From Synechococcus sp. A10-1-5-1 (GTDB taxonomy: Bacteria; Cyanobacteriota; Cyanobacteriia; PCC-6307; Cyanobiaceae), in contig NZ_CP096032.1 of NCBI RefSeq assembly GCF_023115425.1, positions 2,170,001 to 2,234,000 of the forward strand: a stretch of DNA of 64,000 nucleotides, given 5' to 3'. This document shows positions 1-64,000 of the stretch, in pieces; position 1 is the stretch's first letter; the number at the start of each line of letters is the position of its first letter. Made by a program: the position numbers and the translations under genes. The notes below the pieces were generated by a model. The model had not been told where the DNA came from and ran no database searches. It was given only the letters and a program-made list of their open reading frames with translations.

Positions 1-674
1 TCGGATGTCGCCTTGGCGCTTGCTCCGGTGGCAGTGACCTGTCTCAAGGTGTCGCGCAGTGAGGGTGCTGTTGCTTTGGTCTCCTCGTGAATGGTGAGGC
101 TCAGATCGTGCATGCCTGATACGGCCTTGCGGACCTCGGCGAGTGTGTCGGGAACATCCTTGGCCGTGAGTTTGGTGGTGTTGTTCAAGGTGGCCTGCAG
201 GGCCTTCTGGGTTTGATGGAGATCCACCATCAGGCTGCTGATGGCCGGCGGTTGCTCATAGGGCAGCGTCGTGTCGCGCATCCCATGCTTCTCCAGGCTC
301 ACCGGCCAAGGCTGCGGGTCTGGGCTGACCACCAGGAAGTGCTCTCCAACCAATCCCTGCTGTCCTTGGCTTGCTGTGCTGCGGGGCCCCACCAACGGCG
401 CAAATTTTTCGGCGATTTGAAATTTGACCTGCACCTTGGCGTTGGGGAGCATTTCCAGCGAGCGCACCTGTCCCACCTGCATTCCTGAGATCTGAACCTC
501 CTGGCCAGGCTTGATGCCATTGGCATTGGCCGCCACCAGTCGCAGATTCAAAAAGCGCTGACCCCAGTGCTGCTCGCGCGCCAATCCAACGAGAACGGCT
601 CCAAGCAACAGCAATCCGGAGCCGAGAAAGAGCAGTTTCTCGTGGCTGCGAGTTGGCGGACTGGGGGTTGTCAT
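1..674 (-). CDS. MCE/MlaD-family lipid-transport protein (3' end outside window)
   Basis: This is the substrate-binding (MCE) subunit of an Mla-type ABC lipid transporter, which moves lipids between the membranes of the envelope. Translation from 674 gives a short cytoplasmic N-terminus, one hydrophobic anchor at about residues 13-27 (LLFLGSGLLLLGAVLV), and then the MCE-domain pattern (NANGIKPGQEVQISGMQVGQVRSL split over residues 45-70). After about residue 130 the sequence is helical. The ATG at 672-674 overlaps the stop of the upstream permease-like gene (ATGA), so the two are translationally coupled. The reading frame leaves the window still open. The family call is strong; the transported lipid is unknown. 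Confidence 0.85.
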   Translation of the reverse strand, partial: MTTPSPPTRSHEKLLFLGSGLLLLGAVLVGLAREQHWGQRFLNLRLVAANANGIKPGQEVQISGMQVGQVRSLEMLPNAKVQVKFQIAEKFAPLVGPRSTASQGQQGLVGEHFLVVSPDPQPWPVSLEKHGMRDTTLPYEQPPAISSLMVDLHQTQKALQATLNNTTKLTAKDVPDTLAEVRKAVSGMHDLSLTIHEETKATAPSLRDTLRQVTATGASAKATS

Positions 675-1330
675 AAGGAGGCCGCCTGCAAATTGATGGG
701 ATCCAAAATCGAGATCCAGAGCAGCTTCAGGGCAAAGAGAACCATCAGTCCTTCCATCAGGAGGTTGCTGACCATCAGGGCCGGATGCCGATCGCGTTTC
801 AGTTCCTGATACCCCCGCCATTGGCTCCAAGCGCAAATGCAGGCCAAGAAAAAGGAGCAGCGCAGCATCGCCCGCAGCACATCCTTGAAGGCCACGCCGC
901 TGAGCAGGGCCCGCGCTTCGCCAATCAGATCATTGCGGGGGGTGGTCAGGGCTCCCGCGCAGAACGAGGAGATCAAAAACAGCAACAGCAGCACGGCCGC
1001 CAGGAGTGCTGAGGCCGGGACGCTCACCAGCCAGGCCCTGGATCCGCGGCGCTCCACCCGATCCAGCCAGTTCGGCATCATCAGGGCCATCCCCAGCAGC
1101 GAGACCACCAGCGGTCCGACCAACTGCAGCACCAGCATGGTCAGCAGTTCCAGGCTGAAGCGACTGCTTTGCCCCAGGGGGCCGGCGCTGAGTTCGACCA
1201 AGCCCGCACCCACCACCATCCCTGACAGCAGGACGGGGCCACCGCAGCGCTGACCGTTGCGCTCGGCGGTGTTCAGCACACGCCAGATCTGATCGCGTCG
1301 GACCTGGCTCAGCACCAGACCGGACCCCAT
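671..1330 (-). CDS. MlaE-like ABC transporter permease (divergent)
   Basis: A 219-residue integral membrane protein with about five hydrophobic segments, directly upstream of and coupled to the MCE gene. The stretch QLVGPLVVSLLG, the later acidic/helical D-V-L-R-A segment and the overall spacing resemble MlaE-type permeases, which pair with MCE proteins. Homology is inferred from length, topology and context, because the MlaE signature is weak here. The start is ATG at 1328-1330. It lies after the psbC terminator, so it is probably transcribed separately from psbDC. Confidence 0.6.
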   Translation of the reverse strand: MGSGLVLSQVRRDQIWRVLNTAERNGQRCGGPVLLSGMVVGAGLVELSAGPLGQSSRFSLELLTMLVLQLVGPLVVSLLGMALMMPNWLDRVERRGSRAWLVSVPASALLAAVLLLLFLISSFCAGALTTPRNDLIGEARALLSGVAFKDVLRAMLRCSFFLACICAWSQWRGYQELKRDRHPALMVSNLLMEGLMVLFALKLLWISILDPINLQAASL

Positions 1331-1408
1331 GGCTCCCCATGATTGGCGACGGCCATGGCAACGTCTACCGCTGTGTCCTCAGCCGATAAACAGTGCCACA
1401 AAAGGCAT

Positions 1409-1439
1409 AAAAAAAGCCCCCGCCAAACGGCGAGGGCTG
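1409..1439 (-). terminator. Rho-independent terminator of psbDC
   Basis: Read on the minus strand, a GC-rich stem (GCCCTCGCC, short TTT loop, GGCGGGGGC) is followed by a run of T. It lies about 20 nt after the psbC stop, as expected for the end of the psbD-psbC transcript. Confidence 0.85.
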
Positions 1440-1459
1440 AGGGACGATCGCTGAAAGGA

Positions 1460-2848
1460 TCAGTCGAGGTCAGGCATGGCCAGGGTGGGCTCAGCCTTAC
1501 GGTCGATACCCTTCTCAAAGCCAGCAGCAGCAGCGCGAGCGCGGCCGGCGTGCCAGAGGTGACCCACCAGGAAGAAGAAGGCGAGAACGAACTGAGTCGC
1601 AGCCAACCACTGACGGAGGTTCACGAAGTTCACCGAGTTGGGCTCGGTGATGATGCCGCCCACGGAGTTCAGAGACGCGTTGGGGGCGTGGGTCATGTAT
1701 TCAGCCGCGCGGCGCACCTGCCAGGGCTGAATGTCGTTCTGGAGCTTGTCGAGGCTCAGGCCGTTGGGGCCACGGAGGGGCTCCAGCCAAGGACCACGGA
1801 AGTCCCAGAAGCGCATGGTTTCACCACCGAAGATGATCTCGCCGGTGGGGGAGCGCATCAGGTACTTACCCAGACCGGTGGGACCCATGGCAGAGCCGAT
1901 GTTGGCGCCGAGGCGTTGGTCACGCACCAGGAAGGTGAAGCTCTGGGCCTGGGAGGCTTCGGCGTTGGTGGGGCCGTAGAACTCCGAGGGATAAGCGGTG
2001 TTGTTGAACCAGATGTAGGCCGAAGCGATGAAGCTCATGAAGCTCAGAGCGCCCAGGCTGTAGCTCAGGTAGGCCTCACCGTTCCAGATGAAGGCGCGAC
2101 GCACCCAGCCGAAGGGCTTGGTGACCACGTGCCAGATGCCACCGAAGATCAGGGTCAGACCCAGCCAGATGTGGCCGCCGATGATGTCCTCCATGGAGTT
2201 CACACCGATGATCCAGCCCTCACCGCCGAAGGGAGCGCGGAAGAGGTAGCCAAAGACCACACCCGGATCGAGGGTGGGGTTGGTGATCAGGCGAACATCG
2301 CCACCACCAGGGGCCCAGGTGTCATAGACGCCGCCGAAGAACATGGCCTTGAAGACCAGCAGCAGGGCGCCAACGCCAAGAAGAATCAGGTGATAACCAA
2401 TGATGTTGGTCATCTGGTTCTTATCCCGCCAATCCTGGGAGAAGAACGAGGAGTAGTTCTCCAGAATTTCGGGACCACGCAGGGCGTGGTACAGGCCGCC
2501 GAGGCCGAGCACGGCTGAGCTGATCAGGTGCAGAACACCAACGACGAAGAAGGGATAGATGTCCACAACTTCACCGCCAGGGCCCACGCCGTAGCCGAGG
2601 GTGGCGACGTGGGGGAACAGGATCAGGCCCTGTTCGTACATGGGCTTGTCGAAGGTGAAGTGGCTCACCTCGAACAGCATCATGGCGCCAGCCCAGAAGA
2701 CCATCAGGCCTGCGTGAGCGACGTGGGCGCCAAGAAGGCGACCGGAGAGGTTGATCAGACGGGCGTTACCCGACCACCAGGCATAGCCGGTGGAGTCGAG
2801 GTCCTTCCCGCCGATCCCGGAGAGAGAAGGATTAGAGAGCGTTACCAC
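1460..2848 (-). CDS. psbC: Photosystem II CP43 chlorophyll-binding protein
   Basis: CP43 is the inner antenna of photosystem II and also supplies ligands to the oxygen-evolving cluster. The 462-residue protein is full length and shows the family hallmarks: the N-terminal [18 protein letters not shown] block, several His-containing membrane helices and the lumenal loop with [14 protein letters not shown], whose Glu and Arg contact the Mn cluster. The start is GTG (2846-2848), inside the end of psbD, the well-known overlapping arrangement. Co-transcribed with psbD. Confidence 0.98.
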
Positions 2849-3887
2849 GGGGCAGAACCTCTTCAGGGAAGACGAAGTTTTCGTGCGGTTGGTCCGCGGG
2901 GGCCATCCAGGCGCGCAGGCCTTCGTTCAGAAGAATGTTCTTCGTGTAGAAGGTCTCGAACTCGGGGTCCTCAGCAGCGCGGATTTCCTGCGACACGAAG
3001 TCGTAGGCACGCAGGTTGAGGGCCAGGCCAATGATGCCGATGGAGCTGGTCCAGAGGCCCATGACGGGCACGAACAGCATGAAGAAGTGCAGCCAACGCT
3101 TGTTGGAGAAAGCGATCCCGAAGATCTGGCTCCAGAAGCGGTTGGCGGTGACCATCGAATAGGTCTCTTCTTCCTGAGTGGGCTCGAACGCCTTAAAGGT
3201 GTTGGCCTGCTCGCTGTCCTCAAACAGGGTGTTCTCCACGGTGGCGCCGTGGATGGCACACAGCAGTGCGCCGCCGAGGATGCCGGCCACGCCCATCATG
3301 TGGAAGGGGTTCAGGGTCCAGTTGTGGAAGCCCTGGAGGAACAGCAGGAAGCGGAAGATCGCTGCCACGCCGAAGCTCGGAGCGAAGAACCAGCTGCTCT
3401 GGCCGAGGGGGTACATCAGGAAAACACTGACGAACACCGCAATCGGGCCGGAGAAGGCGATGGCGTTGTAAGGACGGATGCCGACCAGGCGAGCAATCTC
3501 GAACTGACGCAGCATGAAGCCGATCAGGGAGAAGGCGCCGTGCAGGGCTACGAAGGTCCACAGGCCGCCGAGCTGGCACCAGCGCACGAAGTCGCCCTGG
3601 GCTTCTGGGCCCCAGAGAAGAAGAAGGGAGTGGCCCATGGCATCAGCCGGGCTGCTCACCGCAGCGGTGAGGAAATTGCAGCCCTCCAGATAGGAGCTGG
3701 CAATGCCGTGGGTGTACCAGGAAGTGACAAAGGTGGTGCCGGTCAGCCAGCCACCCAGTGCCAGATAGGCAGTGGGGAACAGGAGCAGACCCGACCACCC
3801 GACAAAAACGAAGCGGTCGCGCTTGAGCCAGTCATCGAGGACGTCAAACCATCCCCGCTGCGGCGCGCGCCCTACAGCGATCGTCAT
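2832..3887 (-). CDS. psbD: Photosystem II D2 reaction-centre protein
   Basis: D2 pairs with D1 to form the photosystem II reaction centre and binds the primary quinone QA. The start at 3887 gives [20 protein letters not shown], the standard D2 N-terminus, and 351 residues, the usual length. An in-frame ATG at 3932 would add 15 residues not found in D2 and is rejected. The C-terminus ends PRGNAL. The last 17 nt overlap psbC. An inverted repeat (GTTACC, 7 nt, GGTAAC; 3912-3930) lies 25-43 nt upstream and could fold in the leader. Confidence 0.98.
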
Positions 3888-4043
3888 GGGTGGGAAAACC
3901 GCGAGCTGTGGGTTACCGGGCGATGGTAACAACGTTCATTGGTGCTGCGAGAGGGGTTTTGACGGGCTGACACGGCACGTCACCATTGCATTTTGGGTAT
4001 ATGTGCCTAGCTCCCTCCCGGAGCGGTGCGCGAGGGAGCGAAG

Positions 4044-4637
4044 ATGGCAGGCCCTCGGATCCTGCCCTCCATGGCATCGGCCTCCGCCGCCAAGGCTGCC
4101 CCGTCCTCTGATCTGCTCGAGCAGGCGGTGGTCGGCTCTCGCCGTCTCTCCAATGTCTTGGTGGCTGCTGTGGTCAGTACCGGTGGCCTTGGCTTTCTCC
4201 TCACCAGCGCTTCGAGCTATCTGGGTAAGGATCTGCTGCCCATTGGAAACCCAGCGGCCCTCGCCTGGGTGCCCCAGGGTTTGGTGATGGGCCTTTACGG
4301 CATTGCCGCGGCTTTGCTCTCGACCTACCTCTGGGCCGTGATCGCCATCGATGTCGGCGCCGGCAGCAACAGCTTCAATAAAAAGAGTGGAAACCTGACC
4401 GTCACCCGCCGTGGCTTCCGGGAGTTGATCAGCGTCACCACACCCCTCAAAGAGATCCAGGCCGTCAAGATCGATGTCCGCGATGGCTTGAATCCCCGCC
4501 GTCGTCTCGCACTTCGGATCCAGGGTCGCCGCGATCTGCCCCTGACGACCGTGGGTGAGCCAATGCCCCTGGTTGAACTGGAGCGCGGCGGTGCTGAACT
4601 GGCCCGCTTCCTCGGTGTTCCCCTGGAGGGCGTCTAA
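4044..4637 (+). CDS. ycf4: Photosystem I assembly protein Ycf4
   Basis: Ycf4 is a thylakoid protein that helps assemble photosystem I. Two membrane segments ([19 protein letters not shown] and [20 protein letters not shown]) are followed by the conserved soluble part with [36 protein letters not shown] and the C-terminal [12 protein letters not shown]. The ATG at 4044 has a GGGAG ribosome site five bases upstream. An in-frame ATG at 4071 would give a length nearer the family norm, so the N-terminus is uncertain by nine residues. Divergent from psbD. Confidence 0.95.
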
Positions 4638-4640
4638 GCG

Positions 4641-5342
4641 ATGGTCCGCTCGATTGTTCTGGCTCTGCTGCTAGCCCTCAGTCCCTTTGGCTTGGTGGCC
4701 TGCGCGGCCCCCTCGCCGACTGCGAACTATGGCTGCGGTACATCCGGTGTGCCTTGCCTGAAAGGCAAAGCCCTGGTGGAACTCAAAACCAGCAAGGGCG
4801 TTGTTGAGCTGAGCCTGGATGGCGCTGAGGCCCCTCTGACAGCGGGCAACTTCGTTGATCTGGTTCGCCGCGGCGCCTACAACGGAACCATCTTTCACCG
4901 GGTGGTCAAAGAGCCGATTCCCTTTGTCGTCCAAGGCGGCGATCCCCAGAGCTCGAAGCCCGATACCCCTGTCTCAGCCCTAGGCACCGGCAGTTTCATC
5001 GACCCCTCCAGCGGTCAACCGCGGTTCATCCCGCTGGAGCTGTTGTTCGAGGGCGAGTCCAGCCCCCGTTACGGCGAGATTGTGACGAGCCCCACCCAGC
5101 AGCAGCGCCTGAAGCTGCCCCACGAACGCGGCTCTCTAGCCATGGCTCGCTCCAGCGACCCCAACTCGGCGAGTGCGCAGTTCTACATCTCGCTTCGGGC
5201 GTTGCCTGAATTGGATGGTCGCTACGCCGTGTTTGGCCGGGTGAGCAAAGGGATGGATGTCGTCGATCAGATCAACCAGGGCGACAAGTTGATCAGCGCC
5301 AGCGTCCTCGAAGGGGGAACGCTGGTACGCGATGCCGACTAG
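4641..5342 (+). CDS. Cyclophilin-type peptidyl-prolyl isomerase, lipoprotein
   Basis: A 233-residue peptidyl-prolyl cis-trans isomerase expected on the outer face of a membrane. The N-terminus is a lipoprotein signal with lipobox LVAC (Cys21). Cyclophilin motifs follow: FHRVVK with the catalytic Arg, VVQGGDPQ, and [20 protein letters not shown]. There is an insert of about 30 residues between the QGGDP and GSLAMA motifs, usual for cyanobacterial members. It begins three bases after ycf4, so it may be co-transcribed. The last 4 nt overlap the convergent ilvN stop. Confidence 0.93.
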
Positions 5343-5869
5343 GCCGGAACCCGCTTATCCAAGCTGGTGACCTTCAGATAGGCCGTATTCACTCCGGAGG
5401 CACGCTCCAGAGCGATGCGGCCGGTGCGGGCAATTTCCAGGATCCCGTAGCTCTCGAGGACGTTCGTAATCGCGACGAGCTTGCCGGGGTCGCCCACCAC
5501 TTCAATCACCAGGGCGCTGTCGGCCACGTCCACGACCTTGGCGCGGAAGACCTGGACCAGATCAAGGATTGCCGCACGGTTCTCAGGCGGTGCCGAGACT
5601 TTGATCAGCATCAGTTCCCGCTCCACTGAAGGGATCGGGGTGAGGTCGGTGACCGCCAGCACATTCACCAGCTTGTCGAGTTGCTTGGTGAGTTGCTCCA
5701 GGGTTTGTGCGTCACCATCCACCACCATGGTGAGACGGGATTTGCCGCGGTTCTCCGCCGGGCCAACGGCCAGGCTTTCGATGTTGAAGCCGCGACGGGC
5801 GAACAGACCAGCGATGCGGCTGAGCGCACCGGATTCGTCTTCCACCAGCACCGAGAGGGTGTGCTTCAT
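5339..5869 (-). CDS. ilvN: Acetolactate synthase regulatory (small) subunit
   Basis: The 176-residue regulatory subunit of acetolactate synthase, which gives valine feedback control of branched-chain amino acid synthesis. It begins with the ACT domain ([23 protein letters not shown], positions 1-23, then [12 protein letters not shown]). The second half carries the conserved ELMLIKV and [12 protein letters not shown] segments. The length is normal. The start ATG overlaps the stop of the upstream alpha/beta-hydrolase gene by 4 nt, so the two probably share a transcript. Also known as ilvH. Confidence 0.96.
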
Positions 5870-6849
5870 GCCCAGGGCTGTTCGCGTGGCTGACCGGTAC
5901 CCAAGTTACGTGCCAGCCAGGTGATCACCACGGTGTTGAACAGGTCAGGCCGCTCGTCATGGGGGCAGTGGCCCAGCTCCTGAAGCAACTGCAGCTGCAA
6001 ATCACTTTTGTGGGGCTGCAGTTGTCTGCTGATTTGCGGCGGGACCAGGCGGTCCTGGCTTCCCCAGAGCACCAGCAGCGGCTGCTGCATGCGCTGGAGC
6101 AGCGGAGCGGCGGTGGCTTCCCGGGGCCTGAGGGCCATGCCGATGCTCATGGCTCTCAGGGCCTGGGCCGCCTGGGGGCGCAGGGCTGGACGGGCGATCA
6201 GTCGCCTGAGTTCGCTATCCACCGCGCCTTGGTCCTGGTAAGCGCTGCGTAGCCCCAGATCCAGCAGCGGTGTCCGGGCGATCAGAGGCACTAGGAGCTC
6301 CAGCGGCAGGATCCGGCAGAGGACGACCACCACCCGGCGCTTCCAGAGACGGCGCCAGGGGGCCCGCCGCCGCCTCAGGGGCAGGAGCAGCGTGGGGTCG
6401 GGTAAGGGAGCGGCCACCACCCCCTGCACCCAAGTGGGGAAAAACACAGCACAGGTCACGGCCACCAGGCTCCCCAAGGAATTGCCCACGAGCACGGCCG
6501 GTCCTTGGACGACCTGCTCGAGGAACCCCTGGAGCTGCCGTGCCCAAAGCCGGTTGTCAAGAGGCCTGTGGCGGCGATGTCGTGGCTGGCTGGAGTCGCC
6601 AAAGCCCACCAGGTCAATGGCATAGACGCACCAGCCGGCCTCGGCGAGCGTCGCGGCGTTGTGGCGCCAGTGACCGCTGGCAGCACCAAAGCCATGGATC
6701 AGGACCAGGGCGGGGGCATTCCGCTCTCCGATGACCCGCCAATGACAGGTGTGGCCCTGCCAGTGCCAGCTCCCGTGCTCGCCCCAATGCACTCCCGCAG
6801 AGGCAGGCTGGAGATTCAATCGCGGTGGCGCAGTCACAGTGGCCGACAC
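5866..6849 (-). CDS. Alpha/beta-fold hydrolase
   Basis: A 327-residue alpha/beta hydrolase. It has the oxyanion-hole segment [15 protein letters not shown], a [11 protein letters not shown] strand, the nucleophile elbow GNSLGS (Ser at about residue 122), the acid in WGSQDRLVP, and the His in [12 protein letters not shown]. These fit the plant/cyanobacterial group that includes pheophytinase and chlorophyll-dephytylase-like enzymes, but the substrate cannot be read from the sequence. The start is GTG at 6847-6849; it overlaps the start of the divergent trm1-like gene by about 10 bp. Upstream of and coupled to ilvN. Confidence 0.85.
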
Positions 6850-7981
6850 GGCTAGCCCAACTCACTATTGCGAAGGAGCGGCGCAACTGCTGCTGGGGCC
6901 TGGCTTTTTTCGGCCGCAATCGCGCCCGTCCCGGGATGCCGGGGTGCTGCTCAGCCGTTGGCTGACCCGGGATCGGCCCGGGCGGGTGCTTGATGTGATG
7001 GCCGGTTGCGGGATCCGGGCCCTGCGCTACGGGCTGGAGGGACGGGCCCAGGAGGTTTGGGCCAACGACGCCGATCTCGATCGCTTGCCCTTGCTGAAGG
7101 GCAACCTGCAGCCCCTGCAAAACGGTCGCCTGGAGATCAGTGCCCGCACGGCCCAGCACCTGTTGGCCGATTGCCTGATGCAGCAGCGCCGCTTTGATCT
7201 GCTCGATCTCGACGCCTTTGGCTGCCCCACAGCCCTGGTCCCCTTGGCTCTAGAGGCCCTGGAATTTGGTGGGGTCCTTTACCTGGCGAGCACCGACGGT
7301 CGCTCCCCCACGGGCCACGACCGACCCGCGGCCATTCGCTCCTTGGGTGCCGCAGCCCGTGCCCATCCCTCCAGCTGGGAGTTGGCCCTGCGCCTGCAGC
7401 TGGCGGTGGTGGCGAAGGCGGCGTGGGCCATGGGCAGAGGGATTCGGCCCCTCTTTTCGTTTAGTGAGGGCCGGACGTTTCGCACGGCGATTCAGCTGCT
7501 GCGACGCCCGGCGCCCCGGGAGGAGGAGCAGCTGGGGCTTTGGGCCTATTGCCACCGCTGCGCCGAGCAGTCTCAGCAAAGTCTGCTGCGGCTGCGCCGC
7601 TGGCCTGGCTGTGGCTGCGGCGATGACCCGGCGGCGCCCCTGGCGATTTCGGGTCCCCTCTGGTTGGGCCCCCTGCAGGATCCTCAGGTCCTGGGTGAAT
7701 TGCTTCAGGAAGCCCAGTCACTGCCCAAGGAAAGCCTGGTCCCAGCGAGCCGGCGCCTGCTGGAGGGACTGCAGGCCGATGACGGCCTACCGGTGACCTG
7801 TTGGCCGGTGGATGCCCTGGCCAAACGCCTGGGGAGTGGTCCGCCTCGGTTGGATGCGCTCATCGGCTGCCTTCGGGGTGAGGGCTTTGAGGCCAAGCGC
7901 TCAGGGGTGATGTCTGCTCAGTTCCGCTCCAATGCGCCCTTCTCGCGCGTCGTGGAGCTGGCTTCTGCGCTAAACAGGTAG
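6839..7981 (+). CDS. N2,N2-dimethylguanosine tRNA methyltransferase (Trm1 family)
   Basis: An SAM-dependent methyltransferase that makes N2-methylated guanosine in tRNA. Visible Trm1 features are a HYCEGAA N-terminal motif, the SAM-binding VLDVMAGCGIRALRYGLEG, the catalytic-type DLDAFGCP, and a Cys-rich stretch (CHRCAEQ, then WPGCGCG) that probably binds zinc. The GTG at 6839 is preferred because an upstream ATG at 6749 would put 90 nt inside the divergent hydrolase. From 6839 the protein is 380 residues, normal for the family, which is patchy in bacteria but present in cyanobacteria. Confidence 0.88.
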   Translation: MADTASPTHYCEGAAQLLLGPGFFRPQSRPSRDAGVLLSRWLTRDRPGRVLDVMAGCGIRALRYGLEGRAQEVWANDADLDRLPLLKGNLQPLQNGRLEISARTAQHLLADCLMQQRRFDLLDLDAFGCPTALVPLALEALEFGGVLYLASTDGRSPTGHDRPAAIRSLGAAARAHPSSWELALRLQLAVVAKAAWAMGRGIRPLFSFSEGRTFRTAIQLLRRPAPREEEQLGLWAYCHRCAEQSQQSLLRLRRWPGCGCGDDPAAPLAISGPLWLGPLQDPQVLGELLQEAQSLPKESLVPASRRLLEGLQADDGLPVTCWPVDALAKRLGSGPPRLDALIGCLRGEGFEAKRSGVMSAQFRSNAPFSRVVELASALNR

Positions 7982-7999
7982 GCGTTACGGCTTGGGTTC

Positions 8000-8101
8000 A
8001 TGGCCTCGGAAATCTTTGGCACCGCAGCGCTGTTCTGGATTCTGATCCCCCTGGGTCTGGTCGGTGGTGCCCTGCTGCTGAAGCTCCAAGGCGACAGCTG
8101 A
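8000..8101 (+). CDS. petM: Cytochrome b6f subunit 7 (PetM)
   Basis: A 33-residue single-span protein, [19 protein letters not shown] followed by [14 protein letters not shown]. This is the standard PetM sequence, a small peripheral helix of the cytochrome b6f complex in thylakoids. It begins 19 nt after the Trm1-like gene and ends 70 nt before ycf39. Confidence 0.95.
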
Positions 8102-8171
8102 CCAGGGACGCGTCTGAATCGCCGGCCGGTTCGGCTCGCCTTTAGGCTCGAGCGTCTCTTGAGTCAGCTCG

Positions 8172-9134
8172 ATGCAGGTCCTGGTGATCGGTGGAACAGG
8201 AACCCTGGGTCGCCAGATCGCGCGTCAGGCCCTGGATGCCGGACATCAGGTTCGTTGCATGGTGCGCTCCCCGCGCAAAGCAGCGTTTTTGCAGGAGTGG
8301 GGCTGTGAGCTCACCCGCGGAGATCTGCTCGAGCCTGACAGCCTGGACTACGCCCTCGAGGGTCAAGAAGCTGTCATTGACGCCGCGACGGCTCGAGCCA
8401 CGGACCCTGGAAGCGTCTACGACACCGACTGGACAGGAAAGCTCAACCTCTTGAATGCCTGTGAGCGGGCTGGGGTGAAGCGCTTCGTCTTTCTGTCACT
8501 CCTTGGTGCTGAGAAGCACCGGGACGTCCCTTTGATGGACATCAAGTACTGCACCGAGCAGGCGCTGATTGATTCCGATTTCGATTACACGATCCTCCGG
8601 GGTGTGGCCTTTATGCAGGGACTGATCAGTCAGATCGCGATCCCTGTTTTGGAAAATCAGACCGTCTGGGTGAGCGGCACGCCAACTCCGGTTGCCTACA
8701 TGAATACCCAGGACCTGGCGCGTTTTGCGGTGGCGGCCCTGAGCCGTGCTGAGACCAGCCGCAAGGCTTTCCCAGTGGTGGGGAACCGCGCTTGGAGCAC
8801 CGGTGAGATCACCCAGATGTGTGAGAAGTACTCCGCCAAGAGCGCCCGGGTGATTCGGGTTCAGCCGTTCCTGCTGCGCTTGATGCAGGGCATCAGTTCG
8901 TTCTTCGAGCCGTCGGTGAACGTGGCCGAGCGCCTGGCCTTCGACAAGGTGATGGGTGGTGGCGAAGCCCTGTCTGCACCGATGGAGGAGAGCTACGCCG
9001 CCTTCGGTCTGGATCCCGCGGAGACCACCGAGATGGAGGCCTATCTCAAGGAGTACTACGACACGATCCTGAAGCGTCTTCGGGACATGGAGGCTGACCT
9101 GGACAAGGACGCCAAGAAGAAACTGCCCTTCTGA
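8172..9134 (+). CDS. ycf39: Ycf39, NmrA-like photosystem II assembly factor
   Basis: A 320-residue atypical short-chain dehydrogenase (NmrA-like) that works in photosystem II assembly, delivering chlorophyll to newly made D1 with HliD in other cyanobacteria. The N-terminal Rossmann motif is VIGGTGTLGRQIARQAL, followed by RCMVRSPRKAAFL and FVFLSLLGAEKH. Length and order match Ycf39. It lies near petM, both serving the thylakoid. Confidence 0.93.
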   Translation: MQVLVIGGTGTLGRQIARQALDAGHQVRCMVRSPRKAAFLQEWGCELTRGDLLEPDSLDYALEGQEAVIDAATARATDPGSVYDTDWTGKLNLLNACERAGVKRFVFLSLLGAEKHRDVPLMDIKYCTEQALIDSDFDYTILRGVAFMQGLISQIAIPVLENQTVWVSGTPTPVAYMNTQDLARFAVAALSRAETSRKAFPVVGNRAWSTGEITQMCEKYSAKSARVIRVQPFLLRLMQGISSFFEPSVNVAERLAFDKVMGGGEALSAPMEESYAAFGLDPAETTEMEAYLKEYYDTILKRLRDMEADLDKDAKKKLPF

Positions 9135-9198
9135 TCCAGTAAGCACTGGCGACCTGACTGGTTCGCTTGTACTATTGATTGACGATTGAGGTTTTGCG

Positions 9199-9414
9199 GT
9201 GGCCATTGCTCAGATCAAGAACCTGCAGCGCCGTCTTGGTTTGCTTGAGCAAGAGGCCGTTGATGAGGTGAGCCGCGCCTGCGGCAGTGATCTCTGGCAG
9301 ACCGTCGGTTTTGACGTGGTCGACAGCATGGAGGATGCTGACCGCCGTGCCCGCGCGAACTACTACTACGGCCAGCTGCAGGTGGTGCGTGAGCTGAAGG
9401 ACGCTTTGGGCTAG
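9199..9414 (+). CDS. Conserved picocyanobacterial hypothetical protein; island insertion site
   Basis: A 71-residue soluble, charged protein (start GTG) of the kind conserved in marine Synechococcus and Prochlorococcus; function unknown. Residues 51-60 include RRARANYYY. Its last 38 nt (9378-9415) recur with one mismatch at 43403-43440, next to a convergent core gene. This copy is complete, whereas the far copy is only the 3' tail, as after site-specific integration into the 3' end of a gene. Confidence 0.8.
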   Translation: MAIAQIKNLQRRLGLLEQEAVDEVSRACGSDLWQTVGFDVVDSMEDADRRARANYYYGQLQVVRELKDALG

Positions 9415-9415
9415 A
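9378..9415. repeat. Left direct repeat (putative attL of 34-kb island)
   Basis: A 38-nt sequence, from GCAGGTGGTGCG to TTGGGCTAGA, made of the end of the 9199-9414 gene and its stop codon. The same sequence with one T/C change lies at 43403-43440. Everything between looks accessory; everything outside looks like core genome. Confidence 0.65.
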
Positions 9416-9659
9416 GATCTTGGCGATTCCGGCGGTCGGCCCAAGCTGCCGACTTGTTATCTCTAGTTGTTACCCGTCTGAGGGCGCAAGGAAGCCTTGA
9501 TCAGGTTTCTTGATAGTCGCTTTTCTTTGCTTGCAGGGGTGCTTTTCCCTTATTGAGGCTCTCCATTACCCCTCAGGGGGTAGTTGCCTTGGGCCTTAAG
9601 AGAACAAGTGCTCAAAAATCCGAGGAAAAATCCCCCGACCTGCTGAGACAGGGAGCTTC

Positions 9660-10031
9660 ATGACACGTCCTGTCCTCAGCAAGAGCGCATAGATGCTCCT
9701 TGCAGCCCTAGCCAGCGTCGTGATCGCCTCCTGTTACGACGGGAATACCTGCCGCCCCCTTATCGGTGAGCGGATCCGGCTGGCCTGCATCGATGCCCCA
9801 GAGCTCGAAGGACGGAGGGCCAACCCAATACCTGCCAAAGCCTCAAGGGACTACTTGCGATCGCTGGTGCTCGGCAGGACCGACAACCTGCGCCGGATAA
9901 CGACCGATCGGTACGGGGGCACCGTTGGAGAGCTCTTCGTGGGTGGAACCAACGTCCAGCAGCAGATGGTCAGGAGTGGCTACGCAGCGATCTGCTGGAA
10001 GTACGCAGACCAGTGGTCTTGGACCAGGTAG
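9660..10031 (+). pseudogene. SNase-like (thermonuclease) nuclease remnant
   Basis: Remnant of a secreted staphylococcal-nuclease-like protein. The frame from ATG 9660 reads MTRPVLSKSA, meets an in-frame TAG (9690-9692), then continues MLLAALASVVIASC and the SNase-like YDGNTCRPLIG and RIRLACIDAPELEG. Two sites expected to matter are altered: the DGDT-type motif is DGNT, and the Arg in DRYGRT is Gly (DRYGGT). The C-terminus stops soon after YAAICWKYA, which is short. Translation from 9693 could still give 112 residues, but without a normal signal peptide or catalytic Arg. First feature inside the island. Confidence 0.65.
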
Positions 10032-10132
10032 GTCCGAGGACTTGAGTAAGCCGATCCCGGATGAAGAGAAGGACTTGCATTGGCCTGCGCCTCACCAATG
10101 AGGGCTAGACCAAAAGCAGACACGGAAAGGCT

Positions 10133-10282
10133 GTGGAACCACTCACCGATGGCGTCCTCATCGTTCTGTTCCTCTGGGCAGTAGCGGCGGTCATCCGCAA
10201 GAAGACGGCAAAGGAGCCAGACCCTTTCTGCCACGTCTTCTTTAGAGAAGCCGACGAGCACCCGATGAGTGACTGCTCGTAA
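10133..10282 (+). CDS. Small membrane protein, family A (copy 1)
   Basis: A 49-residue protein from GTG 10133: a short acidic head (EPLTDG), one membrane span (VLIVLFLWAVAAVI), a basic RKK stop-transfer signal and a hydrophilic tail with two Cys. Homologues lie at 28661-28807 and, shorter, at 33689-33781, all with the L-x-x-LFLWA-V-A-V-I-K/R-K pattern. A ribosome-binding purine run precedes the start. Function unknown. Its stop is 7 nt upstream of the tRNA-Pro sequence. Confidence 0.6.
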   Translation: MEPLTDGVLIVLFLWAVAAVIRKKTAKEPDPFCHVFFREADEHPMSDCS

Positions 10283-10288
10283 TTTGAA

Positions 10289-10357
10289 CGGGGCGCAGCT
10301 TGGTAGCGCGGGTGCTTTGGGAGCACTAGGTCGCAGGTTCGAATCCTGTCGCCCCGA
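10289..10357 (+). tRNA. tRNA-Pro(UGG)-like gene, 5 nt short, probably defective
   Basis: The 3' three quarters is a normal tRNA-Pro: anticodon stem-loop GGTGC-TTTGGGA-GCACT (anticodon TGG), variable loop, T arm GCAGG-TTCGAAT-CCTGT and acceptor strand CGCCCCG. The 5' acceptor CGGGGCG is present, but only ten bases (CAGCTTGGTA) separate it from GCGC. A normal gene would have TA, GCGC and a nine-base D loop there, so five bases are missing and the acceptor and D stems cannot both form. It still serves as an integration site: its 3' half is repeated at 19647 and 21468. Confidence 0.7.
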
Positions 10358-10364
10358 TTGATTT
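10312..10364. repeat. tRNA-Pro att copy 1 (element boundary)
   Basis: From GTGCTTTGGGAGCACTAGG to the GATTGATTT after the tRNA end. The block recurs at 19647-19699 and 21468-21516. A tandem GGCACGCAAA repeat (10386-10407) follows, and similar pairs follow the other two copies; these resemble arm-type integrase binding sites. Confidence 0.8.
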
Positions 10365-10504
10365 CTCAGCGAAAGTCATCACGCTGGGCACGCAAAAGGC
10401 ACGCAAAGCCCATCCTCTAGGTCGGCAGCAACACCTCATGCGCTGTTGCACGCTTGAGCTGCCGTGGACACACTGAAGCTCGTGCGTCCCACGAATCTGG
10501 TCGG

Positions 10505-10690
10505 TCCTTACCGCCAGGCTCGTCCTAGTGGATGCGCCACCCCCTTGCACTGACGACAGCACCAAGGCCACAACCGCTGAGGACACGGTCCGAGAGAACC
10601 CCGTGATCCGTGACGGGGTAGTGCCAAGCTCCCCCACCTCAACACTCCCTGCTACTGAGCAGTGGGTCGGGGAGCTGTTTGGCTCACTCT
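10505..10690. repeat. Dispersed repeat R1, copy 1 (frameshifted small membrane gene)
   Basis: The 10358-10764 interval has no convincing intact gene. It holds an R1 unit, read on the minus strand as a degraded copy of the small membrane gene intact at 22829-23011 (shared GATCACGGGG and CTCTCGG followed by GTGTCC, with a one-base shift). Near-identical units follow att copy 2 (19865-20045) and lie at 29605-29690. An inverted repeat around CTCCCTGCTACTGAGCAG lies at its end. Confidence 0.55.
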
Positions 10691-10764
10691 CAATCGGAGG
10701 ATTGAATCCTTTAGTGCCGAGGGAGAAGTGCGTGAGCGGTACTCAGGCGCTCACAGACCACATT

Positions 10765-11517
10765 TCAGAGCTGGGATTCTCCTGGAAGGTCGTTTGACGA
10801 CGAAACCCGCGGAGGAGCTACATGCAGCGACTTTTTCTTTCTTCCGTCGGAGGAGGGCTGCCAATCCGAATAAACAACCTTCCAAGCCTTAACGGTTTCC
10901 GGACCGATTTCATTGATCCGAAGACCAGTTGATCCGTCATTCGAAAGCAATACAAAAGCCTTGCCGTCTACCATGTCGTAGTTAGCCAAAGCGTCCGCGA
11001 TTTCTTTATTGACCCTGAAGACACCATCGCAACCATTGACGACCAGATACCCATCACCATTCTTGATTCCAAAAGACTGAATTGATTCGCTACCAGTAGT
11101 CACCCGTCGACCGAACGATTTATTGGCAACAGTTTCCTGCCTGACCCTGATTGTGTTCCGGCCAAAGAACGAAGCAACCCTGAAAGACTTATTGTAATTG
11201 CGATCAAATACACCAATTGTCGTCCCAGTGATTGGATTTTTCAGTATCACTGGCTTTGAAAGAGGAAACTTAGTACTCTCAAGGTCTTGAGACCTCCAAT
11301 CTTCGGTGATAGTGAAGACTTCGACACCAGGAAAGACCCTGGGAAGCTTCTCAGTCCCGTATTGAATATATTCTTCAGTCCTAGTGGGCGAACAAAGATG
11401 AAGCTCCTCCTTCAGTACGTCACCGTATTTCTTGGGTGATATTTCGTATGCCAATGCCGGCAATGAAGAGACAAGAAATGTCGCGCCAGCGAGAGCTAGC
11501 GGGATGGAGGAACGCAT
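10765..11517 (-). CDS. Secreted hypothetical protein
   Basis: A 250-residue protein with a clear signal peptide (MRSSIPLALAGATFLVSSLP, cleavage probably after ALA). The mature part has two Cys (LHLCSP, VNGCDG) and is otherwise unrecognised. It lies inside the tRNA-Pro-bounded element at the end far from the integrase, the usual place for cargo. Base composition is more AT-rich than the flanking core. Divergent from the next gene across only 29 nt. Confidence 0.6.
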   Translation of the reverse strand: MRSSIPLALAGATFLVSSLPALAYEISPKKYGDVLKEELHLCSPTRTEEYIQYGTEKLPRVFPGVEVFTITEDWRSQDLESTKFPLSKPVILKNPITGTTIGVFDRNYNKSFRVASFFGRNTIRVRQETVANKSFGRRVTTGSESIQSFGIKNGDGYLVVNGCDGVFRVNKEIADALANYDMVDGKAFVLLSNDGSTGLRINEIGPETVKAWKVVYSDWQPSSDGRKKKSLHVAPPRVSSSNDLPGESQL

Positions 11518-11546
11518 AAGCTTCTATTGCCTATACTTAGGCTAGC

Positions 11547-11858
11547 ATGATTTCTGTAGTCATTCGCGGGCGAAAGCCAATGATCGCCTCTGGGTTTGTC
11601 GTGTCAGCGCTATTTGGGATAGCACTGTTGAGCGCTGAATTGCCGGTGAGCGCGGCCCCTTCTGTCTTGGTGAAGAGCGGCGTCAACTGCCCTGGAATCT
11701 ACGTGAAAGCAGGGAGAGGTAAGAATTGCCAAGCAGCGCCTGAATATGTAGACATAATCTATCTTGGAGAGAATACAAGGGAATCCTGTAAACCCACCTA
11801 CACCCGCCTCAATGCTGGCGACAGCAAGTGGTGTGTAAAGTACAGCGAGCAGTACTGA
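11547..11858 (+). CDS. Small secreted Cys-containing protein
   Basis: 103 residues with a positively charged start, a hydrophobic signal core (SGFVVSALFGIALLSA) and a likely cleavage after VSA. The mature part of about 70 residues has four Cys (NCPG, KNCQ, ESCKP, WCVK), which suggests two disulfides outside the cytoplasm. No family recognised. The start could also be Met12 (11580). Divergent from 10765-11517; the two may share a control region. Confidence 0.5.
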   Translation: MISVVIRGRKPMIASGFVVSALFGIALLSAELPVSAAPSVLVKSGVNCPGIYVKAGRGKNCQAAPEYVDIIYLGENTRESCKPTYTRLNAGDSKWCVKYSEQY

Positions 11859-11917
11859 TACATTCCAATAAGCTTACTCGCAAGAAGGGCAAGTTGGTGT
11901 GGGGTTTTAGTCCACAA

Positions 11918-12268
11918 CTATCTCCTTCTTGCCTTATGCATAGCCTCCTCAAGAAGTCGCCACTCAGCTGCCGTATGGCGCGTCTTCCACCCGTACCGTT
12001 CGCACAGAGCATTGCAGTAGTCCCCAATCCTGAGGATCGTCTCCAGGTCAACGCGGCTAAGCCGTTCCTTGGCGACCACGTTCCGGTCGCTCCAATTCAC
12101 TACCTGAGCGACACGCTCCCGCAGTCCATTCATCTCCAGCTGCCGATGACCCCTCTCATTCAGTGAGATGAAGTCATCTAAGTAGCCGTCATCCATCAAG
12201 TTCTGAAGGCTTGAGCGGCTCCGATACCCAAGCTCTCTTGCTGCCGCTGCAATGCTCTTAATCACCAC
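11918..12268 (-). CDS. Small HTH-type hypothetical protein of the satellite
   Basis: A 116-residue basic protein. The N-terminus (AAAARELGYRSRSSLQNLM, then DDGYLDDF) looks like a winged or MerR-like helix-turn-helix used by excisionases and other small DNA-binding proteins. The rest is helical with many Arg and Lys and ends KARRR. It is on the same strand as the integrase-ATPase-capsid block, as its last member. A regulatory or packaging role is possible but is inference only. Confidence 0.5.
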   Translation of the reverse strand: MVIKSIAAAARELGYRSRSSLQNLMDDGYLDDFISLNERGHRQLEMNGLRERVAQVVNWSDRNVVAKERLSRVDLETILRIGDYCNALCERYGWKTRHTAAEWRLLEEAMHKARRR

Positions 12269-12361
12269 TATTTGACTGAATCCTGCGTCTAAACCAGCCT
12301 AGGAACTTCGGCTCTAACGCTAGACAAGCTGCGAGCCTTCGGATGACCCGTAGGCATAAAA

Positions 12362-12410
12362 GGCAAAAGGACCCATGAGCATTAATGCTGTCAGCCCATG
12401 GGTCAGGCCT
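12362..12410 (-). terminator. Stem-loop terminator after the barrel gene
   Basis: On the minus strand, GACCCATG and CATGGGTC form an 8-bp stem around an internal AGCATTAATGCT palindrome, followed by CCTTTTGCCTTTT. It lies just after the stop of 12414-13589. Confidence 0.6.
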
Positions 12411-12413
12411 CAA

Positions 12414-13589
12414 CTATTCAGCAGCAGCTTCAGCCAAGACTTCAGCATCAAGACCAGGATTCGCTTCAAGAATTGCGGAAGCTTCCGAAGGGTTGTCGAT
12501 AATCTGATCAGCAAGCTCTTGCTCCGAGGCGGGCAGCTTGCTATATATTTTTTTCAGGATTGAAACTATCTTGTCGATTGTTAGGCCAGCCACTAGTTTA
12601 ACGCCGTAAGATTCTACATCATGTGCAACATGCGTCCAAAAACACTTGTCCCAGAATGCACAGTCATGAATTCGGATATCGCGGTTTCCTGGAGATGCTG
12701 TAAGGGCCTTTAAAAGATTATTTGCAGCAATTGGACCATTTGGTGATTGGCCAAATAAATACGAAAACCCAATGCTCGCACGTGACTCAAATGCAGGGTC
12801 ATATGAAGCCTTGCCGTAGATCTCCAAGCCTCGAGACAACTCATATCCGAGTCGCAGCTTTATCCCTGAGTTGCTTACGCTATAGTCACCATTTTGATAA
12901 TAGTATCCCACTCCAACATTGACTTGGTTGTTTATGTTGTAGCCTGCATCAATTCCGTATGTAGACAATGCTCCAGCGTATGCCAAGTTGTTGAGTCTTT
13001 GCTCTTTGTCTCCCACGGGGATGAGCGCATAAGGCTTAAGTTGCCAGTCTTTGGCAACAACCTCTGCTTCGGCGCTAACTTGCGTAAATAGAGGGGTTCG
13101 CTCGTCTAGCGAGAGTCCATATTTATTAGCAAAGCCTACTATTGAACCGCTCTTTACTGGCCTTGACTCAAATCCTCCATTCAGTCCAAGCACAACAGCC
13201 CTGCTCTTGTTAAAGTAGCGATATCCAATTCGAGATGAGGTTGAAATAGTAGTTCCATCAACATATGTATTGACGATGCTACTGAGAGTGTCGAGATCGG
13301 CGAAGTTGGCATTCGCTAGGACATCAGCAAAGAAGACGCTGTTCCTGCCGACCACCAGTGGAAGGAAGCCACCCAGACCTGCTTGGTTGGGCGTGCCAGC
13401 CGCTTGGGTTTGACCTTGGATGCCGACCCGAGGCTTGACGACGTCCTTGAGGCTGATGCTCATTACGCCCAGGTGACTAGCTGTGCCTTGAGCGACTTGA
13501 GCGGGCTTGGCGCTGACCGCAGGCAATGAAGCGATAGAGAGGGCAGCGGTGCCCAGTGCGGCTAGAGAGACCCGTGCGGACTGCTGCAT
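12414..13589 (-). CDS. Inverse-autotransporter-like outer-membrane beta-barrel protein (cargo)
   Basis: A 391-residue secreted protein. Start Met at 13589 gives a good signal peptide (VSLAALGTAALSIASLPAVSA). Residues of about 60-280 alternate polar and hydrophobic strands with the inverse-autotransporter barrel pattern: LPLVVGRNSVFFADVL, ANFADLDTLSSIVNTY, STSSRIGYRYF, and later VGVGYYYQNGDYSVS and RASIGFSYLFG. A tail of about 110 residues lacks barrel character, contains two Cys and ends in an acidic, Ala-rich segment. It sits directly downstream of the capsid gene. A role in surface change, for example phage resistance or adhesion, is inference. Confidence 0.65.
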   Translation of the reverse strand: MQQSARVSLAALGTAALSIASLPAVSAKPAQVAQGTASHLGVMSISLKDVVKPRVGIQGQTQAAGTPNQAGLGGFLPLVVGRNSVFFADVLANANFADLDTLSSIVNTYVDGTTISTSSRIGYRYFNKSRAVVLGLNGGFESRPVKSGSIVGFANKYGLSLDERTPLFTQVSAEAEVVAKDWQLKPYALIPVGDKEQRLNNLAYAGALSTYGIDAGYNINNQVNVGVGYYYQNGDYSVSNSGIKLRLGYELSRGLEIYGKASYDPAFESRASIGFSYLFGQSPNGPIAANNLLKALTASPGNRDIRIHDCAFWDKCFWTHVAHDVESYGVKLVAGLTIDKIVSILKKIYSKLPASEQELADQIIDNPSEASAILEANPGLDAEVLAEAAAE

Positions 13590-13722
13590 AACCCGTATTT
13601 TTCGCGGCACTATGCCGCAGAAAGTTCCGTTGCAAGAGAAGTGGGAGCAGTTCCAGAAATGGCAAGAAAAAGGCGACCACAAGGCCGCCTGATACACCTA
13701 ATCCCAGTCGCAGTCTAGAAAG

Positions 13723-15321
13723 TCAGGCGATTGCATCCTTCATCGCAGCAAACGACTCCGGGTGTCTGACAGCGATATCAATCGACTGCAGCGCCCGGAT
13801 GCCAGTCGTGCCCTTGGCGAAGTCGGTGTAGGGGTCCACCAGGATTTCCAAGGTGCCGTACAGGCCGATCAGCAGGTCGCTGAAGTTCCCGTAGACGATC
13901 GCACTCAGGTTGGTGCCAGTGCCCTTGCTGAGATTGCTTGGCACGTTGTTGCTGACCTCAAAGCGACGCCCCGCAATCTGCGAACGACTTAGCTCAGTGC
14001 CATAGGGCGAGAGCAGGTACTGGCTTTGGCTGTCCTTGAGCTTGCTGAGGACTGCTTCCACCTTGGCGTTGGTGAGGAAGCCGCAGCTCGCCACATCGGC
14101 GTTGTCGACAGCGACCTCTTTTTTGAGGTCCATCAAATGATCGAGGGTCGGAGCCAAACCATTGGTTCCGCCAGCGACAGATCCGATCCCTGAGGTGTTC
14201 AGGATTCCAGTGGGCTGACTGCTGGAGCCGGAGCCATTGATCGCAGCGGTGTCGATTGCCTCTGCGAGCAGAGCAACGAAGTCATCACGGATGAGCCGCT
14301 CGATGTCCGGAGTGCTCTGCAGGTTCATCAGGTGAGAGAACTTGCTCAGTGCACCAACGGTTTTTGGGCTCATCGTCACGGTGCCGATAGTCCCGGTGCT
14401 CGCGGTGACGCTGTCGCTGTCATCAGCGCCAAACCAGTACGCCGTAGCCGTGCCTGTTCTCTTAGGGATGCTTACGTCACCCACCAAGCCGCCAAGGAAG
14501 GTCGCGCCAAGCTCTGCAACCGCTAAGCGATCACGCAGCGCCTCGATGAAATTGGTGGCTAGGTGATCGGTGGCGATCAAGTTGCCGCCTGCCGTCGCTG
14601 TACCGGCCACATAGGTCCTTGTTGTCCAGCCGTTATCCGGAACAAAGAAGCCCTGGGTTCGGCGGCCGTTGCGGTGCTCAAGCTCCTGATTGATCTCCGC
14701 TTCTCGCCCCCGCAGTCCGCGTCCTGAGGCGATGCCTTGGGCGGCGCGAACAATGCTGAATTGTTCGGCTTCTCGCTTGTACTCAGCCTCAGGGTCAAGG
14801 CCTGCAGGGCCGATCGGTTCGTAGGTCATGGGTGTGTGAGTGGTAGTTGCTAGGGCGCGGTTCACGCCAATCGATGCGTCGGCCGGAATGCTCACGACGC
14901 TCAGCTCAATCGGTTGCCAGCGAGTGACGCGCATAACGCCTGCGTCCTGCTCGGCATCCAGCACGGAGTAGCCAACAGAGATGTTGGGCATCACGCCTGC
15001 TTCCACGTCCTTGCGGACTTGAACAGCAAGGTCGTTTGTGGCCCAAGTAATGCGGGCCATGCCGCGGCGTCTCTCATCGATCCATGCCCGCTCGACAATC
15101 CCGAGGATTCGATCCGGGTCGTGGTTCAACAGCAGCGGTGCTGCTCCACCGTTCAGCCGCGTGAGGTCAACTGCGTCTCGGTTGTGATCCAACACCTCAT
15201 CACCGAAGTAACGCGTAACGGGTGTTTCCGAGCTGAACGAGAACTCAAGCTGATCACTGTCAGACCTGGTTTCATTGATCGTGAGATAACGCCGCTGAAT
15301 CTCGACAGCGGTAGTGGTCAT
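13723..15321 (-). CDS. HK97-type prohead serine protease fused to major capsid protein
   Basis: A 532-residue fusion of two phage head genes. Residues 1 to about 190 match HK97-family prohead proteases (GGAAPLLLNHD with the catalytic-type His, VEAGVMPNISVGYSV, and ELSVVSIPADASIG with the Ser). From about 220 the protein is an HK97-fold major capsid protein (GRRTQGFFVP, TATAGGNLIATDH, GATFLGGLVGDVSIPK, PDIERLIRDDFVALLA, GSGSSSQPTGILN, and C-terminal FAKGTTGIRALQSIDIAVRHPESFAAM). The start at 15321 has a strong GGAGGGA site; an upstream frame to 15420 is rejected. No portal, terminase or tail gene accompanies it. Confidence 0.92.
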   Translation of the reverse strand: MTTTAVEIQRRYLTINETRSDSDQLEFSFSSETPVTRYFGDEVLDHNRDAVDLTRLNGGAAPLLLNHDPDRILGIVERAWIDERRRGMARITWATNDLAVQVRKDVEAGVMPNISVGYSVLDAEQDAGVMRVTRWQPIELSVVSIPADASIGVNRALATTTHTPMTYEPIGPAGLDPEAEYKREAEQFSIVRAAQGIASGRGLRGREAEINQELEHRNGRRTQGFFVPDNGWTTRTYVAGTATAGGNLIATDHLATNFIEALRDRLAVAELGATFLGGLVGDVSIPKRTGTATAYWFGADDSDSVTASTGTIGTVTMSPKTVGALSKFSHLMNLQSTPDIERLIRDDFVALLAEAIDTAAINGSGSSSQPTGILNTSGIGSVAGGTNGLAPTLDHLMDLKKEVAVDNADVASCGFLTNAKVEAVLSKLKDSQSQYLLSPYGTELSRSQIAGRRFEVSNNVPSNLSKGTGTNLSAIVYGNFSDLLIGLYGTLEILVDPYTDFAKGTTGIRALQSIDIAVRHPESFAAMKDAIA

Positions 15322-15544
15322 TGATTCCCTCCAAGTAGAGGTCTCGTAGATAACGACGCTGTTGAGCGCTTGCGAGGCAATCTTCCAAGGGATTTGGAAC
15401 CCTTGGCATGTCGTCATCAACGAGCACTTTCATCTTCAATGCTAGAGATATTACAACCCTGAAAATAGTCGTTCTGCTGAATACGACTAATTGAAGGTAG
15501 TCAATACCTGCGACGCTCTTGTGCGCCCTTGGTGGAGACTAAAA

Positions 15545-15644
15545 AAGGTTTTAAAGGTTTAAAAGGCTGCAACTGCCAAAGGGGCGTGACTCAAAAAGAG
15601 CAGTGACCGTCTGAGGAGAGAGCCTTAAAAACCTTTAAAACCTT
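15545..15644. other. AT-rich inverted repeat / iterons: candidate satellite origin
   Basis: Two 22-nt arms (15545-15566 and 15623-15644) are inverted copies with two mismatches. They are built from 9-10 nt units of the CCTTTAAAA / TTTTAAAGG type, and flank about 56 nt. The region lies between the replication-type ATPase stop and the capsid start, where no coding frame is evident (15322-15651). Iterons next to a replication gene suggest an origin; a transcription control site is the alternative. Confidence 0.5.
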
Positions 15645-15651
15645 CAAATGG

Positions 15652-17025
15652 TCAGCTGAGCATGGCTCTGATCACCTCATCCACTGGCCGAAAGAGAGCA
15701 GCTGGTGCACCTCCTCGCTTGCCATTGGGCTCTCGGTGGCCATCTTCCACGATCAGGTGTTTGCGCTCTAAGGCCAGGAGTGTCTCTCTGGCTTTTTGAG
15801 CCGCATTGACCTCAATGCCTAGGGCGTTGCCGAGGTGTGGAGCATCCATCCCTTTGTGAGTGGATTGGTAATGCAGGCAAAGGTCCTTGAGCGCCTTGTA
15901 CTGACGATCAGTGAGGTCCTCGATCACGCCTTGCAGAGCTGCTTGGCGTGCAACCTCCTCGCCCGAGCCGTGAAAGATCCAGCCGTTGTCGGTTTGCTCG
16001 ATCAGCAAATCAATCGGAGCTGACTCGCGCCCTTCAGCCATCACCTTGATGCGCTTGTCTCGAGGAGCAAGGGGATTGTCATTCCCATCACTCAGCGAGT
16101 TGATCACCACGGTTTGGCTCACGCAGCTAGGCAAGGCGTTGTTGCCTCGGCTTGCCTCTGACGCCCTCATCCCACCTGATCGCTTCAACGAGTGGTGGAT
16201 CAGGATCAGCGTCGCCTGATAGGAGTCGATCGCTTCCGTCAGATCCATGCACGGTTCAGCGAAAGAGGCATCTCTTTCTTGGATCCCGAGCTTGTTGAGG
16301 CAGGCGTGATAACTGTCGGTCAACAGAATCAAGCCTGGGTAGTGGCGGCAGTAGTCGTCAACGATGCGCTCGATGCCCTCATCGTCGAGACAGAGCGGTG
16401 CTCCTTTGTGGAATAGACCGACGATCGACCGGTGCATGGTCCCGTCGGGCTGCAATAGCCCAGCGAGCTGGAGGCATTTCGCCCAATCGCGTTGCGGTTG
16501 GTCTGTACCAATGATCAGGATTTTGGGGTCATGGCTTGGATAAAGCGGCTGGCCCAAAAAGGACCTTTCGCCGTGCACCAGAGCACCGAGAACGGCGCAC
16601 ATCAGCCTTGACTTGCCCACCTTTGGTGGGCCCACGAAGAGATTGGAGGTGCCGCGTAGAAGCACTCCCTCCCACAGCCATGGGGCTTCCACAAGCGAGA
16701 GCCTCCCGCCTTGCGGAATCGGCTCAACAACGCCTCTCAGCTTTTGACGTTCTTGCCAGAGAAGACGCCGTAGCTCGTCATCTCGTAGGCATGTTGTGAG
16801 TTCAGAGGCTGCTCGACGGAGGTGAATGATCCGCTGATAGCTGGGAATGGCCTCATCGGTCAGTAGATCACGCGCCTTGCATTGCAGGCTTCTCAGCTCA
16901 TCGGCGATGGATGGTTTGCGGTGTGGTTGTCGAGCAACGCGTTTGAGGCTGCTTTGAACCTTGGCTGAGTTTTCCAGGCGGTCAAAGTCCTCCTGGGTGT
17001 CTAGCCAGTCGAGGTTGTTTGTCAT
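15652..17025 (-). CDS. P-loop ATPase/helicase of RepA (AAA_25) type, replication protein
   Basis: A 457-residue P-loop ATPase like the hexameric RepA/DnaB-related helicases of plasmids and satellites. Walker A is GPPKVGKS at about residue 134; a Walker-B-like strand GLILLTDSYHACL and the later LILIHHSLKR (sensor-like His) follow. The last 100 residues look like a winged-helix DNA-binding domain (LTDRQYKALKDLCLHY, then LGNALGIEVNAAQKARETL). The start at 17025 has an AGGAGG site and overlaps the upstream stop (ATGA); an upstream in-frame Met at 17064 is less likely. Probably replicates the element. Confidence 0.8.
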   Translation of the reverse strand: MTNNLDWLDTQEDFDRLENSAKVQSSLKRVARQPHRKPSIADELRSLQCKARDLLTDEAIPSYQRIIHLRRAASELTTCLRDDELRRLLWQERQKLRGVVEPIPQGGRLSLVEAPWLWEGVLLRGTSNLFVGPPKVGKSRLMCAVLGALVHGERSFLGQPLYPSHDPKILIIGTDQPQRDWAKCLQLAGLLQPDGTMHRSIVGLFHKGAPLCLDDEGIERIVDDYCRHYPGLILLTDSYHACLNKLGIQERDASFAEPCMDLTEAIDSYQATLILIHHSLKRSGGMRASEASRGNNALPSCVSQTVVINSLSDGNDNPLAPRDKRIKVMAEGRESAPIDLLIEQTDNGWIFHGSGEEVARQAALQGVIEDLTDRQYKALKDLCLHYQSTHKGMDAPHLGNALGIEVNAAQKARETLLALERKHLIVEDGHREPNGKRGGAPAALFRPVDEVIRAMLS

Positions 17026-17288
17026 CGGAATGACCTCCTCGCTAGCTGAACCATGCGCAGGCAACCAATGGGATTGTGGTGTTCAAGAAGGCGTGCAGCC
17101 TCGTCGTAATCAGCCTTCGTCCAAGTTTGATTGGGGGTGAGGTGAATCAAGGCGCGGGTCACGCCATGGGACTCCAAGGGCCGCGAAAAATCTGCGTAAT
17201 GCCGCCAGCGATAACGCTGAGCTGCGATTAAATTGTCGGTACAGATTTCTTCCCGACCCCCAGCATCAACTGGGGGTTTTTTATGCAT
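17022..17288 (-). CDS. Small satellite protein, operon member
   Basis: An 88-residue basic protein of unknown function (contains RYRWRHYADFSRPLE and TWTKADYDEAARLLEHH). ATG 17286-17288 overlaps the upstream stop (ATGCATAA) and its own stop overlaps the ATPase start, so it is translationally coupled on both sides. A strong plus-strand terminator lies over its first codons. The upstream open stretch to 17372 overlaps the previous gene and is not used here. Confidence 0.5.
   Translation of the reverse strand: MHKKPPVDAGGREEICTDNLIAAQRYRWRHYADFSRPLESHGVTRALIHLTPNQTWTKADYDEAARLLEHHNPIGCLRMVQLARRSFR
17256..17282 (+). terminator. Plus-strand intrinsic terminator inside a minus-strand operon
   Basis: A perfect 8-bp stem, ACCCCCAG (17256-17263) and CTGGGGGT (17270-17277), with a 6-nt loop, is followed by TTTTTT on the plus strand. 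No annotated plus-strand gene ends here, so it would stop an antisense transcript. Confidence 0.7.
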
Positions 17289-17556
17289 TTTCGAGGTGCT
17301 CCAGGCGTTGTGTAAGGGCTGAAATTCCGGTCTTGAGGTGAGCGGACACCTCGCGCGCCAAGTCGGCCGCACGCTCGCTTGCAGCGCGATTGCAGCCAGC
17401 CGCCTCTTGGAGCTGGCTTACCGCGGCAAGCAGTGCTGTCGTGCTTTCGATGAGGTGATGCTCTAGCTCCGTGGAAGCCAGAGGCATCAACTCATCCCGC
17501 CACACCTCCGATTGCGCTTGGACGCGTTCAGCAGTCCAAAAGACGTTGGTGTTCAT
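17281..17556 (-). CDS. Small helical satellite protein
   Basis: 91 residues, strongly helical with heptad-like Leu and Ala (LLAAVSQLQEAAGC, AADLAREVSAHLKTG, LTQRLEHLENA), so probably a coiled coil. Function unknown. Its start overlaps the stop of the HTH gene by 4 nt and its end overlaps the next start. Position between the HTH gene and the ATPase suggests a replication accessory or regulatory role, by inference only. Confidence 0.55.
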   Translation of the reverse strand: MNTNVFWTAERVQAQSEVWRDELMPLASTELEHHLIESTTALLAAVSQLQEAAGCNRAASERAADLAREVSAHLKTGISALTQRLEHLENA

Positions 17557-17795
17557 CGAGCCGCCTCCGCAAGCTCAAGGGTGCGGTGATCGCGAGCAAA
17601 GGCCTCGCTGATGGTTTGGTCACATCGCTGTAGGTGATAAAGCAGCGACGAATTGGCGGCAGGGAACTTCCTGCGGAAATGAATGCCAGGCTTGAGCAAG
17701 CCAGCTGAACGCCAACGCAAGAGCGTGCGTTCACTGACGCCGAGATGATCTGCCGCAGCACGCTGCGGCACCCAAATGGGTGTCGAATTAGTCAT
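17553..17795 (-). CDS. MerR/AlpA-like HTH DNA-binding protein (excisionase candidate)
   Basis: An 80-residue protein with an N-terminal helix-turn-helix, VPQRAAADHLGVSERTLLRW followed by RSAGLLKPGIHFRRK. This is the pattern of AlpA/excisionase-like winged helix proteins that bind near att sites or control integrase and replication genes. Two genes away from the integrase, as in many satellites. Start overlaps the upstream stop by 4 nt. Confidence 0.7.
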   Translation of the reverse strand: MTNSTPIWVPQRAAADHLGVSERTLLRWRSAGLLKPGIHFRRKFPAANSSLLYHLQRCDQTISEAFARDHRTLELAEAAR

Positions 17796-18163
17796 TTTTC
17801 AAACGGTAGAAAGCCTTTTGCCCTCAATGCCGCGCGTAAATGTGGCTCGGTGGTGTTACGAAACGGGTTTGGCTCAACTCCCCACTGCAACTCGCCGCCT
17901 TCGTAAACGGTGACTCCATTTGGGAGGTTTCGCACAGCCGTGTTCGTACGAATCCATCGACCAGAAAAACCACCTCGTTCCACCCAGTTAGACCAAAGAC
18001 GATCGCAGATCTTGCTGCGGTCAATACCTCCATCAATGTCCATGAGTTCCTCAAGAACCTCCAGGGGTAGGTCCTGAGGAGCACGGTGCGCCGAGACAAA
18101 AACATGTCGACCGTTGATGGTGATCTTTGATGGTTGAGCGAAGCGGTTCTTCTTTCGCGTCAT
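17792..18163 (-). CDS. Hypothetical satellite protein
   Basis: 123 residues, no family recognised. A basic start (MTRKKNRFAQPSKITING), a helical acidic middle (LEVLEELMDIDGGIDRSKI) and a C-terminal part with NTTEPHLRAALRAKGFLP. The middle could be a small DNA-binding fold. It is the first gene of the tightly coupled run that ends with the ATPase (overlaps of 4-8 nt throughout), 136 nt downstream of the integrase stop. Confidence 0.5.
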   Translation of the reverse strand: MTRKKNRFAQPSKITINGRHVFVSAHRAPQDLPLEVLEELMDIDGGIDRSKICDRLWSNWVERGGFSGRWIRTNTAVRNLPNGVTVYEGGELQWGVEPNPFRNTTEPHLRAALRAKGFLPFEK

Positions 18164-18299
18164 CAGGGAAAGGCAATTGAACCGTTGAATCTCCCGTTAG
18201 ACCGCCGAGGTGGAATCGGTACTGCCTAAGGCAGGAGTGGTGCCACAAGGACTAGCCACTCGCAACTTACTAAAAGCATACAAGGAATGGCGTGACCTG

Positions 18300-19574
18300 C
18301 TAGTTCCTGGCGCGACTTCTGGCTTTTTCAAAGGCCGACGCAGCTCCACTCTCAGTCGCCCAGGGGTAACTGCGGCAATGCGTTTCAAGGCTGTGTCCCA
18401 TAGCAAGAGCCATTGCACCGCTGTCGATTCCAAGCTGATGACCACGCACTGAAAAGCTATGCCTAAAGCTGTAGACACTGACCCGTTCGTTATTCACCTC
18501 GACCTGTCTACGTATATCTTTCCAGCCATCCCTGCGGCTCAAATAGGTCTTGATTGCTTCGGCTACACCATTGCTTGACGAAAGCGGCGGCAGATCAATC
18601 TCGCCTGCTTTCCAGCGCTGCATCAGATCCCATTGCTGCACCTCACCTGAATCAGCTCGAAGAGGTAGCGGTTCCAAACGGCGAGGCTTGGTGACCCCAC
18701 CTCCAGCTCGCTTCTCGTAGCTGCACCACCAATACGGCTCACCGGTCTTGCGATCGGTTTTGACGCTGAGGTGGAGCAACTCAATCGGGCGCAGTCCCAG
18801 CTCAGCGAGAAGACGAATGGCATCAGCCCAGCGACGCCCCGGTGCGTCATCAGGAAATGAGGCCAGCAAATCGATGATCTGCTGATCAGTGATCGGATCA
18901 ACCTTTTGGCTTTGGGCGTCGGCTGGCTTACGGCCGATGTGGTCCTTGAGGTCGATAGGGGGCTGCCAGATCGCGGGGAACTGCTCTCTGGCGACGCAGT
19001 AGCGGAGGAACTGGCAGAGGTTTCGCGCCCGCTCCTGCCTGGTGCGGCTACCGGAAGCCCATGAGCGAATGCAGCGATCAATCAGCTCTGCAGGGCTGGT
19101 GGGCTGATCATTCCCCGTTAGGAGCGCCACTGCATCACCAAGCACCGGGACGTACTTGGCTTCCCAGGTAGCTGGCTTGATGACCGTGCCATGCAGGAGC
19201 TTCTGATCCTTGAAGCGCTCTACAGCCCCGCTCCAATCGAGCTGCTCAATCAGCTTTGGCGCCTTGCCTGCAGCGACCTGTGCGGCCTGCTTGAGGGAGT
19301 AGCCCTCCGAGGCGACGAGCTTGTAGATGTTGCGAACTCTTACATAAGCATCTCCCGCGTCGTTTGCCGACCAGGCAAACGGCAGGGTTACTGACTGACT
19401 TGGAGTGCTGTCGGAGCGGACCTTGAGACGCACTCGACCACGGGCTTCCTCCACTGTCCAACCACGGGCAAGCGCTCTCGCCTGCTGGCGCAGGGAAGTA
19501 GCCCAAGCCTCGGAATGGACAACCTCGGGCACAAGCGTGGGCAAGACGTGGGCAAAACCTACTGAAATGGGCAC
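18300..19574 (-). CDS. Tyrosine-recombinase integrase (tRNA-Pro site)
   Basis: A 424-residue phage-type integrase. The N-terminal half holds an arm/core-binding SAM-like domain (YVRVRNIYKLVASEGYSLKQ). The catalytic half has the first Arg in AELGLRPIELLHLS (about 260), SVYSFRHSFSVRGHQLG (about 375), the MGHS His (about 391) and the Tyr in HCRSYPWA (about 400). The usual His of the HxLR box is Ser, a known variation. The start is GTG 19574. It lies 70 nt from att copy 2, as in integrative elements, and presumably catalyses exchange between the tRNA-Pro repeats. Confidence 0.93.
   Translation of the reverse strand: MPISVGFAHVLPTLVPEVVHSEAWATSLRQQARALARGWTVEEARGRVRLKVRSDSTPSQSVTLPFAWSANDAGDAYVRVRNIYKLVASEGYSLKQAAQVAAGKAPKLIEQLDWSGAVERFKDQKLLHGTVIKPATWEAKYVPVLGDAVALLTGNDQPTSPAELIDRCIRSWASGSRTRQERARNLCQFLRYCVAREQFPAIWQPPIDLKDHIGRKPADAQSQKVDPITDQQIIDLLASFPDDAPGRRWADAIRLLAELGLRPIELLHLSVKTDRKTGEPYWWCSYEKRAGGGVTKPRRLEPLPLRADSGEVQQWDLMQRWKAGEIDLPPLSSSNGVAEAIKTYLSRRDGWKDIRRQVEVNNERVSVYSFRHSFSVRGHQLGIDSGAMALAMGHSLETHCRSYPWATESGAASAFEKARSRARN
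19534..19558. promoter_or_regulatory. Tandem GTGGGCAA repeats near the integrase start (arm-type site candidate)
   Basis: Direct repeats of the form CGTGGGCAAGA and CGTGGGCAAAA lie within the first codons of the integrase. Similar pairs lie beside each tRNA-Pro att copy (10386, 19722, 21543) and at 39611-39632, where no integrase remains. Confidence 0.4.
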
Positions 19575-19646
19575 GACAAGACAAGGCAGAGCAGGTCAGA
19601 GTCCCTGCTATGACCTGGGTTCCCGCTTAGAAGCCACATGTCTCGA

Positions 19647-19699
19647 GTGCTTTGGGAGCACTAGGTCGCAGGTTCGGCTCCTGTCGCCCCGATTGATTT
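19647..19699. repeat. tRNA-Pro att copy 2 (junction of the two elements)
   Basis: Same 3' tRNA-Pro block as at 10312, with changes in the T loop (TTCGGCT for TTCGAAT). No 5' half of a tRNA is present. It lies 72 nt upstream of the integrase start and is followed by a TGTGCGCAAG-type tandem repeat (19722-19742) and an R1 unit. Confidence 0.85.
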
Positions 19700-19864
19700 G
19701 AGAGCTAGTGCCCGGTTCGCTTGTGCGCAAGATGCGCGCAAGTGGTCAAGACGCGCTCGAAGGCGAGCAGCTGGATCGCAACCAACCCCTAATGCGCCGT
19801 TGCGCGCTTGAACGGCCACGGACACACTGAACTTCGTGCATCTCACGAATCTGGCTGGTCCTTG

Positions 19865-20045
19865 CCTCCAGGCTCGTCCTAGTGGATGCGCCACCCCCTT
19901 GCACTGATGGCAGCACCAAGGCCATAACCGCTGAGGACACGGTCCGAGAGAACCCCGTGATCCGTGACGGGGTAGTTCCAAGCTTCCCCAATAACTCCCC
20001 CATCGCGCGCTCTGCTCCTGCCCGCTGGGGGTTTGTTGTGAGTGC
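19865..20045. repeat. Dispersed repeat R1, copy 2
   Basis: The 634-nt gap between the integrase and the DUF4239 gene contains att copy 2 and this R1 unit, nearly identical to 10505-10690 over its central 130 nt. It ends with a CTGGGGGTTTGTTGTG segment that also recurs at 33983 and 26960. No intact gene seen. Confidence 0.55.
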
Positions 20046-20208
20046 CACGGGCGCAGAACACCCTCGAATGCAACGGATGAAAAGGGAGTTGATGACCAGC
20101 GGCCTCAAGCTCGCCATCGTTGGAGCTGATGCGGCTGAGCCGATGGACTTGACAACTCAGACCTGCACCAAATATCGGGCCTGAGGCCGGATCCATCAGA
20201 CCCGAATA

Positions 20209-20994
20209 ATGCTGTATTCCCTACCGAACTTCGCTCTTGGACCCATCCTCCTGGCGGTGTTCGTCAGCACGACCCTGGGAGTCGCCGCCTACATAATTGT
20301 CTTCAAGATCAGGCTGTTCGATCACCTGATCAATAAGCCACTGGTTCCTCCCTTCATCGTTATACCCATCAGCGTCCTGGCGCTGCTGTTGGCGTTCATG
20401 GCGTCATCCGCTTGGCAGAACAGGACAACAGCAATATCAGCTTTGCAAAGCGAAGCGATAGCGCTCAACCGGTTGGGCATCATCGCGGCCACTTCCCCTG
20501 CCCTGGCGCGCGAGCTGAAGGGAGATCTTTCCTCCTACATCCACCTGTTGGAGCGAGGTGAATGGGGCAATGCTTACAACATGAGGCGTCAGCAAGAGGT
20601 TGACCAAATCCTATCCAACCTCTACAAGCGCGCCTGGATGATCGACGCTGGCGCCTGCACCGCGCAGGAGGCCGGATCCCAGTGCACCACCAAAGCCATG
20701 GCGGCTGAGATCCTGACAGAAATCAAGCAGCTCGAAGCAGCTCGGGAGCAACGCCTCTCGATCGGCAGGCAGTCGAACTTGAGCCATGGGAAAAAGTGGG
20801 CCATTATCTATCTACTAACCCTGGTATCCAATATCACGATTGGGGCCGTACATCGTGCTTATCGACAAACAGCCATCACCGCAATCGTGCTCTGGTGCCT
20901 ATGCACAGCACTAGTCTTTTCCATGATTAAGCTGTACATTCACCCCTACAAGGGATTCGATCCAATCACTCCTGATCTCAGCAGACTGAGCTGA
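20209..20994 (+). CDS. DUF4239 (bestrophin-like) membrane protein
   Basis: A 261-residue membrane protein with two N-terminal spans (LAVFVSTTLGVAAYIIVF; FIVIPISVLALLLAFMAS) and two near the C-terminus (AIIYLLTLVSNITIGAV; AIVLWCLCTALVFSMIKLY). A soluble helical part between carries SSAWQNRTTAISALQSEAIAL, typical of DUF4239 proteins, which resemble bestrophin channels. Function in cyanobacteria unknown. It is the only intact gene between att copies 2 and 3, so it is cargo of the decayed second element. Confidence 0.65.
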   Translation: MLYSLPNFALGPILLAVFVSTTLGVAAYIIVFKIRLFDHLINKPLVPPFIVIPISVLALLLAFMASSAWQNRTTAISALQSEAIALNRLGIIAATSPALARELKGDLSSYIHLLERGEWGNAYNMRRQQEVDQILSNLYKRAWMIDAGACTAQEAGSQCTTKAMAAEILTEIKQLEAAREQRLSIGRQSNLSHGKKWAIIYLLTLVSNITIGAVHRAYRQTAITAIVLWCLCTALVFSMIKLYIHPYKGFDPITPDLSRLS

Positions 20995-21007
20995 TTCTGC
21001 TAACCCT

Positions 21008-21400
21008 TCACGTCGCCCCATGCATAGCCTTCTCCCACATCCTGGATGCCCAGTCGAGCTGATCAATCAGCTTTGGCGCCTTGCCTGCAGCGACCTCTGC
21101 GGCCTGCTTGAGGGAGTAGCCCTCCGAGGCGACGAGCTTGTAGATGTTGCGAACGCGGGTAAGAGCGTCGCCGACGCTGCCCTCAGCCCAATCGAATGGG
21201 AGCACGACTGACTAACGGGAGACCCCTTTAGCTCTCACCTCCAATCGGATTGCGCCGCGATGCTCGCGGACACTCCAGCCTTCAGCCGTAGAGGAGCGAA
21301 CGCTCGTACGTAGCCCCTCTGCCCATTTTTCGGCAAATCGAATGGCTGGCACAGAGTGTGCGCAAGTTGCGCGCATGTATAGCCAAACCCGACCGGGCAA
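21008..21400 (-). pseudogene. Truncated second tyrosine integrase
   Basis: Only the N-terminal 130 residues of an integrase related to 18300-19574 remain (TRVRNIYKLVASEGYSLKQ, AAGKAPKLIDQLDW). There is an in-frame TAG at 21212-21214, after RAKGVSR, and the homology stops abruptly after QLDW, so the catalytic domain is lost. It lies 68 nt from att copy 3, the same arrangement as the intact integrase and att copy 2. Confidence 0.85.
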
Positions 21401-21467
21401 GGCAAGCCAAATTCGGCCATAAGGCTTGCTATGACTGAAGAAGTCAATCAGCCACCGACTACATCGG

Positions 21468-21516
21468 GTGCTTTGGGAGCACTAGGTCGCAGATTCGAAT
21501 CCTGTCGCCCCGATTG
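21468..21516. repeat. tRNA-Pro att copy 3
   Basis: Third copy of the tRNA-Pro 3' block, from GTGCTTTGGGAGCAC to GCCCCGATTGA, with one T-stem change (GCAGA for GCAGG). A GGCACGCAAA tandem pair follows at 21543-21563, as beside copy 1. Confidence 0.85.
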
Positions 21517-21714
21517 AGATTTCAGGGGATGCCCTCAAGCAGGGCACGCAAATCGCACGCAAACCGCTCAGGGGGCTGCTACACCTCCACAACCTCTTCC
21601 GCCTCAGCCCATCATTGAGCCGAATGGGCACGGAAAACGGAGCCTGAGCGCCAGCGATCACACGGCCCCGGCAGCCGACCCAAGCCTTTGGCCCTAAGCA
21701 AAGGCTTGGTGCCC

Positions 21715-21945
21715 CTAGTGACTCAACATCCCAGCTCGATCCAACTGGTCCCCATGAAGCTCAAGCCAGTGGCAAGCCAAGTTCGAGAGCGAACGACCCT
21801 GAACATCGCTCTGCTTGAGCATCCGCTCATAGAGCGCCCAAGGCACGGTGATGGTCATGCGCTGCGGCTTGCGGATGGCCAGCTCATAGCGACGAGGGGC
21901 CTGCACTGCGGTGGAGGAGATGGCGAGACGAGGGTCCTGGGGCAT
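21715..21945 (-). CDS. Ribbon-helix-helix (CopG/Arc-type) DNA-binding protein
   Basis: A 76-residue protein from the ATG at 21945. The C-terminal 50 residues have the ribbon-helix-helix pattern (PQRMTITVPWALYERMLKQ, then GRSLSNLACHWLE) of CopG/Arc-type repressors. The N-terminal 25 residues are probably disordered. Small RHH proteins of this kind are common in marine Synechococcus genomes. No partner toxin gene is visible beside it. An in-frame Met at 22035 would add 30 hydrophobic residues and is less likely. Confidence 0.7.
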   Translation of the reverse strand: MPQDPRLAISSTAVQAPRRYELAIRKPQRMTITVPWALYERMLKQSDVQGRSLSNLACHWLELHGDQLDRAGMLSH

Positions 21946-22229
21946 GCCGAGTGAATGGAATATGAGGAAATTCTTAAGGGCTACAAGTCCTTTGATCAAC
22001 CCTTTTTCGAAGCGGAGACATAACCGAAAAGCCAATGAGACACTGCAATTGCTATCGCGCCGCCGTTAAGCCTGTAGCGAAACTGTAGTCATATCCAGAA
22101 GCTTGCAAAAAGCGCATCACCGAAAGTGCTGCACGCCGCCGCGGACTTACCGCAACAGCTGTCTCATGAGACTCAGGTGTAACTGCCTTATGTCTGTGGG
22201 GGATTCCCAGGTTTGGCGGCTCAGGGCTA

Positions 22230-22424
22230 TCAGCTCATGAGGATGTAGCCCGCCCGCAGGCCATTGAGCGCCGCAACCAGTGCCACGGCCCAGATCAGGG
22301 CAATGAACCAGCCCTTTTGGGCTTGGTCTTGAGCCCCCTTCCACATCGCCCCATAGATGCTCAAGGCGATGAAGACAGCGATCAGCTCAATGAGCCAGAG
22401 CAGGGGGTCAACAAGGATAGACAT
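22230..22424 (-). CDS. Small two-span membrane protein
   Basis: 64 residues with two hydrophobic segments (LLWLIELIAVFIALSIYGA and FIALIWAVALVAALNGL) joined by a short charged loop. Function unknown. Neighbouring sequence 21946-22229 and 22437-22662 has no convincing gene; the latter includes an R2 repeat unit (22540-22600). Confidence 0.6.
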   Translation of the reverse strand: MSILVDPLLWLIELIAVFIALSIYGAMWKGAQDQAQKGWFIALIWAVALVAALNGLRAGYILMS

Positions 22425-22662
22425 CCCTTACCTCGTGGAGCCGGTACCTATCCAATCGCTCCAACTTCTAATCCCGATATCCCCTTTTGGGATCAGGCTC
22501 ACTCATTGGATGGGGTACACCTCCAGCCCCAACTAGGCCATAACCGAGCTGGAGGCGCACTGAAGACAGCGCAGTCCGAGCGGGATGCGGCTCCACGACC
22601 CACCTCACACTCTTGCCTTCCATCTGCAAGAGAGCTAGGCCAGGGTTAGTCACTTAATTGGT

Positions 22663-22836
22663 ATGCCTGCCGTTCTGACGAAGTGCGCCTGCCCCAAGTG
22701 CAAATGCGAGGTGCCTCAGGTTGGAGCTGTTGTAAGCAACGGCCTCAGCTACTGCTCTGAAGCATGTGCTTCTGGGCATCCCAACTATGAGCCTTGTCAT
22801 CCGACCGGCGCTTGCGGATGCGATTGCGCTACCTAG
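22663..22836 (+). CDS. smtA: Metallothionein, SmtA/BmtA type
   Basis: A 57-residue bacterial metallothionein that binds zinc and cadmium in a Cys/His cluster. The pattern is clear: KCACPKCKCEV, then YCSEACASGHPNYEPCHPTG and CGCDC, giving nine Cys and two His as in cyanobacterial SmtA. The usual divergent SmtB repressor gene is not visible nearby. It lies among repeats in the island and its last 8 nt overlap the convergent membrane gene 22829-23011. Probably a mobile metal-resistance gene. Confidence 0.93.
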   Translation: MPAVLTKCACPKCKCEVPQVGAVVSNGLSYCSEACASGHPNYEPCHPTGACGCDCAT

Positions 22837-23011
22837 ACGTCTTGGAACCTTGGACCAATGAGGCAATCAAGGCCATAACCATCAAGAACACGGCCGAGAG
22901 ACCCCCGTGATCCAAGTCAGTGGTGTGGCCATACGCCCCCAACAACCCCCCCGCTACTGAGCCGTGGAGCGGGGTGGTGTTTTGGCCGCCAATAAAAATC
23001 CCTTTGCCCAC
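22829..23011 (-). CDS. Small membrane protein, the one intact copy of the R1 family
   Basis: 60 residues from GTG 23011: a Gly-rich segment (GSVAGGLLGAYG) and one membrane span (AVFLMVMALIASLVQ) after DHGGLS. The nucleotide sequence is homologous to the R1 repeats scattered through the island, which carry a one-base insertion after CTCTCGG and so cannot encode the span in frame. Function unknown. The 3' end overlaps the metallothionein gene tail to tail. Confidence 0.55.
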   Translation of the reverse strand: MGKGIFIGGQNTTPLHGSVAGGLLGAYGHTTDLDHGGLSAVFLMVMALIASLVQGSKTSR

Positions 23012-23746
23012 AGGAAAGTTTCAGAGGGAATGATCATCTGGCCCCTCCTTTCGGAGTTGTTGCCACTCAACAGCAACCCAGTGGATTGGGGATAGCCCCG
23101 AATGGGTTCAACTGAGATCCGGCACGCTCTTGAGTTTGGGAGTGCCTGACGAGGGGAATGCTCATCGGAACATCGGAACCTCGGAACGGCCTGCCCCTCA
23201 AGGCATGCTGCCCTCACTATCGGAGGTTCGCCCTCGAAAGGCAATGCGTATAAAGCCTGATTGCCCTCTGCTCAATTCAGGCCGATGGTGGGGTCATCGA
23301 TCTCGGAGGCGTGAATGAACGACACTCCACCGGAGAAGACAGCAGAAGCAGCCTGACCTTTTCAAGCACCTGCTCCACAGGTTCTCTCAACCACCCACGG
23401 GTTTGCCCTAAGTCCCAGCACTATCAAGCTGGGGGGCGCTCTATTTGGAGTCAGAAGGCCCGCCACATGGAACCATGGCCCCATCTGCTTGAGAGGCCCG
23501 ATACTTCGCCCTCGCCTTGAATGGCATGCGACTTGGCCCTGAAAGGGGTGTCGGAAGCGAGGAATAAGAGAGGTCACCTCACTCCAGTCGTAGGTGGGCT
23601 GGCCTCTCCACCCAAAGGTTTTTCACGCACTTGAGGAATGAGAGAACGAGCGGAGGTGGTCTTCTCTCCCGCCAAAGTGCAGACAGTCTGTTGCAGCCCA
23701 TATTGATGCTCTTCACCAGATATGAGTTCTTGGAGGACCTAGGGCT
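23012..23746. other. Gene-poor stretch
   Basis: No convincing gene is seen over 735 nt. There are short open stretches without family resemblance. The segment around 23290-23340 (TCGGAGGCGTGAATG, then ACGACACTCCACC) resembles part of the duplicated D1 repeats at 27.1 and 34.1 kb. Confidence 0.4.
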
Positions 23747-24109
23747 ATGGGACTTGCTCAAGAGAACTGCATCCCTTGTCGCGATGGTGGTCCAACTCTT
23801 GATGATCGTCAAACTTCAGAGCTTTTGGGTGGCCTAAAGAATTGGAGAGTCACAGACAGTCATCATCTCCAGAAACACTTGAGCTTTGCCGATTTTCAGT
23901 CGGCATTGGATTGGGTGAATGCTGCCGGAGCCTTATGCGAGCAACAGGGTCATCATGCAGATTTTTCAGTTGGATGGGGCTATGTCGACATTGAGCTTTT
24001 TACACATAAGGCATCAGGCTTGACTCGATCCGACTTTGTCCTGGCCGCTAAATTTGATCGAATCGGCGCCAAGGCGCCTTACGAGGAATACGCCCATCAA
24101 AGCCCCTGA
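23747..24109 (+). CDS. Pterin-4a-carbinolamine dehydratase
   Basis: A 120-residue enzyme that dehydrates 4a-hydroxytetrahydrobiopterin, recycling the pterin cofactor; in bacteria it may serve other pterins. The family pattern is clear: CIPCRDGGPTLDD at the start, then NWRVTDSHHLQKHLSFADF, the catalytic-type QQGHHADFSVGWGYVDIEL, and THKASGLTRSDFVLAAKFD. Length is normal. Island codon use looks more AT-rich here than in the core. A core copy may exist elsewhere in the genome. Confidence 0.9.
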   Translation: MGLAQENCIPCRDGGPTLDDRQTSELLGGLKNWRVTDSHHLQKHLSFADFQSALDWVNAAGALCEQQGHHADFSVGWGYVDIELFTHKASGLTRSDFVLAAKFDRIGAKAPYEEYAHQSP

Positions 24110-24184
24110 GAGCCGTATTGAGTGTCATTCTTACATTTAAGTTGCTCCAGCTGTGGTTGCATACCGCAATTGAAGAGGGCTATA

Positions 24185-24400
24185 ATGGAAGTTGCTGAAG
24201 AGAGTATGAATAGCCAAGAGGGAATCCTGCGCTTTGGCGATGGGACATCAATCGAGTCTGTCGGTAGTTGTCGCTATCGCGTTTGTGATCCTCGGCAAAG
24301 GTGCGTAGTGGTAGACGGGCTATGGCGCGCCTATGACGCAATGCATAGGCGGACCCCTGAAGGTGTTCCGGATTGCGGAACGATTAATTCTGCGTGGTAA
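24185..24400 (+). CDS. Small hypothetical protein
   Basis: 71 residues from the ATG at 24185. It contains GSCRYRVCDPRQRCVVVDG, reminiscent of the YRVIDPDQ segment of the protein at 40159-40392. No family named. A TATAAT hexamer overlaps the start region, so the position of the promoter and start is unclear. An upstream in-frame Met (24122) is possible. Confidence 0.4.
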   Translation: MEVAEESMNSQEGILRFGDGTSIESVGSCRYRVCDPRQRCVVVDGLWRAYDAMHRRTPEGVPDCGTINSAW

Positions 24401-24440
24401 TAAACTGCGCATCGCAAGCAGAGTTAGAGAGAGTAGCCAA

Positions 24441-24674
24441 ATGATGGGTCTAGCGGGTTTTCTCGGAGCCGCCCTAATTGTTTATGGCTTTTATCGTGTC
24501 TTTTACCGTGGCGGTATATGGAGGAAGCTTGCATGCGTAGCAATTGGCGCCTTCCTCCTCGTGCTAGCCGGGTCCAATCAGTTGATGTATGTTGCCTGGT
24601 TTCTGGCTCTGAGTGCAACATTGTTTATGGCGATTCATGCTTATAAAGACAAGCCAGGCTGGCGAGGTGACTAG
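24441..24674 (+). CDS. Small membrane protein
   Basis: 77 residues with two hydrophobic segments (GLAGFLGAALIVYGFYRVF; LACVAIGAFLLVLAG) and a third weaker one before a basic tail (YKDKPGWRGD). Unknown function. The start at MMGLAG is chosen because the preceding 36 codons lack protein character and overlap the upstream gene. Confidence 0.45.
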   Translation: MMGLAGFLGAALIVYGFYRVFYRGGIWRKLACVAIGAFLLVLAGSNQLMYVAWFLALSATLFMAIHAYKDKPGWRGD

Positions 24675-24969
24675 CTTGGCCTTGGTTAGAGTGTTTCGGT
24701 GGAAGGTCAGGAGGGAAAGAAACTATGCGTCAAATGTGGAGAAGTGCTCTCTTCGCTGCGAGGTTTTGCATGTTGATCAATTGATTTCTTCACTTTCTTA
24801 GAAGTCATTCTCTGTGATCCACTCTTTGTCTGCAGCCCTAACTTGTGTTGACCCTCAAAGTGAATTCAGTCGATTTGGCTTGAATGTCAAGATCCAGGAA
24901 CAGATTAGTCAGATTAGTTCGCCAGAATGCTGTGATCTAGCTAGAACAAGAGTGAGTGGTTGCTCGGCA

Positions 24970-25461
24970 ATGCGATTGCATTTTGTTCCGATTCATATCT
25001 TCCGAGAAACACCTTCAGTGGCATTTTTTGACGCGGGTATCGCTGGGGCAAATGGCGTTGACGTGGTTGCCCATCGTGGCTCAGCAATATCCCCGCCCAA
25101 TGACGAAGATTTTGAGCAGTATTACGTACATCAGCACCAGGTCGATCACAACCTGGTTCTTCAGGGTGGTAGGACTTATACCCTGCTTAATCCCGATTGG
25201 CCCCAACCCCATCACGTCATCCACCTTCAACGGGTGATGGGGGCCCTTCAGATCCCGATTGGGACTTATCACCGTTCCATCTCTGGGGAGGAGGGAAGTC
25301 TTGTCCTGAACCAGTCCTTCCGTGATGACGACTTCGACTATTCCGCCGAATTTATTCCTGTGTCCCTTCGGGCTCGTGCTGATCTTCAGCTGTTACGAAA
25401 AGTCCGGCCTTGGATCTGGAGCTGGAAAGACGGCCATATCCAACGAAGTCACAAGCCCTGA
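24970..25461 (+). CDS. Cupin-like conserved hypothetical protein
   Basis: 163 residues from Met 24970. The stretch YYVHQHQVDHNLVLQGGRTY, followed by LLNPDWPQPHHVIHLQR and GALQIPIGTYHRSISGEEGS, has the His-rich, Gly-spaced look of a cupin barrel. Such proteins occur in picocyanobacteria. No enzyme activity can be assigned. The frame is open upstream to 24814 without recognisable sequence, so the start is uncertain. Confidence 0.6.
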   Translation: MRLHFVPIHIFRETPSVAFFDAGIAGANGVDVVAHRGSAISPPNDEDFEQYYVHQHQVDHNLVLQGGRTYTLLNPDWPQPHHVIHLQRVMGALQIPIGTYHRSISGEEGSLVLNQSFRDDDFDYSAEFIPVSLRARADLQLLRKVRPWIWSWKDGHIQRSHKP

Positions 25462-25566
25462 ACGAGGGATGTGCAAGTTTTACTAGAGGGTTCATGATCA
25501 TGTCTTATCGAGACAACGATTAGACGCTGTGAGTCTTCAAATAAGCCATCATTTTTAGCCGTTCGG

Positions 25567-26445
25567 CTAGCCAAGCTCTAAGCATGCCAATCCGTAGACC
25601 TCGTCGATGTTGCCTGCAGGTGGCAATCCTCTGTACATCCGAATAGTCTTGCCAATAGGCGAAAATCCTGAATGTTGGAGTATCTGATCTGCTTGTTGAT
25701 TTAGTCCGGGCGAGTCAATCCATATCACACCCTCATGCTTCGCCATTAAGCCCGACAAGAGATGCGATGCTCCCTCAGGAGTATCTGCCATGAGTGGTCC
25801 AATTCTCCATCCCTCCCCTTTGCGCAGAAGACTTGGCCTTATTCGGCCGAAACCATGGCATTTTCCAGCCTGATCGGCCAGTGCGAAGACAGATCCGGCT
25901 TTATGTGTTAACCAAAGATGCATAAAATGCGGTCTGGGACTGGGCTCGCGATGAGCGTCATACGTTTGGACCTCAGCCTCCGAGATCCCACTGCCTGGAA
26001 CCAGATTGAAGCCTTCAACGCTCTTTCTTTGTTCTGTGGTGGAACCATCGCTAATCAGCTGCCATCTAGTCGTAGTGGAGGATGGCCGAAATCCGTGCCT
26101 CTGGTAGACATCTCTCATGCTTTCAGCGGCCTCCAGGCCAATGCATGGAAGGCCATCCATATGATCCATTGCTTTATTCCATAGCGCCCTCCCGTAACCC
26201 TGCCTCCGCCACTTCTCTGCAACAAGGTAGAGACCAATGAATCCGTATTCTTCGTTGTACCTAATCGCTGAAATGCAGCCTACAGGGGTATTGCCGAGCC
26301 ATCCCATCCACATTCCTTGCTTGTCTGTATTTCTGTAGATCTCAAAATCACCCCGGCCAGGAGCGAATCCTTCGTTGCGGGCCCAGTTGATTATTATTGG
26401 TATATCGGATCTTTCCAAAGCTTTGATCCGCAAGAATGACTCCAT
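25567..26445 (-). CDS. GNAT-family acetyltransferase (two-domain)
   Basis: A 292-residue acetyl-CoA-dependent transferase. The N-terminal GNAT domain (about 5-140) has the CoA-loop motif VAEKWRRQGYGRALW and ends YQRHGF. The C-terminal half (about 150-290) looks like the Acetyltransf_18 type domain found in YitH-like proteins, with a HEGVIWIDSPGLNQQADQIL-like end and HSGFSPIGKTIRMYRG. The acceptor is unknown. Stands alone in AT-richer island DNA, with no operon partners. Confidence 0.85.
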   Translation of the reverse strand: MESFLRIKALERSDIPIIINWARNEGFAPGRGDFEIYRNTDKQGMWMGWLGNTPVGCISAIRYNEEYGFIGLYLVAEKWRRQGYGRALWNKAMDHMDGLPCIGLEAAESMRDVYQRHGFRPSSTTTRWQLISDGSTTEQRKSVEGFNLVPGSGISEAEVQTYDAHREPSPRPHFMHLWLTHKAGSVFALADQAGKCHGFGRIRPSLLRKGEGWRIGPLMADTPEGASHLLSGLMAKHEGVIWIDSPGLNQQADQILQHSGFSPIGKTIRMYRGLPPAGNIDEVYGLACLELG

Positions 26446-26723
26446 GCACAGACTCCGTGGGTGAAATCAATCGCCTGATTCAGCTTTGCCAAAAAAATTG
26501 AATCAACTCCCTTCTGTTGTGAATCTCAATCTGGCTGTCGTTAGCTTGTAGATCAAAAGTTCGCTTTTCTTGATTTCGGCAGATTTCAATCAATGTACCC
26601 AAGCGCTTCGTCTATCTCTTGAGCTGAGTCCAAGCTCTCTCCCTGAGCTTGTCCCGTTTCTTGCAGTTGGCATTCTCCTGGCTCAGCGCAAGCTGGTCAT
26701 GGCTCTCTGGCGGGAGGAAACCG

Positions 26724-26879
26724 ATGGCTAGAGCCAAGACCGCCGCCATCGCCGAGCGGATCGACACCCTGCAGAGGATGCTGTTGGAGGGTTCGTCCAA
26801 CTCCGCCTGCGTCACTCATGCGTTATGGGAGTGGGGGGTGAGCCGCCGCCAGCCCACTCCCCGATCCGAAGTCTTATAG
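26724..26879 (+). pseudogene. Fragment of a terminase-small-subunit-like HTH protein
   Basis: The first 45 residues (MARAKTAAIAERIDTLQRML, then HALWEWGVSRRQ) look like the N-terminal helix-turn-helix of phage terminase small subunits. A GGAGGA ribosome site precedes ATG 26724. After RRQ the sequence runs straight into an R2 repeat and stops, so the rest is missing. The AT-rich stretch 26446-26723 upstream has no gene. Confidence 0.5.
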
Positions 26880-26935
26880 CTGGAGGCGCACTGAAGACAG
26901 CGCTGTCCGAGCGGGGGAGTGCCATAGCTCCCCCA
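26877..26935. repeat. Dispersed repeat R2, copy at 26.9 kb
   Basis: The unit AGCTGGAGGCGCACTGAAGA..CGCTGTCCGAGCGGGGG ends in a hairpin GGGGGAG-TGCCATAG-CTCCCCC. Related units occur at 22540-22600, 30117-30190 and, in part, 39710-39745. R2 shares its layout with R1 and may be a diverged form. Confidence 0.55.
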
Positions 26936-27317
26936 ACAACAGCCCTCAGCGCGCTTTCTGCTCCTGGAGCTTGGTTTTTGTTGTCTTCGCCATCCTCGGA
27001 CAGATACGCGAATAGAGCGATGAGCATTTCATCCGATGTCCACCGGCCAGGCCATGGCCAAGCTGTGGGCATGGATCTCGGAGGGTTTCATGCAAGACGA
27101 CACTCCACCCACTCACCCAATCTGAGTGCTCTGACGGAGAGCCCTGCTCCAACAGTCTTTAGAAGACGTGGGTGGGTCTTGCAGCCTCCAGCGATGACGC
27201 AGGCTTTGCCGTGACACTCCGACTTGCACCGCCCTAGGTGCCCCCTGGAGACAACCGCCCGACACCTGAAATTCTGGCCCCAGGTGATCTCCCTCAGAAA
27301 CTCCGGCCCACACAACC
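26935..27317. repeat. Direct repeat D1, copy 1
   Basis: About 380 nt, highly similar to 33983-34376. It includes a short plus-strand frame from ATGTCCACC at 27038 (29 codons, MSTGQAMAKLWAWISEGFMQ and nine more), which in copy 2 is broken by a stop after four codons. No other gene is evident here. Confidence 0.75.
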
Positions 27318-27378
27318 CAATCAGCAAGGCCGTTCTTCCATTCAGGAGGAGCGGCCTTCACTTTTAGGAAATTCCTAC

Positions 27379-27570
27379 CTAGAGGTTGGCCACCAGTGGG
27401 GCGAGGGTCATCGCAAAAGCAGCGGCAACCAGCGAGAGGCCCCAATGCAGCAAGCGCTTTTTGACCGCTACGGGCCTGGGGTCGATGCCGGTCAAGACCA
27501 CCACGCTGGCGTTCCCCCAAAGGCGGATGGCAACGGTCAGCAATGCCAGCACCAGGAGTCGTGTCTCCAT
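27379..27570 (-). CDS. Small two-span membrane protein
   Basis: 63 residues from ATG 27570: a span (LLVLALLTVAIRLWG), a short loop with TGIDPRPVAVKKRLL and a second span (LVAAAFAMTLAPLVANL). Unknown function. A terminator for upstream minus-strand transcription lies just before its start, so it needs its own promoter or read-through. Confidence 0.5.
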   Translation of the reverse strand: METRLLVLALLTVAIRLWGNASVVVLTGIDPRPVAVKKRLLHWGLSLVAAAFAMTLAPLVANL

Positions 27571-27578
27571 CGATCCAT

Positions 27579-27610
27579 AAAAAAGCCACCGTGGCTTCTC
27601 GGTGGCTTCG
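27579..27610 (-). terminator. Intrinsic terminator
   Basis: On the minus strand, GCCACCG / CGGTGGC stem followed by TTTTTTATGG. It would end the transcript of 27707-27949. Confidence 0.7.
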
Positions 27611-27706
27611 TAACCATGTTCGAGGCAATCAAAGCGAGGCTCAGGCTTGAAGCAATAGGAAGAGATACTCGCCGCTCTTACAAAACGCTTGGGAACTAGT
27701 TCTCGA

Positions 27707-27949
27707 TTAGCGAGCTGTAGGTTCCGGGCCACCATTGCAGTGGCTCACGACCTCATCTGGAACGTAATTGCTGTTCTCCTCCAGATGAACCGCGACACAG
27801 CTGTTGAAGAGAGCAGCCTGCTCTGCGATGACACCCAGTTTGTGGTTCGCCTTGAGGGTACTAATCATCCCTATCCCCAGGAAAACAGTGGCAACAGTTG
27901 CAAGCACGGGATAAAGGTGCGCGTTGATCTGGTCCCTGACTTTGCCCAT
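27707..27949 (-). CDS. Single-span membrane protein, conserved in Synechococcus type
   Basis: 80 residues from Met 27949: a short basic start (GKVRDQINAH), one span (YPVLATVATVFLGIGMI) and a soluble tail with ALFNSCVAVHLEENS and VVSHCNGGPEPTAR (two Cys). Unknown function. The frame is open to 28006. Followed by a good terminator. Confidence 0.55.
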   Translation of the reverse strand: MGKVRDQINAHLYPVLATVATVFLGIGMISTLKANHKLGVIAEQAALFNSCVAVHLEENSNYVPDEVVSHCNGGPEPTAR

Positions 27950-28186
27950 GAGATCAAGACTGACTACTGGCACTGTGGCCATGGATGCCTGGTCAGGCCA
28001 CATCAAACCAAAGCTTCACGCCGAGCACTTCAGCAAGACGGCATCCGTCGCCCTCATCAAGCGTTCTGCTCCTGCCGCTGGGGGGGCGTCTTGAAGTACG
28101 CAAGATGAGTACAAAATCAGATGCCTCATACCGTCACCGCGAGGGAGAACTGAAAGAGAAGGAGAGACCCATCACCGAGGTCGATC

Positions 28187-28417
28187 GTGTTCATCAACAA
28201 CCCCTCCGCCGTCCCAAGCCACAACGATAAAAACCCCAACCGCAACAGCTACGGGGACATGATGAACACTTGCGGCGATTGCGCAAAGTTTGCTCAAGAG
28301 CGCATGTACTGCAAGGCCTGGCATAGGACTATCACGCAGCAATCCCAGATCTGGAAAGGCTGCCCTTACAAGTCCCCGAGGCGAGCCGTAACCAACTACA
28401 GAGCAACCCAAGACTAA
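28187..28417 (+). CDS. Cys-rich mini-protein, family B (island copy)
   Basis: 76 residues, with the core YGDMMNTCGDCAKFAQERM then YCKAWHRTITQQSQIWKGCPYK. A paralogue outside the island at 45200-45391 shares the frame YGDM--C--C--F-----C-AW---I--QS--W-GCP-K. The CxxC plus C and GCP set suggests a four-Cys metal site. Function unknown. Confidence 0.65.
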   Translation: MFINNPSAVPSHNDKNPNRNSYGDMMNTCGDCAKFAQERMYCKAWHRTITQQSQIWKGCPYKSPRRAVTNYRATQD

Positions 28418-28434
28418 GACAAGCCCCCTCGCTC

Positions 28435-28565
28435 CCCCCAGCAAAACACTCCCCGCTACTGAGCAGTGGGTAGGGGAGCTGTTGCACGATTAGCCAGCCC
28501 TGGAAACACTGAATTCGTGCGTCCCACGAATCTGGTTGGTCCTTACCGCCAAGGGCGTCCTAGTG
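28435..28565. repeat. Partial R1 unit
   Basis: Contains the CTCCCCGCTACTGAGCAG end and the CGTGCGTCCCACGAATCTGG and GTCCTAGTGGAT segments found near 10480-10530 and 19840-19890, in a rearranged order. Confidence 0.5.
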
Positions 28566-28660
28566 GATACGCCACCCTTTTCACTCCTGATCCGACCGCT
28601 CAACGATCCCGGCCCTAGGCACCCAACACGGTTAGAACAGAAGCAGGACTGGAGAGGTTG

Positions 28661-28807
28661 ATGGAACCACTCACCGACGGGATCCTCATCGCGCTGTTCC
28701 TTTGGGCAACGGTCGCGGTGATCAAGAAAGGGTCCTGGAAGAAACCAGAACCGTCTTGCCACGTGTACATCCATCAAGGCGACGACAAGCCCGTGGCGGA
28801 CTGCTGA
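28661..28807 (+). CDS. Small membrane protein, family A (copy 2)
   Basis: 48 residues: EPLTDG, a membrane span (ILIALFLWATVAVI), KKGSWKK, then a soluble tail with CHVYIHQGDDKPVADC. Same head, span and end as 10133-10282, including the two tail Cys. GGAG ribosome site 7 nt upstream of ATG 28661. Function unknown. Confidence 0.65.
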   Translation: MEPLTDGILIALFLWATVAVIKKGSWKKPEPSCHVYIHQGDDKPVADC

Positions 28808-28818
28808 GTTTCACCGCT

Positions 28819-29175
28819 TCAGCAAGCCCTCCCGAGAAAACCCAGCTCAACCTCTTGATGAGCCTGTGGTCGAGCATCTGAGGCCCTGATTGGCGCCTTG
28901 CGTGGTCGGTGGGCCTCGGATGCAGCCAGCGGCAGCTCGCCATGCCCCTTGCGGACGATTCCTGTCACGAGATTGGGGTTAACGGTGCGGACGGCTCCGC
29001 TATCGACGTCCGTGATCTGGAAGAACGAGTTGGCGCTGCACCTAGCCCCGCCTTCGCAGTGGATGACCTGACCGACCCACCAGCCACCTTCATGCGGCTC
29101 CACCAGCACTGCATCGCCAACACCGACCTGCAGGAAGACCGGTTCAAGAGAAGAGCTGCCGGTGATTGCCGCCAT
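28819..29175 (-). CDS. DUF3104-like conserved hypothetical protein
   Basis: 118 residues. Positions 18-70 (VGVGDAVLVEPHEGGWWVGQ, VIHCEGGARCSANSFFQITD, VDSGAVRTVNPNLVTGI) form a small beta-rich domain matching what I know as DUF3104, frequent in picocyanobacteria. The tail is basic and variable. Function unknown. Confidence 0.6.
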   Translation of the reverse strand: MAAITGSSSLEPVFLQVGVGDAVLVEPHEGGWWVGQVIHCEGGARCSANSFFQITDVDSGAVRTVNPNLVTGIVRKGHGELPLAASEAHRPRKAPIRASDARPQAHQEVELGFLGRAC

Positions 29176-29379
29176 AGACGTACTGAGTAGTACGCAGGTT
29201 CTACCGGGAGTCGTGCCTATGGCAATAGGAAAATTGGCTCATCCTGAGAGTGCGGGCAACACATGCCGCCCCGACCTTTGGCAAGCGCTTATGCAGTGCC
29301 TGCATGGTGTGCCAGCACGGACAGACAGCGGGCACTGAGAATCGGTATCAAAGACTGCCAATCGACAGCAGCACTTCCC

Positions 29380-29550
29380 GTGCAGTTCCAATACCGCGGC
29401 GTCCAGCACCCCAACATCAAGACCATCTCCGTTGCACAGAAGGAATGTGTCTATCGCGGCGTCTCTTATGTCCGCACCTTCGATGTCGCAAGCAAGGTCG
29501 TCGATTTCACAGCTCGTAAGGCTGCAACCGACGAAACACTGGCTGCCTGA
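29380..29550 (+). CDS. DUF4278-like small protein
   Basis: 56 residues from GTG 29380. It begins VQFQYRGVQH and repeats the motif as ECVYRGVSYVRTF, the Y-R-G pattern of DUF4278 proteins common in cyanobacteria. The open frame extends to 29263 without recognisable sequence. A palindrome GCCCCGCC-TA-GGCGGGG with a weak T run (29577-29597) follows and may end the transcript. Confidence 0.45.
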   Translation: MQFQYRGVQHPNIKTISVAQKECVYRGVSYVRTFDVASKVVDFTARKAATDETLAA

Positions 29551-29576
29551 GCCTGATCGCTCACGTTGCGCTTCCG

Positions 29577-29597
29577 GCCCCGCCTAGGCGGGGCTTT
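29577..29597 (+). terminator. GC palindrome, possible terminator
   Basis: Perfect palindrome GCCCCGCCTAGGCGGGGC followed by TTTGTG; the T run is weak. Confidence 0.45.
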
Positions 29598-29604
29598 GTG
29601 ATGG

Positions 29605-29695
29605 ACTTGCACTGACGCCAGCACCAAGGCCATATCCGCTGTGGACACGGTCCGAGAGAACCCCGTGATCCGAGACGGGGGGGACCACATGCCGC
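29605..29695. repeat. Dispersed repeat R1, copy at 29.6 kb
   Basis: Central R1 segment with ACACGGTCCGAGAGAACCCC and CCAGCACCAAGGCCATA, as beside att copies 1 and 2, here without a neighbouring att block. Confidence 0.6.
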
Positions 29696-29788
29696 GGAGC
29701 CCCCACCCCACACCTTCCCTTGACTGGAGAGTGATCTGGGGAGCGATTGCATCCCCAAAGAGCCGCTAGGCTCTCGCCTCTGGGAGAT

Positions 29789-30094
29789 ATGAGAATGCTG
29801 TCCGGTTTCTTAAGCGTTGTTTTTGCCGCACTGTCCTTTGTTCAAGTTCCCCAGTGGGACAACGACTGGACGAAGTGTTCCGTTGCTGTTCCCGACACGG
29901 CTTGTCACTGGTACGTGGTCAACCCAGACCACACGTTTGGGAAGGGCTTCAGCTGGATCACAGCACCCAAGTTGGACGTTGAGGCTCTACAGGACGTTGC
30001 GATCCAGCACGAGTTCATCGTTCAAAGCGGCTATCAGACAACTGTGGAACTGATGGATGCCGCTTCTGATACCAAATACGGCGACGACTATTGA
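29789..30094 (+). CDS. Small secreted protein
   Basis: 101 residues from ATG 29789, with a GGGAG site just upstream. The signal-like start (MRMLSGFLSVVFAALSFVQV) is followed by a mature part with two Cys (TKCSVAVPDTACHWYV) and an acidic end. Function unknown. Confidence 0.5.
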   Translation: MRMLSGFLSVVFAALSFVQVPQWDNDWTKCSVAVPDTACHWYVVNPDHTFGKGFSWITAPKLDVEALQDVAIQHEFIVQSGYQTTVELMDAASDTKYGDDY

Positions 30095-30116
30095 ATTGCA
30101 CCCCCAGCCCCACCTA

Positions 30117-30230
30117 AGCCATAACCGAGCTGGAGGCGCACTGAAGACAGCGCCGTCCGAACGGGGGAGAGCCATAGCGCCCCCAACAACACTCCTCGAT
30201 CCAGTGCAGTGGGTCGGGGAGCGGTTGGCA
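30117..30230. repeat. Dispersed repeat R2, copy at 30.1 kb
   Basis: CATAACCGAGCTGGAGGCGC and the following GAGCCATAGCGCCCCC, as at 26877 and 22540, then the GTGGGTCGGGGAGC end shared with R1. Confidence 0.55.
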
Positions 30231-30331
30231 CCGACGCTCAGCCTGATTTAGCGAGCTGTGGGCTCCTGTGACATCTCCATGAGCCTGAGAGATCCCACCG
30301 AATGGGGAGGATGTGCTCTAGTTCAAGTTCC

Positions 30332-30568
30332 TCAGCCGCGCCAGGTGGGCTGCCCGCCGGCAACTAGGGTGCCTCGATGACGCCAAAGCGCCTCGGGCGA
30401 CACCTGAACGCCGCGCTCTGCCGCCAACCTCGCCGCCTCTTCGGTTGACTCGGTGGCTCGCAGGGCCTGGGCAAAGACGGAATCGGCCTGCAGCATCTCT
30501 TTGAGCTGATGCAACGCCGCAGCCGAGGGATTCTCAACCCCGGGTGCCGGCAGATGACAGGTGGCCAT
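30332..30568 (-). CDS. Nif11-type short peptide with VAGG, cassette copy 1
   Basis: 78 residues with the helical Nif11-like pattern (LHQLKEMLQADSVFAQALRA, EEAARLAAERGVQVSPEALW). Nif11 domains often serve as leaders of ribosomally made, modified peptides. It ends GTLVAGGQPTWRG: a double-Gly site of leader type followed by only six residues. AAGGAGG ribosome site at 5 nt. Near-identical copies lie at 38590-38826 and 42497-42733. No modifying enzyme or exporter is visible in the window, so a peptide-product role is inference. Confidence 0.7.
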   Translation of the reverse strand: MATCHLPAPGVENPSAAALHQLKEMLQADSVFAQALRATESTEEAARLAAERGVQVSPEALWRHRGTLVAGGQPTWRG

Positions 30569-30624
30569 GAGACCTCCTTCTTGGGATGAGTCCAGCCTAG
30601 GACCGGCTGACTGGTTTCGGCTCG

Positions 30625-30786
30625 GTTGTATTCGCCAGGGATCTCGCTCTTATGGACGGTGACACGATCGAGTTTCTTGCCAGAGGTACGCAGCAGTTGA
30701 TTGCCGGAGAACTCAAAGCCCAGATTCAGCCCGATTTGGTCAAAGTCATCGGCGGTCTCGGCGGCCAGACTTACTGCCACCTTCAT
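30625..30786 (-). pseudogene. Degraded Nif11 leader ORF, cassette copy 1
   Basis: Corresponds to the intact 38880-39095 peptide. The C-terminal half is kept (IGLNLGFEFSGNQLLRTSG, then KKLDRVTVHKSEIPGEYN), but the N-terminal LKAFLARLQADEALK part is replaced. The TGA after GEYN is CGA here, so the frame runs on into the next gene. Confidence 0.65.
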
Positions 30787-30892
30787 GAGGGTTCTGTCCC
30801 CCAACCGAAGGTGTCATCAGTGAAGTGCTGGAACTGGGAGCAGGGATCCAGTCCCTCCTGAACAGGTGCTTTTGCCGATGCGGGTTTCTCTT

Positions 30893-30977
30893 CATCGGAA
30901 CTAAAACAGGTTCAGACGACCCGATGAAGGGTCCGAGAGGGCGACTAGGCGGTGTGGGAAAGCACCGCCTTTTTGTG
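30893..30977 (+). ncRNA. Structured RNA-like unit A with terminator
   Basis: Contains AACAGGTTCAGAC, a GACCC-GATGAA-GGGTC hairpin (30918-30933) and a strong terminator, GGCGGTG-TGGGAAAG-CACCGCC-TTTTT (30949-30974). The order of head motif, short stem and terminator is shared with three units at 31.4-31.8 kb. No coding frame uses it. The promoter is not identified. Confidence 0.45.
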
Positions 30978-31084
30978 CAATCAACAAGGCAAGAGGATTT
31001 GAAGATAGGTAAATGTGCCTGGGTGTTTACCTCCTTCCGAAAGGCAATCGGATTCTTATCCTGTCATTAGCAAGAGGTTCGTAA

Positions 31085-31351
31085 ATGCTGTATCTGATAA
31101 CATTCGTCCTTCTGTTGGTTTCGATCATTCTCGTTGATTACATCTTTCGTGAAGCAAAGATGAGATGGCATACTTTCCAGCAAGCCAGACGGATCTTGGG
31201 AGAGCATCCTGAGATGAAGGGAGTTGACCCAGAAGAAGAAGGTCTTCTGTTCTTTGGGATCGATGAGGACCTCGCTGCCTACATCATGGATAACGATGAC
31301 CCCGGCGAGGACATGCCCTTTGGCATTGCCGTCCCAGATGTGTGGGACTAG
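31085..31351 (+). CDS. Small membrane-anchored acidic protein
   Basis: 88 residues: one N-terminal span (LYLITFVLLLVSIILVDYIF), a basic stop (REAKMRW) and an acidic soluble part (GVDPEEEGLLFFGIDEDLA, YIMDNDDPGEDMPFG). Unknown function. Followed after 40 nt by RNA-like unit B. Confidence 0.6.
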   Translation: MLYLITFVLLLVSIILVDYIFREAKMRWHTFQQARRILGEHPEMKGVDPEEEGLLFFGIDEDLAAYIMDNDDPGEDMPFGIAVPDVWD

Positions 31352-31394
31352 TTCGCAATTTGAGTGCTTCTACTAGTCTCGCCTGCTTGATGGA

Positions 31395-31482
31395 CGAACT
31401 ATCAAGGAGTCAGACACCAACAGACCTCGCCTCTCTTTCGACGGGTCAGGTGTCAAGGGCGGGTTAATCCCCGCCCTTCTTC
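31395..31482 (+). ncRNA. Structured RNA-like unit B with terminator
   Basis: The head AAGGAGTCAGACACC and CAGACC is followed by a long-range stem GACACC (31413-31418) with GGTGTC (31449-31454), then the terminator AAGGGCGGG-TTAAT-CCCCGCCCTT with C/T-rich tail (31455-31478). Confidence 0.45.
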
Positions 31483-31552
31483 ATGACGCCTAGTCACCCG
31501 TGACGCTGAAAACTGAACGGGAATAAGTGCTCAGGACCTGCCTCTGCACCCC

Positions 31553-31640
31553 TAGATAGAACAGGTACAGACCCGAAGAGACCGTTCCGCCAGAAGTCAG
31601 GTCTCGTGGGCAGGGGGCGTCGAATCGCCCCCTTTCACAT
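31553..31640 (+). ncRNA. Structured RNA-like unit C with terminator
   Basis: The head TAGAACAGGTACAGACC is followed by a stem GAGACC (31578-31583) with GGTCTC (31600-31605), then the terminator AGGGGGCG-TCGAAT-CGCCCCCTTTC. Same layout as A, B and D, with different base pairs in the stem. Confidence 0.5.
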
Positions 31641-31689
31641 GGGTATGAATGCTTGGTGGTTTGCCCCATAGACAAGGCAAGACGCCAGT

Positions 31690-31790
31690 CATAGAACAAA
31701 TACAGACCCATACAGACCAGGTGGATGAGTGGAGTCGCAACGCCCCATCCGGGTCTGAGGCAAAGGGGGCGATAACCGCCCCCTTATTCA
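31690..31790 (+). ncRNA. Structured RNA-like unit D with terminator
   Basis: The head CATAGAACAAATACAGACC is followed by a stem CAGACCC (31703-31709) with GGGTCTG (31751-31757), then the terminator AAGGGGGCG-ATAAC-CGCCCCCTTATT. The head is 14 of 17 identical to unit C. Confidence 0.5.
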
Positions 31791-31919
31791 TGGGCGGCTT
31801 CCTGAAGTGAGCGTCCGATTTGCAAGTGCTCGGTTGCGGCTTGCCGCATTACCGACTGAGTCACAAGGGATGCACACCTACACCGCGATGCCTAGACCAT
31901 TGCAAGAGGCTCTTCCGCC

Positions 31920-32084
31920 ATGACAGCAAGCACAGAACACTCGTCAGAGCTGCTGGAGGCGCTGGTGGCCGAAGAGATTGCTCTGCAGATCGAGCAGATC
32001 GCCGAGGACCTACAACGGGAAGGCTGGCCCATGAGCCTCGTCAGGCGTTTCATGCACCGTGCCGTTGAGAGCCTGCCCGAATAA
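31920..32084 (+). CDS. Small acidic helical protein
   Basis: 54 residues, MTASTEHSSELLEALVAEEI followed by a second helix (LQIEQIAEDLQREGWPMSLV) and RRFMHRAVESLPE. Acidic amphipathic start and a basic patch; could be a small DNA-binding or adaptor protein. No family recognised. Confidence 0.5.
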   Translation: MTASTEHSSELLEALVAEEIALQIEQIAEDLQREGWPMSLVRRFMHRAVESLPE

Positions 32085-32134
32085 GCGCAAAATTATTTTC
32101 TTGGGGCAGGTACAGGATGATTACCTTATGAGTC

Positions 32135-32389
32135 ATGGAAGAAACCGAAATCGAATCGACCATCCGTGCCCTCTTTGCTGACCTGAAGCAGGACAAGGTC
32201 CGCTCGTTACTGGTTCAGTGCGCAGACTGGGGTATTAACGTTCGGATGTTCCTTAACGACCAGACCGTTGAGTTAGATCTGATCAAGAACTACGAGGGGT
32301 ATGAGGTGACATTCGTGGATGCGCCTGAAAAAACTCCTGCCCAGATCGATGAGTTTTCAGATTTGATCGAGCTTCTGCAGATCTCTTGA
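32135..32389 (+). CDS. Small hypothetical protein
   Basis: 84 residues, acidic, with a mixed helix/strand pattern (IRALFADLKQDKVRSLLVQC, VRMFLNDQTVELDLI, YEVTFVDAPEKTPAQI). Soluble, unknown function. The start is ATG at 32135, about 50 nt after the previous gene. Confidence 0.5.
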   Translation: MEETEIESTIRALFADLKQDKVRSLLVQCADWGINVRMFLNDQTVELDLIKNYEGYEVTFVDAPEKTPAQIDEFSDLIELLQIS

Positions 32390-32489
32390 GGCCGACACAA
32401 GCTCAGCTGGAGAAAACTAACTTCCTGTGCAAGTAAGCGCAGCTCAGGTGCTGAGCGAGTGGAAGCGCTGGTGGTAGTGGTTACCATCG

Positions 32490-32612
32490 GCACTGCTGCT
32501 CATATCTCAAGTCACAACAAGCATCCCGGCATAGATGGGGTAGAGAGCCGGGACACCGTTGCGGGAGTAAACACTACCTCCCTGAGTGAGTGCGACGGAC
32601 ACAAACGACGTG
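32490..32612. repeat. Direct repeat D2, copy 1
   Basis: About 120 nt highly similar to 38003-38122 (shared GCTGCTCATATCTCA, GGGACACCGTTGCGGGAGT, CTGAGTGAGTGCGACGGACA). The plus-strand frame is open in both copies and most changes leave it open (AAHIS-HNKHPGIDGV), so a small gene is possible. The 32390-32798 interval has nothing else. Confidence 0.7.
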
Positions 32613-32798
32613 CTCGATATTGTTATGGCTCTGTTGCGATGAAGGCGCCGTTGCCGAGGCCATGGTTCGCTGAGCCAAATGAATCTGGTAGCTGGTGAGT
32701 CCCGCCATCAACGTGCTCGCGCAGTGGCAAAGCTGTTCAGGTCCCAATCTTTACGGGTTTCGAGACTGGTGACCTAAAGCATTGCAAGGCTATTGATC

Positions 32799-32993
32799 TC
32801 AGCGGTTATGCCAGTCATAAGCAGCCACCTCTTCTGCAACACGCAAATGACGACGCTCCTTCTTCAGTTGTTCCAGCTCAAGTAACTCATACTCGTGCTG
32901 ACACATATCGCATTTGCAAGGGACGCCATGCCTGTCCCAGCGATCGAGGAGGTAACCAGTTAGCTCGCGCTGTTCGTTGTGGAAGGTCTTCAT
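32799..32993 (-). CDS. Cys-motif mini-protein, family C (copy 1)
   Basis: 64 residues with FHNEQRELTGYLLDRWDRHG, then VPCKCDMCQHEYELLELEQL. The paralogue at 41444-41710 has the same FH--Q-ELTGY-LDRWD-HGVPC-C--C---YE-L. The CxCxxC cluster plus His suggests metal binding. Function unknown. Confidence 0.65.
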   Translation of the reverse strand: MKTFHNEQRELTGYLLDRWDRHGVPCKCDMCQHEYELLELEQLKKERRHLRVAEEVAAYDWHNR

Positions 32994-33148
32994 GACAAGG
33001 CAGCCCGTAGGCCACTACCAGCTTCCATCAACTCGATCATTCAGTCATTAGTGAAAACCACCCAGCATGTTTGCCTAAGGAGGAATACCCAGCAAGCAGG
33101 AAGAAGTAGAAGGGTGAATTTCTCAGAGTTGAGCGGGGCCGTCTTTAA

Positions 33149-33376
33149 TCAAGTTCTTAAAACGCACTGTCCACACTGGAGAAGACCTTTTCGACTTCGT
33201 TCTGTTTGAACTGGATCTCGTTCCCAGAGAGACACGAAGTCCAGCGCATACGCGTAATCTTCGCAGTAAGCACAGGTGCCATCGGGGACACACGCGTAGT
33301 AGCTAGCCGGAGAACGACTACCCCCGACCGAGTGGATGGTCGAACCTTTTGCGGTGACATGCATAAGATGAGCCAT
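33149..33376 (-). CDS. Small Cys-containing hypothetical protein
   Basis: 75 residues, containing YYACVPDGTCAYCEDYAYA and ending QCGQCVLRT. The five Cys suggest metal binding or disulfides. No relative seen in the window. Real gene status is moderate; the complementary strand also has a short open frame. Confidence 0.4.
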   Translation of the reverse strand: MAHLMHVTAKGSTIHSVGGSRSPASYYACVPDGTCAYCEDYAYALDFVSLWERDPVQTERSRKGLLQCGQCVLRT

Positions 33377-33425
33377 GACATTTCAAGGCGTGGGTAAATA
33401 TTCCTAGACTTCAGGTATTGGACTT

Positions 33426-33569
33426 ATGTGTCACAAGCATCAAGCGAACACGACTCCTGGAAAGTATCGGTTGATACCAGAGCGTCGGGGGAGGAATAAA
33501 TACTCAGAAAATAAAATCGATCTTTTGGTGGTGACACCTCATGGTTATTGGCTCGAAGACTTGCTTTAG
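33426..33569 (+). CDS. Possible small protein
   Basis: 47 residues: MCHKHQANTTPGKYRLIPER, a basic middle, then KIDLLVVTPHGYWLEDLL. ATG 33426. The end looks like a strand-helix unit. Unknown family. Confidence 0.3.
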   Translation: MCHKHQANTTPGKYRLIPERRGRNKYSENKIDLLVVTPHGYWLEDLL

Positions 33570-33688
33570 CGCTGATCTCTCTGAGCCTGCATCAGCGAGT
33601 GCAGCTGGTCCTTTCGCACCTGAAAAAGCCACCGCTTCCGCGTACGACGGGCAGAAGGGCTAAACCAGTAATAGCTCAGCCAATTCTC

Positions 33689-33781
33689 TTGGAACCCTTC
33701 ACCGAGGCAGTCCTGATCGTCCTGTTCCTGTGGGCCACAGTGGCAGTCATTCGCAAGAAAACCTCCAAGCCGGAGGCATGA
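33689..33781 (+). CDS. Small membrane protein, family A (short copy 3)
   Basis: 30 residues from TTG 33689: LEPFTEAVLIVLFLWATVAV then IRKKTSKPEA. It has the head and span of the family at 10133 and 28661 but no Cys-containing tail; it stops right after the basic segment. Possibly truncated. The open frame extends upstream to 33548 without family sequence. Confidence 0.5.
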   Translation: MEPFTEAVLIVLFLWATVAVIRKKTSKPEA

Positions 33782-33982
33782 AAAAAAGCCGGCCGCCAAG
33801 GGGCTTCCTTCCTCCAAGGTTCCTCCATGATGCCGGTCTGTTATTACTCGACCTGATACAAAAGTGGTTGAGCACATGCACTCATGTCCCTCGGCCTTTC
33901 AGGTGGCCATAGCGACTGTGGAGACGGTCGAGAACATTCCACTGTCGTCCGCACGGTGCACACATTCCGCCCCATCCAGCGC

Positions 33983-34376
33983 CCCAACAACATCCCTCAG
34001 CGTGCGTTCTGCTGCTGCCGCTGGGGGTTTGTTGTGTTCGCCAACCACTGACCCTCGGACAGATTCGCCAATAGAGCAATGGGCATTTCGTCCGATGTCC
34101 ACCAGCTAAGTCATGGGCAAGCTGTACGTATCGAACTCGGAGGGTTTCATGCAAGACGACACTCCACCCACTCACCCAATCTGAGTACTCTGACGGAGAG
34201 CCCTGCTCCAACAGTCTTTAGAAGACGTGGGTGGGTCTTACAGCCTCCAGCGATGACGCAGGCTTTGCCATGACACTCCAACTTGCACCGCCCTAGGTGC
34301 CCTCTGGAGACAACCGCCCGACACCTGAACCTCTGGCCCCAGGTGATCTCCCTCAGAAACTCCGGCCCACACAACC
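33983..34376. repeat. Direct repeat D1, copy 2
   Basis: About 390 nt matching 26935-27317. The small plus-strand frame present in copy 1 has a stop after four codons here, though it reopens as MGKLYVSNSEGFMQDD. The 33782-34552 interval otherwise has no recognisable gene. Confidence 0.75.
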
Positions 34377-34552
34377 AGAGCTAGGCCGTCTCTTCCCCCG
34401 AGGAGGGGCGGCCTTCCTTTCGCCCTCCCGTGGCCTAAGCGTTGACACGGCTCATCACTTAGGCCATGCAGCCATCTGCTGGGGGTACGGCTTTTACCTC
34501 TTGCCAAGAGGCTTTATTCAATTGAAGATAAAAGTAGCCCAGATGGGGCATC

Positions 34553-34651
34553 ATGCTTGTATTCGCCATTTGCCTTGCTGCCACTACGCTTATCTGTCTC
34601 TTTGCAGCAGAGGTCTTGCTCCTTGATCGTTGGCTGAAAAGGTCAATATAG
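34553..34651 (+). CDS. Possible single-span mini-protein
   Basis: 32 residues: MLVFAICLAATTLICLFAAE followed by VLLLDRWLKRSI. One span with a basic tail. Too short for certainty. Confidence 0.3.
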   Translation: MLVFAICLAATTLICLFAAEVLLLDRWLKRSI

Positions 34652-35131
34652 CTTCGAAACTGTCAACAGAGTCCGCAATTCGTCTGTTAGGCAACGTTTA
34701 TGCCACTCACTGAGCATCGAGCCTAACTATCGTGTTGAGATCATCAGCGGCTTTGTGAGGCAGTAGGTCGACTCCGCCGCGCCTATCAGTCGATCAAAGA
34801 ACATGAACTGGATTTGCTCCTTCTCCTAGATGCTGAGTTCAGCACCATGAATTCGGCGGATCCTGGCCTCGTGGGATGAAATCCGCTGGGCTAAGCAGAG
34901 AAGGTCGTTAGGGGGGCGGAACTCCCAGATTTGCGTCGATCTTGCACCAACTCTGATGCGGTGGTGGTAAGTACCTGCCCATCTCGTTATTTGCCCTTTA
35001 AGGCCATCTCCTACTACCAAGAGATGCTGTTCGTTCGTTAGGGCCGTAAGGGGGCAAGGTCATCGCCGAGTTCGCGGTCTAGACCTTTTCAGCTGCTCTA
35101 GCTATGGCTAGGGCACCTCAGCCTTGCCGCG
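34652..35131. other. No gene seen
   Basis: 480 nt upstream of the P-type ATPase. Short open stretches only, on either strand, with no family resemblance. The ATPase promoter must lie in its distal part. Confidence 0.4.
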
Positions 35132-37804
35132 ATGCCGGGATCTCTCGCTTCTGTGCATGTATTGAGTGCGGAGGAGGTGATCGCTGCACTGGAGACTGAT
35201 TTCGTTTGTGGTCTAGCCCAAGAGGAGGCGGAGGCACGCCTTCAAAAGGAGGGACCCAATAGGCTCAGTCCAGCTCCGCAGAAGCCGTTATGGCTGCGCT
35301 TGCTTCAGCAGTTCGACAACCCGCTGCTGATCACACTGCTCATGGTTGGAGCCATCAAGCTGGCGATTGGCGACCCCCAGGATGCGCTGGTGATCATCAG
35401 CGTCACCTGCATCAACGCCGTCATTGGCACGGTGCAGGAAGGCAAAGCCGAGAGTGCCATCGCGGCCCTTGCTGAGAGCGTCCGAACGGATGTTGTGGTG
35501 CTTCGAGACCGGTCTATCCAGCGCTTGGATTCAGAGCTGCTGGTGCCGGGGGATCTGGTTCAGCTCGAGGCTGGTTCGAAGGTCCCAGCGGATCTGCGGC
35601 TCCTCACGGCCCGGTCGCTGGCAACCGATGAGTCAGCCCTCACCGGCGAGTCTTTGCCTGTACAGAAAGGGACGGAACCGTTGAATCCTGCTGTGCCCCT
35701 CGCTGAGCGCAGCTGTATGGCTTATGCGGGGAGTTTTGTGACCGCAGGCCAGGGAACTGGAGTGGTGGTCACGACGGGGGATGCCACTGAAGTGGGCCAG
35801 ATTTCCGCGTCCTTGAATCGCCCTGTCAATCTCTCCACGCCGTTAACCCGCAAGTTGTCGGGTTTCAGTCGAACGTTGTTGAGACTGATTGTGCTGCTGG
35901 CTGCTCTGACCTTTGCGGTTGGCCTGGCCCGAGGCAGAGATCTTGCGGAAATGTTTGACGGGGCGGTGGCGTTAGCCGTTGGCGCGATTCCTGAAGAACT
36001 GCCCGCCATCATCACCATTATTTTGGCGATTGGCGTTCATCGCATGGCTAAACGCCAGGCCATCATCCGCAAGTTGCCCGCGGTTGAGACCCTGGGCAGC
36101 ACCACGGTGATCTGCTCCGACAAAACCGGGACTCTCACCCAGAACCGGATGACCGTCCAGCATGTGTATGCGGCCGGAGTGTTGCAAGCGCTGCATGAGC
36201 TTTGGCCCGCTGATCAGCCGGCTGGGGGGCTAAACGTTGCCCTGCACGAAACACTTCTGGCTGGCCTCCTGTGCAACGACGCCCGCGCGAGTGGAGCCTG
36301 TGGATGGGTTGGCGATCCCACCGAGACGGCCCTGTTGGAGGCGGCGCAACGGGTGGGGATTAGTCATGGTTCAGCCCACGATGACTACCCCCGTAGGGAT
36401 GTCATTCCCTTCGAATCAGAGCAGCAATACATGGCCACCTTGCATGGCCAGCAGCGCATCTTGTTGAAGGGATCTGTGGAGGCCGTTCTTCAGCGCTGCT
36501 CGGATGAGTTGGATCAGCACGGGGAGCACAGGGAGCTCAACGCATCAGCCATTCAGGAGGCGGTTTCGGCGATGGCCGGCCAAGGCGAGCGCGTGTTGGC
36601 GTTCGCTATCGGCCAGGGGGGGCCTAGACAGGAGCAACTGGAGCATCACCACCTCAATGGCGACCTGACCTTCTTGGGTTTGCAAGGGATGCAGGACCCC
36701 CCACGCCCTGAGGCGATCCAAGCGGTAGCTGCCTGCCGGTCGGCTGGGATCAGGGTGAAGCTGATCACTGGAGATCACCTGGAAACAGCCGTGGCGATTG
36801 CTCGGTTGATGGGCATCGGCGCGTCCTCGGAGATCAAGGCCATCGGTGGAACGGCTCTTGATCCTTTATCGCCCGATGCACTTGCTGAGGTGGTCGAGTC
36901 GGTGGATGTCTTCGCGCGGATCACCCCAGCACAGAAGCTGCATCTGGTTGAGGCGCTTCAGGCCAATGGCGAGGTGGTGGCGATGACCGGCGATGGGGTG
37001 AACGATGCCCCTGCCCTCAAGCAAGCTGACATCGGTATCGCCATGGGCCGAAGTGGGACCGAGGTCGCGCGTCAGGCGGCTGACATGCTCTTGATTGACG
37101 ACAACTTCGCGACGATTGAGGCGGCCGTTGAGGAAGGACGCGGCGTCTATCTCAATTTGCGCAAGACCCTGGCCTTCGTTCTCCCTGTGAACGGTGGCGC
37201 TTCGATGACCATCTTGATGGGAGCGCTGCTTGGAACAGCTCTGCCTGTGAGTGCCTTACAGGTGTTGTGGCTGAACATGATTTGTTCACTCACGATGTCG
37301 ATCGCCTTGGCTTTCGAGCCTCACAACCCCGCCTTGATGAGCCAACCCCCACGCCGGCCGGAGGAACCCCTCTTAAGTCCGGGATTAATTCGCCGTGTGC
37401 TTCTGGTCTCCCTTTTCAATTGGTCTGTGATCTTCGGGTTGTTCTTTTGGGGCGAGCAGCAGTTTGGTGATCTGCCGTTGGCCCGCACCATGGCCGTCCA
37501 AGGTTTGGTCCTGGCGCATTTGGTCTATCTGTGGAAAATCAGTCACTGGCGCAGCCTCTGGCCGATCCCCTGGTCGAAAGTGAGAACCTCGCCGGCGGTG
37601 CCTCTCGGAGTGATGGCCACGCTTGCTCTGCAGTGGCTCTTCAGTCAGACGGCTTGGATGAATGCGTTCTTTGGAACGCGACCACTCAATGCTTCCCTCT
37701 TGCTGGTCTGTGCGTTGCCGATGCTGTTCATGATCCCGGTCTGCCGTCTTGCTGAGGGGTTGGACCCCACTGATCTCATTCACCCATCTTCCCGCCCGGC
37801 CTGA
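35132..37804 (+). CDS. P2-type cation-transporting ATPase
   Basis: An 890-residue P-type ATPase that pumps cations across a membrane with ATP. Domains in order: N-terminal cation-ATPase domain, actuator with TGES (about 171), the ion-site helix with [15 protein letters not shown], phosphorylation motif SDKTGTLTQ (Asp about 330), nucleotide domain, the hinge [10 protein letters not shown] (about 619), and a C-terminal block of four or more spans ([20 protein letters not shown]). The P2 (PacL/PMA-like) class is clear. PEEL rather than PEGL in helix 4 leaves the ion uncertain (Ca, Na or H). The largest island gene, without neighbours on its transcript. Confidence 0.92.
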
Positions 37805-38002
37805 AGATTCGCTTCTCAGCGAGGCTCAACGGAAGCGTGATCGGCAGGGATACGCAGGCGTCGTCCATGACAGTGAGATCAGTGCCGGAATGGCGCCCGG
37901 AGTGATCTGGTCACGGCAAGAAAGAAGCCACCCGGTGAAGGTGGCCCGTAAACCATGTTCTACACAGATAGAAGCGGATCCCACGGAAGGAGCAATGGGT
38001 AC

Positions 38003-38122
38003 TGCTGCTCATATCTCAGGGCACAACAAGCATCCAGGCATAGATGGGGTAGGGAGCCGGGACACCGTTGCGGGAGTGAACACGAACTCCCTGAGTGAGT
38101 GCGACGGACACAAATGTCGCTC
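38003..38122. repeat. Direct repeat D2, copy 2
   Basis: Second copy of the 32490-32612 repeat. In this copy the plus-strand frame could begin at ATG 37995. The interval 37805-38589 has no other convincing gene. Confidence 0.7.
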
Positions 38123-38211
38123 TCGATCTTGTTATCGCTCTGTCCAGCGTGGGCGGCCATGGGCATTACCGCGCTTGGTCCTGCTGACAAAAGCGATCCC
38201 CGTGGGATCAC

Positions 38212-38243
38212 ATAAAAAGCTGGGGTGCCACCCCCAGCCTGAA
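38212..38243 (-). terminator. Intrinsic terminator without an assigned gene
   Basis: On the minus strand a GCTGGGG / CCCCAGC stem is followed by TTTTTATG. No clear minus-strand gene precedes it, so it may end a small RNA or the Nif11 cassette transcript. Confidence 0.6.
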
Positions 38244-38589
38244 GTCCCCAAGTCATGTCACGAACGCATCAATTGCAACTGCACCAATAGCCGTTGCCCT
38301 CGGCAGGTCAACTCAGACAGGAGCGGTCACAGATACTGTCTGCTCCGCTCGCCTACACCGCAGTTGATCTAGCGAAATCAGGCAGGCAGACAGGGGTTAC
38401 GGCCAGATGGCCAGCCAAGTGTCGGCTCTCTCAACGGCCACCTGGTCGGAGAGACCTGCTTGCCCGGTTGGCTCAAATGCAGGCACGGGAATGGAAGAGA
38501 GCAGATACGGCTTATGTCTGCTCCCGTGACATCTCCATGAGCTGGAGCGATCCCCCCGAATCGGGCAAATTTGCTCCAGTTCAAACTCC

Positions 38590-38826
38590 TCAGCCGCGCC
38601 AGGTGGGCAGGCCGCCAGCCACCAGGGTGCCGCGATGACGCCAAAGCGCCTCCGGCGACACCTGAACGCCGTGCTCCGCCGCCAACCTTGCCGCCGCTTC
38701 CGTTGACTCTGTGGCTCGCAGGGCCTGGGCAAAGCCGGAATCGGCCTGCAGCATCTCCTTGAGCTGATGCAACGCCAACGCCGAGGGATTCTCAACCCCG
38801 GGTGCCGGCAGATGACAGGTGGCCAT
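38590..38826 (-). CDS. Nif11-type short peptide with VAGG, cassette copy 2
   Basis: 78 residues, differing from the 30332 copy at only a few positions (LALHQLKEMLQADSGFAQAL; AAEHGVQVSPEALW; ends GTLVAGGLPTWRG). ATG with GGAGG site. Follows the intact 38880-39095 Nif11 peptide by 53 nt on the same strand, so the two form a bicistronic unit; this is the only complete cassette of the three. A CTGGAGC/GCTCCAG stem lies just after the stop. Confidence 0.7.
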   Translation of the reverse strand: MATCHLPAPGVENPSALALHQLKEMLQADSGFAQALRATESTEAAARLAAEHGVQVSPEALWRHRGTLVAGGLPTWRG

Positions 38827-38879
38827 GGGACCTCCTTCTTGGGATGAGTCCAGCCTAGGAACGACTGACTGGTTTCGGC

Positions 38880-39095
38880 TCAGTTGTATTCGCCAGGGAT
38901 CTCGTTCTTATGGACGGTGACCCGATCGAATTTCTTGCCTGAGACCCGCAGCAGTTCATCACCGGAGAACTCAAAGCCCAGCTTCAGGCCGATCTGGGCG
39001 ACGTCATCGGCGGTCGCAGCGGCCAGCACCTGCTGCTTCAGGGCTTCATCGGCCTGCAGGCGTGCCAGAAAGGCCTTGAGTTGATCGAGCGACAT
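38880..39095 (-). CDS. Nif11-domain peptide (intact leader ORF of cassette 2)
   Basis: 71 residues with the full Nif11 pattern: MSLDQLKAFLARLQADEALK, then QQVLAAATADDVAQIGLKLG and FEFSGDELLRVSGKK. This matches the leader domain of nitrile-hydratase/Nif11-type peptide precursors common in picocyanobacteria (for example prochlorosin leaders). The C-terminal tail (FDRVTVHKNEIPGEYN) has no Cys, so it is not a lanthipeptide core. Function unknown. Confidence 0.8.
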   Translation of the reverse strand: MSLDQLKAFLARLQADEALKQQVLAAATADDVAQIGLKLGFEFSGDELLRVSGKKFDRVTVHKNEIPGEYN

Positions 39096-39379
39096 GTCTA
39101 GTTGGCAGAGTTGTCGTTGCGCAGTCGTGTGAACTCCTGATCAATCTGCATCACGTGAGCCAGAGGTATTGGCAGATTCAAAGAAATCACTCGGCAATCA
39201 GCAATCCACTCCGGACAGCTGCTTACCAGGCCGAAGTAGGCGTCAGAGAAGGTGGAGCAAGGTGTTGTCTATTGGCTGATTCTCCTCGATCTTGGCCAAT
39301 CCCGATGTCCCCATTAGGGGGTATCGGTACCTATGGGTTTACCAGAAGAGTGGTCTCAACCAAAGTCGAGGGTGCAGAG

Positions 39380-39574
39380 ATGACCTGCCTCACGCCACAA
39401 CGGTTAGAAGCACATCAAAACCGACCTGATTGCATTGGATCTACGTGTATGAAGTGGACATGCAACGGTGAGTTGTCCGATGTCGACCTGACGTTGATCA
39501 TGGAAAGGCTGGCCGTTGTCGATGCCAATCTCTCGGTCATGGATGCGTGTTCTTTGGAAGAACAGCACTATTGA
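39380..39574 (+). CDS. Cys mini-protein, family D (island copy)
   Basis: 64 residues from ATG 39380: CIGSTCMKWTCNGELSDVDL, then IMERLAVVDANLSVMDACSL. The paralogue at 45791-45961, outside the island, shares TC-KW---GELS--D----ME-L---D--L---D-C-L. Function unknown. The frame is open upstream to 39155 without family sequence. Confidence 0.6.
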   Translation: MTCLTPQRLEAHQNRPDCIGSTCMKWTCNGELSDVDLTLIMERLAVVDANLSVMDACSLEEQHY

Positions 39575-39610
39575 CATGGCTCAGGCTTCAGTAGCTATTG
39601 CTTTTTCTAA

Positions 39611-39780
39611 AGCTTGGGCAAAACGTGGGCGAAAGCTCCTGTTTTCGCGTCTGAGCAGACCTAGGCCATAACCGCTCAGGGAAAGGCAGGTGCAAGCACC
39701 GTGACCCGAAATGGGGGAGTGCCATAGCTCCCCCACCTCGCACTCCCCGCTACTGAGCAGTGGGTTGGGGAGCTCTTGGG
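39611..39780. repeat. Arm-type repeat pair and R1/R2 unit without att
   Basis: TGGGCAAAACGTGGGCGAAA (39613-39632), as near the integrase start, is followed by CTAGGCCATAACCGCT, a GGGGGAGTGCCATAGCTCCCCC hairpin (39715-39736) and the CTCCCCGCTACTGAGCAG end. This is the same order as beside the tRNA-Pro att sites, which suggests the edge of another lost element. 39575-40158 holds no gene. Confidence 0.45.
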
Positions 39781-40158
39781 CGCTACTCCTCTTCTTCTTC
39801 CCAGCGTGAGCGTCGGTGAGCAGCGCACAGCTCACACCTGCACGGCAATACAAAGTCGCCCCCCATCCAGCAGTTGTAGGGGGTTTTCGGCCACAAAAGG
39901 GCTAAATCCTCGTCGCTAGGACGGGTGCTGAAACTCGTTTCCATTCTCGAAGCTTGCACATAGATCGGCGATCGCGCCGTCGACCGCTATGAGCCAGGGA
40001 GCCATTGCCTGATTGCACGGGCGTTGCCATTAATCCAATGGACGAGATGTGAACTGTCTCGAACCGAACGGTGGTCATAACCCCCTAGCCACTTCCACAT
40101 CCTTCCGATGCGGCGCCTTTGAAGCCGGGGGAGCTGTAGCGATTAAGCAGCCCTGGAC

Positions 40159-40392
40159 TCACCCAACCTTCACGTGATCCATTGTCCAGCACTCCGTGGC
40201 GCCGCCTGAGAACAGGCAAACCATGGTCTGGTCAGGGTCGATGACTCTGTAGGTAGAGCCATCCGCGAAATTCTTCAGCCGTGCGTGCAAGTGGGCAAGG
40301 TCGTGGTCTGGATGTTCTTCGGTTTGCCTCCAGCCTTTGCAGGTCAGTCTTTCGATGGAGAACACGTTCGTGCCTGTGGAAGGGATGCACAA
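40159..40392 (-). CDS. Small hypothetical protein
   Basis: 77 residues, containing EEHPDHDLAHLHARLKNFAD, GSTYRVIDPDQTMVCLFSGG and a final ECWTMDHVKVG. The YRVIDPDQ part resembles YRVCDPRQ at 24185-24400. Soluble; unknown function. Confidence 0.45.
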   Translation of the reverse strand: MCIPSTGTNVFSIERLTCKGWRQTEEHPDHDLAHLHARLKNFADGSTYRVIDPDQTMVCLFSGGATECWTMDHVKVG

Positions 40393-40581
40393 GGTCGATC
40401 AACGCGGCTGACTTGGGTAAAAACAACTGAATCTCCTTGGGATCACACCACCAATGGAGGTCAAAACGGTGTCATTGGCGTCAAAGCGCTATTGCTGGTG
40501 CGAGCTGGGTGAGCAGTTCCTGTCATTGGTTGCAGGAATTTATGACGTCATTACCTTGCGTTTCTCGTCAATCACGAGGAC

Positions 40582-40746
40582 ATGGCATTCGATCGAACAG
40601 ATCCAACGCTTCGGGTTATTCAGGCTGCCAAGGAGCGTGCCAGAGCAGTACTCAATGAAAAGTCCCCAAAGCTCACAGTGCTTGAGAAAGCGATGTGGCT
40701 AAAACTCAAAACAGAGCAGCAGCATGCAAATGACAAAGCGGCCTGA
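40582..40746 (+). CDS. Small helical protein
   Basis: 54 residues: MAFDRTDPTLRVIQAAKERA, then RAVLNEKSPKLTVLEKAMWL and KLKTEQQHANDKAA. Basic and helical, with a CGAGGA site before ATG 40582. A 25-residue single-span frame (GTG 40750 to 40827) follows after 3 nt and could be co-translated. Confidence 0.45.
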   Translation: MAFDRTDPTLRVIQAAKERARAVLNEKSPKLTVLEKAMWLKLKTEQQHANDKAA

Positions 40747-40749
40747 GCT

Positions 40750-40827
40750 GTGAACTGGCTGCTGTTGCTTGTGATGGGGACGATTGCTGTAGGAACAGTT
40801 ATCGGAACCACGCTGCCGGCGTTATGA
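40750..40827 (+). CDS. Possible 25-residue membrane peptide
   Basis: NWLLLLVMGTIAVGTVIGTT then LPAL from GTG 40750, one span. Immediately downstream of the 54-residue gene. Short, so only possible. Confidence 0.25.
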   Translation: MNWLLLLVMGTIAVGTVIGTTLPAL

Positions 40828-41142
40828 GCTGCCTGTGGATCCGGAGGCCGGAGCCCCACTTGCACTCGTGCCAAGTGATCTGGCACTAAAAATAGATGCT
40901 TTTTGCGCCTGGGCAGGTCGGCTTCCTATGAAAAACCTTCGCTTTTGATGAAGAGAGGCAATCCCCGGCAGGTTGATGCGACACGAGATGCGTTCAGTTC
41001 GCATAAACACGTACATTCCCGCAAATTTAAGTGGCATGCCGAGATTGAGGCGTTTCTCGCCGTCAAGCCATCGCTTACCGGGGCACTTTTTTGTACTGGA
41101 GCAGGATTGCAGCAGCCTCTTCTCCGTCCGCTGGGCGTTACG

Positions 41143-41325
41143 CTAGTCCTGGACAAATATTGCTTCCCGCTGTCTGCGGGTCGGTCCGTAGTACTTGCGA
41201 ATCGTGAGGGGATAATCGCCGAAGGATCGCTTCGCAAGGCCCAAGGCAACCGCTTCGTTGATAGCCACAAAATGAATGCGCTTCTCGCCGCTAGGGGTAT
41301 GGGCGGTTATGTCAAACCCGTGCAT
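41143..41325 (-). CDS. Small basic protein
   Basis: 60 residues: MHGFDITAHTPSGEKRIHFV, AINEAVALGLAKRSFGDYPL, TIRKYYGPTRRQREAIFVQD. Looks like a small strand-helix domain. A plus-strand frame (40903-41508) overlaps it but has less protein-like composition. Unknown family. The 40828-41142 interval has no other gene. Confidence 0.45.
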   Translation of the reverse strand: MHGFDITAHTPSGEKRIHFVAINEAVALGLAKRSFGDYPLTIRKYYGPTRRQREAIFVQD

Positions 41326-41443
41326 GGCCTCTGGCAAGTTGAATCAGTTCTCTTCTTAAGCACTTTCCTGCGTCACAACAACAAGTTTCCGAAAAACTTC
41401 TCCTTCAGCTTGAAACTGGCAGAAATAAAGCGATCGGGGAGCA

Positions 41444-41710
41444 ATGGCTACCAAAAAAAGTGTGTTCTCCAGGACATGGGCGGTTTTCACTACTGCTTCT
41501 CGATCTGATCCACGAGAGCGTTTACCTGACCTTCGTCACCTCGCTGTGACCAAGTTCCACAGAGACCAAGCCGAGCTGACTGGCTACATGCTGGACCGCT
41601 GGGATCTGCACGGTGTTCCATGCACCTGTGCTGAGTGCACCACTGATTACGAGACCCTGCGCATGATGCAGCTGGCTCAAGACCAGGAGTTTCTGAGGAG
41701 TCCATCCTGA
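41444..41710 (+). CDS. Cys-motif mini-protein, family C (copy 2)
   Basis: 88 residues. The N-terminal 30 are variable; then KFHRDQAELTGYMLDRWDLH and GVPCTCAECTTDYETLRMMQ match the 32799-32993 protein closely, including the CxCxxC cluster. GGGGAG site before ATG 41444. A 49-residue frame follows within 3 nt. Confidence 0.65.
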   Translation: MATKKSVFSRTWAVFTTASRSDPRERLPDLRHLAVTKFHRDQAELTGYMLDRWDLHGVPCTCAECTTDYETLRMMQLAQDQEFLRSPS

Positions 41711-41712
41711 CC

Positions 41713-41862
41713 ATGGACATCGAAGAAGTAGATGAGCGACTCGTCGCTGGCTGGCATGTTGATCGAGATGAACTAGAGCCGAGTCCGCAGGACAGTGGGC
41801 AACGCAAAAGATTTCTGCGGTTAGTTCGCCCTCGCCAATGTGCCGACATTGCTGAGGAGTGA
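41713..41862 (+). CDS. Small acidic/basic protein downstream of family C
   Basis: 49 residues: MDIEEVDERLVAGWHVDRDE, LEPSPQDSGQRKRFLRLVRP and RQCADIAEE. Begins 3 nt after the stop of 41444-41710, so translational coupling is likely. Unknown. Confidence 0.45.
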   Translation: MDIEEVDERLVAGWHVDRDELEPSPQDSGQRKRFLRLVRPRQCADIAEE

Positions 41863-42023
41863 CTGCTCCATCTCCGTGACGGAGGTCCTTCACTTCAACA
41901 GCTCCCTGCTGCGAGATCTGAGCTGGAAAGCTGTCTTGGCCCATGCCAAACGCTGGTTAGTTTCGGTTGATACGCACGTATTTGCTTCGTTGCGGTCAGT
42001 GTGCATGCGTCAGGAACTTCTCC

Positions 42024-42296
42024 ATGACCTTTTTGATGCACTGGTCTTTCAAGACCGGCTATCACGAAATTGCCGCCAAAAAGTTCATTGCGACATGTGC
42101 CCCTTTCCCCGAGTGCAAGTCCTGGAAACGCTTCCACGCACCTGGCTCGGTAGAAGGTTGGATTCTTGTTGAGGCGGACGACGCATCTGCCTGCTACGAG
42201 CATGCGGCTGAGTGGGCTGAGTGCCTGGATTGGGAGGTGACTCCACTTCTGTCTGACGAAGAAGCTGGTCCGCTAATCGCCAAGGTCTACTCGTAG
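42024..42296 (+). CDS. DUF3303-like protein
   Basis: 90 residues from ATG 42024: MTFLMHWSFKTGYHEIAAKK, then FHAPGSVEGWILVEADDASA and CYEHAAEWAECLDWEVTPLL. This is the ferredoxin-like fold pattern of DUF3303, with E-ADD and EW---L-WEVTP typical. Function unknown; frequent in picocyanobacteria. The frame is open to 41967. Confidence 0.7.
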   Translation: MTFLMHWSFKTGYHEIAAKKFIATCAPFPECKSWKRFHAPGSVEGWILVEADDASACYEHAAEWAECLDWEVTPLLSDEEAGPLIAKVYS

Positions 42297-42496
42297 TCCT
42301 TGTAGGGGCGATGCCTGACGCAGTCGCCACGGTCTCAACACTCCCCGCCACCTAGCAGTGGTCAGCGGGTCTGTCACTCCATAGGCAATCCGCTGTGCAC
42401 AGCGAGAAATAGAGATCGCACAGGACATCTCCGCATTGCCTCCATGAGCTTGAGCGATCCACCCGAATCGGGAGAATTTGCTTCAGTTCAAACTCC

Positions 42497-42733
42497 TCAG
42501 CCGCGCCAGGTGGGCAGGCCGCCAGCCTCCAGGGTGCCGCGATGACGCCAAAGCGCCTCGGGCGACACCTGAACGCCGTGCTCTGCCGCCAACCTTGCCG
42601 CCGCTTCCGTTGACTCTGTGGCTCGCAGGGCCTGGGCAAAGGCGGAATCGGCCTGCAACATCTCTTTGAGCTGATGAAACGCCAACGCCGAGGGATTCTC
42701 AACCCCGGGTGCCGGCAGATGACAGGTGGCCAC
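42497..42733 (-). CDS. Nif11-type short peptide, cassette copy 3 (GTG start)
   Basis: 78 residues, nearly identical to the copies at 30332 and 38590, with the end GTLEAGGLPTWRG (VAGG changed to EAGG). The start codon is GTG where the others have ATG; the AAGGAGG site is kept. Confidence 0.6.
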   Translation of the reverse strand: MATCHLPAPGVENPSALAFHQLKEMLQADSAFAQALRATESTEAAARLAAEHGVQVSPEALWRHRGTLEAGGLPTWRG

Positions 42734-42787
42734 GGGGCCTCCTTCTTGAGATGAGTCCAGACTAGGAGCGACTGACTGGTTTCGGCT

Positions 42788-42866
42788 CAGTTGTATGCGC
42801 CAGGCATCTCGTTCTTATGGACGGTGACCTGATCGAATTTCTTGCCTGAGACCCGCAGCAGCAGCT
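42788..42866 (-). pseudogene. Truncated Nif11 leader ORF, cassette copy 3
   Basis: Only the last 25 residues remain (LLRVSGKKFDQVTVHKNEMP, GAYN, stop), joined at 42866 to unrelated sequence. The 38880 copy gives the full form. Confidence 0.7.
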
Positions 42867-43003
42867 CTGGCCTCCATCGACTGGCGACGGAAGGTCTGTT
42901 CTCTCTTGGCAGTCCCTTCAGGTGTGGGGGCCATCACTTTGCTCCAAATTCCGAGTGTGACTTCATCCAATTCAGAAGCAGCTCGATCTCCTCTGTCTTG
43001 GCA

Positions 43004-43378
43004 TCAGCTTTCAACCTGTTGGCTCTCCGCCGTGGCGTGTTCCAACTTGATCCCTAGGACCGGACAGACCTCAGGAATCTCGATGTCTGAGTGGTCAATG
43101 TCGAAAGGAATCTGCTGCTCCCGCGCACGTTTGCGGGCCCTGGTCCAGAGGATTCCAACACGGGTATTGGACAGACCTCGCTGAACCTCACGGTGACAGT
43201 TGCAGTTGGCTTGGCCAGCTCCAAAGTTGCTTTTCTGCCACCACCCAACGGTGCCGCAGACGACGCACATGCATTGGATCTCCCTCTTGCTGCTGCGACC
43301 GGTATTTCGATCTAGAGCCTTGCGGCAGGGACCAACCACTTCCAATTTGTTGATCCTTGTGCCCACCGGAATAGCCAC
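43004..43378 (-). CDS. HNH-endonuclease-like protein, C-terminally truncated
   Basis: 124 residues. A zinc-finger-like start (IQCMCVVCGTVGWW, later NCNCH) and then GILWTRARKRAREQQIPFDI and IEIPEVCPVLGIKLEH match the first part of phage HNH endonucleases, where this block is followed by the catalytic S-L-D-R region. Here the protein ends before it, so nuclease activity is unlikely. Sits at the right edge of the island. Confidence 0.55.
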   Translation of the reverse strand: MAIPVGTRINKLEVVGPCRKALDRNTGRSSKREIQCMCVVCGTVGWWQKSNFGAGQANCNCHREVQRGLSNTRVGILWTRARKRAREQQIPFDIDHSDIEIPEVCPVLGIKLEHATAESQQVES

Positions 43379-43402
43379 CAGCTAGGGAGCCATGCAGTTG
43401 CG

Positions 43403-43440
43403 GCAGGTGGTGCGTGAGCTGAAGGACGCTCTGGGCTAGA
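43403..43440. repeat. Right direct repeat (putative attR of 34-kb island)
   Basis: Copy of 9378-9415 with one mismatch. No upstream part of the 9199-9414 gene is present. Its TAG overlaps, on the other strand, the TAG of the convergent gene 43436-43918, as expected if that gene originally met the 9199 gene tail to tail. Confidence 0.65.
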
Positions 43441-43918
43441 TCGTCAGAGCTCTGATCGGCACGCCGCAGGAATAAAGGTGTCCTGGCACCAGGGCCACCA
43501 GAGCGAGTTCTCCGTCGTCATGGCAGGCCTTGCTCTTGGTCACAAAGGCCGCTGCGTCGTTTGCCCCCCAGACCAGTTCACCTTTCGCCTCTTCCCGGTA
43601 TTCGACCCAGAGCTCGGCGAATTCCTCTCCGTCCTCTCCATTGAGGAGGAGCTGAAGCGCGTTCTCTGGTCCGACCTCTTCATGGAGCACAAAGAGCTGT
43701 TGGATGAGGGGGTGGTCCACGGTCCGGGAGATGCGCAGTACCGATCCGATCGTGCCGATTGCCGTCTCGTGCACCCGGGTGGGCAGCTTGCGGGCATCAA
43801 TAACCGCTACGGGCAGCGCTAGGGACCAGCTCGCGTGAGCTTCGGCTTTGCGCGCGATGTCCGCCAGCTCGTCGCGCACGCTCTCCACAAGAGCCTGGAT
43901 GCCGCCGTCACTCCCCAT
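43436..43918 (-). CDS. Conserved hypothetical protein, family E (copy 1)
   Basis: 160 residues from Met 43918; paralogue of 46490-46996. Shared features: AVIDAR near residue 45, an ET-IGTI/TH-GTIN segment followed by hydrophobic positions, EF-E-----REE, VW-A-D-AAFV-KS and a closing A-V-PG. Soluble. Function unknown; probably picocyanobacterial. First core gene after the island. Confidence 0.6.
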   Translation of the reverse strand: MGSDGGIQALVESVRDELADIARKAEAHASWSLALPVAVIDARKLPTRVHETAIGTIGSVLRISRTVDHPLIQQLFVLHEEVGPENALQLLLNGEDGEEFAELWVEYREEAKGELVWGANDAAAFVTKSKACHDDGELALVALVPGHLYSCGVPIRALTI

Positions 43919-43982
43919 GGCAGCAGTGTCTCGCATCGGGGCTGCCGAGGGTTAGAACGATGCGGAGCTCCACCCGCTTCCC

Positions 43983-44705
43983 ATGCGCCGTTTGATTGCC
44001 GCTGCCGCGTCGTCTGTGTTGTGCCTGGCTCCCGCATTGGCCCAGGAGCATCACCATCACCATCACCATCACCATCACCATCACCACGAGATGCCAGCTG
44101 GTGGTGCAGCTCCTAAGCCAGGCGCTGCTCATGCCCACGGTGATGACTTGGGTCCCGCTGGTGCGACCTATGACCTGCGCTGGCTGGACGCCATGGTTCA
44201 GCACCACACCGGTGCATTGCGCATGAGTGAAGAGCTCTTCAATGTGGGCGAGCCGGGCATTGGTGCGTTGGCCAATGACATTTGGTATGAGCAGGCGCGG
44301 GAGATCAAAGCCATGCGGCAATGGCGCAAAGAGTGGTATCCCGAGGCGCCGATTTATCCGGTGGCCTGGCGCTCTGGTGTCAATCCAGATGATGTCGCTG
44401 AGCTGCCGCGCATGACAGCTGAACAAATTCAAGGGATGCAGATGATGGGCACCAAGCCCACTGAGGCCAACAGAGTGGTCTGGTTCCTCGAAGGAATGTT
44501 GATGCATCACGGTGGGGCCTTACAGATGGCCCATGACGCCCTGAAAAAATCAAAAACAACGGCAATTCAGCGGCTGTCCCAGCAGATCATTCTTAGCCAA
44601 AGACACGAGATCAATCGTCTGCGTCAGATGCTCAAGCATGAAGGCTTGAATAAGCCTGAATATCGTCAGTTCGACCCGTTGTTCTCGCTCAAGGCTCAAG
44701 GTTGA
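43983..44705 (+). CDS. DUF305 periplasmic protein with natural 13-His run
   Basis: 240 residues. A signal peptide (MRRLIAAAASSVLCLAPALA) is followed at once by EHHHHHHHHHHHHHE (13 His), then a DUF305 ferritin-like region with DAMVQHHTGALRMSEEL and FLEGMLMHHGGALQMAHDAL. DUF305 proteins are often linked to copper or other metals. The His run, coded by mixed CAT/CAC codons, points to metal binding outside the cytoplasm. First gene of an operon with a DUF3721 gene (TGATG overlap) and a small membrane gene. Confidence 0.85.
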   Translation: MRRLIAAAASSVLCLAPALAQEHHHHHHHHHHHHHEMPAGGAAPKPGAAHAHGDDLGPAGATYDLRWLDAMVQHHTGALRMSEELFNVGEPGIGALANDIWYEQAREIKAMRQWRKEWYPEAPIYPVAWRSGVNPDDVAELPRMTAEQIQGMQMMGTKPTEANRVVWFLEGMLMHHGGALQMAHDALKKSKTTAIQRLSQQIILSQRHEINRLRQMLKHEGLNKPEYRQFDPLFSLKAQG

Positions 44706-44914
44706 TGCTGCCCCAAGCATGCCTGTCTATCGCGGTCTCTGTGGTGATTGCCCCAGCTCTGGTATGGGCGCATAGCAAAGGGATCTACGCCACGAAACAG
44801 GCTGCATTGGAGCAAGCCTCCCAATTGCGTTGCCAAGGTGCGCATCAGAACAATGGGGCTTGGATGCCTTGCCTGGATGAGGCTGATCTGCATCGTGCCC
44901 AGCGCAGGCAATGA
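44705..44914 (+). CDS. DUF3721-like small secreted protein
   Basis: 69 residues from ATG 44705, overlapping the DUF305 stop. Signal peptide (LPQACLSIAVSVVIAPALVW), then IYATKQAALEQASQLRCQGA and HQNNGAWMPCLDEADLH, the DUF3721 pattern with two Cys. Likely periplasmic, functioning with DUF305 in metal handling by context. The stop overlaps the next start. Confidence 0.75.
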   Translation: MLPQACLSIAVSVVIAPALVWAHSKGIYATKQAALEQASQLRCQGAHQNNGAWMPCLDEADLHRAQRRQ

Positions 44915-45168
44915 AGGCTCGCAAGATTCACCGGCTGCTGGTGCCCATCGCGGCCTTTCCCCTGTTGCTGACGGCGTTGTCCGGGTCGATCTATAGCGGC
45001 TTGTTGGAGCAGGGGGTCGATGCGTTCTGGCTACTCAAGATTCATTCCGGGCGCTTCGGCCCGCTCAACCTCCAGCCCTATTACTCCGTGCTCCTCGGCT
45101 TGCTCACGCTGGTGCTGATCATCTCCGGGGTTTGTCTGATGCTGCCCCGGGCGAAAGCAAAGGGTTGA
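44911..45168 (+). CDS. Small two-span membrane protein (PepSY-TM-like)
   Basis: 85 residues with two spans (LLVPIAAFPLLLTALSGSIY; YSVLLGLLTLVLIISGVCLML), a HSG-FG segment between them and a basic tail. This resembles the end of PepSY-associated membrane proteins, which occur with metal-handling genes. Start overlaps the DUF3721 stop by 4 nt. Confidence 0.65.
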   Translation: MKARKIHRLLVPIAAFPLLLTALSGSIYSGLLEQGVDAFWLLKIHSGRFGPLNLQPYYSVLLGLLTLVLIISGVCLMLPRAKAKG

Positions 45169-45199
45169 AGCCATCACTGTGCGGCCTCGCTGGCTCGAG

Positions 45200-45391
45200 T
45201 TAGGCGGCGCGTTTGTGCGGGCAACCACGCCAGAGCGTCGATTGCGGCAGAATCACGCTGTTCCAGGCAGTACAGAACAGTCCTTCGGGAACAAATTCTC
45301 GGCAACCACGGCAACTGCTGAGCATGTCCCCGTAGTGCATCTTGCGCGGAGGGTCTGTAAAGGAAGAGCGGAGCATCGTGATTCGCCTCAC
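45200..45391 (-). CDS. Cys-rich mini-protein, family B (core copy)
   Basis: 63 residues with HYGDMLSSCRGCREFVPEGL then FCTAWNSVILPQSTLWRGCP and HK. Paralogue of the island protein 28187-28417. Four Cys in the same spacing. Function unknown. Confidence 0.65.
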   Translation of the reverse strand: MRRITMLRSSFTDPPRKMHYGDMLSSCRGCREFVPEGLFCTAWNSVILPQSTLWRGCPHKRAA

Positions 45392-45466
45392 GGTCCCTCA
45401 AGGCTCTTGCTCTGGTCACTGCCGTGGCTATTCCCCAAATGGGGGCAATGGGACTTGGGAGGCTCC

Positions 45467-45676
45467 CTAGGCGGCAAGATCCTTCTCTTGTTGCTGACGC
45501 AGGCGACGGGCCACCAGCTTCTCCTTTTGGCGCAGTGCGTTGAGTTGCTCTGTTGAGACACGGGGGTTGTGGACCTCCCAGTCCCGATCGGCGGCGGCGG
45601 CGGCGTCTCCCTGGTCTGCGCTGCTGGGAACGCGTTGTTCCATCGATTGGCTCTGCAGCTTCAACCACTCCAGCAT
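45467..45676 (-). CDS. Small conserved hypothetical protein
   Basis: 69 residues: a short hydrophobic start (MLEWLKLQSQS), an acidic/Ala-rich middle, and a basic helical end (LNALRQKEKLVARRLRQQQE). Probably a coiled coil. Start ATG 45676. Confidence 0.5.
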   Translation of the reverse strand: MLEWLKLQSQSMEQRVPSSADQGDAAAAADRDWEVHNPRVSTEQLNALRQKEKLVARRLRQQQEKDLAA

Positions 45677-45790
45677 TACTCGCGGGAACCTTGACTGGGT
45701 CTTAATGCTTGTGTAAGGCCGGGTATTTCTGCTCTGGACGGCTTCTTTTCACCTGTCGTAGGAAAAGAGCCACAGCCAGAGGAGGAGACC

Positions 45791-45961
45791 ATGGCTGATC
45801 ACAGGCACCCAGAGTCAGGAAGCTGCGAGCGCCGGACCTGCTTGAAATGGCAGCCCACAGGTGAGCTCTCCGAGCATGACTTCGCCAACTTGATGGAGCT
45901 ACTGCTCGCGGCAGACGAGGAGCTCCATGCCGATGATCACTGCGATCTCCAGAGCGCCTAG
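45791..45961 (+). CDS. Cys mini-protein, family D (core copy)
   Basis: 56 residues with SCERRTCLKWQPTGELSEHD, then FANLMELLLAADEELHADDH and CDLQSA. Paralogue of 39380-39574. Strong GGAGGAG site before ATG 45791. Function unknown. Confidence 0.65.
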   Translation: MADHRHPESGSCERRTCLKWQPTGELSEHDFANLMELLLAADEELHADDHCDLQSA

Positions 45962-45982
45962 TGGAGGCCGTCCTGGAGCAAG

Positions 45983-46147
45983 TCAGAGCAGGACGGCTCG
46001 CTGTTCCTGCTCGCAGGCTCGAGCCAGGTCTTCGCTGAGGACGAGAAGGGCGATGCCCATTAGGGCGAGGGCCGTGCCGCAATCTTTCGTGCTGCAGCGT
46101 TCAATCAGCCGGGCCGCTTCGAGGTGTTGGCTCCAACTCAGCTGCAT
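45983..46147 (-). CDS. Small protein, possible helix-rich
   Basis: 54 residues from ATG 46147: MQLSWSQHLEAARLIERCST, KDCGTALALMGIALLVLSED, LARACEQEQRAVLL. A hydrophobic helix in the middle and three Cys. Composition is protein-like. Unknown family. Confidence 0.4.
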   Translation of the reverse strand: MQLSWSQHLEAARLIERCSTKDCGTALALMGIALLVLSEDLARACEQEQRAVLL

Positions 46148-46307
46148 GTGAGTGAATCTGCAACCCGTTCACTATCAATCCTGCTGCTGCGCCTGCGTGG
46201 CTCTGATTACAACGTGAAACACTGACAATCGCGCCACCTGGTAGCTCTAGTTACGTCGTGCCTGGTTCAAGCCGATACCTTTCCATCAGTGATCGGTTGA
46301 AGGCGCA

Positions 46308-46493
46308 ATGTCCAACTCGATTGAACTCACGGTTGGTCAACAGTTTGAGATTGAGCGGTTCAATCGCGCTCTCGATGCCACAACGGATCCTGATCAGCTC
46401 CGCAGCTTGGCCAAGCAATTGATGCAGGCTTGGCAGACCCAGAAAGCAGCGACGAAGTGGGTTGTTGAGCAACAGACCGGACTGCCCGATTAG
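46308..46493 (+). CDS. NblA-like small protein
   Basis: 61 residues: MSNSIELTVGQQFEIERFNR, ALDATTDPDQLRSLAKQLMQ, AWQTQKAATKWVVEQQTGLP. The LT--QQFEI-RF and later QLM--W---K arrangement resembles NblA, the small adaptor for phycobilisome breakdown, but the match is not decisive. Widely kept in picocyanobacteria as I recall. Ends convergent with 46490-46996 (4-nt overlap). Confidence 0.55.
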   Translation: MSNSIELTVGQQFEIERFNRALDATTDPDQLRSLAKQLMQAWQTQKAATKWVVEQQTGLPD

Positions 46494-46996
46494 GACAGCC
46501 AGTCCAGGGGGAGTGAGAAGGTCAATACTCCGTGGGTTTTAGCCGTGGGTCCTGGGGTGACGGCAACACAGGCCAATTCACGGTCGTTCCAGGCTTCCCG
46601 AGATTTCGCCACAAAGGCCGCAGAATCGCCCACGGACCAAACTGCATGGCCTTTTTCTTCGCGCTCTTCTCTGTAGCGCTCGTAGATCTCGGTGAAGGCC
46701 TCCGCATCCGAACTATCGAGGAACTCCGATAACGCATGCTCGGGGTCACTCTCTCGGGCACGCTTCAGAAAGGCCTGAAGCAAGGGGCTATCGAGGGCGC
46801 TACTGGCGACAAGCACCGAATTGATCGTGCCCACATGGGTGGTGACGACTTGAGGGGCCGCGTTGCGGGCATCAATCACCGCGCAGATGGTCGAGAGGGA
46901 CCATTCCCGTTCAGCTTTGACCAAGGTGGCTGGGGCTCGCAGCAGCTGACGTACATCGCCAATGAGGTTTTTGACGAACTGCTCAGAGTCCCCCAT
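46490..46996 (-). CDS. Conserved hypothetical protein, family E (copy 2)
   Basis: 168 residues, paralogue of 43436-43918 with the same motif order (AVIDARNAAPQVVTTHVGTI, LLQAFLKRARESDPEHALSE, EIYERYREEREEKGHAVWSV, AAFVAKSREAW). Soluble, no known family. The two copies lie 3 kb apart on the same strand. Confidence 0.65.
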   Translation of the reverse strand: MGDSEQFVKNLIGDVRQLLRAPATLVKAEREWSLSTICAVIDARNAAPQVVTTHVGTINSVLVASSALDSPLLQAFLKRARESDPEHALSEFLDSSDAEAFTEIYERYREEREEKGHAVWSVGDSAAFVAKSREAWNDRELACVAVTPGPTAKTHGVLTFSLPLDWLS

Positions 46997-47085
46997 CGCC
47001 CAATCTCCCCCTTTGGCAGACCGTAGCGATTGCGGAGCCTGGATGAAGCGACTAGGACTACCGGGTTCCGCCCTGATTCCGGCGA

Positions 47086-47334
47086 ATGCTGGTTTTGAAA
47101 ATCACGAACGCCTCCAACGTGGTCGCGGCCAAAACCAATCGCTTCTTTGAAGCTCTAACGCCCGACCGCCTCGACCAGAAATTGGTGGAGGAGCAGGTGA
47201 TGAAGGGGTTGATTGAGCAGCTCAGGGCGGAGGGGATTGAGGCGGAGGTGGCCTTGGTGGATGGCCTTGATTTCGGGACCAAGGGGGTTCTGGTTACCGA
47301 GCGGCTACGCACCAAGCACCGCGAACGGATCTAG
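47086..47334 (+). CDS. Conserved hypothetical protein
   Basis: 82 residues with strand-helix-strand character: MLVLKITNASNVVAAKTNRF, FEALTPDRLDQKLVEEQVMK, IEAEVALVDGLDFGT. Soluble; unknown. Its stop overlaps that of the convergent 47331-47669. Confidence 0.55.
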   Translation: MLVLKITNASNVVAAKTNRFFEALTPDRLDQKLVEEQVMKGLIEQLRAEGIEAEVALVDGLDFGTKGVLVTERLRTKHRERI

Positions 47335-47669
47335 CGCTGCTGGCGCCACAACCAGAAGGCCCGAATCAATTTCCTGTGGGGCGGGGTGACATCCACCATT
47401 GGCCGTGGGGCGGCCTGGCGGTAGAGGTTTGCGAAGAAGGGCTCAAGCGGTGTCCCCTGGAAGGGATTGCTTGGCTGGGACGCTGCCGTCCGCTCCGCTT
47501 CCTTGCGCAGCCGCCTGAGGGTGGGGATCAGCATCAGGCTGACCACCAGGGCCATGAGCAGCAGATAGGGCAGCAGACTTGCGAGCCAGATGGTGGCGAC
47601 CACCGCCGCAAGGCCCTGCAGCAGAACGGTGATCCAGCGAGGACGTTGGCGGCCAGGTAGCTGTTTCAC
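47331..47669 (-). CDS. Conserved membrane protein
   Basis: 112 residues: basic start (KQLPGRQRPRW), two hydrophobic segments (LLQGLAAVVATIWLASLLPY; LLLMALVVSLMLIPTL), then a basic soluble part ending RKLIRAFWLWRQQR. Unknown function. Last of a minus-strand run of small membrane genes. Confidence 0.6.
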   Translation of the reverse strand: MKQLPGRQRPRWITVLLQGLAAVVATIWLASLLPYLLLMALVVSLMLIPTLRRLRKEAERTAASQPSNPFQGTPLEPFFANLYRQAAPRPMVDVTPPHRKLIRAFWLWRQQR

Positions 47670-47674
47670 GGCTT

Positions 47675-47854
47675 TCAGTCCTTGAGCACCGCGTGAAAGG
47701 CGCAGACCTTACCCAGGCTGTCCTCGTCGCAAAAATCGATGGTGTTCCGGGAGCGCTGGAGCCGCAGTTGTGAGGAGAGAATCGCGGTGACGATCAGCAG
47801 GGCCCAGAAACTCAAGACCGCTGCTGTTCGAAGCAGATCTCCGGCGCTTCTCAA
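47675..47854 (-). CDS. Small single-span protein (TTG start)
   Basis: 59 residues from TTG 47854: LLRTAAVLSFWALLIVTAIL then a soluble tail with DFCDEDSLGKVCAFH (two Cys). Ends 5 nt before the start of 47331-47669. No ATG or GTG is available in the correct range. Confidence 0.5.
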   Translation of the reverse strand: MRSAGDLLRTAAVLSFWALLIVTAILSSQLRLQRSRNTIDFCDEDSLGKVCAFHAVLKD

Positions 47855-47857
47855 TGC

Positions 47858-47995
47858 TTAGCTGCTCCCGGCATGGCCCTTGTGCTGGGCTGTGCCTTGT
47901 AGAACCACAGCGACCTCACGGATCAACTCTCGCACTCCGTAAAGAGCGAGGGCGATCACAATGCCCGCAACCAGTAGGGGGACGGCGTAGTCCAT
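47858..47995 (-). CDS. Small single-span protein
   Basis: 45 residues from ATG 47995: MDYAVPLLVAGIVIALALYG, a charged helix (VRELIREVAVVLQ) and a hydrophilic tail. Downstream of the pseudouridine synthase, 26 nt away, and 3 nt ahead of the next start, so in the same operon. Confidence 0.55.
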   Translation of the reverse strand: MDYAVPLLVAGIVIALALYGVRELIREVAVVLQGTAQHKGHAGSS

Positions 47996-48021
47996 TGGGA
48001 ATAGCGCGCGTTTCCCCTGTC

Positions 48022-48705
48022 TTATCTCCGGAATTTGGCTTTGGCGACGCCTCCCTTTCCTCCTCCGCCAGCGCGGCCCGACTTCCCGCCACCGGCGCGG
48101 CCTCCCCGGCCTGACTGCAGCAGGGATTGAAGGCGTTGCTCCTCGCCCTCATTCACGGATCTCCATTCGCCTGGGGCTAACCCCTTCAGGCTGAGCGGTG
48201 GGCCTCCATCCATCAGGTCGATCGCCACCCGCAGCAGCCGCAGGGTGGGAAGCCCCACCGCAGCGGTCATCCGCCGCACCTGGCGGTTTCGCCCCTCCCG
48301 CAGCTCCAGCTCCAGCCAGCTCGTGGGGATGTTTTGACGGACGCGTATGGGCGGGTCCCGCTCGGGCCAGCCGGGGTCCTGGAGTGCTCGGGCTTGGGCC
48401 GGGAGGGTGCGTTTGCCCTGAATGACCAGCCCTGAGCGCAGGGCTGCGAGTGCTTCGTCGCTGAGGAGTCCCTCCACTTGGCTCCAGTAGCGGCGCCAGT
48501 GACCCCAGGCCGGATCGGTGAGCCTCTGTTGCAGTCGCCCGTTGCTGGTGAGCAGCAGCAGCCCCTCGCTGTCGGCATCCAGCCGCCCAGCCGCATAGAC
48601 CCCGGGGACCTCGATGTGATCCGCCAGGCATCCCCATCTGCTGCCGTCCTCAGGTGTGAACTGACTGAGGACGCCGAAGGGCTTGTGAAAAAGGAGTGTG
48701 GTCAG
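48022..48705 (-). CDS. RNA pseudouridine synthase, RsuA/RluE family (no standard start codon)
   Basis: Makes pseudouridine in rRNA. The family is clear: LLFHKPFGVLSQFTPEDGS, VYAAGRLDADSEGLLLLTSN with the catalytic Asp, RYWSQVEG, PPIRVRQNIPTSWLELELRE then GRNRQVRRMTAAVG, and a Gly/Arg/Lys-rich tail. The open frame starts after a TGA at 48720-48722, and there is no ATG, GTG or TTG before the conserved LLFHKP. CTG 48703-48705 is the most plausible start; a later GTG at 48475-48477 would remove the catalytic Asp. Length from 48705 is 227 residues. Confidence 0.85.
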   Translation of the reverse strand: MTTLLFHKPFGVLSQFTPEDGSRWGCLADHIEVPGVYAAGRLDADSEGLLLLTSNGRLQQRLTDPAWGHWRRYWSQVEGLLSDEALAALRSGLVIQGKRTLPAQARALQDPGWPERDPPIRVRQNIPTSWLELELREGRNRQVRRMTAAVGLPTLRLLRVAIDLMDGGPPLSLKGLAPGEWRSVNEGEEQRLQSLLQSGRGGRAGGGKSGRAGGGGKGGVAKAKFRR

Positions 48706-48724
48706 AAGCTGCGCTGTTTTCAGC

Positions 48725-48856
48725 TCAGGAAGCCTGGCGAGCCTTCCAGAGGTTCACAACCCCAATCGAGATCAGGAGCAATCCCAGATCCATCGAAAGA
48801 GGGGGGAGAACCATGCCGGCTGCCACAACAATTGTGAGGGCTGACCCTAGCGACAA
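48725..48856 (-). CDS. Small membrane protein (TTG start)
   Basis: 43 residues from TTG 48856: SLGSALTIVVAAGMVLPPLS then MDLGLLLISIGVVNLWKARQ, two hydrophobic segments. Ends just upstream of the pseudouridine synthase frame and is divergent from infA. Plausible but short. Confidence 0.45.
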   Translation of the reverse strand: MSLGSALTIVVAAGMVLPPLSMDLGLLLISIGVVNLWKARQAS

Positions 48857-48899
48857 CTAAGCTACGGAGAGCACCTGGGTTGGCCACTAGCAGCAGCGC

Positions 48900-49166
48900 A
48901 TGATTGAGACCTCCGGCGTCATCGAGAAGGAACAGGGCAACGGGTTCTACCTGGTCACCCTCGAGCAGCCCGCTGGCCACCAATGCCTCTGCCGCGCCGC
49001 CGGCAAGCTGACCAAGTTCCGCATCAAATTGCTGGCTGGCGACAAGGTGCTGGTTGAGATCAGCCCCTACGACCTGAGCCGCGGTCGCATCACCTACCGC
49101 GAACGCAACGCCAACGCCGGTCCCCGTCCAGGTGGCAACCGTCCTGGTGGTCCCCGCCGTCGTTAA
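48900..49166 (+). CDS. infA: Translation initiation factor IF-1
   Basis: An 88-residue S1/OB-fold protein that binds the ribosomal A site during initiation. It has the IF-1 pattern with family variation (MIETSGVIEKEQGNGFYLVT, AAGKLTKFRIKLLAGDKVLV, SPYDLSRGRITYRERN) and a C-terminal Gly/Pro/Arg-rich extension not in standard IF-1. In cyanobacteria a second, canonical infA is usually found in the ribosomal protein cluster, so this may be a variant copy. Followed by a strong terminator. Confidence 0.8.
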   Translation: MIETSGVIEKEQGNGFYLVTLEQPAGHQCLCRAAGKLTKFRIKLLAGDKVLVEISPYDLSRGRITYRERNANAGPRPGGNRPGGPRRR

Positions 49167-49179
49167 TCCATCAATCTCG

Positions 49180-49209
49180 AAACCCTGGGCCTGTGCCCAG
49201 GGTTTTTTG
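49180..49209 (+). terminator. Intrinsic terminator of infA
   Basis: AACCCTGGGC-CTGT-GCCCAGGGTT followed by TTTT; symmetrical enough to act on both strands between infA and the convergent NTRC gene. Confidence 0.85.
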
Positions 49210-49222
49210 TTGTTGGGGTTAC

Positions 49223-50593
49223 TCAGAGCAGGCTTTCGATCGCCGCCTTGAATTCACTGCGCTGCTTGACCCCACGGAACTGCTGCTTGAGCTCCTTGTT
49301 CAGGAAGACCTGAACGGTGGGCGTACCGCTGACGCCGGCCTGCTGGGCGATCTCCTGCTCCGTCTCGATGTCGATCTCGATGCCCTGGGCCTGTCCCCCC
49401 AGTTCATCGAGAACCCGCTTGAGCTGAGGCTTGAGCACGTGGCAGGGGCCGCAGGTGGGTGAGGTGTAGACGACGACCAGGGGCTTGGTGCTGTCGTGGT
49501 AAAGCTTCCTCAGGGCGAAACTTCCCTTCTGCCAGAGGGCATCAGCGCTGTAGTTGGCTTCGTCGCTGACCGCGGTGCGCTTGGTTTCGCCGACCTCGGC
49601 TGGATCGACAGGGTCATGGCTAACGGTGACCGCGAGATCCTTCTCCGTCAGCCAGCGCTCTGCCGCCAGAGCGGCCTGGCAGCCACTTCCGGCGGCCGTG
49701 ATCCCCTGGCGCCATTCCGCATCAGCGACGTCCCCGGCGGCATAGACCCCCTCAAGACTGGTTTCGGGACGACCAGGCTGGGTGATCAGGTAGCCCTTGC
49801 TGTCGGTGCTGAGCTGCTCGCGGACCAGGCGGGTGTTGGGGGTGTGGCCGATGGCATAGAACAACCCGCGCACGGGCAGGTCCTCGCTCGGGCCGCCGTT
49901 GGTGTCCTTGAGCTGGATGGATTCGAGCCAGTCGCCACCGCTGCAGTTCGCCAGTTGCCGGTTCCAGTGGACCTGGACCTTGGTATTGGCCAGCACGCGA
50001 TCGGCCATGGCCTTGCTGGCCCGAAGCTTGTCGCTGCGAACGATCAGATGAACGCGGCTGGCGTATTTGGTCAGATAGACCGCTTCCTCGCAGGCGGAGT
50101 CGCCGCCTCCGACGACTGCCAGTTCCACATCGCGGAATTGCGGTGTCGCGCCATCGCAGATGGCGCAGGCGCTGATGCCAGCGTTCCAAAAGCGCTGCTC
50201 GCTGGGCAGGCCGAGACGATTGGCACTGGCACCCGTGGCCAGGATGACGGCGTGGGTCTGGATCGTCCGGCCGTCCGCCTGAATCCGGAAAGGGCGCTGG
50301 GAGAGGTCAATCGAATCGGCATCAGCCTCCACCAGTCGGCTGCCCCAGCGCACGGCTTGGGCCTTGATCCGATCCATGAGTTCTGGCCCGAGGATCCCGT
50401 CGGGGAAGCCAGGAAAGTTCTCGACATGCGTGGTGGTCATGAGCTGACCGCCAGGGATGCCCCCATCCTGGAAACCCGTGATCAGCACTGGGCTCAGATT
50501 GGCGCGTGCGGCATAGATGGCCGCGGTGTATCCCGCCGGACCTGACCCCACGATGACAAGGTTCTCAACCGATCCGGGTGCACCAGCGGCCAT
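49223..50593 (-). CDS. ntrC-like trxB: NADPH-thioredoxin reductase with fused thioredoxin (NTRC)
   Basis: A 456-residue fusion: an NADPH-dependent thioredoxin reductase and a C-terminal thioredoxin, together feeding electrons to peroxiredoxins. The FAD site is IVGSGPAGYTAAIYAARANL, the redox centre CAIC (about 141-145), NADPH motif VVGGGDSACEEAVYL, FAD motif YAAGDVAD, and a thioredoxin active site CGPC at about 379. Length and order match cyanobacterial NTRC. The ATG is at 50593. The symbol ntrC here refers to NTRC, not the nitrogen regulator. Confidence 0.95.
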   Translation of the reverse strand: MAAGAPGSVENLVIVGSGPAGYTAAIYAARANLSPVLITGFQDGGIPGGQLMTTTHVENFPGFPDGILGPELMDRIKAQAVRWGSRLVEADADSIDLSQRPFRIQADGRTIQTHAVILATGASANRLGLPSEQRFWNAGISACAICDGATPQFRDVELAVVGGGDSACEEAVYLTKYASRVHLIVRSDKLRASKAMADRVLANTKVQVHWNRQLANCSGGDWLESIQLKDTNGGPSEDLPVRGLFYAIGHTPNTRLVREQLSTDSKGYLITQPGRPETSLEGVYAAGDVADAEWRQGITAAGSGCQAALAAERWLTEKDLAVTVSHDPVDPAEVGETKRTAVSDEANYSADALWQKGSFALRKLYHDSTKPLVVVYTSPTCGPCHVLKPQLKRVLDELGGQAQGIEIDIETEQEIAQQAGVSGTPTVQVFLNKELKQQFRGVKQRSEFKAAIESLL

Positions 50594-50721
50594 GACCTAA
50601 GGCGGAATGACTTCGCTTTAGTTTAGGGATCGATCGCGGCTGGGTTGGGTTTGCAGCCCGGGTGGCTGCCCGCAGAACCCATTGAGCAGAGCAAATAAAG
50701 AGATCGCTCTAAAGATTCTCT

Positions 50722-50967
50722 TTAGATTTCAAGCAGGCCGTCGGATTCGCTGCTGGTTTCGCTCTCTGGGAACTTCTCGAAGTTGGGGACCATCAAAACT
50801 TGGTCCTGAAGGAGTTCGGGTTGGTCGTCAGAGCAGAGGATCCATTCCCGGAACTCCTCTGTCAGGGCGTAGCTGTCTTCGTAGAGCTCGCGATCATCCA
50901 AGCAAGCAATGCGAGTGACCGCCCAATTTGTTGCGACGGTGATCCGCCGTTGGATTGAACCGTGCAT
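50722..50967 (-). CDS. Small hypothetical protein
   Basis: 81 residues from ATG 50967: QRRITVATNWAVTRIACLDD, RELYEDSYALTEEFREWILC, and an acidic C-terminus. Soluble. An upstream Met at 50991 is possible. A CTAAAGA-TTC-TCTTTAG stem (50709-50725) at its stop, with a T-rich flank on the minus strand, may be a weak terminator. Confidence 0.55.
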   Translation of the reverse strand: MHGSIQRRITVATNWAVTRIACLDDRELYEDSYALTEEFREWILCSDDQPELLQDQVLMVPNFEKFPESETSSESDGLLEI

Positions 50968-51064
50968 GGTTCCCCTTGCGGTTGAGACCACGTTGACAGC
51001 TCAGGTGCCGCCTCCAGTGGTTAGTACGCACAACGTCGCATTAATTGCTGCATATTCGATGTAG

Positions 51065-52549
51065 TCATTGATGCATCAAGAAGTCGGGTAGGCGTGGGCC
51101 ACGCACGCGAATTACCCCTCCGGCTCCATCCTCCACGGCCTGCAGCGGCAGGCTGGCGCCTCGGCTTTGGCCACTTGCTTCTTCAACAGTCTCGTTGTTC
51201 TTGGGTCGAAGGACGTAGGGCTCGCTGAGGGACCAGGTGCGGGCGTACTGCATCAGCAGCGGATCAGCCGGTGCGAAGACGTAGGACGGGTGCCTGGGGA
51301 CGGTTTCGGCGAGGGCGCGCTCACCGTTCATTCGAACAGCCCTCGTGATGGCCTGCACGAAGCGCGTGCGGGTCACAACGGTGGTCAGATAGGCCACCAC
51401 CCGCAGCCTGGGGGCGTCGAACCCCTCGGCGCACATGTCAATGCTCACCAGCCAGTCGGAGTCCCCGGCTTTGAAGCGCTCCATTCGCTCGGGCGCCTCA
51501 GGGTCTTGGGAGTGCACCAGCTGAACCCGGTCCCCCTCCTCCTCCAGCAGCCCGCAAATTCTGCGGGCATGGGCGATGTCACGGGCCACCACCAGGCCGC
51601 CAGCTTCCGGGTGCTCCCGCCGCACCGCCTCGATCCGTTTGCGGGCATTGAGCAGCAGGCGTAAAGCAATGCTGCTGCTGTCCCCCAGGCGGATGGCCCG
51701 CCGTAGGTTCCGCGCCCGCCAGCTTTCCCGCTCTTCCTGGGAGAGCGGTGAGCGCTCGGTGTCCCCTACTTCCCCCCGACGGCCATGGTCCACCCAGCCG
51801 TCCTGGAAGCGGAATTCCAGGGGGCGGACATCACCGGCTTGGATCAATTCCCGGGGCTCGACGCTGAGGTCGGGAGCAATCTGCTCGACCCATTCCTGGC
51901 CGTCATGGACCTGAATCCGCCGGGCTGCGCAGAAGCCGAGGTTGTCGGCGCGAAACGGTGTCCCGGTGAGCCCCAGCCGTAGCTGAGCGCTTTGGCTCAG
52001 GCGGCTAAAGGCGTGGCCCCAGGCCGTCGCCTCCGGTTCCTCCGGGTCAACCCCCAGGTGGTGCACCTCATCGGCAATGGCCAGCCAGGAACCCCAGTCC
52101 CAGTGCTGGAGTTCCTGCTCGAGGGACTTCAGGTTGCGCCCAGCAGCCTGATAGGTGATCAGCAGGCCATCGCTGTCCGCAAGATCGCTGGCGCTGAGTC
52201 CTGGTTGCCAGTCCTTGAGCTTCAGGTTGAGGCGCTCCGCCGAGGAGATCCACTGGGCGGCGATGGAGCTCCGATGGCAGAACACCAAAAAGCGAGCAAG
52301 CCGGCCTTCCCGGAGCAGCCGCTCGAAGCTCAGCAGGGCCCCCAGGGTTTTGCCGGCCCCAGGCCCGGCGTTGATCAGGACGTCACTGCCCTGACGGGTT
52401 TCCAGTCGGCGCCGCAGCAGTTGGATCAGCTGGATTTGCCACTGCCGCGGCTGCAGGTTGCTGAGCGGCCGCGGCTCCACTGCTGCGGACTCCTCCGCAG
52501 CGGCAGGAGCGCGCTTGGGGACGCGCAGATCAAACGACAGCGATGGCAT
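51065..52549 (-). CDS. Superfamily 2 DEAD/DEAH-type helicase
   Basis: A 494-residue helicase related to type III restriction/UvrB-type SF2 enzymes. Motif I INAGPGAGKTLGALLSFERL, motif II ADEVHHLG (DEVH), motif III GLTGTPFR, and the C-terminal VQAITRAVRM (motif VI). No nuclease domain is seen, and no methylase gene is nearby, so a repair or RNA role is as likely as restriction. The Met at 52549 gives MPSLSFDLRVPK; the Met at 52576 adds nine residues. Confidence 0.85.
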   Translation of the reverse strand: MPSLSFDLRVPKRAPAAAEESAAVEPRPLSNLQPRQWQIQLIQLLRRRLETRQGSDVLINAGPGAGKTLGALLSFERLLREGRLARFLVFCHRSSIAAQWISSAERLNLKLKDWQPGLSASDLADSDGLLITYQAAGRNLKSLEQELQHWDWGSWLAIADEVHHLGVDPEEPEATAWGHAFSRLSQSAQLRLGLTGTPFRADNLGFCAARRIQVHDGQEWVEQIAPDLSVEPRELIQAGDVRPLEFRFQDGWVDHGRRGEVGDTERSPLSQEERESWRARNLRRAIRLGDSSSIALRLLLNARKRIEAVRREHPEAGGLVVARDIAHARRICGLLEEEGDRVQLVHSQDPEAPERMERFKAGDSDWLVSIDMCAEGFDAPRLRVVAYLTTVVTRTRFVQAITRAVRMNGERALAETVPRHPSYVFAPADPLLMQYARTWSLSEPYVLRPKNNETVEEASGQSRGASLPLQAVEDGAGGVIRVRGPRLPDFLMHQ

Positions 52550-52665
52550 GCCGCCATTGTGTGGGGATTCGGCCAAAAAAGTTGGGCACTTCTACCTATT
52601 CGCATCGGCGCTGGAGGCACTAACTTCCGGCCATCACCCGCTCCCGGGCTTTGCCCCTGTTGCCC

Positions 52666-52842
52666 ATGGATGAGCGTTCTTTGTTTTCGCTGAGCACCGA
52701 TGAGCTCCGGCAGCGCTTCGAGCTGGCGCTGAGTTTGGAGTGCGATCTCGATCCCATGATCCTTCGGGCCCGCATGCTGCGCCGGCAGGGCTCAAGTCCC
52801 CACGCCCGCTGCTTAGAACAGGAGCTCCTGCCTCTGTTCTGA
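52666..52842 (+). CDS. Small conserved hypothetical protein
   Basis: 58 residues from ATG 52666: MDERSLFSLSTDELRQRFEL, ALSLECDLDPMILRARMLRR, ending CLEQELLPLF. Helical. Precedes the NmrA-like gene by 4 nt, probably one operon. Confidence 0.55.
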   Translation: MDERSLFSLSTDELRQRFELALSLECDLDPMILRARMLRRQGSSPHARCLEQELLPLF

Positions 52843-52846
52843 GCCC

Positions 52847-53515
52847 ATGCGTGTGGCGGTCACTGGCGCCTCCGGCAAAACCGGTTGGAGAGTCGTCGCC
52901 GAAGCCCTGGCCCGTGGTTCCGAGGTTCGAGCGATCGTCCGACCTGACTCGAGTCTTCCGCCGGGTTTAGAGGGAGCCGAGATCCATCGCCTCCACTTGA
53001 GTGATGGCGCAGCCCTGCAGGAGGCCCTGCGCGGCTGCGACGCCCTGGTCATCGCTACAGGTGCCCGTCCCAGCATCGATTTGCTGGGTCCCCTCAAAGT
53101 GGACGCCCTAGGGGTGCGTCAGCAGCTTGAGGCTTGCCGCAGCGTGGGGCTCAAGCGCGTGGTGCTCGTCAGTTCGCTCTGTGCGGGTCGATGGCTGCAC
53201 CCCCTCAACCTTTTTGGGCTGATCCTGGTCTGGAAGCGTCTGGGTGAGCAGTGGCTCGAGCAGAGCGGGCTGGACGTCACGATCGTTCGTCCCGGTGGCC
53301 TGAAGGAAGCCGAGGAGGACCTCGCCGCTCAGCACCTGCGTTTCTCCGGCGCGGATCAACAGCAGGACGGCAGTCTTCCGCGCCGCTTGGTGGCCCGGGT
53401 TTGCCTGGATGCCTTGGAGGCTCCGGCCAGCGTCGGACGCATTGTTGAGATCACGAGTGCGGTCCCGGACTCTCCCGCGTCTGAACCCCCTGCGCTTGCC
53501 AGCTGGTTGGCTTGA
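52847..53515 (+). CDS. NAD(P)-binding NmrA/SDR-like protein
   Basis: 222 residues with an N-terminal Rossmann fold (VAVTGASGKTGWRVVAEAL), RAIVRPDSS, ALVIATGARPS, VVLVSSLCAG and VTIVRPGGLKEA. This is the atypical SDR_a5 type of NAD(P)-dependent or -binding protein. The catalytic Tyr-Lys pair of classical SDRs is absent, so it may be a sensor or chaperone rather than a dehydrogenase. Substrate unknown. Confidence 0.85.
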   Translation: MRVAVTGASGKTGWRVVAEALARGSEVRAIVRPDSSLPPGLEGAEIHRLHLSDGAALQEALRGCDALVIATGARPSIDLLGPLKVDALGVRQQLEACRSVGLKRVVLVSSLCAGRWLHPLNLFGLILVWKRLGEQWLEQSGLDVTIVRPGGLKEAEEDLAAQHLRFSGADQQQDGSLPRRLVARVCLDALEAPASVGRIVEITSAVPDSPASEPPALASWLA

Positions 53516-53563
53516 GAACGCTTCCGGCCGTATGCGAATCTGCCTCAACCCAGGGTCGAGACA

Positions 53564-54712
53564 TTGATTCGTGTTTTAGTGCCAAGGGAGTGCCGACCTG
53601 GTGAAACCAGGGTTGCGGCCACTCCCGAAACCGTGCGCCGTCTGGCGGCACGCGGCTGCACCTTTGCCATCGAGCGCGGCGCTGGTCAGGCCAGTGGTTA
53701 CGACGACGCGTCCTATGCGGACGCCGGTGCTGCACTGGTGGACCCCAGTACTGAGCAGTGGTCCCAAGCCGACGTGGTCCTCGCTGTCCAGGGCTCAGAT
53801 CTGGCCCAGCAGCGCTCCGAACTTGCTTCGCTGAAGCCCGGCGCTCTGCTCCTTGGCCTCCTGGAGCCCCACGGCAACGACGCGCTGAAGCAGCGCTTTG
53901 AGGCCGGTCGGGTGACCGCACTGGCCCTGGAGCTGCTGCCTCGGATTAGCCGGGCCCAGAGCATGGATGTGCTCTCCTCCCAGGCCAATATCGCTGGCTA
54001 CAAAGCGGTTCTGCTCGCTTCGGCAGCGCTGGATCGCTACGTACCGATGCTGATGACCGCCGCCGGCACGATTCAGCCGGCTCGGGCGCTGATCTTGGGC
54101 GCCGGTGTGGCCGGCCTCCAGGCCCTGGCGACGGCCCGTCGACTCGGAGCTGTGGCCTACGTCAGTGACGTGCGCCCCGCCGCCAAGGAGCAGGTGGAGT
54201 CCCTGGGTGGCCGCTTCATCGATCCCCCTGAATTGGATCAAAAGCCCGGTGAATCGGGTGGCTACGCCAAGCAGGCCACTGAGGCGTTCTTGGCTGAGCA
54301 GCGCCGTCAACTCACCGAGCAGCTGGCCCTGGCTGACATGGTGATCTGTACCGCCCAGGTGCCGGGCAAGAAGGCCCCGCGCCTGATCGACGACGCGATG
54401 CTGCAACACATGCGCCCCGGCAGTGTTGTGGTTGACCTGGCAGTCGCTCAGGGCGGCAACTGCGAAGGCACGGTGCCTGGTCAGACCGTCTTCCGTCACG
54501 GCGTTCAACTGGTCGCCGGTGACGGGCTGCCCTGCAGCGTGGCCAACCACGCCAGCGCCCTCTATTCCCGCAACATCGCCGCTCTGTTGGAGCTGTTGCT
54601 CAACACCACCGCCGAGGGGGCTTCCTCGGTGAATCTCGATCTCGACGATGAGATCGTCTCTGGCTGCCTGTTCAGCCACAACGCCCCTGAATCTGCCGGA
54701 GGTGCTGCATGA
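53564..54712 (+). CDS. pntA: NAD(P) transhydrogenase subunit alpha part 1
   Basis: The NAD(H)-binding domain I of proton-translocating transhydrogenase, which moves hydride between NADH and NADP using the proton gradient. Features: VPRECRPGETRVAATPETVR, QAN-like SQANIAGYKAVLLA, Rossmann ILGAGVAGLQALATARRLGA, and VVDLAVAQGGNCEGTVPG. The start is TTG at 53564; 382 residues. In cyanobacteria subunit alpha is split, and the membrane part follows with a 4-nt overlap. Confidence 0.96.
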   Translation: MIRVLVPRECRPGETRVAATPETVRRLAARGCTFAIERGAGQASGYDDASYADAGAALVDPSTEQWSQADVVLAVQGSDLAQQRSELASLKPGALLLGLLEPHGNDALKQRFEAGRVTALALELLPRISRAQSMDVLSSQANIAGYKAVLLASAALDRYVPMLMTAAGTIQPARALILGAGVAGLQALATARRLGAVAYVSDVRPAAKEQVESLGGRFIDPPELDQKPGESGGYAKQATEAFLAEQRRQLTEQLALADMVICTAQVPGKKAPRLIDDAMLQHMRPGSVVVDLAVAQGGNCEGTVPGQTVFRHGVQLVAGDGLPCSVANHASALYSRNIAALLELLLNTTAEGASSVNLDLDDEIVSGCLFSHNAPESAGGAA

Positions 54713-55008
54713 GCAGCCTGAATGAAGCCCTGTGGGTGCTGCTGCTCGGCAGCCTCCTGGGTCTGGAACTGATTGGCAAGGTGCCCCCCACCCTGCACAC
54801 CCCCCTGATGAGCGGTGCCAACGCCATCAGTGGCATCACCGTGCTGGCCTCCCTGACCCTGATCGCTCAGGCCCAGGGCAATCCCGGGATGCTGATCCTC
54901 GGCGCGGTCTCCCTGGGCTTTGCCCTGTTCAACGTGATCGGGGGCTTCCTCGTGACCGACCGCATGCTCGCCATGTTCAGCCGCAAGAAGTCAGGAGCAC
55001 GCCGATGA
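54709..55008 (+). CDS. pntA2: NAD(P) transhydrogenase subunit alpha part 2
   Basis: 99 residues, the membrane part of the alpha subunit, with three to four spans (LWVLLLGSLLGLELIGKVPP, TLHTPLMSGANAISGITVLA, LGAVSLGFALFNVIGGFLVT). GANAISG and the FLVTDRML end are typical. It overlaps pntA upstream and pntB downstream by 4 nt each. Confidence 0.95.
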   Translation: MSSLNEALWVLLLGSLLGLELIGKVPPTLHTPLMSGANAISGITVLASLTLIAQAQGNPGMLILGAVSLGFALFNVIGGFLVTDRMLAMFSRKKSGARR

Positions 55009-56420
55009 GTGGCCTCGCGCTGTTTGGTTATCTGATTGACCTGCTGGCAGTCCTGCTGCTGGCCCTGGGCCTCAAGGGCCTCTCCAAGGTTCGTTCCGCC
55101 CGCTCCGCTAACGGCCTGGCTGCCCTGGCCATGGGCTTGGCAGTGGTGGGTCTGTTGATTCAGCTGCAGCCCGCACCGGTGGCGTGGCTTTGGATCGCAG
55201 TCGGCACGGCTGCCGGCGGTCTGCTGGGTCTGCTCACCGCTCGCCGGGTGCCGATGACCTCCATGCCGGAGACCGTCGCCCTCTTCAACGGCTGCGGTGG
55301 CATGGCCTCCCTGCTGGTGGCCATTGCCGTGGCCCTCTACAACTCCGCTGAGTCGGACATGGTGGCCCTGGTGTCCATCGTGATCTCTGTCTTCGTCGGT
55401 TCGATCACCTTCAGCGGCTCCATCGTGGCGATGGGCAAGCTGCAGGGTTGGATCGATACCCCCGGCTGGACCCAAAGCCAGGTGCGCCATGGCGTGAATA
55501 TCGCCATCGCCGTTGCGGCCCTGGTGGGTGCCTTCGCCCTCCCCGGTGACCCCGCTGGTTCCTCCCTCTGGCTGCTGGTTGTGGCCTCCAGCCTGCTGGG
55601 CATTGGCGTGACCCTGCCCATCGGCGGCGCCGACATGCCCGTCGTGATCTCGCTGCTGAACTCCTATTCCGGCGTGGCTGCCGCTGCCGCTGGTTTCGTG
55701 GTCGGTAGCCAACTGCTGATCGTGGCCGGCGCCATGGTCGGTGCCGCTGGCCTGATCCTCACCCAGGTGATGTGCACCGGCATGAACCGCTCCCTGGTGA
55801 GCGTCCTCTTTGGTGGTGCCCTCGGTGGCAGCGCCCCCGTCGGCGGTGGTGGCGATGAGGCTGGCTACAGCCGGATCGTCAGCTGCAGCCCCGAGGAATG
55901 CGCCATGGCCCTCGAGAGCGCTGAGCGCGTGGTCTTCGTTCCTGGCTACGGCCTCGCGGTGGCCCAGGCCCAGCACGCCCTGCGTGAGCTGGCGAAGATG
56001 CTCGAAGCCAATGGCTCCGAAGTCAGCTACGCCATCCACCCGGTGGCCGGCCGCATGCCGGGTCACATGAACGTCCTCCTGGCGGAAGCCGATGTCCCCT
56101 ACGAGCAGCTGCTCGAGATGGACACCATCAACCCCGAGTTCCCCCGCACCGACGTGGTCATCGTCTTGGGCGCGAATGATGTGGTGAATCCCGACGCCAA
56201 GAACGACCCCAATAGCCCCCTCTACGGCATGCCCGTTCTCGAGGTGGACGGGGCCCGTCAGGTGTTCGTGGTCAAGCGCAGCATGGGCGCCGGTTATGCC
56301 GGCATCAAGAACGCCCTCTTCGAGCTGCCCCAAACCGCCATGGTCTTCGGCGATGCCAAGGCAGTGCTGCAAGGTCTCTGCGCTGAACTGCGTAGCCAGG
56401 GCGTCGGTAAGGCCGCTTGA
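55005..56420 (+). CDS. pntB: NAD(P) transhydrogenase subunit beta
   Basis: 471 residues: eight or nine spans, then domain III that binds NADP(H). Features: GCGGMASLLVAIAVALYN, LPIGGADMPVVISLLNSYSG, and in the soluble part VPGYGLAVAQAQHALRELA, HPVAGRMPGHMNVLLAEADV, VIVLGANDVVNPDAKND, VVKRSMGAGYAGIKN. Full length. Third gene of the operon, which ends with a terminator at 56447-56469. Confidence 0.97.
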   Translation: MSGLALFGYLIDLLAVLLLALGLKGLSKVRSARSANGLAALAMGLAVVGLLIQLQPAPVAWLWIAVGTAAGGLLGLLTARRVPMTSMPETVALFNGCGGMASLLVAIAVALYNSAESDMVALVSIVISVFVGSITFSGSIVAMGKLQGWIDTPGWTQSQVRHGVNIAIAVAALVGAFALPGDPAGSSLWLLVVASSLLGIGVTLPIGGADMPVVISLLNSYSGVAAAAAGFVVGSQLLIVAGAMVGAAGLILTQVMCTGMNRSLVSVLFGGALGGSAPVGGGGDEAGYSRIVSCSPEECAMALESAERVVFVPGYGLAVAQAQHALRELAKMLEANGSEVSYAIHPVAGRMPGHMNVLLAEADVPYEQLLEMDTINPEFPRTDVVIVLGANDVVNPDAKNDPNSPLYGMPVLEVDGARQVFVVKRSMGAGYAGIKNALFELPQTAMVFGDAKAVLQGLCAELRSQGVGKAA

Positions 56421-56446
56421 TCCGGTCCTCACAATCGATCAGCATC

Positions 56447-56469
56447 GGGGGTCCTCCGGGCCCCTTTTT
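56447..56469 (+). terminator. Intrinsic terminator after pntB
   Basis: GGGGTCC-TCC-GGGCCCC stem followed by TTTTT, ending 2 nt before the next gene's start codon, so that gene must be transcribed by read-through or from a start inside. Confidence 0.75.
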
Positions 56470-56470
56470 C

Positions 56471-57478
56471 ATGGACGGTGAGCCTCCCTTTCAGCCTCGC
56501 TTTCCCTGGTGGAACGGTGATCTGCAAACCCTCAGGGACAGCTTCCGCCCGATCGATCTACCTGCGGATCGAGGTCACCCCCTGCCCTTTGATGTGGGCA
56601 ATGGCGACCAACTGCTGGCCAAATGGGACGGCCCCCTGACAGGGGAGCCCCTGGGGTTGGTGCTGTTGATGCATGGCCTGGGCGGATCCAGTGAGCGCGG
56701 CGGGCTCAGGCGAATGGGGGACACCCTCCAGCGCTCCGGCTTTGCCGTGCTTCGCCTGAACATGCGGGGGGCAGGCTCTGGACGGACCCTGGCCCGTGGC
56801 ACCTATGCGGCCAATAGCAATCGCGATCTGCTGCCGGTCTTGCGCCAGGCCCGGACCTTGGCCGCCGGCCGCCCTCTCTTGGGGATGGGGATTTCGCTGG
56901 GCGGGACCAAGCTGCTCAATGCCCTGACCTCCACGTCAGTGGAGCGCCGGACGGCAGGCCTTGATCCCCAGGCGCCACTCCTGGATGGGCTGGTCACCAT
57001 CAGCTCTCCGGTGGATCTCGAGAGCTGCTCGCGCCAGATCGAACGGCCCCGCAACCGCATCTACCAGCACTGGCTCTTGAAGCGGCTGGTGGCCCAGACC
57101 CTGGCCGACCCCTTCGGGGTCACGGCCACCGAACGGCAAGCCCTCGAGGGACCCCTGCCGAGCATCCGCGCCTTCGATGCGGCGATTACGGCTCCCCGTT
57201 GGAGCTATGCCTCGGTGGATGACTACTACCGCCAGGCCAGTCCCCTCTGGCGCCTGCAGGAGGCCCGCTACAGAAGCCAGCTGCCGCCCACCTTGCTCAT
57301 CCATGCCGAGGATGATCCCTGGGTGCCCGTGGAGCCCACCCGCACACTCGAAGCGATCCAGGACGAGCGCTTCCAGGTGCTGCTGACGGCCAAGGGTGGA
57401 CACAACGGCTTCCACGGCCGCGGTGGCTGCTGGACCGATCAGCTCACGGCCCGATGGTTTCAGCGTTTGCTGGGCTGA
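56471..57478 (+). CDS. YheT-like alpha/beta hydrolase (UPF0017)
   Basis: 335 residues from ATG 56471. The YheT pattern: FPWWNGDLQTLR at the start, LLMHGLGGSSERG, nucleophile GMGISLGGTKLLN (Ser at about 150), HAEDDPWVPVEP (Asp) and KGGHNGFHG (His). Esterase-like; natural substrate unknown. The ATG lies immediately after the pntB terminator; the frame is open upstream but codes through the terminator. Confidence 0.88.
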   Translation: MDGEPPFQPRFPWWNGDLQTLRDSFRPIDLPADRGHPLPFDVGNGDQLLAKWDGPLTGEPLGLVLLMHGLGGSSERGGLRRMGDTLQRSGFAVLRLNMRGAGSGRTLARGTYAANSNRDLLPVLRQARTLAAGRPLLGMGISLGGTKLLNALTSTSVERRTAGLDPQAPLLDGLVTISSPVDLESCSRQIERPRNRIYQHWLLKRLVAQTLADPFGVTATERQALEGPLPSIRAFDAAITAPRWSYASVDDYYRQASPLWRLQEARYRSQLPPTLLIHAEDDPWVPVEPTRTLEAIQDERFQVLLTAKGGHNGFHGRGGCWTDQLTARWFQRLLG

Positions 57479-57813
57479 AACGGCATCCGTTTGACGATCC
57501 AGTCCTCGATGGGAGTACCGCCGATGACGTGCTCCTTCAGGATCCGCTCGATGCGCTCGGCAGTGACCCCGCCGTAGACGATTCCTTCGGGCCAGATCAG
57601 CAGCACCGGCCCCTCGGCGCAGATGCGCAGGCAGTCCGCCTTGCTGCGCAGCACGATCCCGTCCGCGCGGGACGGATCTTCAAGTCCCCACTCCCGCACC
57701 AGTCGCTTGAGGGTGTTCCAGCTTTCCAGGCCAACGGCTGGATCAGGGCTGCAGAGCGCCTTGGCCGGGGTCGCGCACAGCAGCAGATGGTGCTGAATCA
57801 ACGGCTGACTCAA
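57460..57813 (-). CDS. Thioredoxin-fold [2Fe-2S] ferredoxin
   Basis: 117 residues of the thioredoxin-like 2Fe-2S ferredoxin family: [12 protein letters not shown] at the start, [20 protein letters not shown] and [20 protein letters not shown]. The four Cys (LC..., LC..., DCLRIC) are at the expected spacing. An electron carrier; partner unknown. ATG overlaps the upstream dxr stop by 4 nt; the 3' end overlaps the convergent YheT-like gene by 19 nt. Confidence 0.9.
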
Positions 57814-59033
57814 ACCGAGACGGCTGCAGCCTCACGCACCGCCTGACGGGACCAGGCGTCGACTGCGAGCACATCCTCCAGGGAGGGGTGGGCCATGAGG
57901 TCGGTCTTGTGGCGATCGCAGACCGCGTCGATCAATTTTGGAATGTCCAGGAAGTGAATCCGCTCCTCGAGGAAGAGCGCCACGGCCTGTTCATTGGCAG
58001 CGTTCATCACGGCGGGCATCGTTCCACCGGCTCTGCCGGCGGCATAGGCCAGCTCCATGCAGGGGTACTTGGCGGGATCGGGCTTGCGGAAGGTCAGTTG
58101 ACCCACTTCCGTCAGATCCAGGCGGCGCCAGGGGGTCTCGAGGCGCTCCGGCCAGCTCAGGCAGTACAGGATCGGCAGCTTCATGTCCGGCCAACCCAGC
58201 TGCCCCAGCACGGAGGAATCCGCCAGCTCCACCATCGAGTGGATGATCGACTGCGGGTGAATGACGATCTCGATGTGGTCGTAGTCCAGGCCAAAGAGGT
58301 AGTGGGCCTCGATCACCTCCAGGCCCTTGTTCATCAAGGAGGCGGAATCGACCGTGATCTTGCGCCCCATGCTCCAGTTGGGGTGGCTGGTGGCATCGGC
58401 CACGGTGGCCTTGTGCAGATCAGCCGCGTCCCAGTCGCGGAAGGCACCGCCGCTGGCGGTCAGCTGAATCCGGCGCAGCCCTGGGGTGGGAACCCCCGTG
58501 GAAAGGCGTGCGGTGTCGGCCCAGGGCGTGCCCTGCAGGCACTGGAAGATGGCGGAGTGCTCGGAGTCGGCGGGCAGCAGGCGCGAGCCGCTCTTGGCCA
58601 GTTCCGGTAGTACCACCGGACCGGCCGCAATCAGGGTCTCCTTGTTGGCCAGGGCCAGGTCCTTGCCGGCGCGGATCGCGGCCAAGGTCGGCAGCAGGCC
58701 AGCGCAGCCGACGATGCCGGTGACCACGAGGTCAGCGCTGGACCAGGCCGCAGCCGTGCAGAGTCCGTCGGAGCCACCGACCAACTCCGGCAATTTGGCT
58801 GGCCGCTCAGCGGGGCCGAGGGCCTGGAGGCGTTCTTGTAGGGCGGGGAGTTTGGCCTCATCCGCCAGGGCCACCACCTCAGGGGCGTGCTTCTGGATCT
58901 GGCGGATCAGGAGATCGAGGTTGTTCCCGGCCGTCAGGGCGACCACGCGGAAGCGATCGGGAAACTCCTCGACGATCTCCAGGGTTTGGGTGCCGATGGA
59001 TCCAGTGGAGCCGAGCACGGAGAGGGCTTTCAC
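57810..59033 (-). CDS. dxr: 1-deoxy-D-xylulose 5-phosphate reductoisomerase
   Basis: Second enzyme of the MEP isoprenoid pathway, supplying precursors of carotenoids and chlorophyll side chains. GTG at 59033 gives [20 protein letters not shown], the usual NADPH-binding start, and 407 residues. Further motifs: [44 protein letters not shown] and [20 protein letters not shown], all typical. The longer open frame above 59033 has no family sequence. Coupled to the ferredoxin gene. Confidence 0.97.
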
Positions 59034-59108
59034 GGCGGAGCTCCAGGGGTCTGCGGCCAGTTTCCCATTTCCAGGCGCGTAGCGTTGCCGGCACTCCTTT
59101 GATCCGCG

Positions 59109-60047
59109 ATGGCCGAGCAGAACCCGGCGGCGCCCCAGCGCTGGCCCTACGTCCTGGGATGTGGCTTCGCCATGGGGGCTGCCGATGTGGTTCCGGGGGT
59201 TTCCGGAGGCACCATGGCCTTCATCCTGGGCATCTACGGCACCCTGCTGGAGGCCATCTCGGGCTTTGATTTCGAGTTTCTTGCCCTGCTGCGCCGCGGT
59301 GCTTGGGCAGAGGCGGCCGCGCGGGTGCACTTGGGGTTTTTGGTGCCCCTGCTGGCCGGTCTGCTCGGCTCAGTTCTGGTGCTGGTGCGCCCGATCACCT
59401 GGCTCTATGTGAACCAGCCGGTTCTGCTCTTTGCCTTCTTCTTTGGCTTGATCCTGGGCTCGATCGTGCTGATCGCCCGTCATGCCCATTGGGGGGCTGC
59501 CGGCCTGGTGGCGATGGTGATCGGTGTGGTGGCGGCGTTGGTCCTCGTGACCCGGACTCCGGTGACCATGCCCCATGACCCCTTCACCATCTTCTGGAGC
59601 GGTGCGGTGGCAATCATGGCGATGATCCTCCCCGGTGTGTCGGGCTCCTTTCTGCTGCTGGTGCTGGGGCAGTACCAGCACGTGATGGAGGGGGTGAAGG
59701 CCTTGGATCTGGCGACCTTGGTGCCCTTCGCCCTGGGCTGTGCGACGGGACTGCTGCTGTTTGTGCGTCTGCTGAGCTGGCTGCTGAAGCGCTGGCATGG
59801 CCAGACCGTCGCCCTGCTGATGGGCTTCATGGCCGGTTCCCTCTGGAAGATCTGGCCCTTCCGCACCGTGCTGGAGAGCACCACCAACGCGAAGGGCAAG
59901 TTGATCGTGTTGCGGGACGCCCTGGCGGCGCCCCCCAGCGGTTCGGCCTTCGCAATGGCCCTGTTGTTGATGGGCCTTGGGGTGCTGCTGGTGCTGGGTC
60001 TTGAGCAGGTTCAACAGCGCATGGGAGCCGCGGAAATGGGGGGCTGA
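59109..60047 (+). CDS. DUF368 membrane protein (PopT-like)
   Basis: 312 residues with about eight to nine spans. The signature [20 protein letters not shown] is followed later by a second internal copy, [20 protein letters not shown]. Bacterial DUF368 members (PopT) have been identified as translocases for undecaprenyl phosphate, the lipid carrier of envelope polymers; this role is by family only. Divergent from dxr, 75 nt apart. Confidence 0.88.
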
Positions 60048-60099
60048 GGCCGCTCCCTTGCCGTGCCGGGGAAACTGGGGGCTGCTTGCAGTCCCTTGA

Positions 60100-61458
60100 A
60101 TGGCCCCCGGTGATCGCGGTCATCCCCCCGAGCAGTGGGGGTCCTCCCTTGGTTTTGTTCTGGCCGCGGCGGGGAGTGCCGTTGGCCTGGGCAACCTCTG
60201 GGGATTTGCCTACCGCGCCTCCCAGGGGGGCGGCGCGGCGTTTGTGCTCCTGTACCTCTTGATCGTCTCGGTGGTCTGTCTGCCGGTCTTGGTGGCCGAG
60301 ATGGTCCTGGGGCGCAGCACGGGCCATGCCCCCCTACTGGCGCCGATCACCGCCGGCGGGCGCCGCTGGGCCCCGCTGGGATGGCTGTTCATGGCTGCCG
60401 CGGTGGGGATCCTCAGCTACTACGCCGTCTTGATGGGCTGGACCGGCCGCAGCCTGGTCCATGCCCTGAGTGCTCCGCTCCCGGCCGATATCCCCGCGGC
60501 TGAACGGTTTTTTGCCGGCATCAGCAGCGGAGGGGACGCGGTGTTGGGGCACCTGATCAGCCTGGCCCTCACCGGGGTGGTGGTGGCCGCTGGCATCAAG
60601 GCCGGCATTGAGCGCCTGACCCGCTGGGCCATGCCGCTGCTGTTCGTCCTCCTGCTGGCCCTGGTGATCTGGGCTGCCTTTTTGCCCGGGGCCCATCAGG
60701 GCTACAGCGGCTTCTTGCTGCGTTGGGACACAAGCAAGCTCACGGACCTGACCACGATTCGCAACGCCTTCACCCAGGCCTTCTTCTCGATCGGCACCGG
60801 AATCGGAGCGATCTTGGCCTATTCGACCTATCTCCAGCGCCGCAGCCCCATTCCTGGGGAAGCGGTGGCGGTGGTGGGCATGGACACTGCCGTCGGCCTG
60901 ATGGCGGGCTGCATCACCTTCCCGCTGGTGGCCAGCTTTGGCCTGGTGGATGTGGTGAGCGGCAGCACCGTGGGCACCCTGTTCATCAGCCTTCCGACAG
61001 GGCTGTCTTCCCTGGGTGGCGGCGGCCGGGTGGTGGCCGCGGTGTTTTTCCTGTTGGCCTACGTGGCCGCGATCACCTCATCGGTGTCCCTGCTGGAGGT
61101 CCCGGTGAGTTCGCTGATGGATCGCCTGGGCTGGAGCCGCTCCCGGGCGGTCTGGCTGATGGTGTTGCTGATCGCCGTCATCGGCTTGCCGTCCTGCCTG
61201 GATGTCGCGGTGCTCGAGCGGATGGATGCCCTCTTCGGTGGCGTCTGCCTGATCGCCGGTGGCCTGCTCATGGCCCTGCTGCTGGGCTGGCAGGTGCCCG
61301 ATCGCTTCCGCAGCGATCTGATCGAGTCGGGGTCGTCGCCGGAGCTGGTGCGGCTGCTGCGCTGGGCCCTGCGTTGGATCTCCGTGCCAGCCATCAGCTT
61401 GGGTCTGCTGATCTCGATCATCGACTTGGCCAAGAGCTGGAGCGCTTCTGGCGCTTAA
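60100..61458 (+). CDS. Sodium-dependent transporter, SNF/NSS family
   Basis: 452 residues, 11-12 spans of the neurotransmitter:sodium symporter fold. The start has GSAVGLGNLWGFAYRASQGG, GAAFVLLYLLIVSVVCLPVL, then GIGAILAYSTYLQRRSPIPG in TM6 region. Bacterial members take up amino acids; the substrate is unknown here. Short gap (52 nt) after the DUF368 gene, same direction. Confidence 0.92.
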   Translation: MAPGDRGHPPEQWGSSLGFVLAAAGSAVGLGNLWGFAYRASQGGGAAFVLLYLLIVSVVCLPVLVAEMVLGRSTGHAPLLAPITAGGRRWAPLGWLFMAAAVGILSYYAVLMGWTGRSLVHALSAPLPADIPAAERFFAGISSGGDAVLGHLISLALTGVVVAAGIKAGIERLTRWAMPLLFVLLLALVIWAAFLPGAHQGYSGFLLRWDTSKLTDLTTIRNAFTQAFFSIGTGIGAILAYSTYLQRRSPIPGEAVAVVGMDTAVGLMAGCITFPLVASFGLVDVVSGSTVGTLFISLPTGLSSLGGGGRVVAAVFFLLAYVAAITSSVSLLEVPVSSLMDRLGWSRSRAVWLMVLLIAVIGLPSCLDVAVLERMDALFGGVCLIAGGLLMALLLGWQVPDRFRSDLIESGSSPELVRLLRWALRWISVPAISLGLLISIIDLAKSWSASGA

Positions 61459-61481
61459 CTGATCCCAGCTTTTCTCGTCCT

Positions 61482-61697
61482 ATGGCCATCGGTCCCCAGT
61501 GGCTCCAGCGCTTCAACTTCATTGAGCGGGCAAAGTTGGAGCGTCAGCTGTGGGAGGCCTTTGAGCGGGGCGAGCCGATCGAGACGCTGGTGGAGGAGTG
61601 TGAGCCGGGCTTTCAAAAGGAGGTCTGGAGCACCACCGCCACCCGGATCCGCAAGATCGAAAAAATGATGCGCGATCAGCAGGCTCCGAAGAGCTGA
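61482..61697 (+). CDS. Small conserved hypothetical protein
   Basis: 71 residues from ATG 61482: MAIGPQWLQRFNFIERAKLE, RQLWEAFERGEPIETLVEEC, TATRIRKIEKMMRDQQAPKS. Helical, charged, 23 nt after the transporter stop, so probably co-transcribed. Unknown. Confidence 0.6.
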   Translation: MAIGPQWLQRFNFIERAKLERQLWEAFERGEPIETLVEECEPGFQKEVWSTTATRIRKIEKMMRDQQAPKS

Positions 61698-61704
61698 GGG
61701 CGCA

Positions 61705-62427
61705 CTACTCGATCACTTGCGCCTGCCGCACCGCCGTTGGCGGACCTTGGCGGTTTGCGCCAGGTGCCCAGTGCCGTAACTCCAGGCGGTTGGACGGCGC
61801 CAAACTCATGTCCGTACGCCAGCCGCTAATCCACTGGATCACAACGGTGTCGCCGTTGAGGTGCCAGACGCCACCCGATTGGGAGTCAATGCTGTTGAAA
61901 GCCAGGCCATTGGAGAGCAGCGCTGCCGTGTAGGGAGGGAGCCCTGGCTGTGCCGGCGGGAAGCTGTAGACCCCCACAGCATCCGCCGCTGCCCCCTGGA
62001 GCTTGACCGCGGTTCCGAAGTTGGAGGGTTGTTCGCTGCGGGATTGGCCCGGGCTCCAGGCCGAGTGGCTCAAGCCGCTGGGGCTGACGTAGATCCAGTC
62101 GCTCCAGCCATCGCTGTAGTCGACGCGGATGCCATTCCCCCAGCTGCTCCACTGGCCTAACTCCCGGAATTCCGCATCCCTCAGTTGCGTCGAGCCGGCG
62201 TTCGGGACCCCTGCCGTGCCGACGGTGCTGACGGCCTTGCCATCGGCGTAAACCCGCACATTGAACAAGTTGTTGCGGCTGTCAGTGAGGGCCCAAACCC
62301 CAACGAAACGGCTGATTGCTTGCGCTTCCCTTGCGGCTGGCTCTGCAGCAAAAGCAGGGGGCTGCCCCGGAAGACCCAAGACGGCGCAGAGGCCAAGTCC
62401 ACCGAGGGCGGTGCTGAGGTGCCGCAT
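61705..62427 (-). CDS. Secreted hypothetical protein
   Basis: 240 residues from Met 62427: signal peptide (STALGGLGLCAVLGLPG, cleavage probably at AFA-AEP). The mature part has ISRFVGVWALTDSRNNLFNV and VRVYADGKAVSTVG, then WGNGIRVDYSDGWSDWIYVS, looking like a small beta barrel (lipocalin-like). Unknown function. Just downstream of cysS (24 nt beyond), same direction. Confidence 0.6.
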   Translation of the reverse strand: MRHLSTALGGLGLCAVLGLPGQPPAFAAEPAAREAQAISRFVGVWALTDSRNNLFNVRVYADGKAVSTVGTAGVPNAGSTQLRDAEFRELGQWSSWGNGIRVDYSDGWSDWIYVSPSGLSHSAWSPGQSRSEQPSNFGTAVKLQGAAADAVGVYSFPPAQPGLPPYTAALLSNGLAFNSIDSQSGGVWHLNGDTVVIQWISGWRTDMSLAPSNRLELRHWAPGANRQGPPTAVRQAQVIE

Positions 62428-62466
62428 GAGCGATCCAATCAACCTTGGGCCAAGTCTGCTGAGCGT

Positions 62467-63909
62467 TCAGCTCCTCAGCCATTCGGTGATGCCGCCGGGT
62501 TTGTCGATCAACTCGATGCCCTGGGCCTTGAGGTCATTGCGGATCTGGTCGGCTGCGGCGAAGTCCTTTGCGGCCTTGGCCGCTCTGCGCGCTTCGATCT
62601 GGGCTTCAATCGCCCGATCCTCGAGACCCCCTGTGGCTCCCGCGGTCTCTTGCGGTTCGTGCTGGAGCCCAACCACCGCGGCGAGCTCTAGCAGCAAGGC
62701 CAGTTGCTGCTGGCTGCTGGCCTGCTCGAGTTCGCTGCTCGCGCTGGCGTCACCGCGCTCGATCCGGTTGGCCAGACCCCGCAGCGGTTTGGCGAGCTCA
62801 AACAGCACCGCCAGGGCGGCGGAGGTGTTGAGGTCGTCGTCCATGGCTGCAGCAAAGCGCTTTCGGGCCTCCTGCAATGGGACGGGTAGCTCGGACTGCG
62901 ACCGAGTGGTTCCAACGGTCAGGCCCAGGGCGACGTTCAGACCTTTCCAGCCGGTGGCTGCGGCCTCAAGGGCCTCGGCGGTGAAGTCCAGCGGTTTGCG
63001 GTAGTGGGCCTGGAGGGTGAACAAGCGCAGGGTCATCGGCGAGACCCCGGAATCCAGTAGCGCCCGGATTGTGGTGAAGTTGCCGAGGGATTTCGACATC
63101 TTTTGGCCGCCCACATTGACCATGCCGTTGTGGAGCCAGTAGTGGGCTAGCTCCTTGCCGGTGGCGGCTTCCGATTGGGCGATCTCGTTCTCGTGGTGGG
63201 GGAAGACCAGGTCCGCGCCACCGAGGTGGATATCGATGGTCTCCCCCAGTTCCTCGCGCACCATCGCTGAGCACTCGATGTGCCAGCCCGGACGGCCCTG
63301 GCCCCAGGGGGAGGAGAAGCTGGGCTCCCCCGGTTTGGCTCCCTTCCAGAGGGCGAAATCGAAGGGATGTTGTTTGCGGGCTTCTTCCGCGCTGGCAACC
63401 CGACCGGCGGCGTTGTCCTGCTGCTGCTCGAGATCGCGGCCGCTGAGCTTGCCGTAGCCGGCATGCTTCATCACGGCGAAGTAGACGTCCCCATCGGCGG
63501 AGTAGGCGGCGCCCTTGGCCTCCAGTTCGCTGATCAAGGTGCGAATTGCATCGAGGCTGCGGGTGGCCCGCGGCATCCGGTCGGCCGGGAGGATGTTCAG
63601 GCGCCCCATGTCGGCGACAAAGGCGTCGATATTGCGCTCGCTGACTTCCTCCATCGAGGTCCCCTCCTCGCTGGCACGGTTCAGGATCTTGTCGTCAATG
63701 TCGGTGTAGTTCTGCACGAAGGTCACCGCATAGCCGCTCCAGCGCAGGTAGCGGCGCAGAACGTCCCAGGCGATGTAGCTGCGGGCGTGGCCCAGGTGGC
63801 AGAGGTCATAAACCGTGACGCCGCAGCAATAGATGCTGACCTTGCCGGTCTCGATCGGCTTGAACTCCTCGACGCGGCGGGTGAGGGTGTTGGTGAGCCG
63901 CAGGGTCAT
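62467..63909 (-). CDS. cysS: Cysteinyl-tRNA synthetase
   Basis: 480 residues, a class I aminoacyl-tRNA synthetase. Zn/Cys and HIGH-type region: [20 protein letters not shown]; other motifs: [36 protein letters not shown] and KMSKSLGNF (KMSKS). C-terminal helical domain as usual. ATG overlaps the polA stop by 3 nt (63906-63909). Confidence 0.98.
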
Positions 63910-64000
63910 TTCGCTTCCATCCAGTTGGGGCCAACACCGGTCTCCACCACCAGGGGCACAGACAAGGTCACCGCGCGCTCCATGGTTTCACGCGTGAGGG
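63906..64000 (-). CDS. polA: DNA polymerase I, C-terminal end (partial)
   Basis: The last 31 codons ([20 protein letters not shown], then [10 protein letters not shown]) match the end of bacterial DNA polymerase I, including the NW-EA close. The gene enters from the right edge, upstream of cysS on the same strand. Confidence 0.88.

Follow-up and report, generated by a model that had tools for sequence, protein, structure and literature searches.

Tycheposons were reportedly described by Hackl et al. in 2023, and some of them are said to be viral satellites. The name also appears in the available text of three papers (PMC10803314, PMC11389934, PMC10872708). According to excerpts of PMC10690885, capsid-forming PICIs encode a portal, connectors and both terminase subunits alongside a capsid protein and a head protease, and take only tails from a helper phage. 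The PICMIs are small marine satellites with an integrase, AlpA and a primase; the accessible passages of PMC10803314 give them no capsid-remodelling gene and describe a concatemer packaged in a normal helper head. SaPIbov5, from a Gram-positive host, carries a lone capsid homologue, Ccm, and has no portal or terminase of its own, as far as excerpts of its description go (PMC8569155). A different element, of 4.6 kb, appears in the available part of PMC12324425.

The window analysed here is a stretch of 64,000 nt from Synechococcus sp. A10-1-5-1 (NZ_CP096032.1, positions 2,170,001 to 2,234,000). It contains an element of 9.3 kb bounded on both sides by the 3' end of a tRNA-Pro gene, with the copies starting at 10313 and 19648. 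The features of the element and its neighbour are as follows.

10289-10364, plus strand: shortened tRNA-Pro copy (69 nt) and left att (10313-10364), from repeat search, ARAGORN and Rfam
10765-11517, minus strand: 250-aa ORF without a family match (PHROGs and Pfam scan)
11547-11858, plus strand: 103-aa ORF without a family match (PHROGs and Pfam scan)
11918-12268, minus strand: p116, a small HTH protein whose gene follows that of the capsid; its family is present in 9 of 13 att-bounded elements
12414-13589, minus strand: outer-membrane beta-barrel-like protein, cargo of a multi-copy family (profile match, family copies)
13723-15321, minus strand: 532-aa fusion of prohead protease (S78) and HK97 major capsid protein, with a shortened linker (PHROGs, Pfam, structure model)
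15322-15651, minus strand: rep-capsid spacer of 330 bp that contains a 24-nt inverted repeat; a role as origin or packaging site would be a guess
15652-17064, minus strand: RepA-type helicase (AAA_25; phrog_30286; PHROGs and Pfam)
17281-17556, minus strand: 91-aa protein with relatives in loci L115 and L441 (sequence comparison)
17553-17795, minus strand: AlpA/excisionase-like HTH protein (PHROGs and Pfam)
17792-18163, minus strand: 123-aa ORF, no family at E < 0.05 (PHROGs and Pfam)
18300-19574, minus strand: tyrosine integrase (PHROGs and Pfam)
19648-19699, plus strand: right att, a repeat of the tRNA-Pro 3' end
19700-21520, no strand assigned: second, decayed unit outside the element, with an integrase N-terminal remnant (21008-21205, minus strand) and a third att (21469-21520)

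The 52-nt tRNA-Pro 3' end at 10313-10364 recurs with 2 mismatches at 19648-19699 and with 3 mismatches at 21469-21520, and 100 shuffles of the sequence produced no match. This repeat search, the shuffled control and the gene matches bear out the preliminary description, which had placed a mostly minus-strand element between copies of that 3' end. It had also spoken of a tRNA-Pro gene. The 3'-end repeat stands, whereas the full gene does not, because the copy in the window (10289-10357) has 69 nt and is 5 nt shorter than the 74-nt tRNA-Pro(TGG) that lies intact about 214 kb away in the same genome. The 69-nt copy is nevertheless still scored as a tRNA by ARAGORN and Rfam. Insertion beside a tRNA gene with a 3'-end repeat, here next to this shortened copy, is also attributed to tycheposons, and the likeness extends to the host group, the tyrosine recombinase and the tandem tRNA islands. 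The att site lies inside a pair of 41-nt direct repeats, at 9375-9415 and at 43400-43440, which may bound a larger island.

PHROGs and Pfam matches likewise upheld the integrase, the HTH protein, the P-loop ATPase and the prohead-protease/capsid fusion named in that description. In the tyrosine recombinase R, RH, H and Y are conserved, and Tyr replaces the first His of the HxxR motif. Of the candidate origin, the inverted repeat is present (24 nt, arms 15545-15568 and 15621-15644), and a role as origin is plausible. Among nine rep-capsid spacers the repeats vary from one to another and are absent from 2, so we claim no common origin motif.

The satellite reading depends on which virion genes accompany the capsid gene. 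None of the 10 ORFs of the element matched a family of terminase large subunits, portals, tail or lysis proteins in PHROGs or Pfam, in agreement with the preliminary description. The one caveat is that the AlpA-like HTH protein (17553-17795) matches phrog_57, a terminase small subunit family, at E=1e-4 through its HTH part only. None of the 91 other proteins of 13 att-bounded elements had a Pfam match to a terminase, portal or tail family, and weak phrog_57 matches occurred in 3 of the 91, the AlpA-like match being the best. The idea that p116 is a terminase small subunit is unsupported, since the 14 members of its family mostly match HTH_17 (8) or an excisionase family (4), with a single phrog_57 match (E=0.17). 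A small subunit encoded by the satellite itself is thus conceivable.

Profile searches for the portal and TerL genes that phages carry alongside this capsid gene hit 0 of 20 picocyanobacterial loci; in a second scan 0 of 22 cyanobacterial loci had either one, and 31 of the 33 other loci had a portal. The whole-genome search covered four portal/TerL families, and none of them occurred in 11 host genomes. The element therefore lacks a full set of virion genes, as is characteristic of phage satellites, and it lacks the TerL, portal and tail genes by which a complete prophage is recognized. The preliminary description had limited the borrowing from a helper to tail and lysis genes; its satellite reading gains support, but portal and terminase would have to be borrowed as well. 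Capsid-forming PICIs, which it had named among its comparisons, share with the element a capsid protein and a head protease. They are ruled out because the portal, connectors and terminase given in the available text of PMC10690885 were not found in the window element or its relatives, nor portal and terminase large subunit in the scanned loci.

Full-length capsid genes of this type occur at 22 loci in Prochlorococcus and Synechococcus genomes, and one relative of the element lies in Prochlorococcus marinus MIT 9302. Decayed copies and fragments of such genes are common in islands. The satellite capsids form a single clade separate from the 81 rows that represent phages, prophages and viral contigs, with SH-aLRT, the sole support measure in both trees, at 96 in a 99-row tree (22 near-copies and 6 same-contig repeats removed beforehand) and at 97 in an 82-row tree (a further 23 distant rows dropped, 6 contigs added). 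The capsid genes of the clade are under purifying selection, with dN/dS of 0.077-0.251 in 10 of the 14 pairs with computable dS. The 13 att-bounded elements span 6924-9439 bp (mean 8158, sd 765), and each has both an integrase and the capsid gene, with the tyrosine recombinase at the element end as in tycheposons. Their 91 other proteins include 13 helicase or primase domain matches (9 AAA_25, 3 VapE-like and 1 DUF3987).

The excised circular form sought by the preliminary description was met with in a colinear relative, the IMG/VR contig L441, which closes at a length of 8,626 bp and has just one att site. This is as expected of an excised element and supports that reading, although identical tandem copies within a chromosome could also give rise to such a contig. 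Another closed contig (L229, 9028 bp) has an integrase and a capsid gene without a fused protease, and falls outside the capsid clade.

The fusion matches Phage_capsid (E=7e-46), Peptidase_S78 (E=6e-7) and phrog_617, 'major head protein' (E=2e-110). Its listed ORF extends to 15420; the start common to relatives is 15321. Of the 22 loci, the 21 that were scored directly all have a fused protease, and so has L123. The linker between protease and capsid, corresponding to the scaffold or delta region, is 26-39 aa long in the clade, with one exception of 76 aa (L126), and at least 81 aa in every scored fusion outside it (121 aa in phage S-CBS3, 107 aa in S-LBS1). The first linker scoring left out 22 loci without a fused protease, and a value of -204 for L152 is an artefact of the domain-match choice, this locus being the same as L123, with a value of 28. 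The closest phage capsids found, those of S-CBS3, S-CBS1 and S-LBS1, have the same fusion and are about 38% identical, and the helicase of the element also resembles those of S-CBS3 (34%) and S-CBS1 (31%). Unlike the element, these three are complete phages, with TerL, portal and tail genes in S-CBS3 and S-LBS1.

On balance, we favour the view that the element is an integrative satellite of the tycheposon type, which makes small heads of its own and obtains portal, terminase, tail and lysis functions from an infecting helper. The integrase would insert it at the tRNA-Pro 3' end, as the repeats show, and excise it as a closed molecule that retains one att site, as in L441; by homology, the RepA-type helicase would replicate it. 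The fusion, with its short scaffold region, may then build heads fitting a genome of about 7-9.4 kb. Because genes for portal, terminase, tail and lysis are absent from the element, an infecting rather than resident helper phage would provide them. With a single recognizable virion gene, its relatives and a free closed genome, the element therefore probably travels by borrowing the remaining particle parts from an infecting virus, and a capsid of its own is plausible. Satellite DNA may occupy heads larger than its size predicts, which counts against the size reading: excerpts of PMC7762592 place P4 (11.6 kb) in T=4 heads and relate T of about 2.33 to 8.1 kb.

The main rival explains the evidence nearly as well as an own capsid does. 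The capsid homologue may instead co-assemble with a helper capsid protein and force it into a smaller shell, in the manner of SaPIbov5 Ccm and phage phi12, a possibility to which we give distinctly less credence. Ccm too stands alone as a capsid homologue, in a satellite that lacks its own portal or terminase, and its delta domain, which has 87 residues where that of the helper protein has 128, is shortened in a way that resembles the satellite linker (available text of PMC8569155). However, the same excerpts identify no protease in SaPIbov5, whereas here the protease is fused at the 21 loci scored directly and at L123; nor does Ccm form shells alone. Co-assembly also requires that the helper have an HK97-type capsid compatible with that of the satellite, and the closest phage capsids found are about 38% identical. 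PICMIs, with no capsid-remodelling gene described, differ from the element in this respect.

Encapsulin nanocompartments consist of an HK97 shell protein without a prohead protease, encoded next to a cargo enzyme. A domesticated shell of this sort, or an anti-phage decoy derived from a phage capsid gene, is improbable as an alternative to a carrier of the element. It would suit a capsid gene that has no recognizable packaging enzyme alongside, and encapsulins share the predicted HK97 fold of the capsid model, which was built from a 62-row alignment (pLDDT 77.3; a first model with 10 satellite rows reached 41.5). Yet the top PDB match of the model is a marine siphophage capsid, phage and gene-transfer-agent capsids lead the matches, and an encapsulin (9fy6) appears at rank 45. 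The S78 protease is fused, helices before the coat domain remain in the model, the neighbours are helicase and HTH genes, and an integrase accompanies the capsid gene in all att-bounded elements within their narrow size range.

A deletion remnant of a complete prophage, to which the shared capsid and helicase matches to S-CBS3 and S-CBS1 and the frequent capsid gene fragments in islands might point, is highly improbable given the capsid-without-portal layout kept across one divergent clade, the intact att sites, the purifying selection and closed L441, and the preliminary description was right to prefer a satellite: capsid tree, architecture, selection and the phage genes missing from the scanned loci rule the remnant out.

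Few photosynthetic cells are as abundant as Prochlorococcus and Synechococcus, whose tRNA islands are sites of gene gain and loss. For the satellite with its own heads, we tentatively entertain a fuller history, in which a picocyanobacterial lineage shrank an HK97-type head to T=3-like or smaller by cutting the scaffold region, kept it as the sole virion gene, and forms mixed particles with portals and tails taken from unrelated phages that infect the cell. If a satellite can manage with one virion gene, this would mark the minimum coding for phage-borne spread, and the shortened scaffold region would offer a direct test of how size is set in HK97-type shells.

The source genome is assembled as one contig of 2.40 Mb, and in the window a unit of 9335 bp lies between two tRNA-Pro 3′ ends. 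Its features, read from the right attachment site (att), are as follows.

19648, start of the right tRNA-Pro 3′ end
minus strand, integrase
minus strand, 123-aa ORF
minus strand, AlpA-like HTH protein
minus strand, 91-aa protein
minus strand, RepA-type helicase
minus strand, protease/capsid fusion
12414-13589, minus strand, beta-barrel protein
11918-12268, minus strand, p116 (small HTH protein)
minus strand, 250-aa ORF
10313, start of the left tRNA-Pro 3′ end

Next to the element, a decayed unit that retains part of an integrase gene extends to a third att copy at 21469. The array is located on a shortened tRNA-Pro copy (10289-10357, 69 nt) that is still called as tRNA-Pro by ARAGORN and Rfam; the genome's other tRNA-Pro(TGG) is 5 nt longer, at 74 nt, and the shortened copy may be a decayed second gene. 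A 41-nt direct repeat (9375-9415 and 43400-43440, 95% identical) corresponds to the 3′ end of a 71-aa ORF, and its copies may mark the limits of a larger 34-kb island that contains the element. A 244-nt repeat (10393-10636 and 19747-19990, 85%) directly follows the first two att copies, and related pieces of 49 to 123 nt recur across 10-43 kb. The beta-barrel protein belongs to a multi-copy host family, with five matches in its own genome and matches in 34 of 151 family genomes. By eye, an 890-aa ORF (35132-37804) of this same variable region resembles a P-type cation ATPase.

Thirteen elements with att copies on both sides, each bounded by the copies nearest the capsid gene, span 6924 to 9439 bp (mean 8158, sd 765). 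All 13 carry integrase and capsid genes. By clustering, nine carry the p116 family and 12 the AlpA-like HTH family, the window's HTH having been missed by gene calling yet present. Their 91 further proteins (three ORFs shorter than 50 aa excluded) gave Pfam matches to AAA_25 (nine), VapE-like (three), DUF3987 (one), HTH_17 (eight), and NAD-dependent DNA ligase (four), and none of the 16 families, all inspected, was a terminase, portal, or tail family. Among the PHROGs matches listed for these proteins (25 of 32 families), the terminase small subunit appears three times, each time weakly (best E = 1e-4), and other structural families do not occur.

The capsid protein was matched at E up to 0.001 in 36 of 300 family genomes, the source genome included, many times only as fragments; 11 of the 36 hold a near full-length version, which in one of these 11 (G226) consists of two pieces in one frame. 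A scan of named genomes yielded 55 capsid loci. Cyanobacteria account for 22 (L139-L157, L160, L192, L193), and in four of those the gene is only partial. Counting each locus once and setting aside L126, a clade member with a longer linker, full-length genes occur at 22 picocyanobacterial loci (window, L115-L123, L142, L143, L145-L151, L154, L155, L160). Phage-derived TerL and portal profiles matched none of the 20 loci L115-L134, where L130 and L131 are only distant capsids, and none of the 22 cyanobacterial loci from the named-genome scan. The same profiles found a portal in 31 of that scan's 33 non-cyanobacterial loci. Portals also accompany 53 of 59 phage-type protease/capsid fusions; four of the six misses are contigs that begin less than 400 bases from the capsid match, and the others are L041 and L048. 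One Prochlorococcus AG-402-N10 contig carries two capsid satellites (L143 and L150) at tRNA-Pro att copies; their coordinates place another unit of about 5.3 kb, also bounded by att copies, between them.

In a 99-row capsid tree, one branch (SH-aLRT 96) parts 17 satellite rows and L126 from 81 phage, prophage, and viral-contig rows. When contigs were added, 18 satellite rows grouped together at 100, and 20 rows, with L123 and L126, at 97. Deletion remnants of a prophage are rejected as an explanation because the capsids form one group apart from the phage rows and dN/dS is 0.077-0.251 in 10 of the 14 capsid pairs with computable dS. Decay of the capsid gene is nonetheless common: leaving aside short pieces of residues 212-293 and matches below about 45% identity, 21 fragments comprise 12 with the C-terminal end, eight internal, and one N-terminal at a contig end. 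In seven of ten fragment loci inspected, p116 lies within 1.1 kb after the fragment (one of the seven, L156, is cut by the contig end). Six C-terminal fragments with p116 at most 1.1 kb downstream (L124, L129, L132, L133, L134, L157) are traces of satellites decayed into islands.

An IMG/VR contig of 8725 bp, L441, has a terminal 99-bp direct repeat and thereby closes to 8626 bp. It shares gene order and orientation with the window's element, carries a single tRNA-Pro att core (41 of 44) adjoining the integrase, and gave no portal or TerL match.

Identity of L441 proteins to those of the window's element
Integrase, 52%
HTH protein, 49%
91-aa protein, 28%
Helicase, 42%
Capsid, 67%
p116 relative, 46% over 26 residues

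This arrangement matches the expectation for an excised circle, although identical tandem chromosomal copies could also give rise to such an assembly. Another contig, L229 (9151 bp, closing to 9028), encodes a primase, a capsid without fused protease, an HTH protein, and an integrase; its capsid falls outside the satellite clade, possibly reflecting a second origin. On contig L234, two ends of one capsid gene lie at the contig's two ends.

The linker between protease end and capsid start is shortened in the satellite capsids. It measures 26-39 residues in the 22 full-length picocyanobacterial loci, 92-144 in all 59 phage-type fusions outside the clade, and 88-145 in 17 scored non-cyanobacterial loci of the named-genome scan. 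Scored contigs of one viral-contig set have 86-184 residues, except L194 with 29. In the set that holds L441, the 121 contigs where a portal or TerL is present have linkers of 81-138 residues, and among 48 scored contigs lacking both, L441 is the sole short one (35; next shortest 81). L126, inside the clade and without a portal, has 76. On L194, a 7.8-kb satellite contig, a 187-aa HTH protein (3372-3935) begins, by eye, like phage terminase small subunits. In an AlphaFold model (pLDDT 77), the protease is followed by disordered residues 156-175, by short helices at 177-218, and finally by the coat domain. The model's top solved-structure match is the marine siphophage R4C capsid (34% identity), followed by gene-transfer-agent capsids.

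Integration at a tRNA 3′ end is visible in the sequence, excision is supported by L441, and replication would, by homology, use the RepA-type helicase. Capsid conservation, the shortened linker, and the narrow element size suggest that small heads are built. By the size relation in PMC7762592, 8-9 kb fits T of about 2.3 to 3, with the caveat from the same source that the P4 head is larger than P4's size predicts. A helper would supply portal, terminase, tail, and lysis functions, as the absence of these genes suggests. According to PMC8569155, the region ahead of the mature capsid protein in HK97-type phages, the delta domain, has a scaffold role; Ccm, the capsid homologue of satellite SaPIbov5, switches the shell to T=4, and its delta domain counts 87 residues versus 128 in the helper protein. 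The satellite capsid could likewise redirect the helper's capsid instead of building its own head, which we regard as less likely but plausible. In the window's element, the size of the head would be determined by the shortened linker.

A resident helper with Phage_portal_2, GpA_nuclease, Phage_portal, or TerL_ATPase is unlikely, and an infecting helper is the better guess, because these four families are absent from 11 host genomes (nine at least 90% complete). Control genomes gave matches for each family, Synechococcus elongatus for Phage_portal_2 and GpA_nuclease. Phages S-CBS3 and S-CBS1 were matched by both capsid and helicase; identities this low do not single out a helper.

This element does not fit capsid-forming PICIs as they are described. 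The portions of the literature searched contained no description of a capsid-only class or of the shortened linker; the primary tycheposon paper lies outside that literature, and the claim is therefore limited to a variant. The element behaves like a phage satellite. Its host, site, and recombinase make a satellite tycheposon the most probable identity; PMC10803314 and PMC11389934 have already named this kind.
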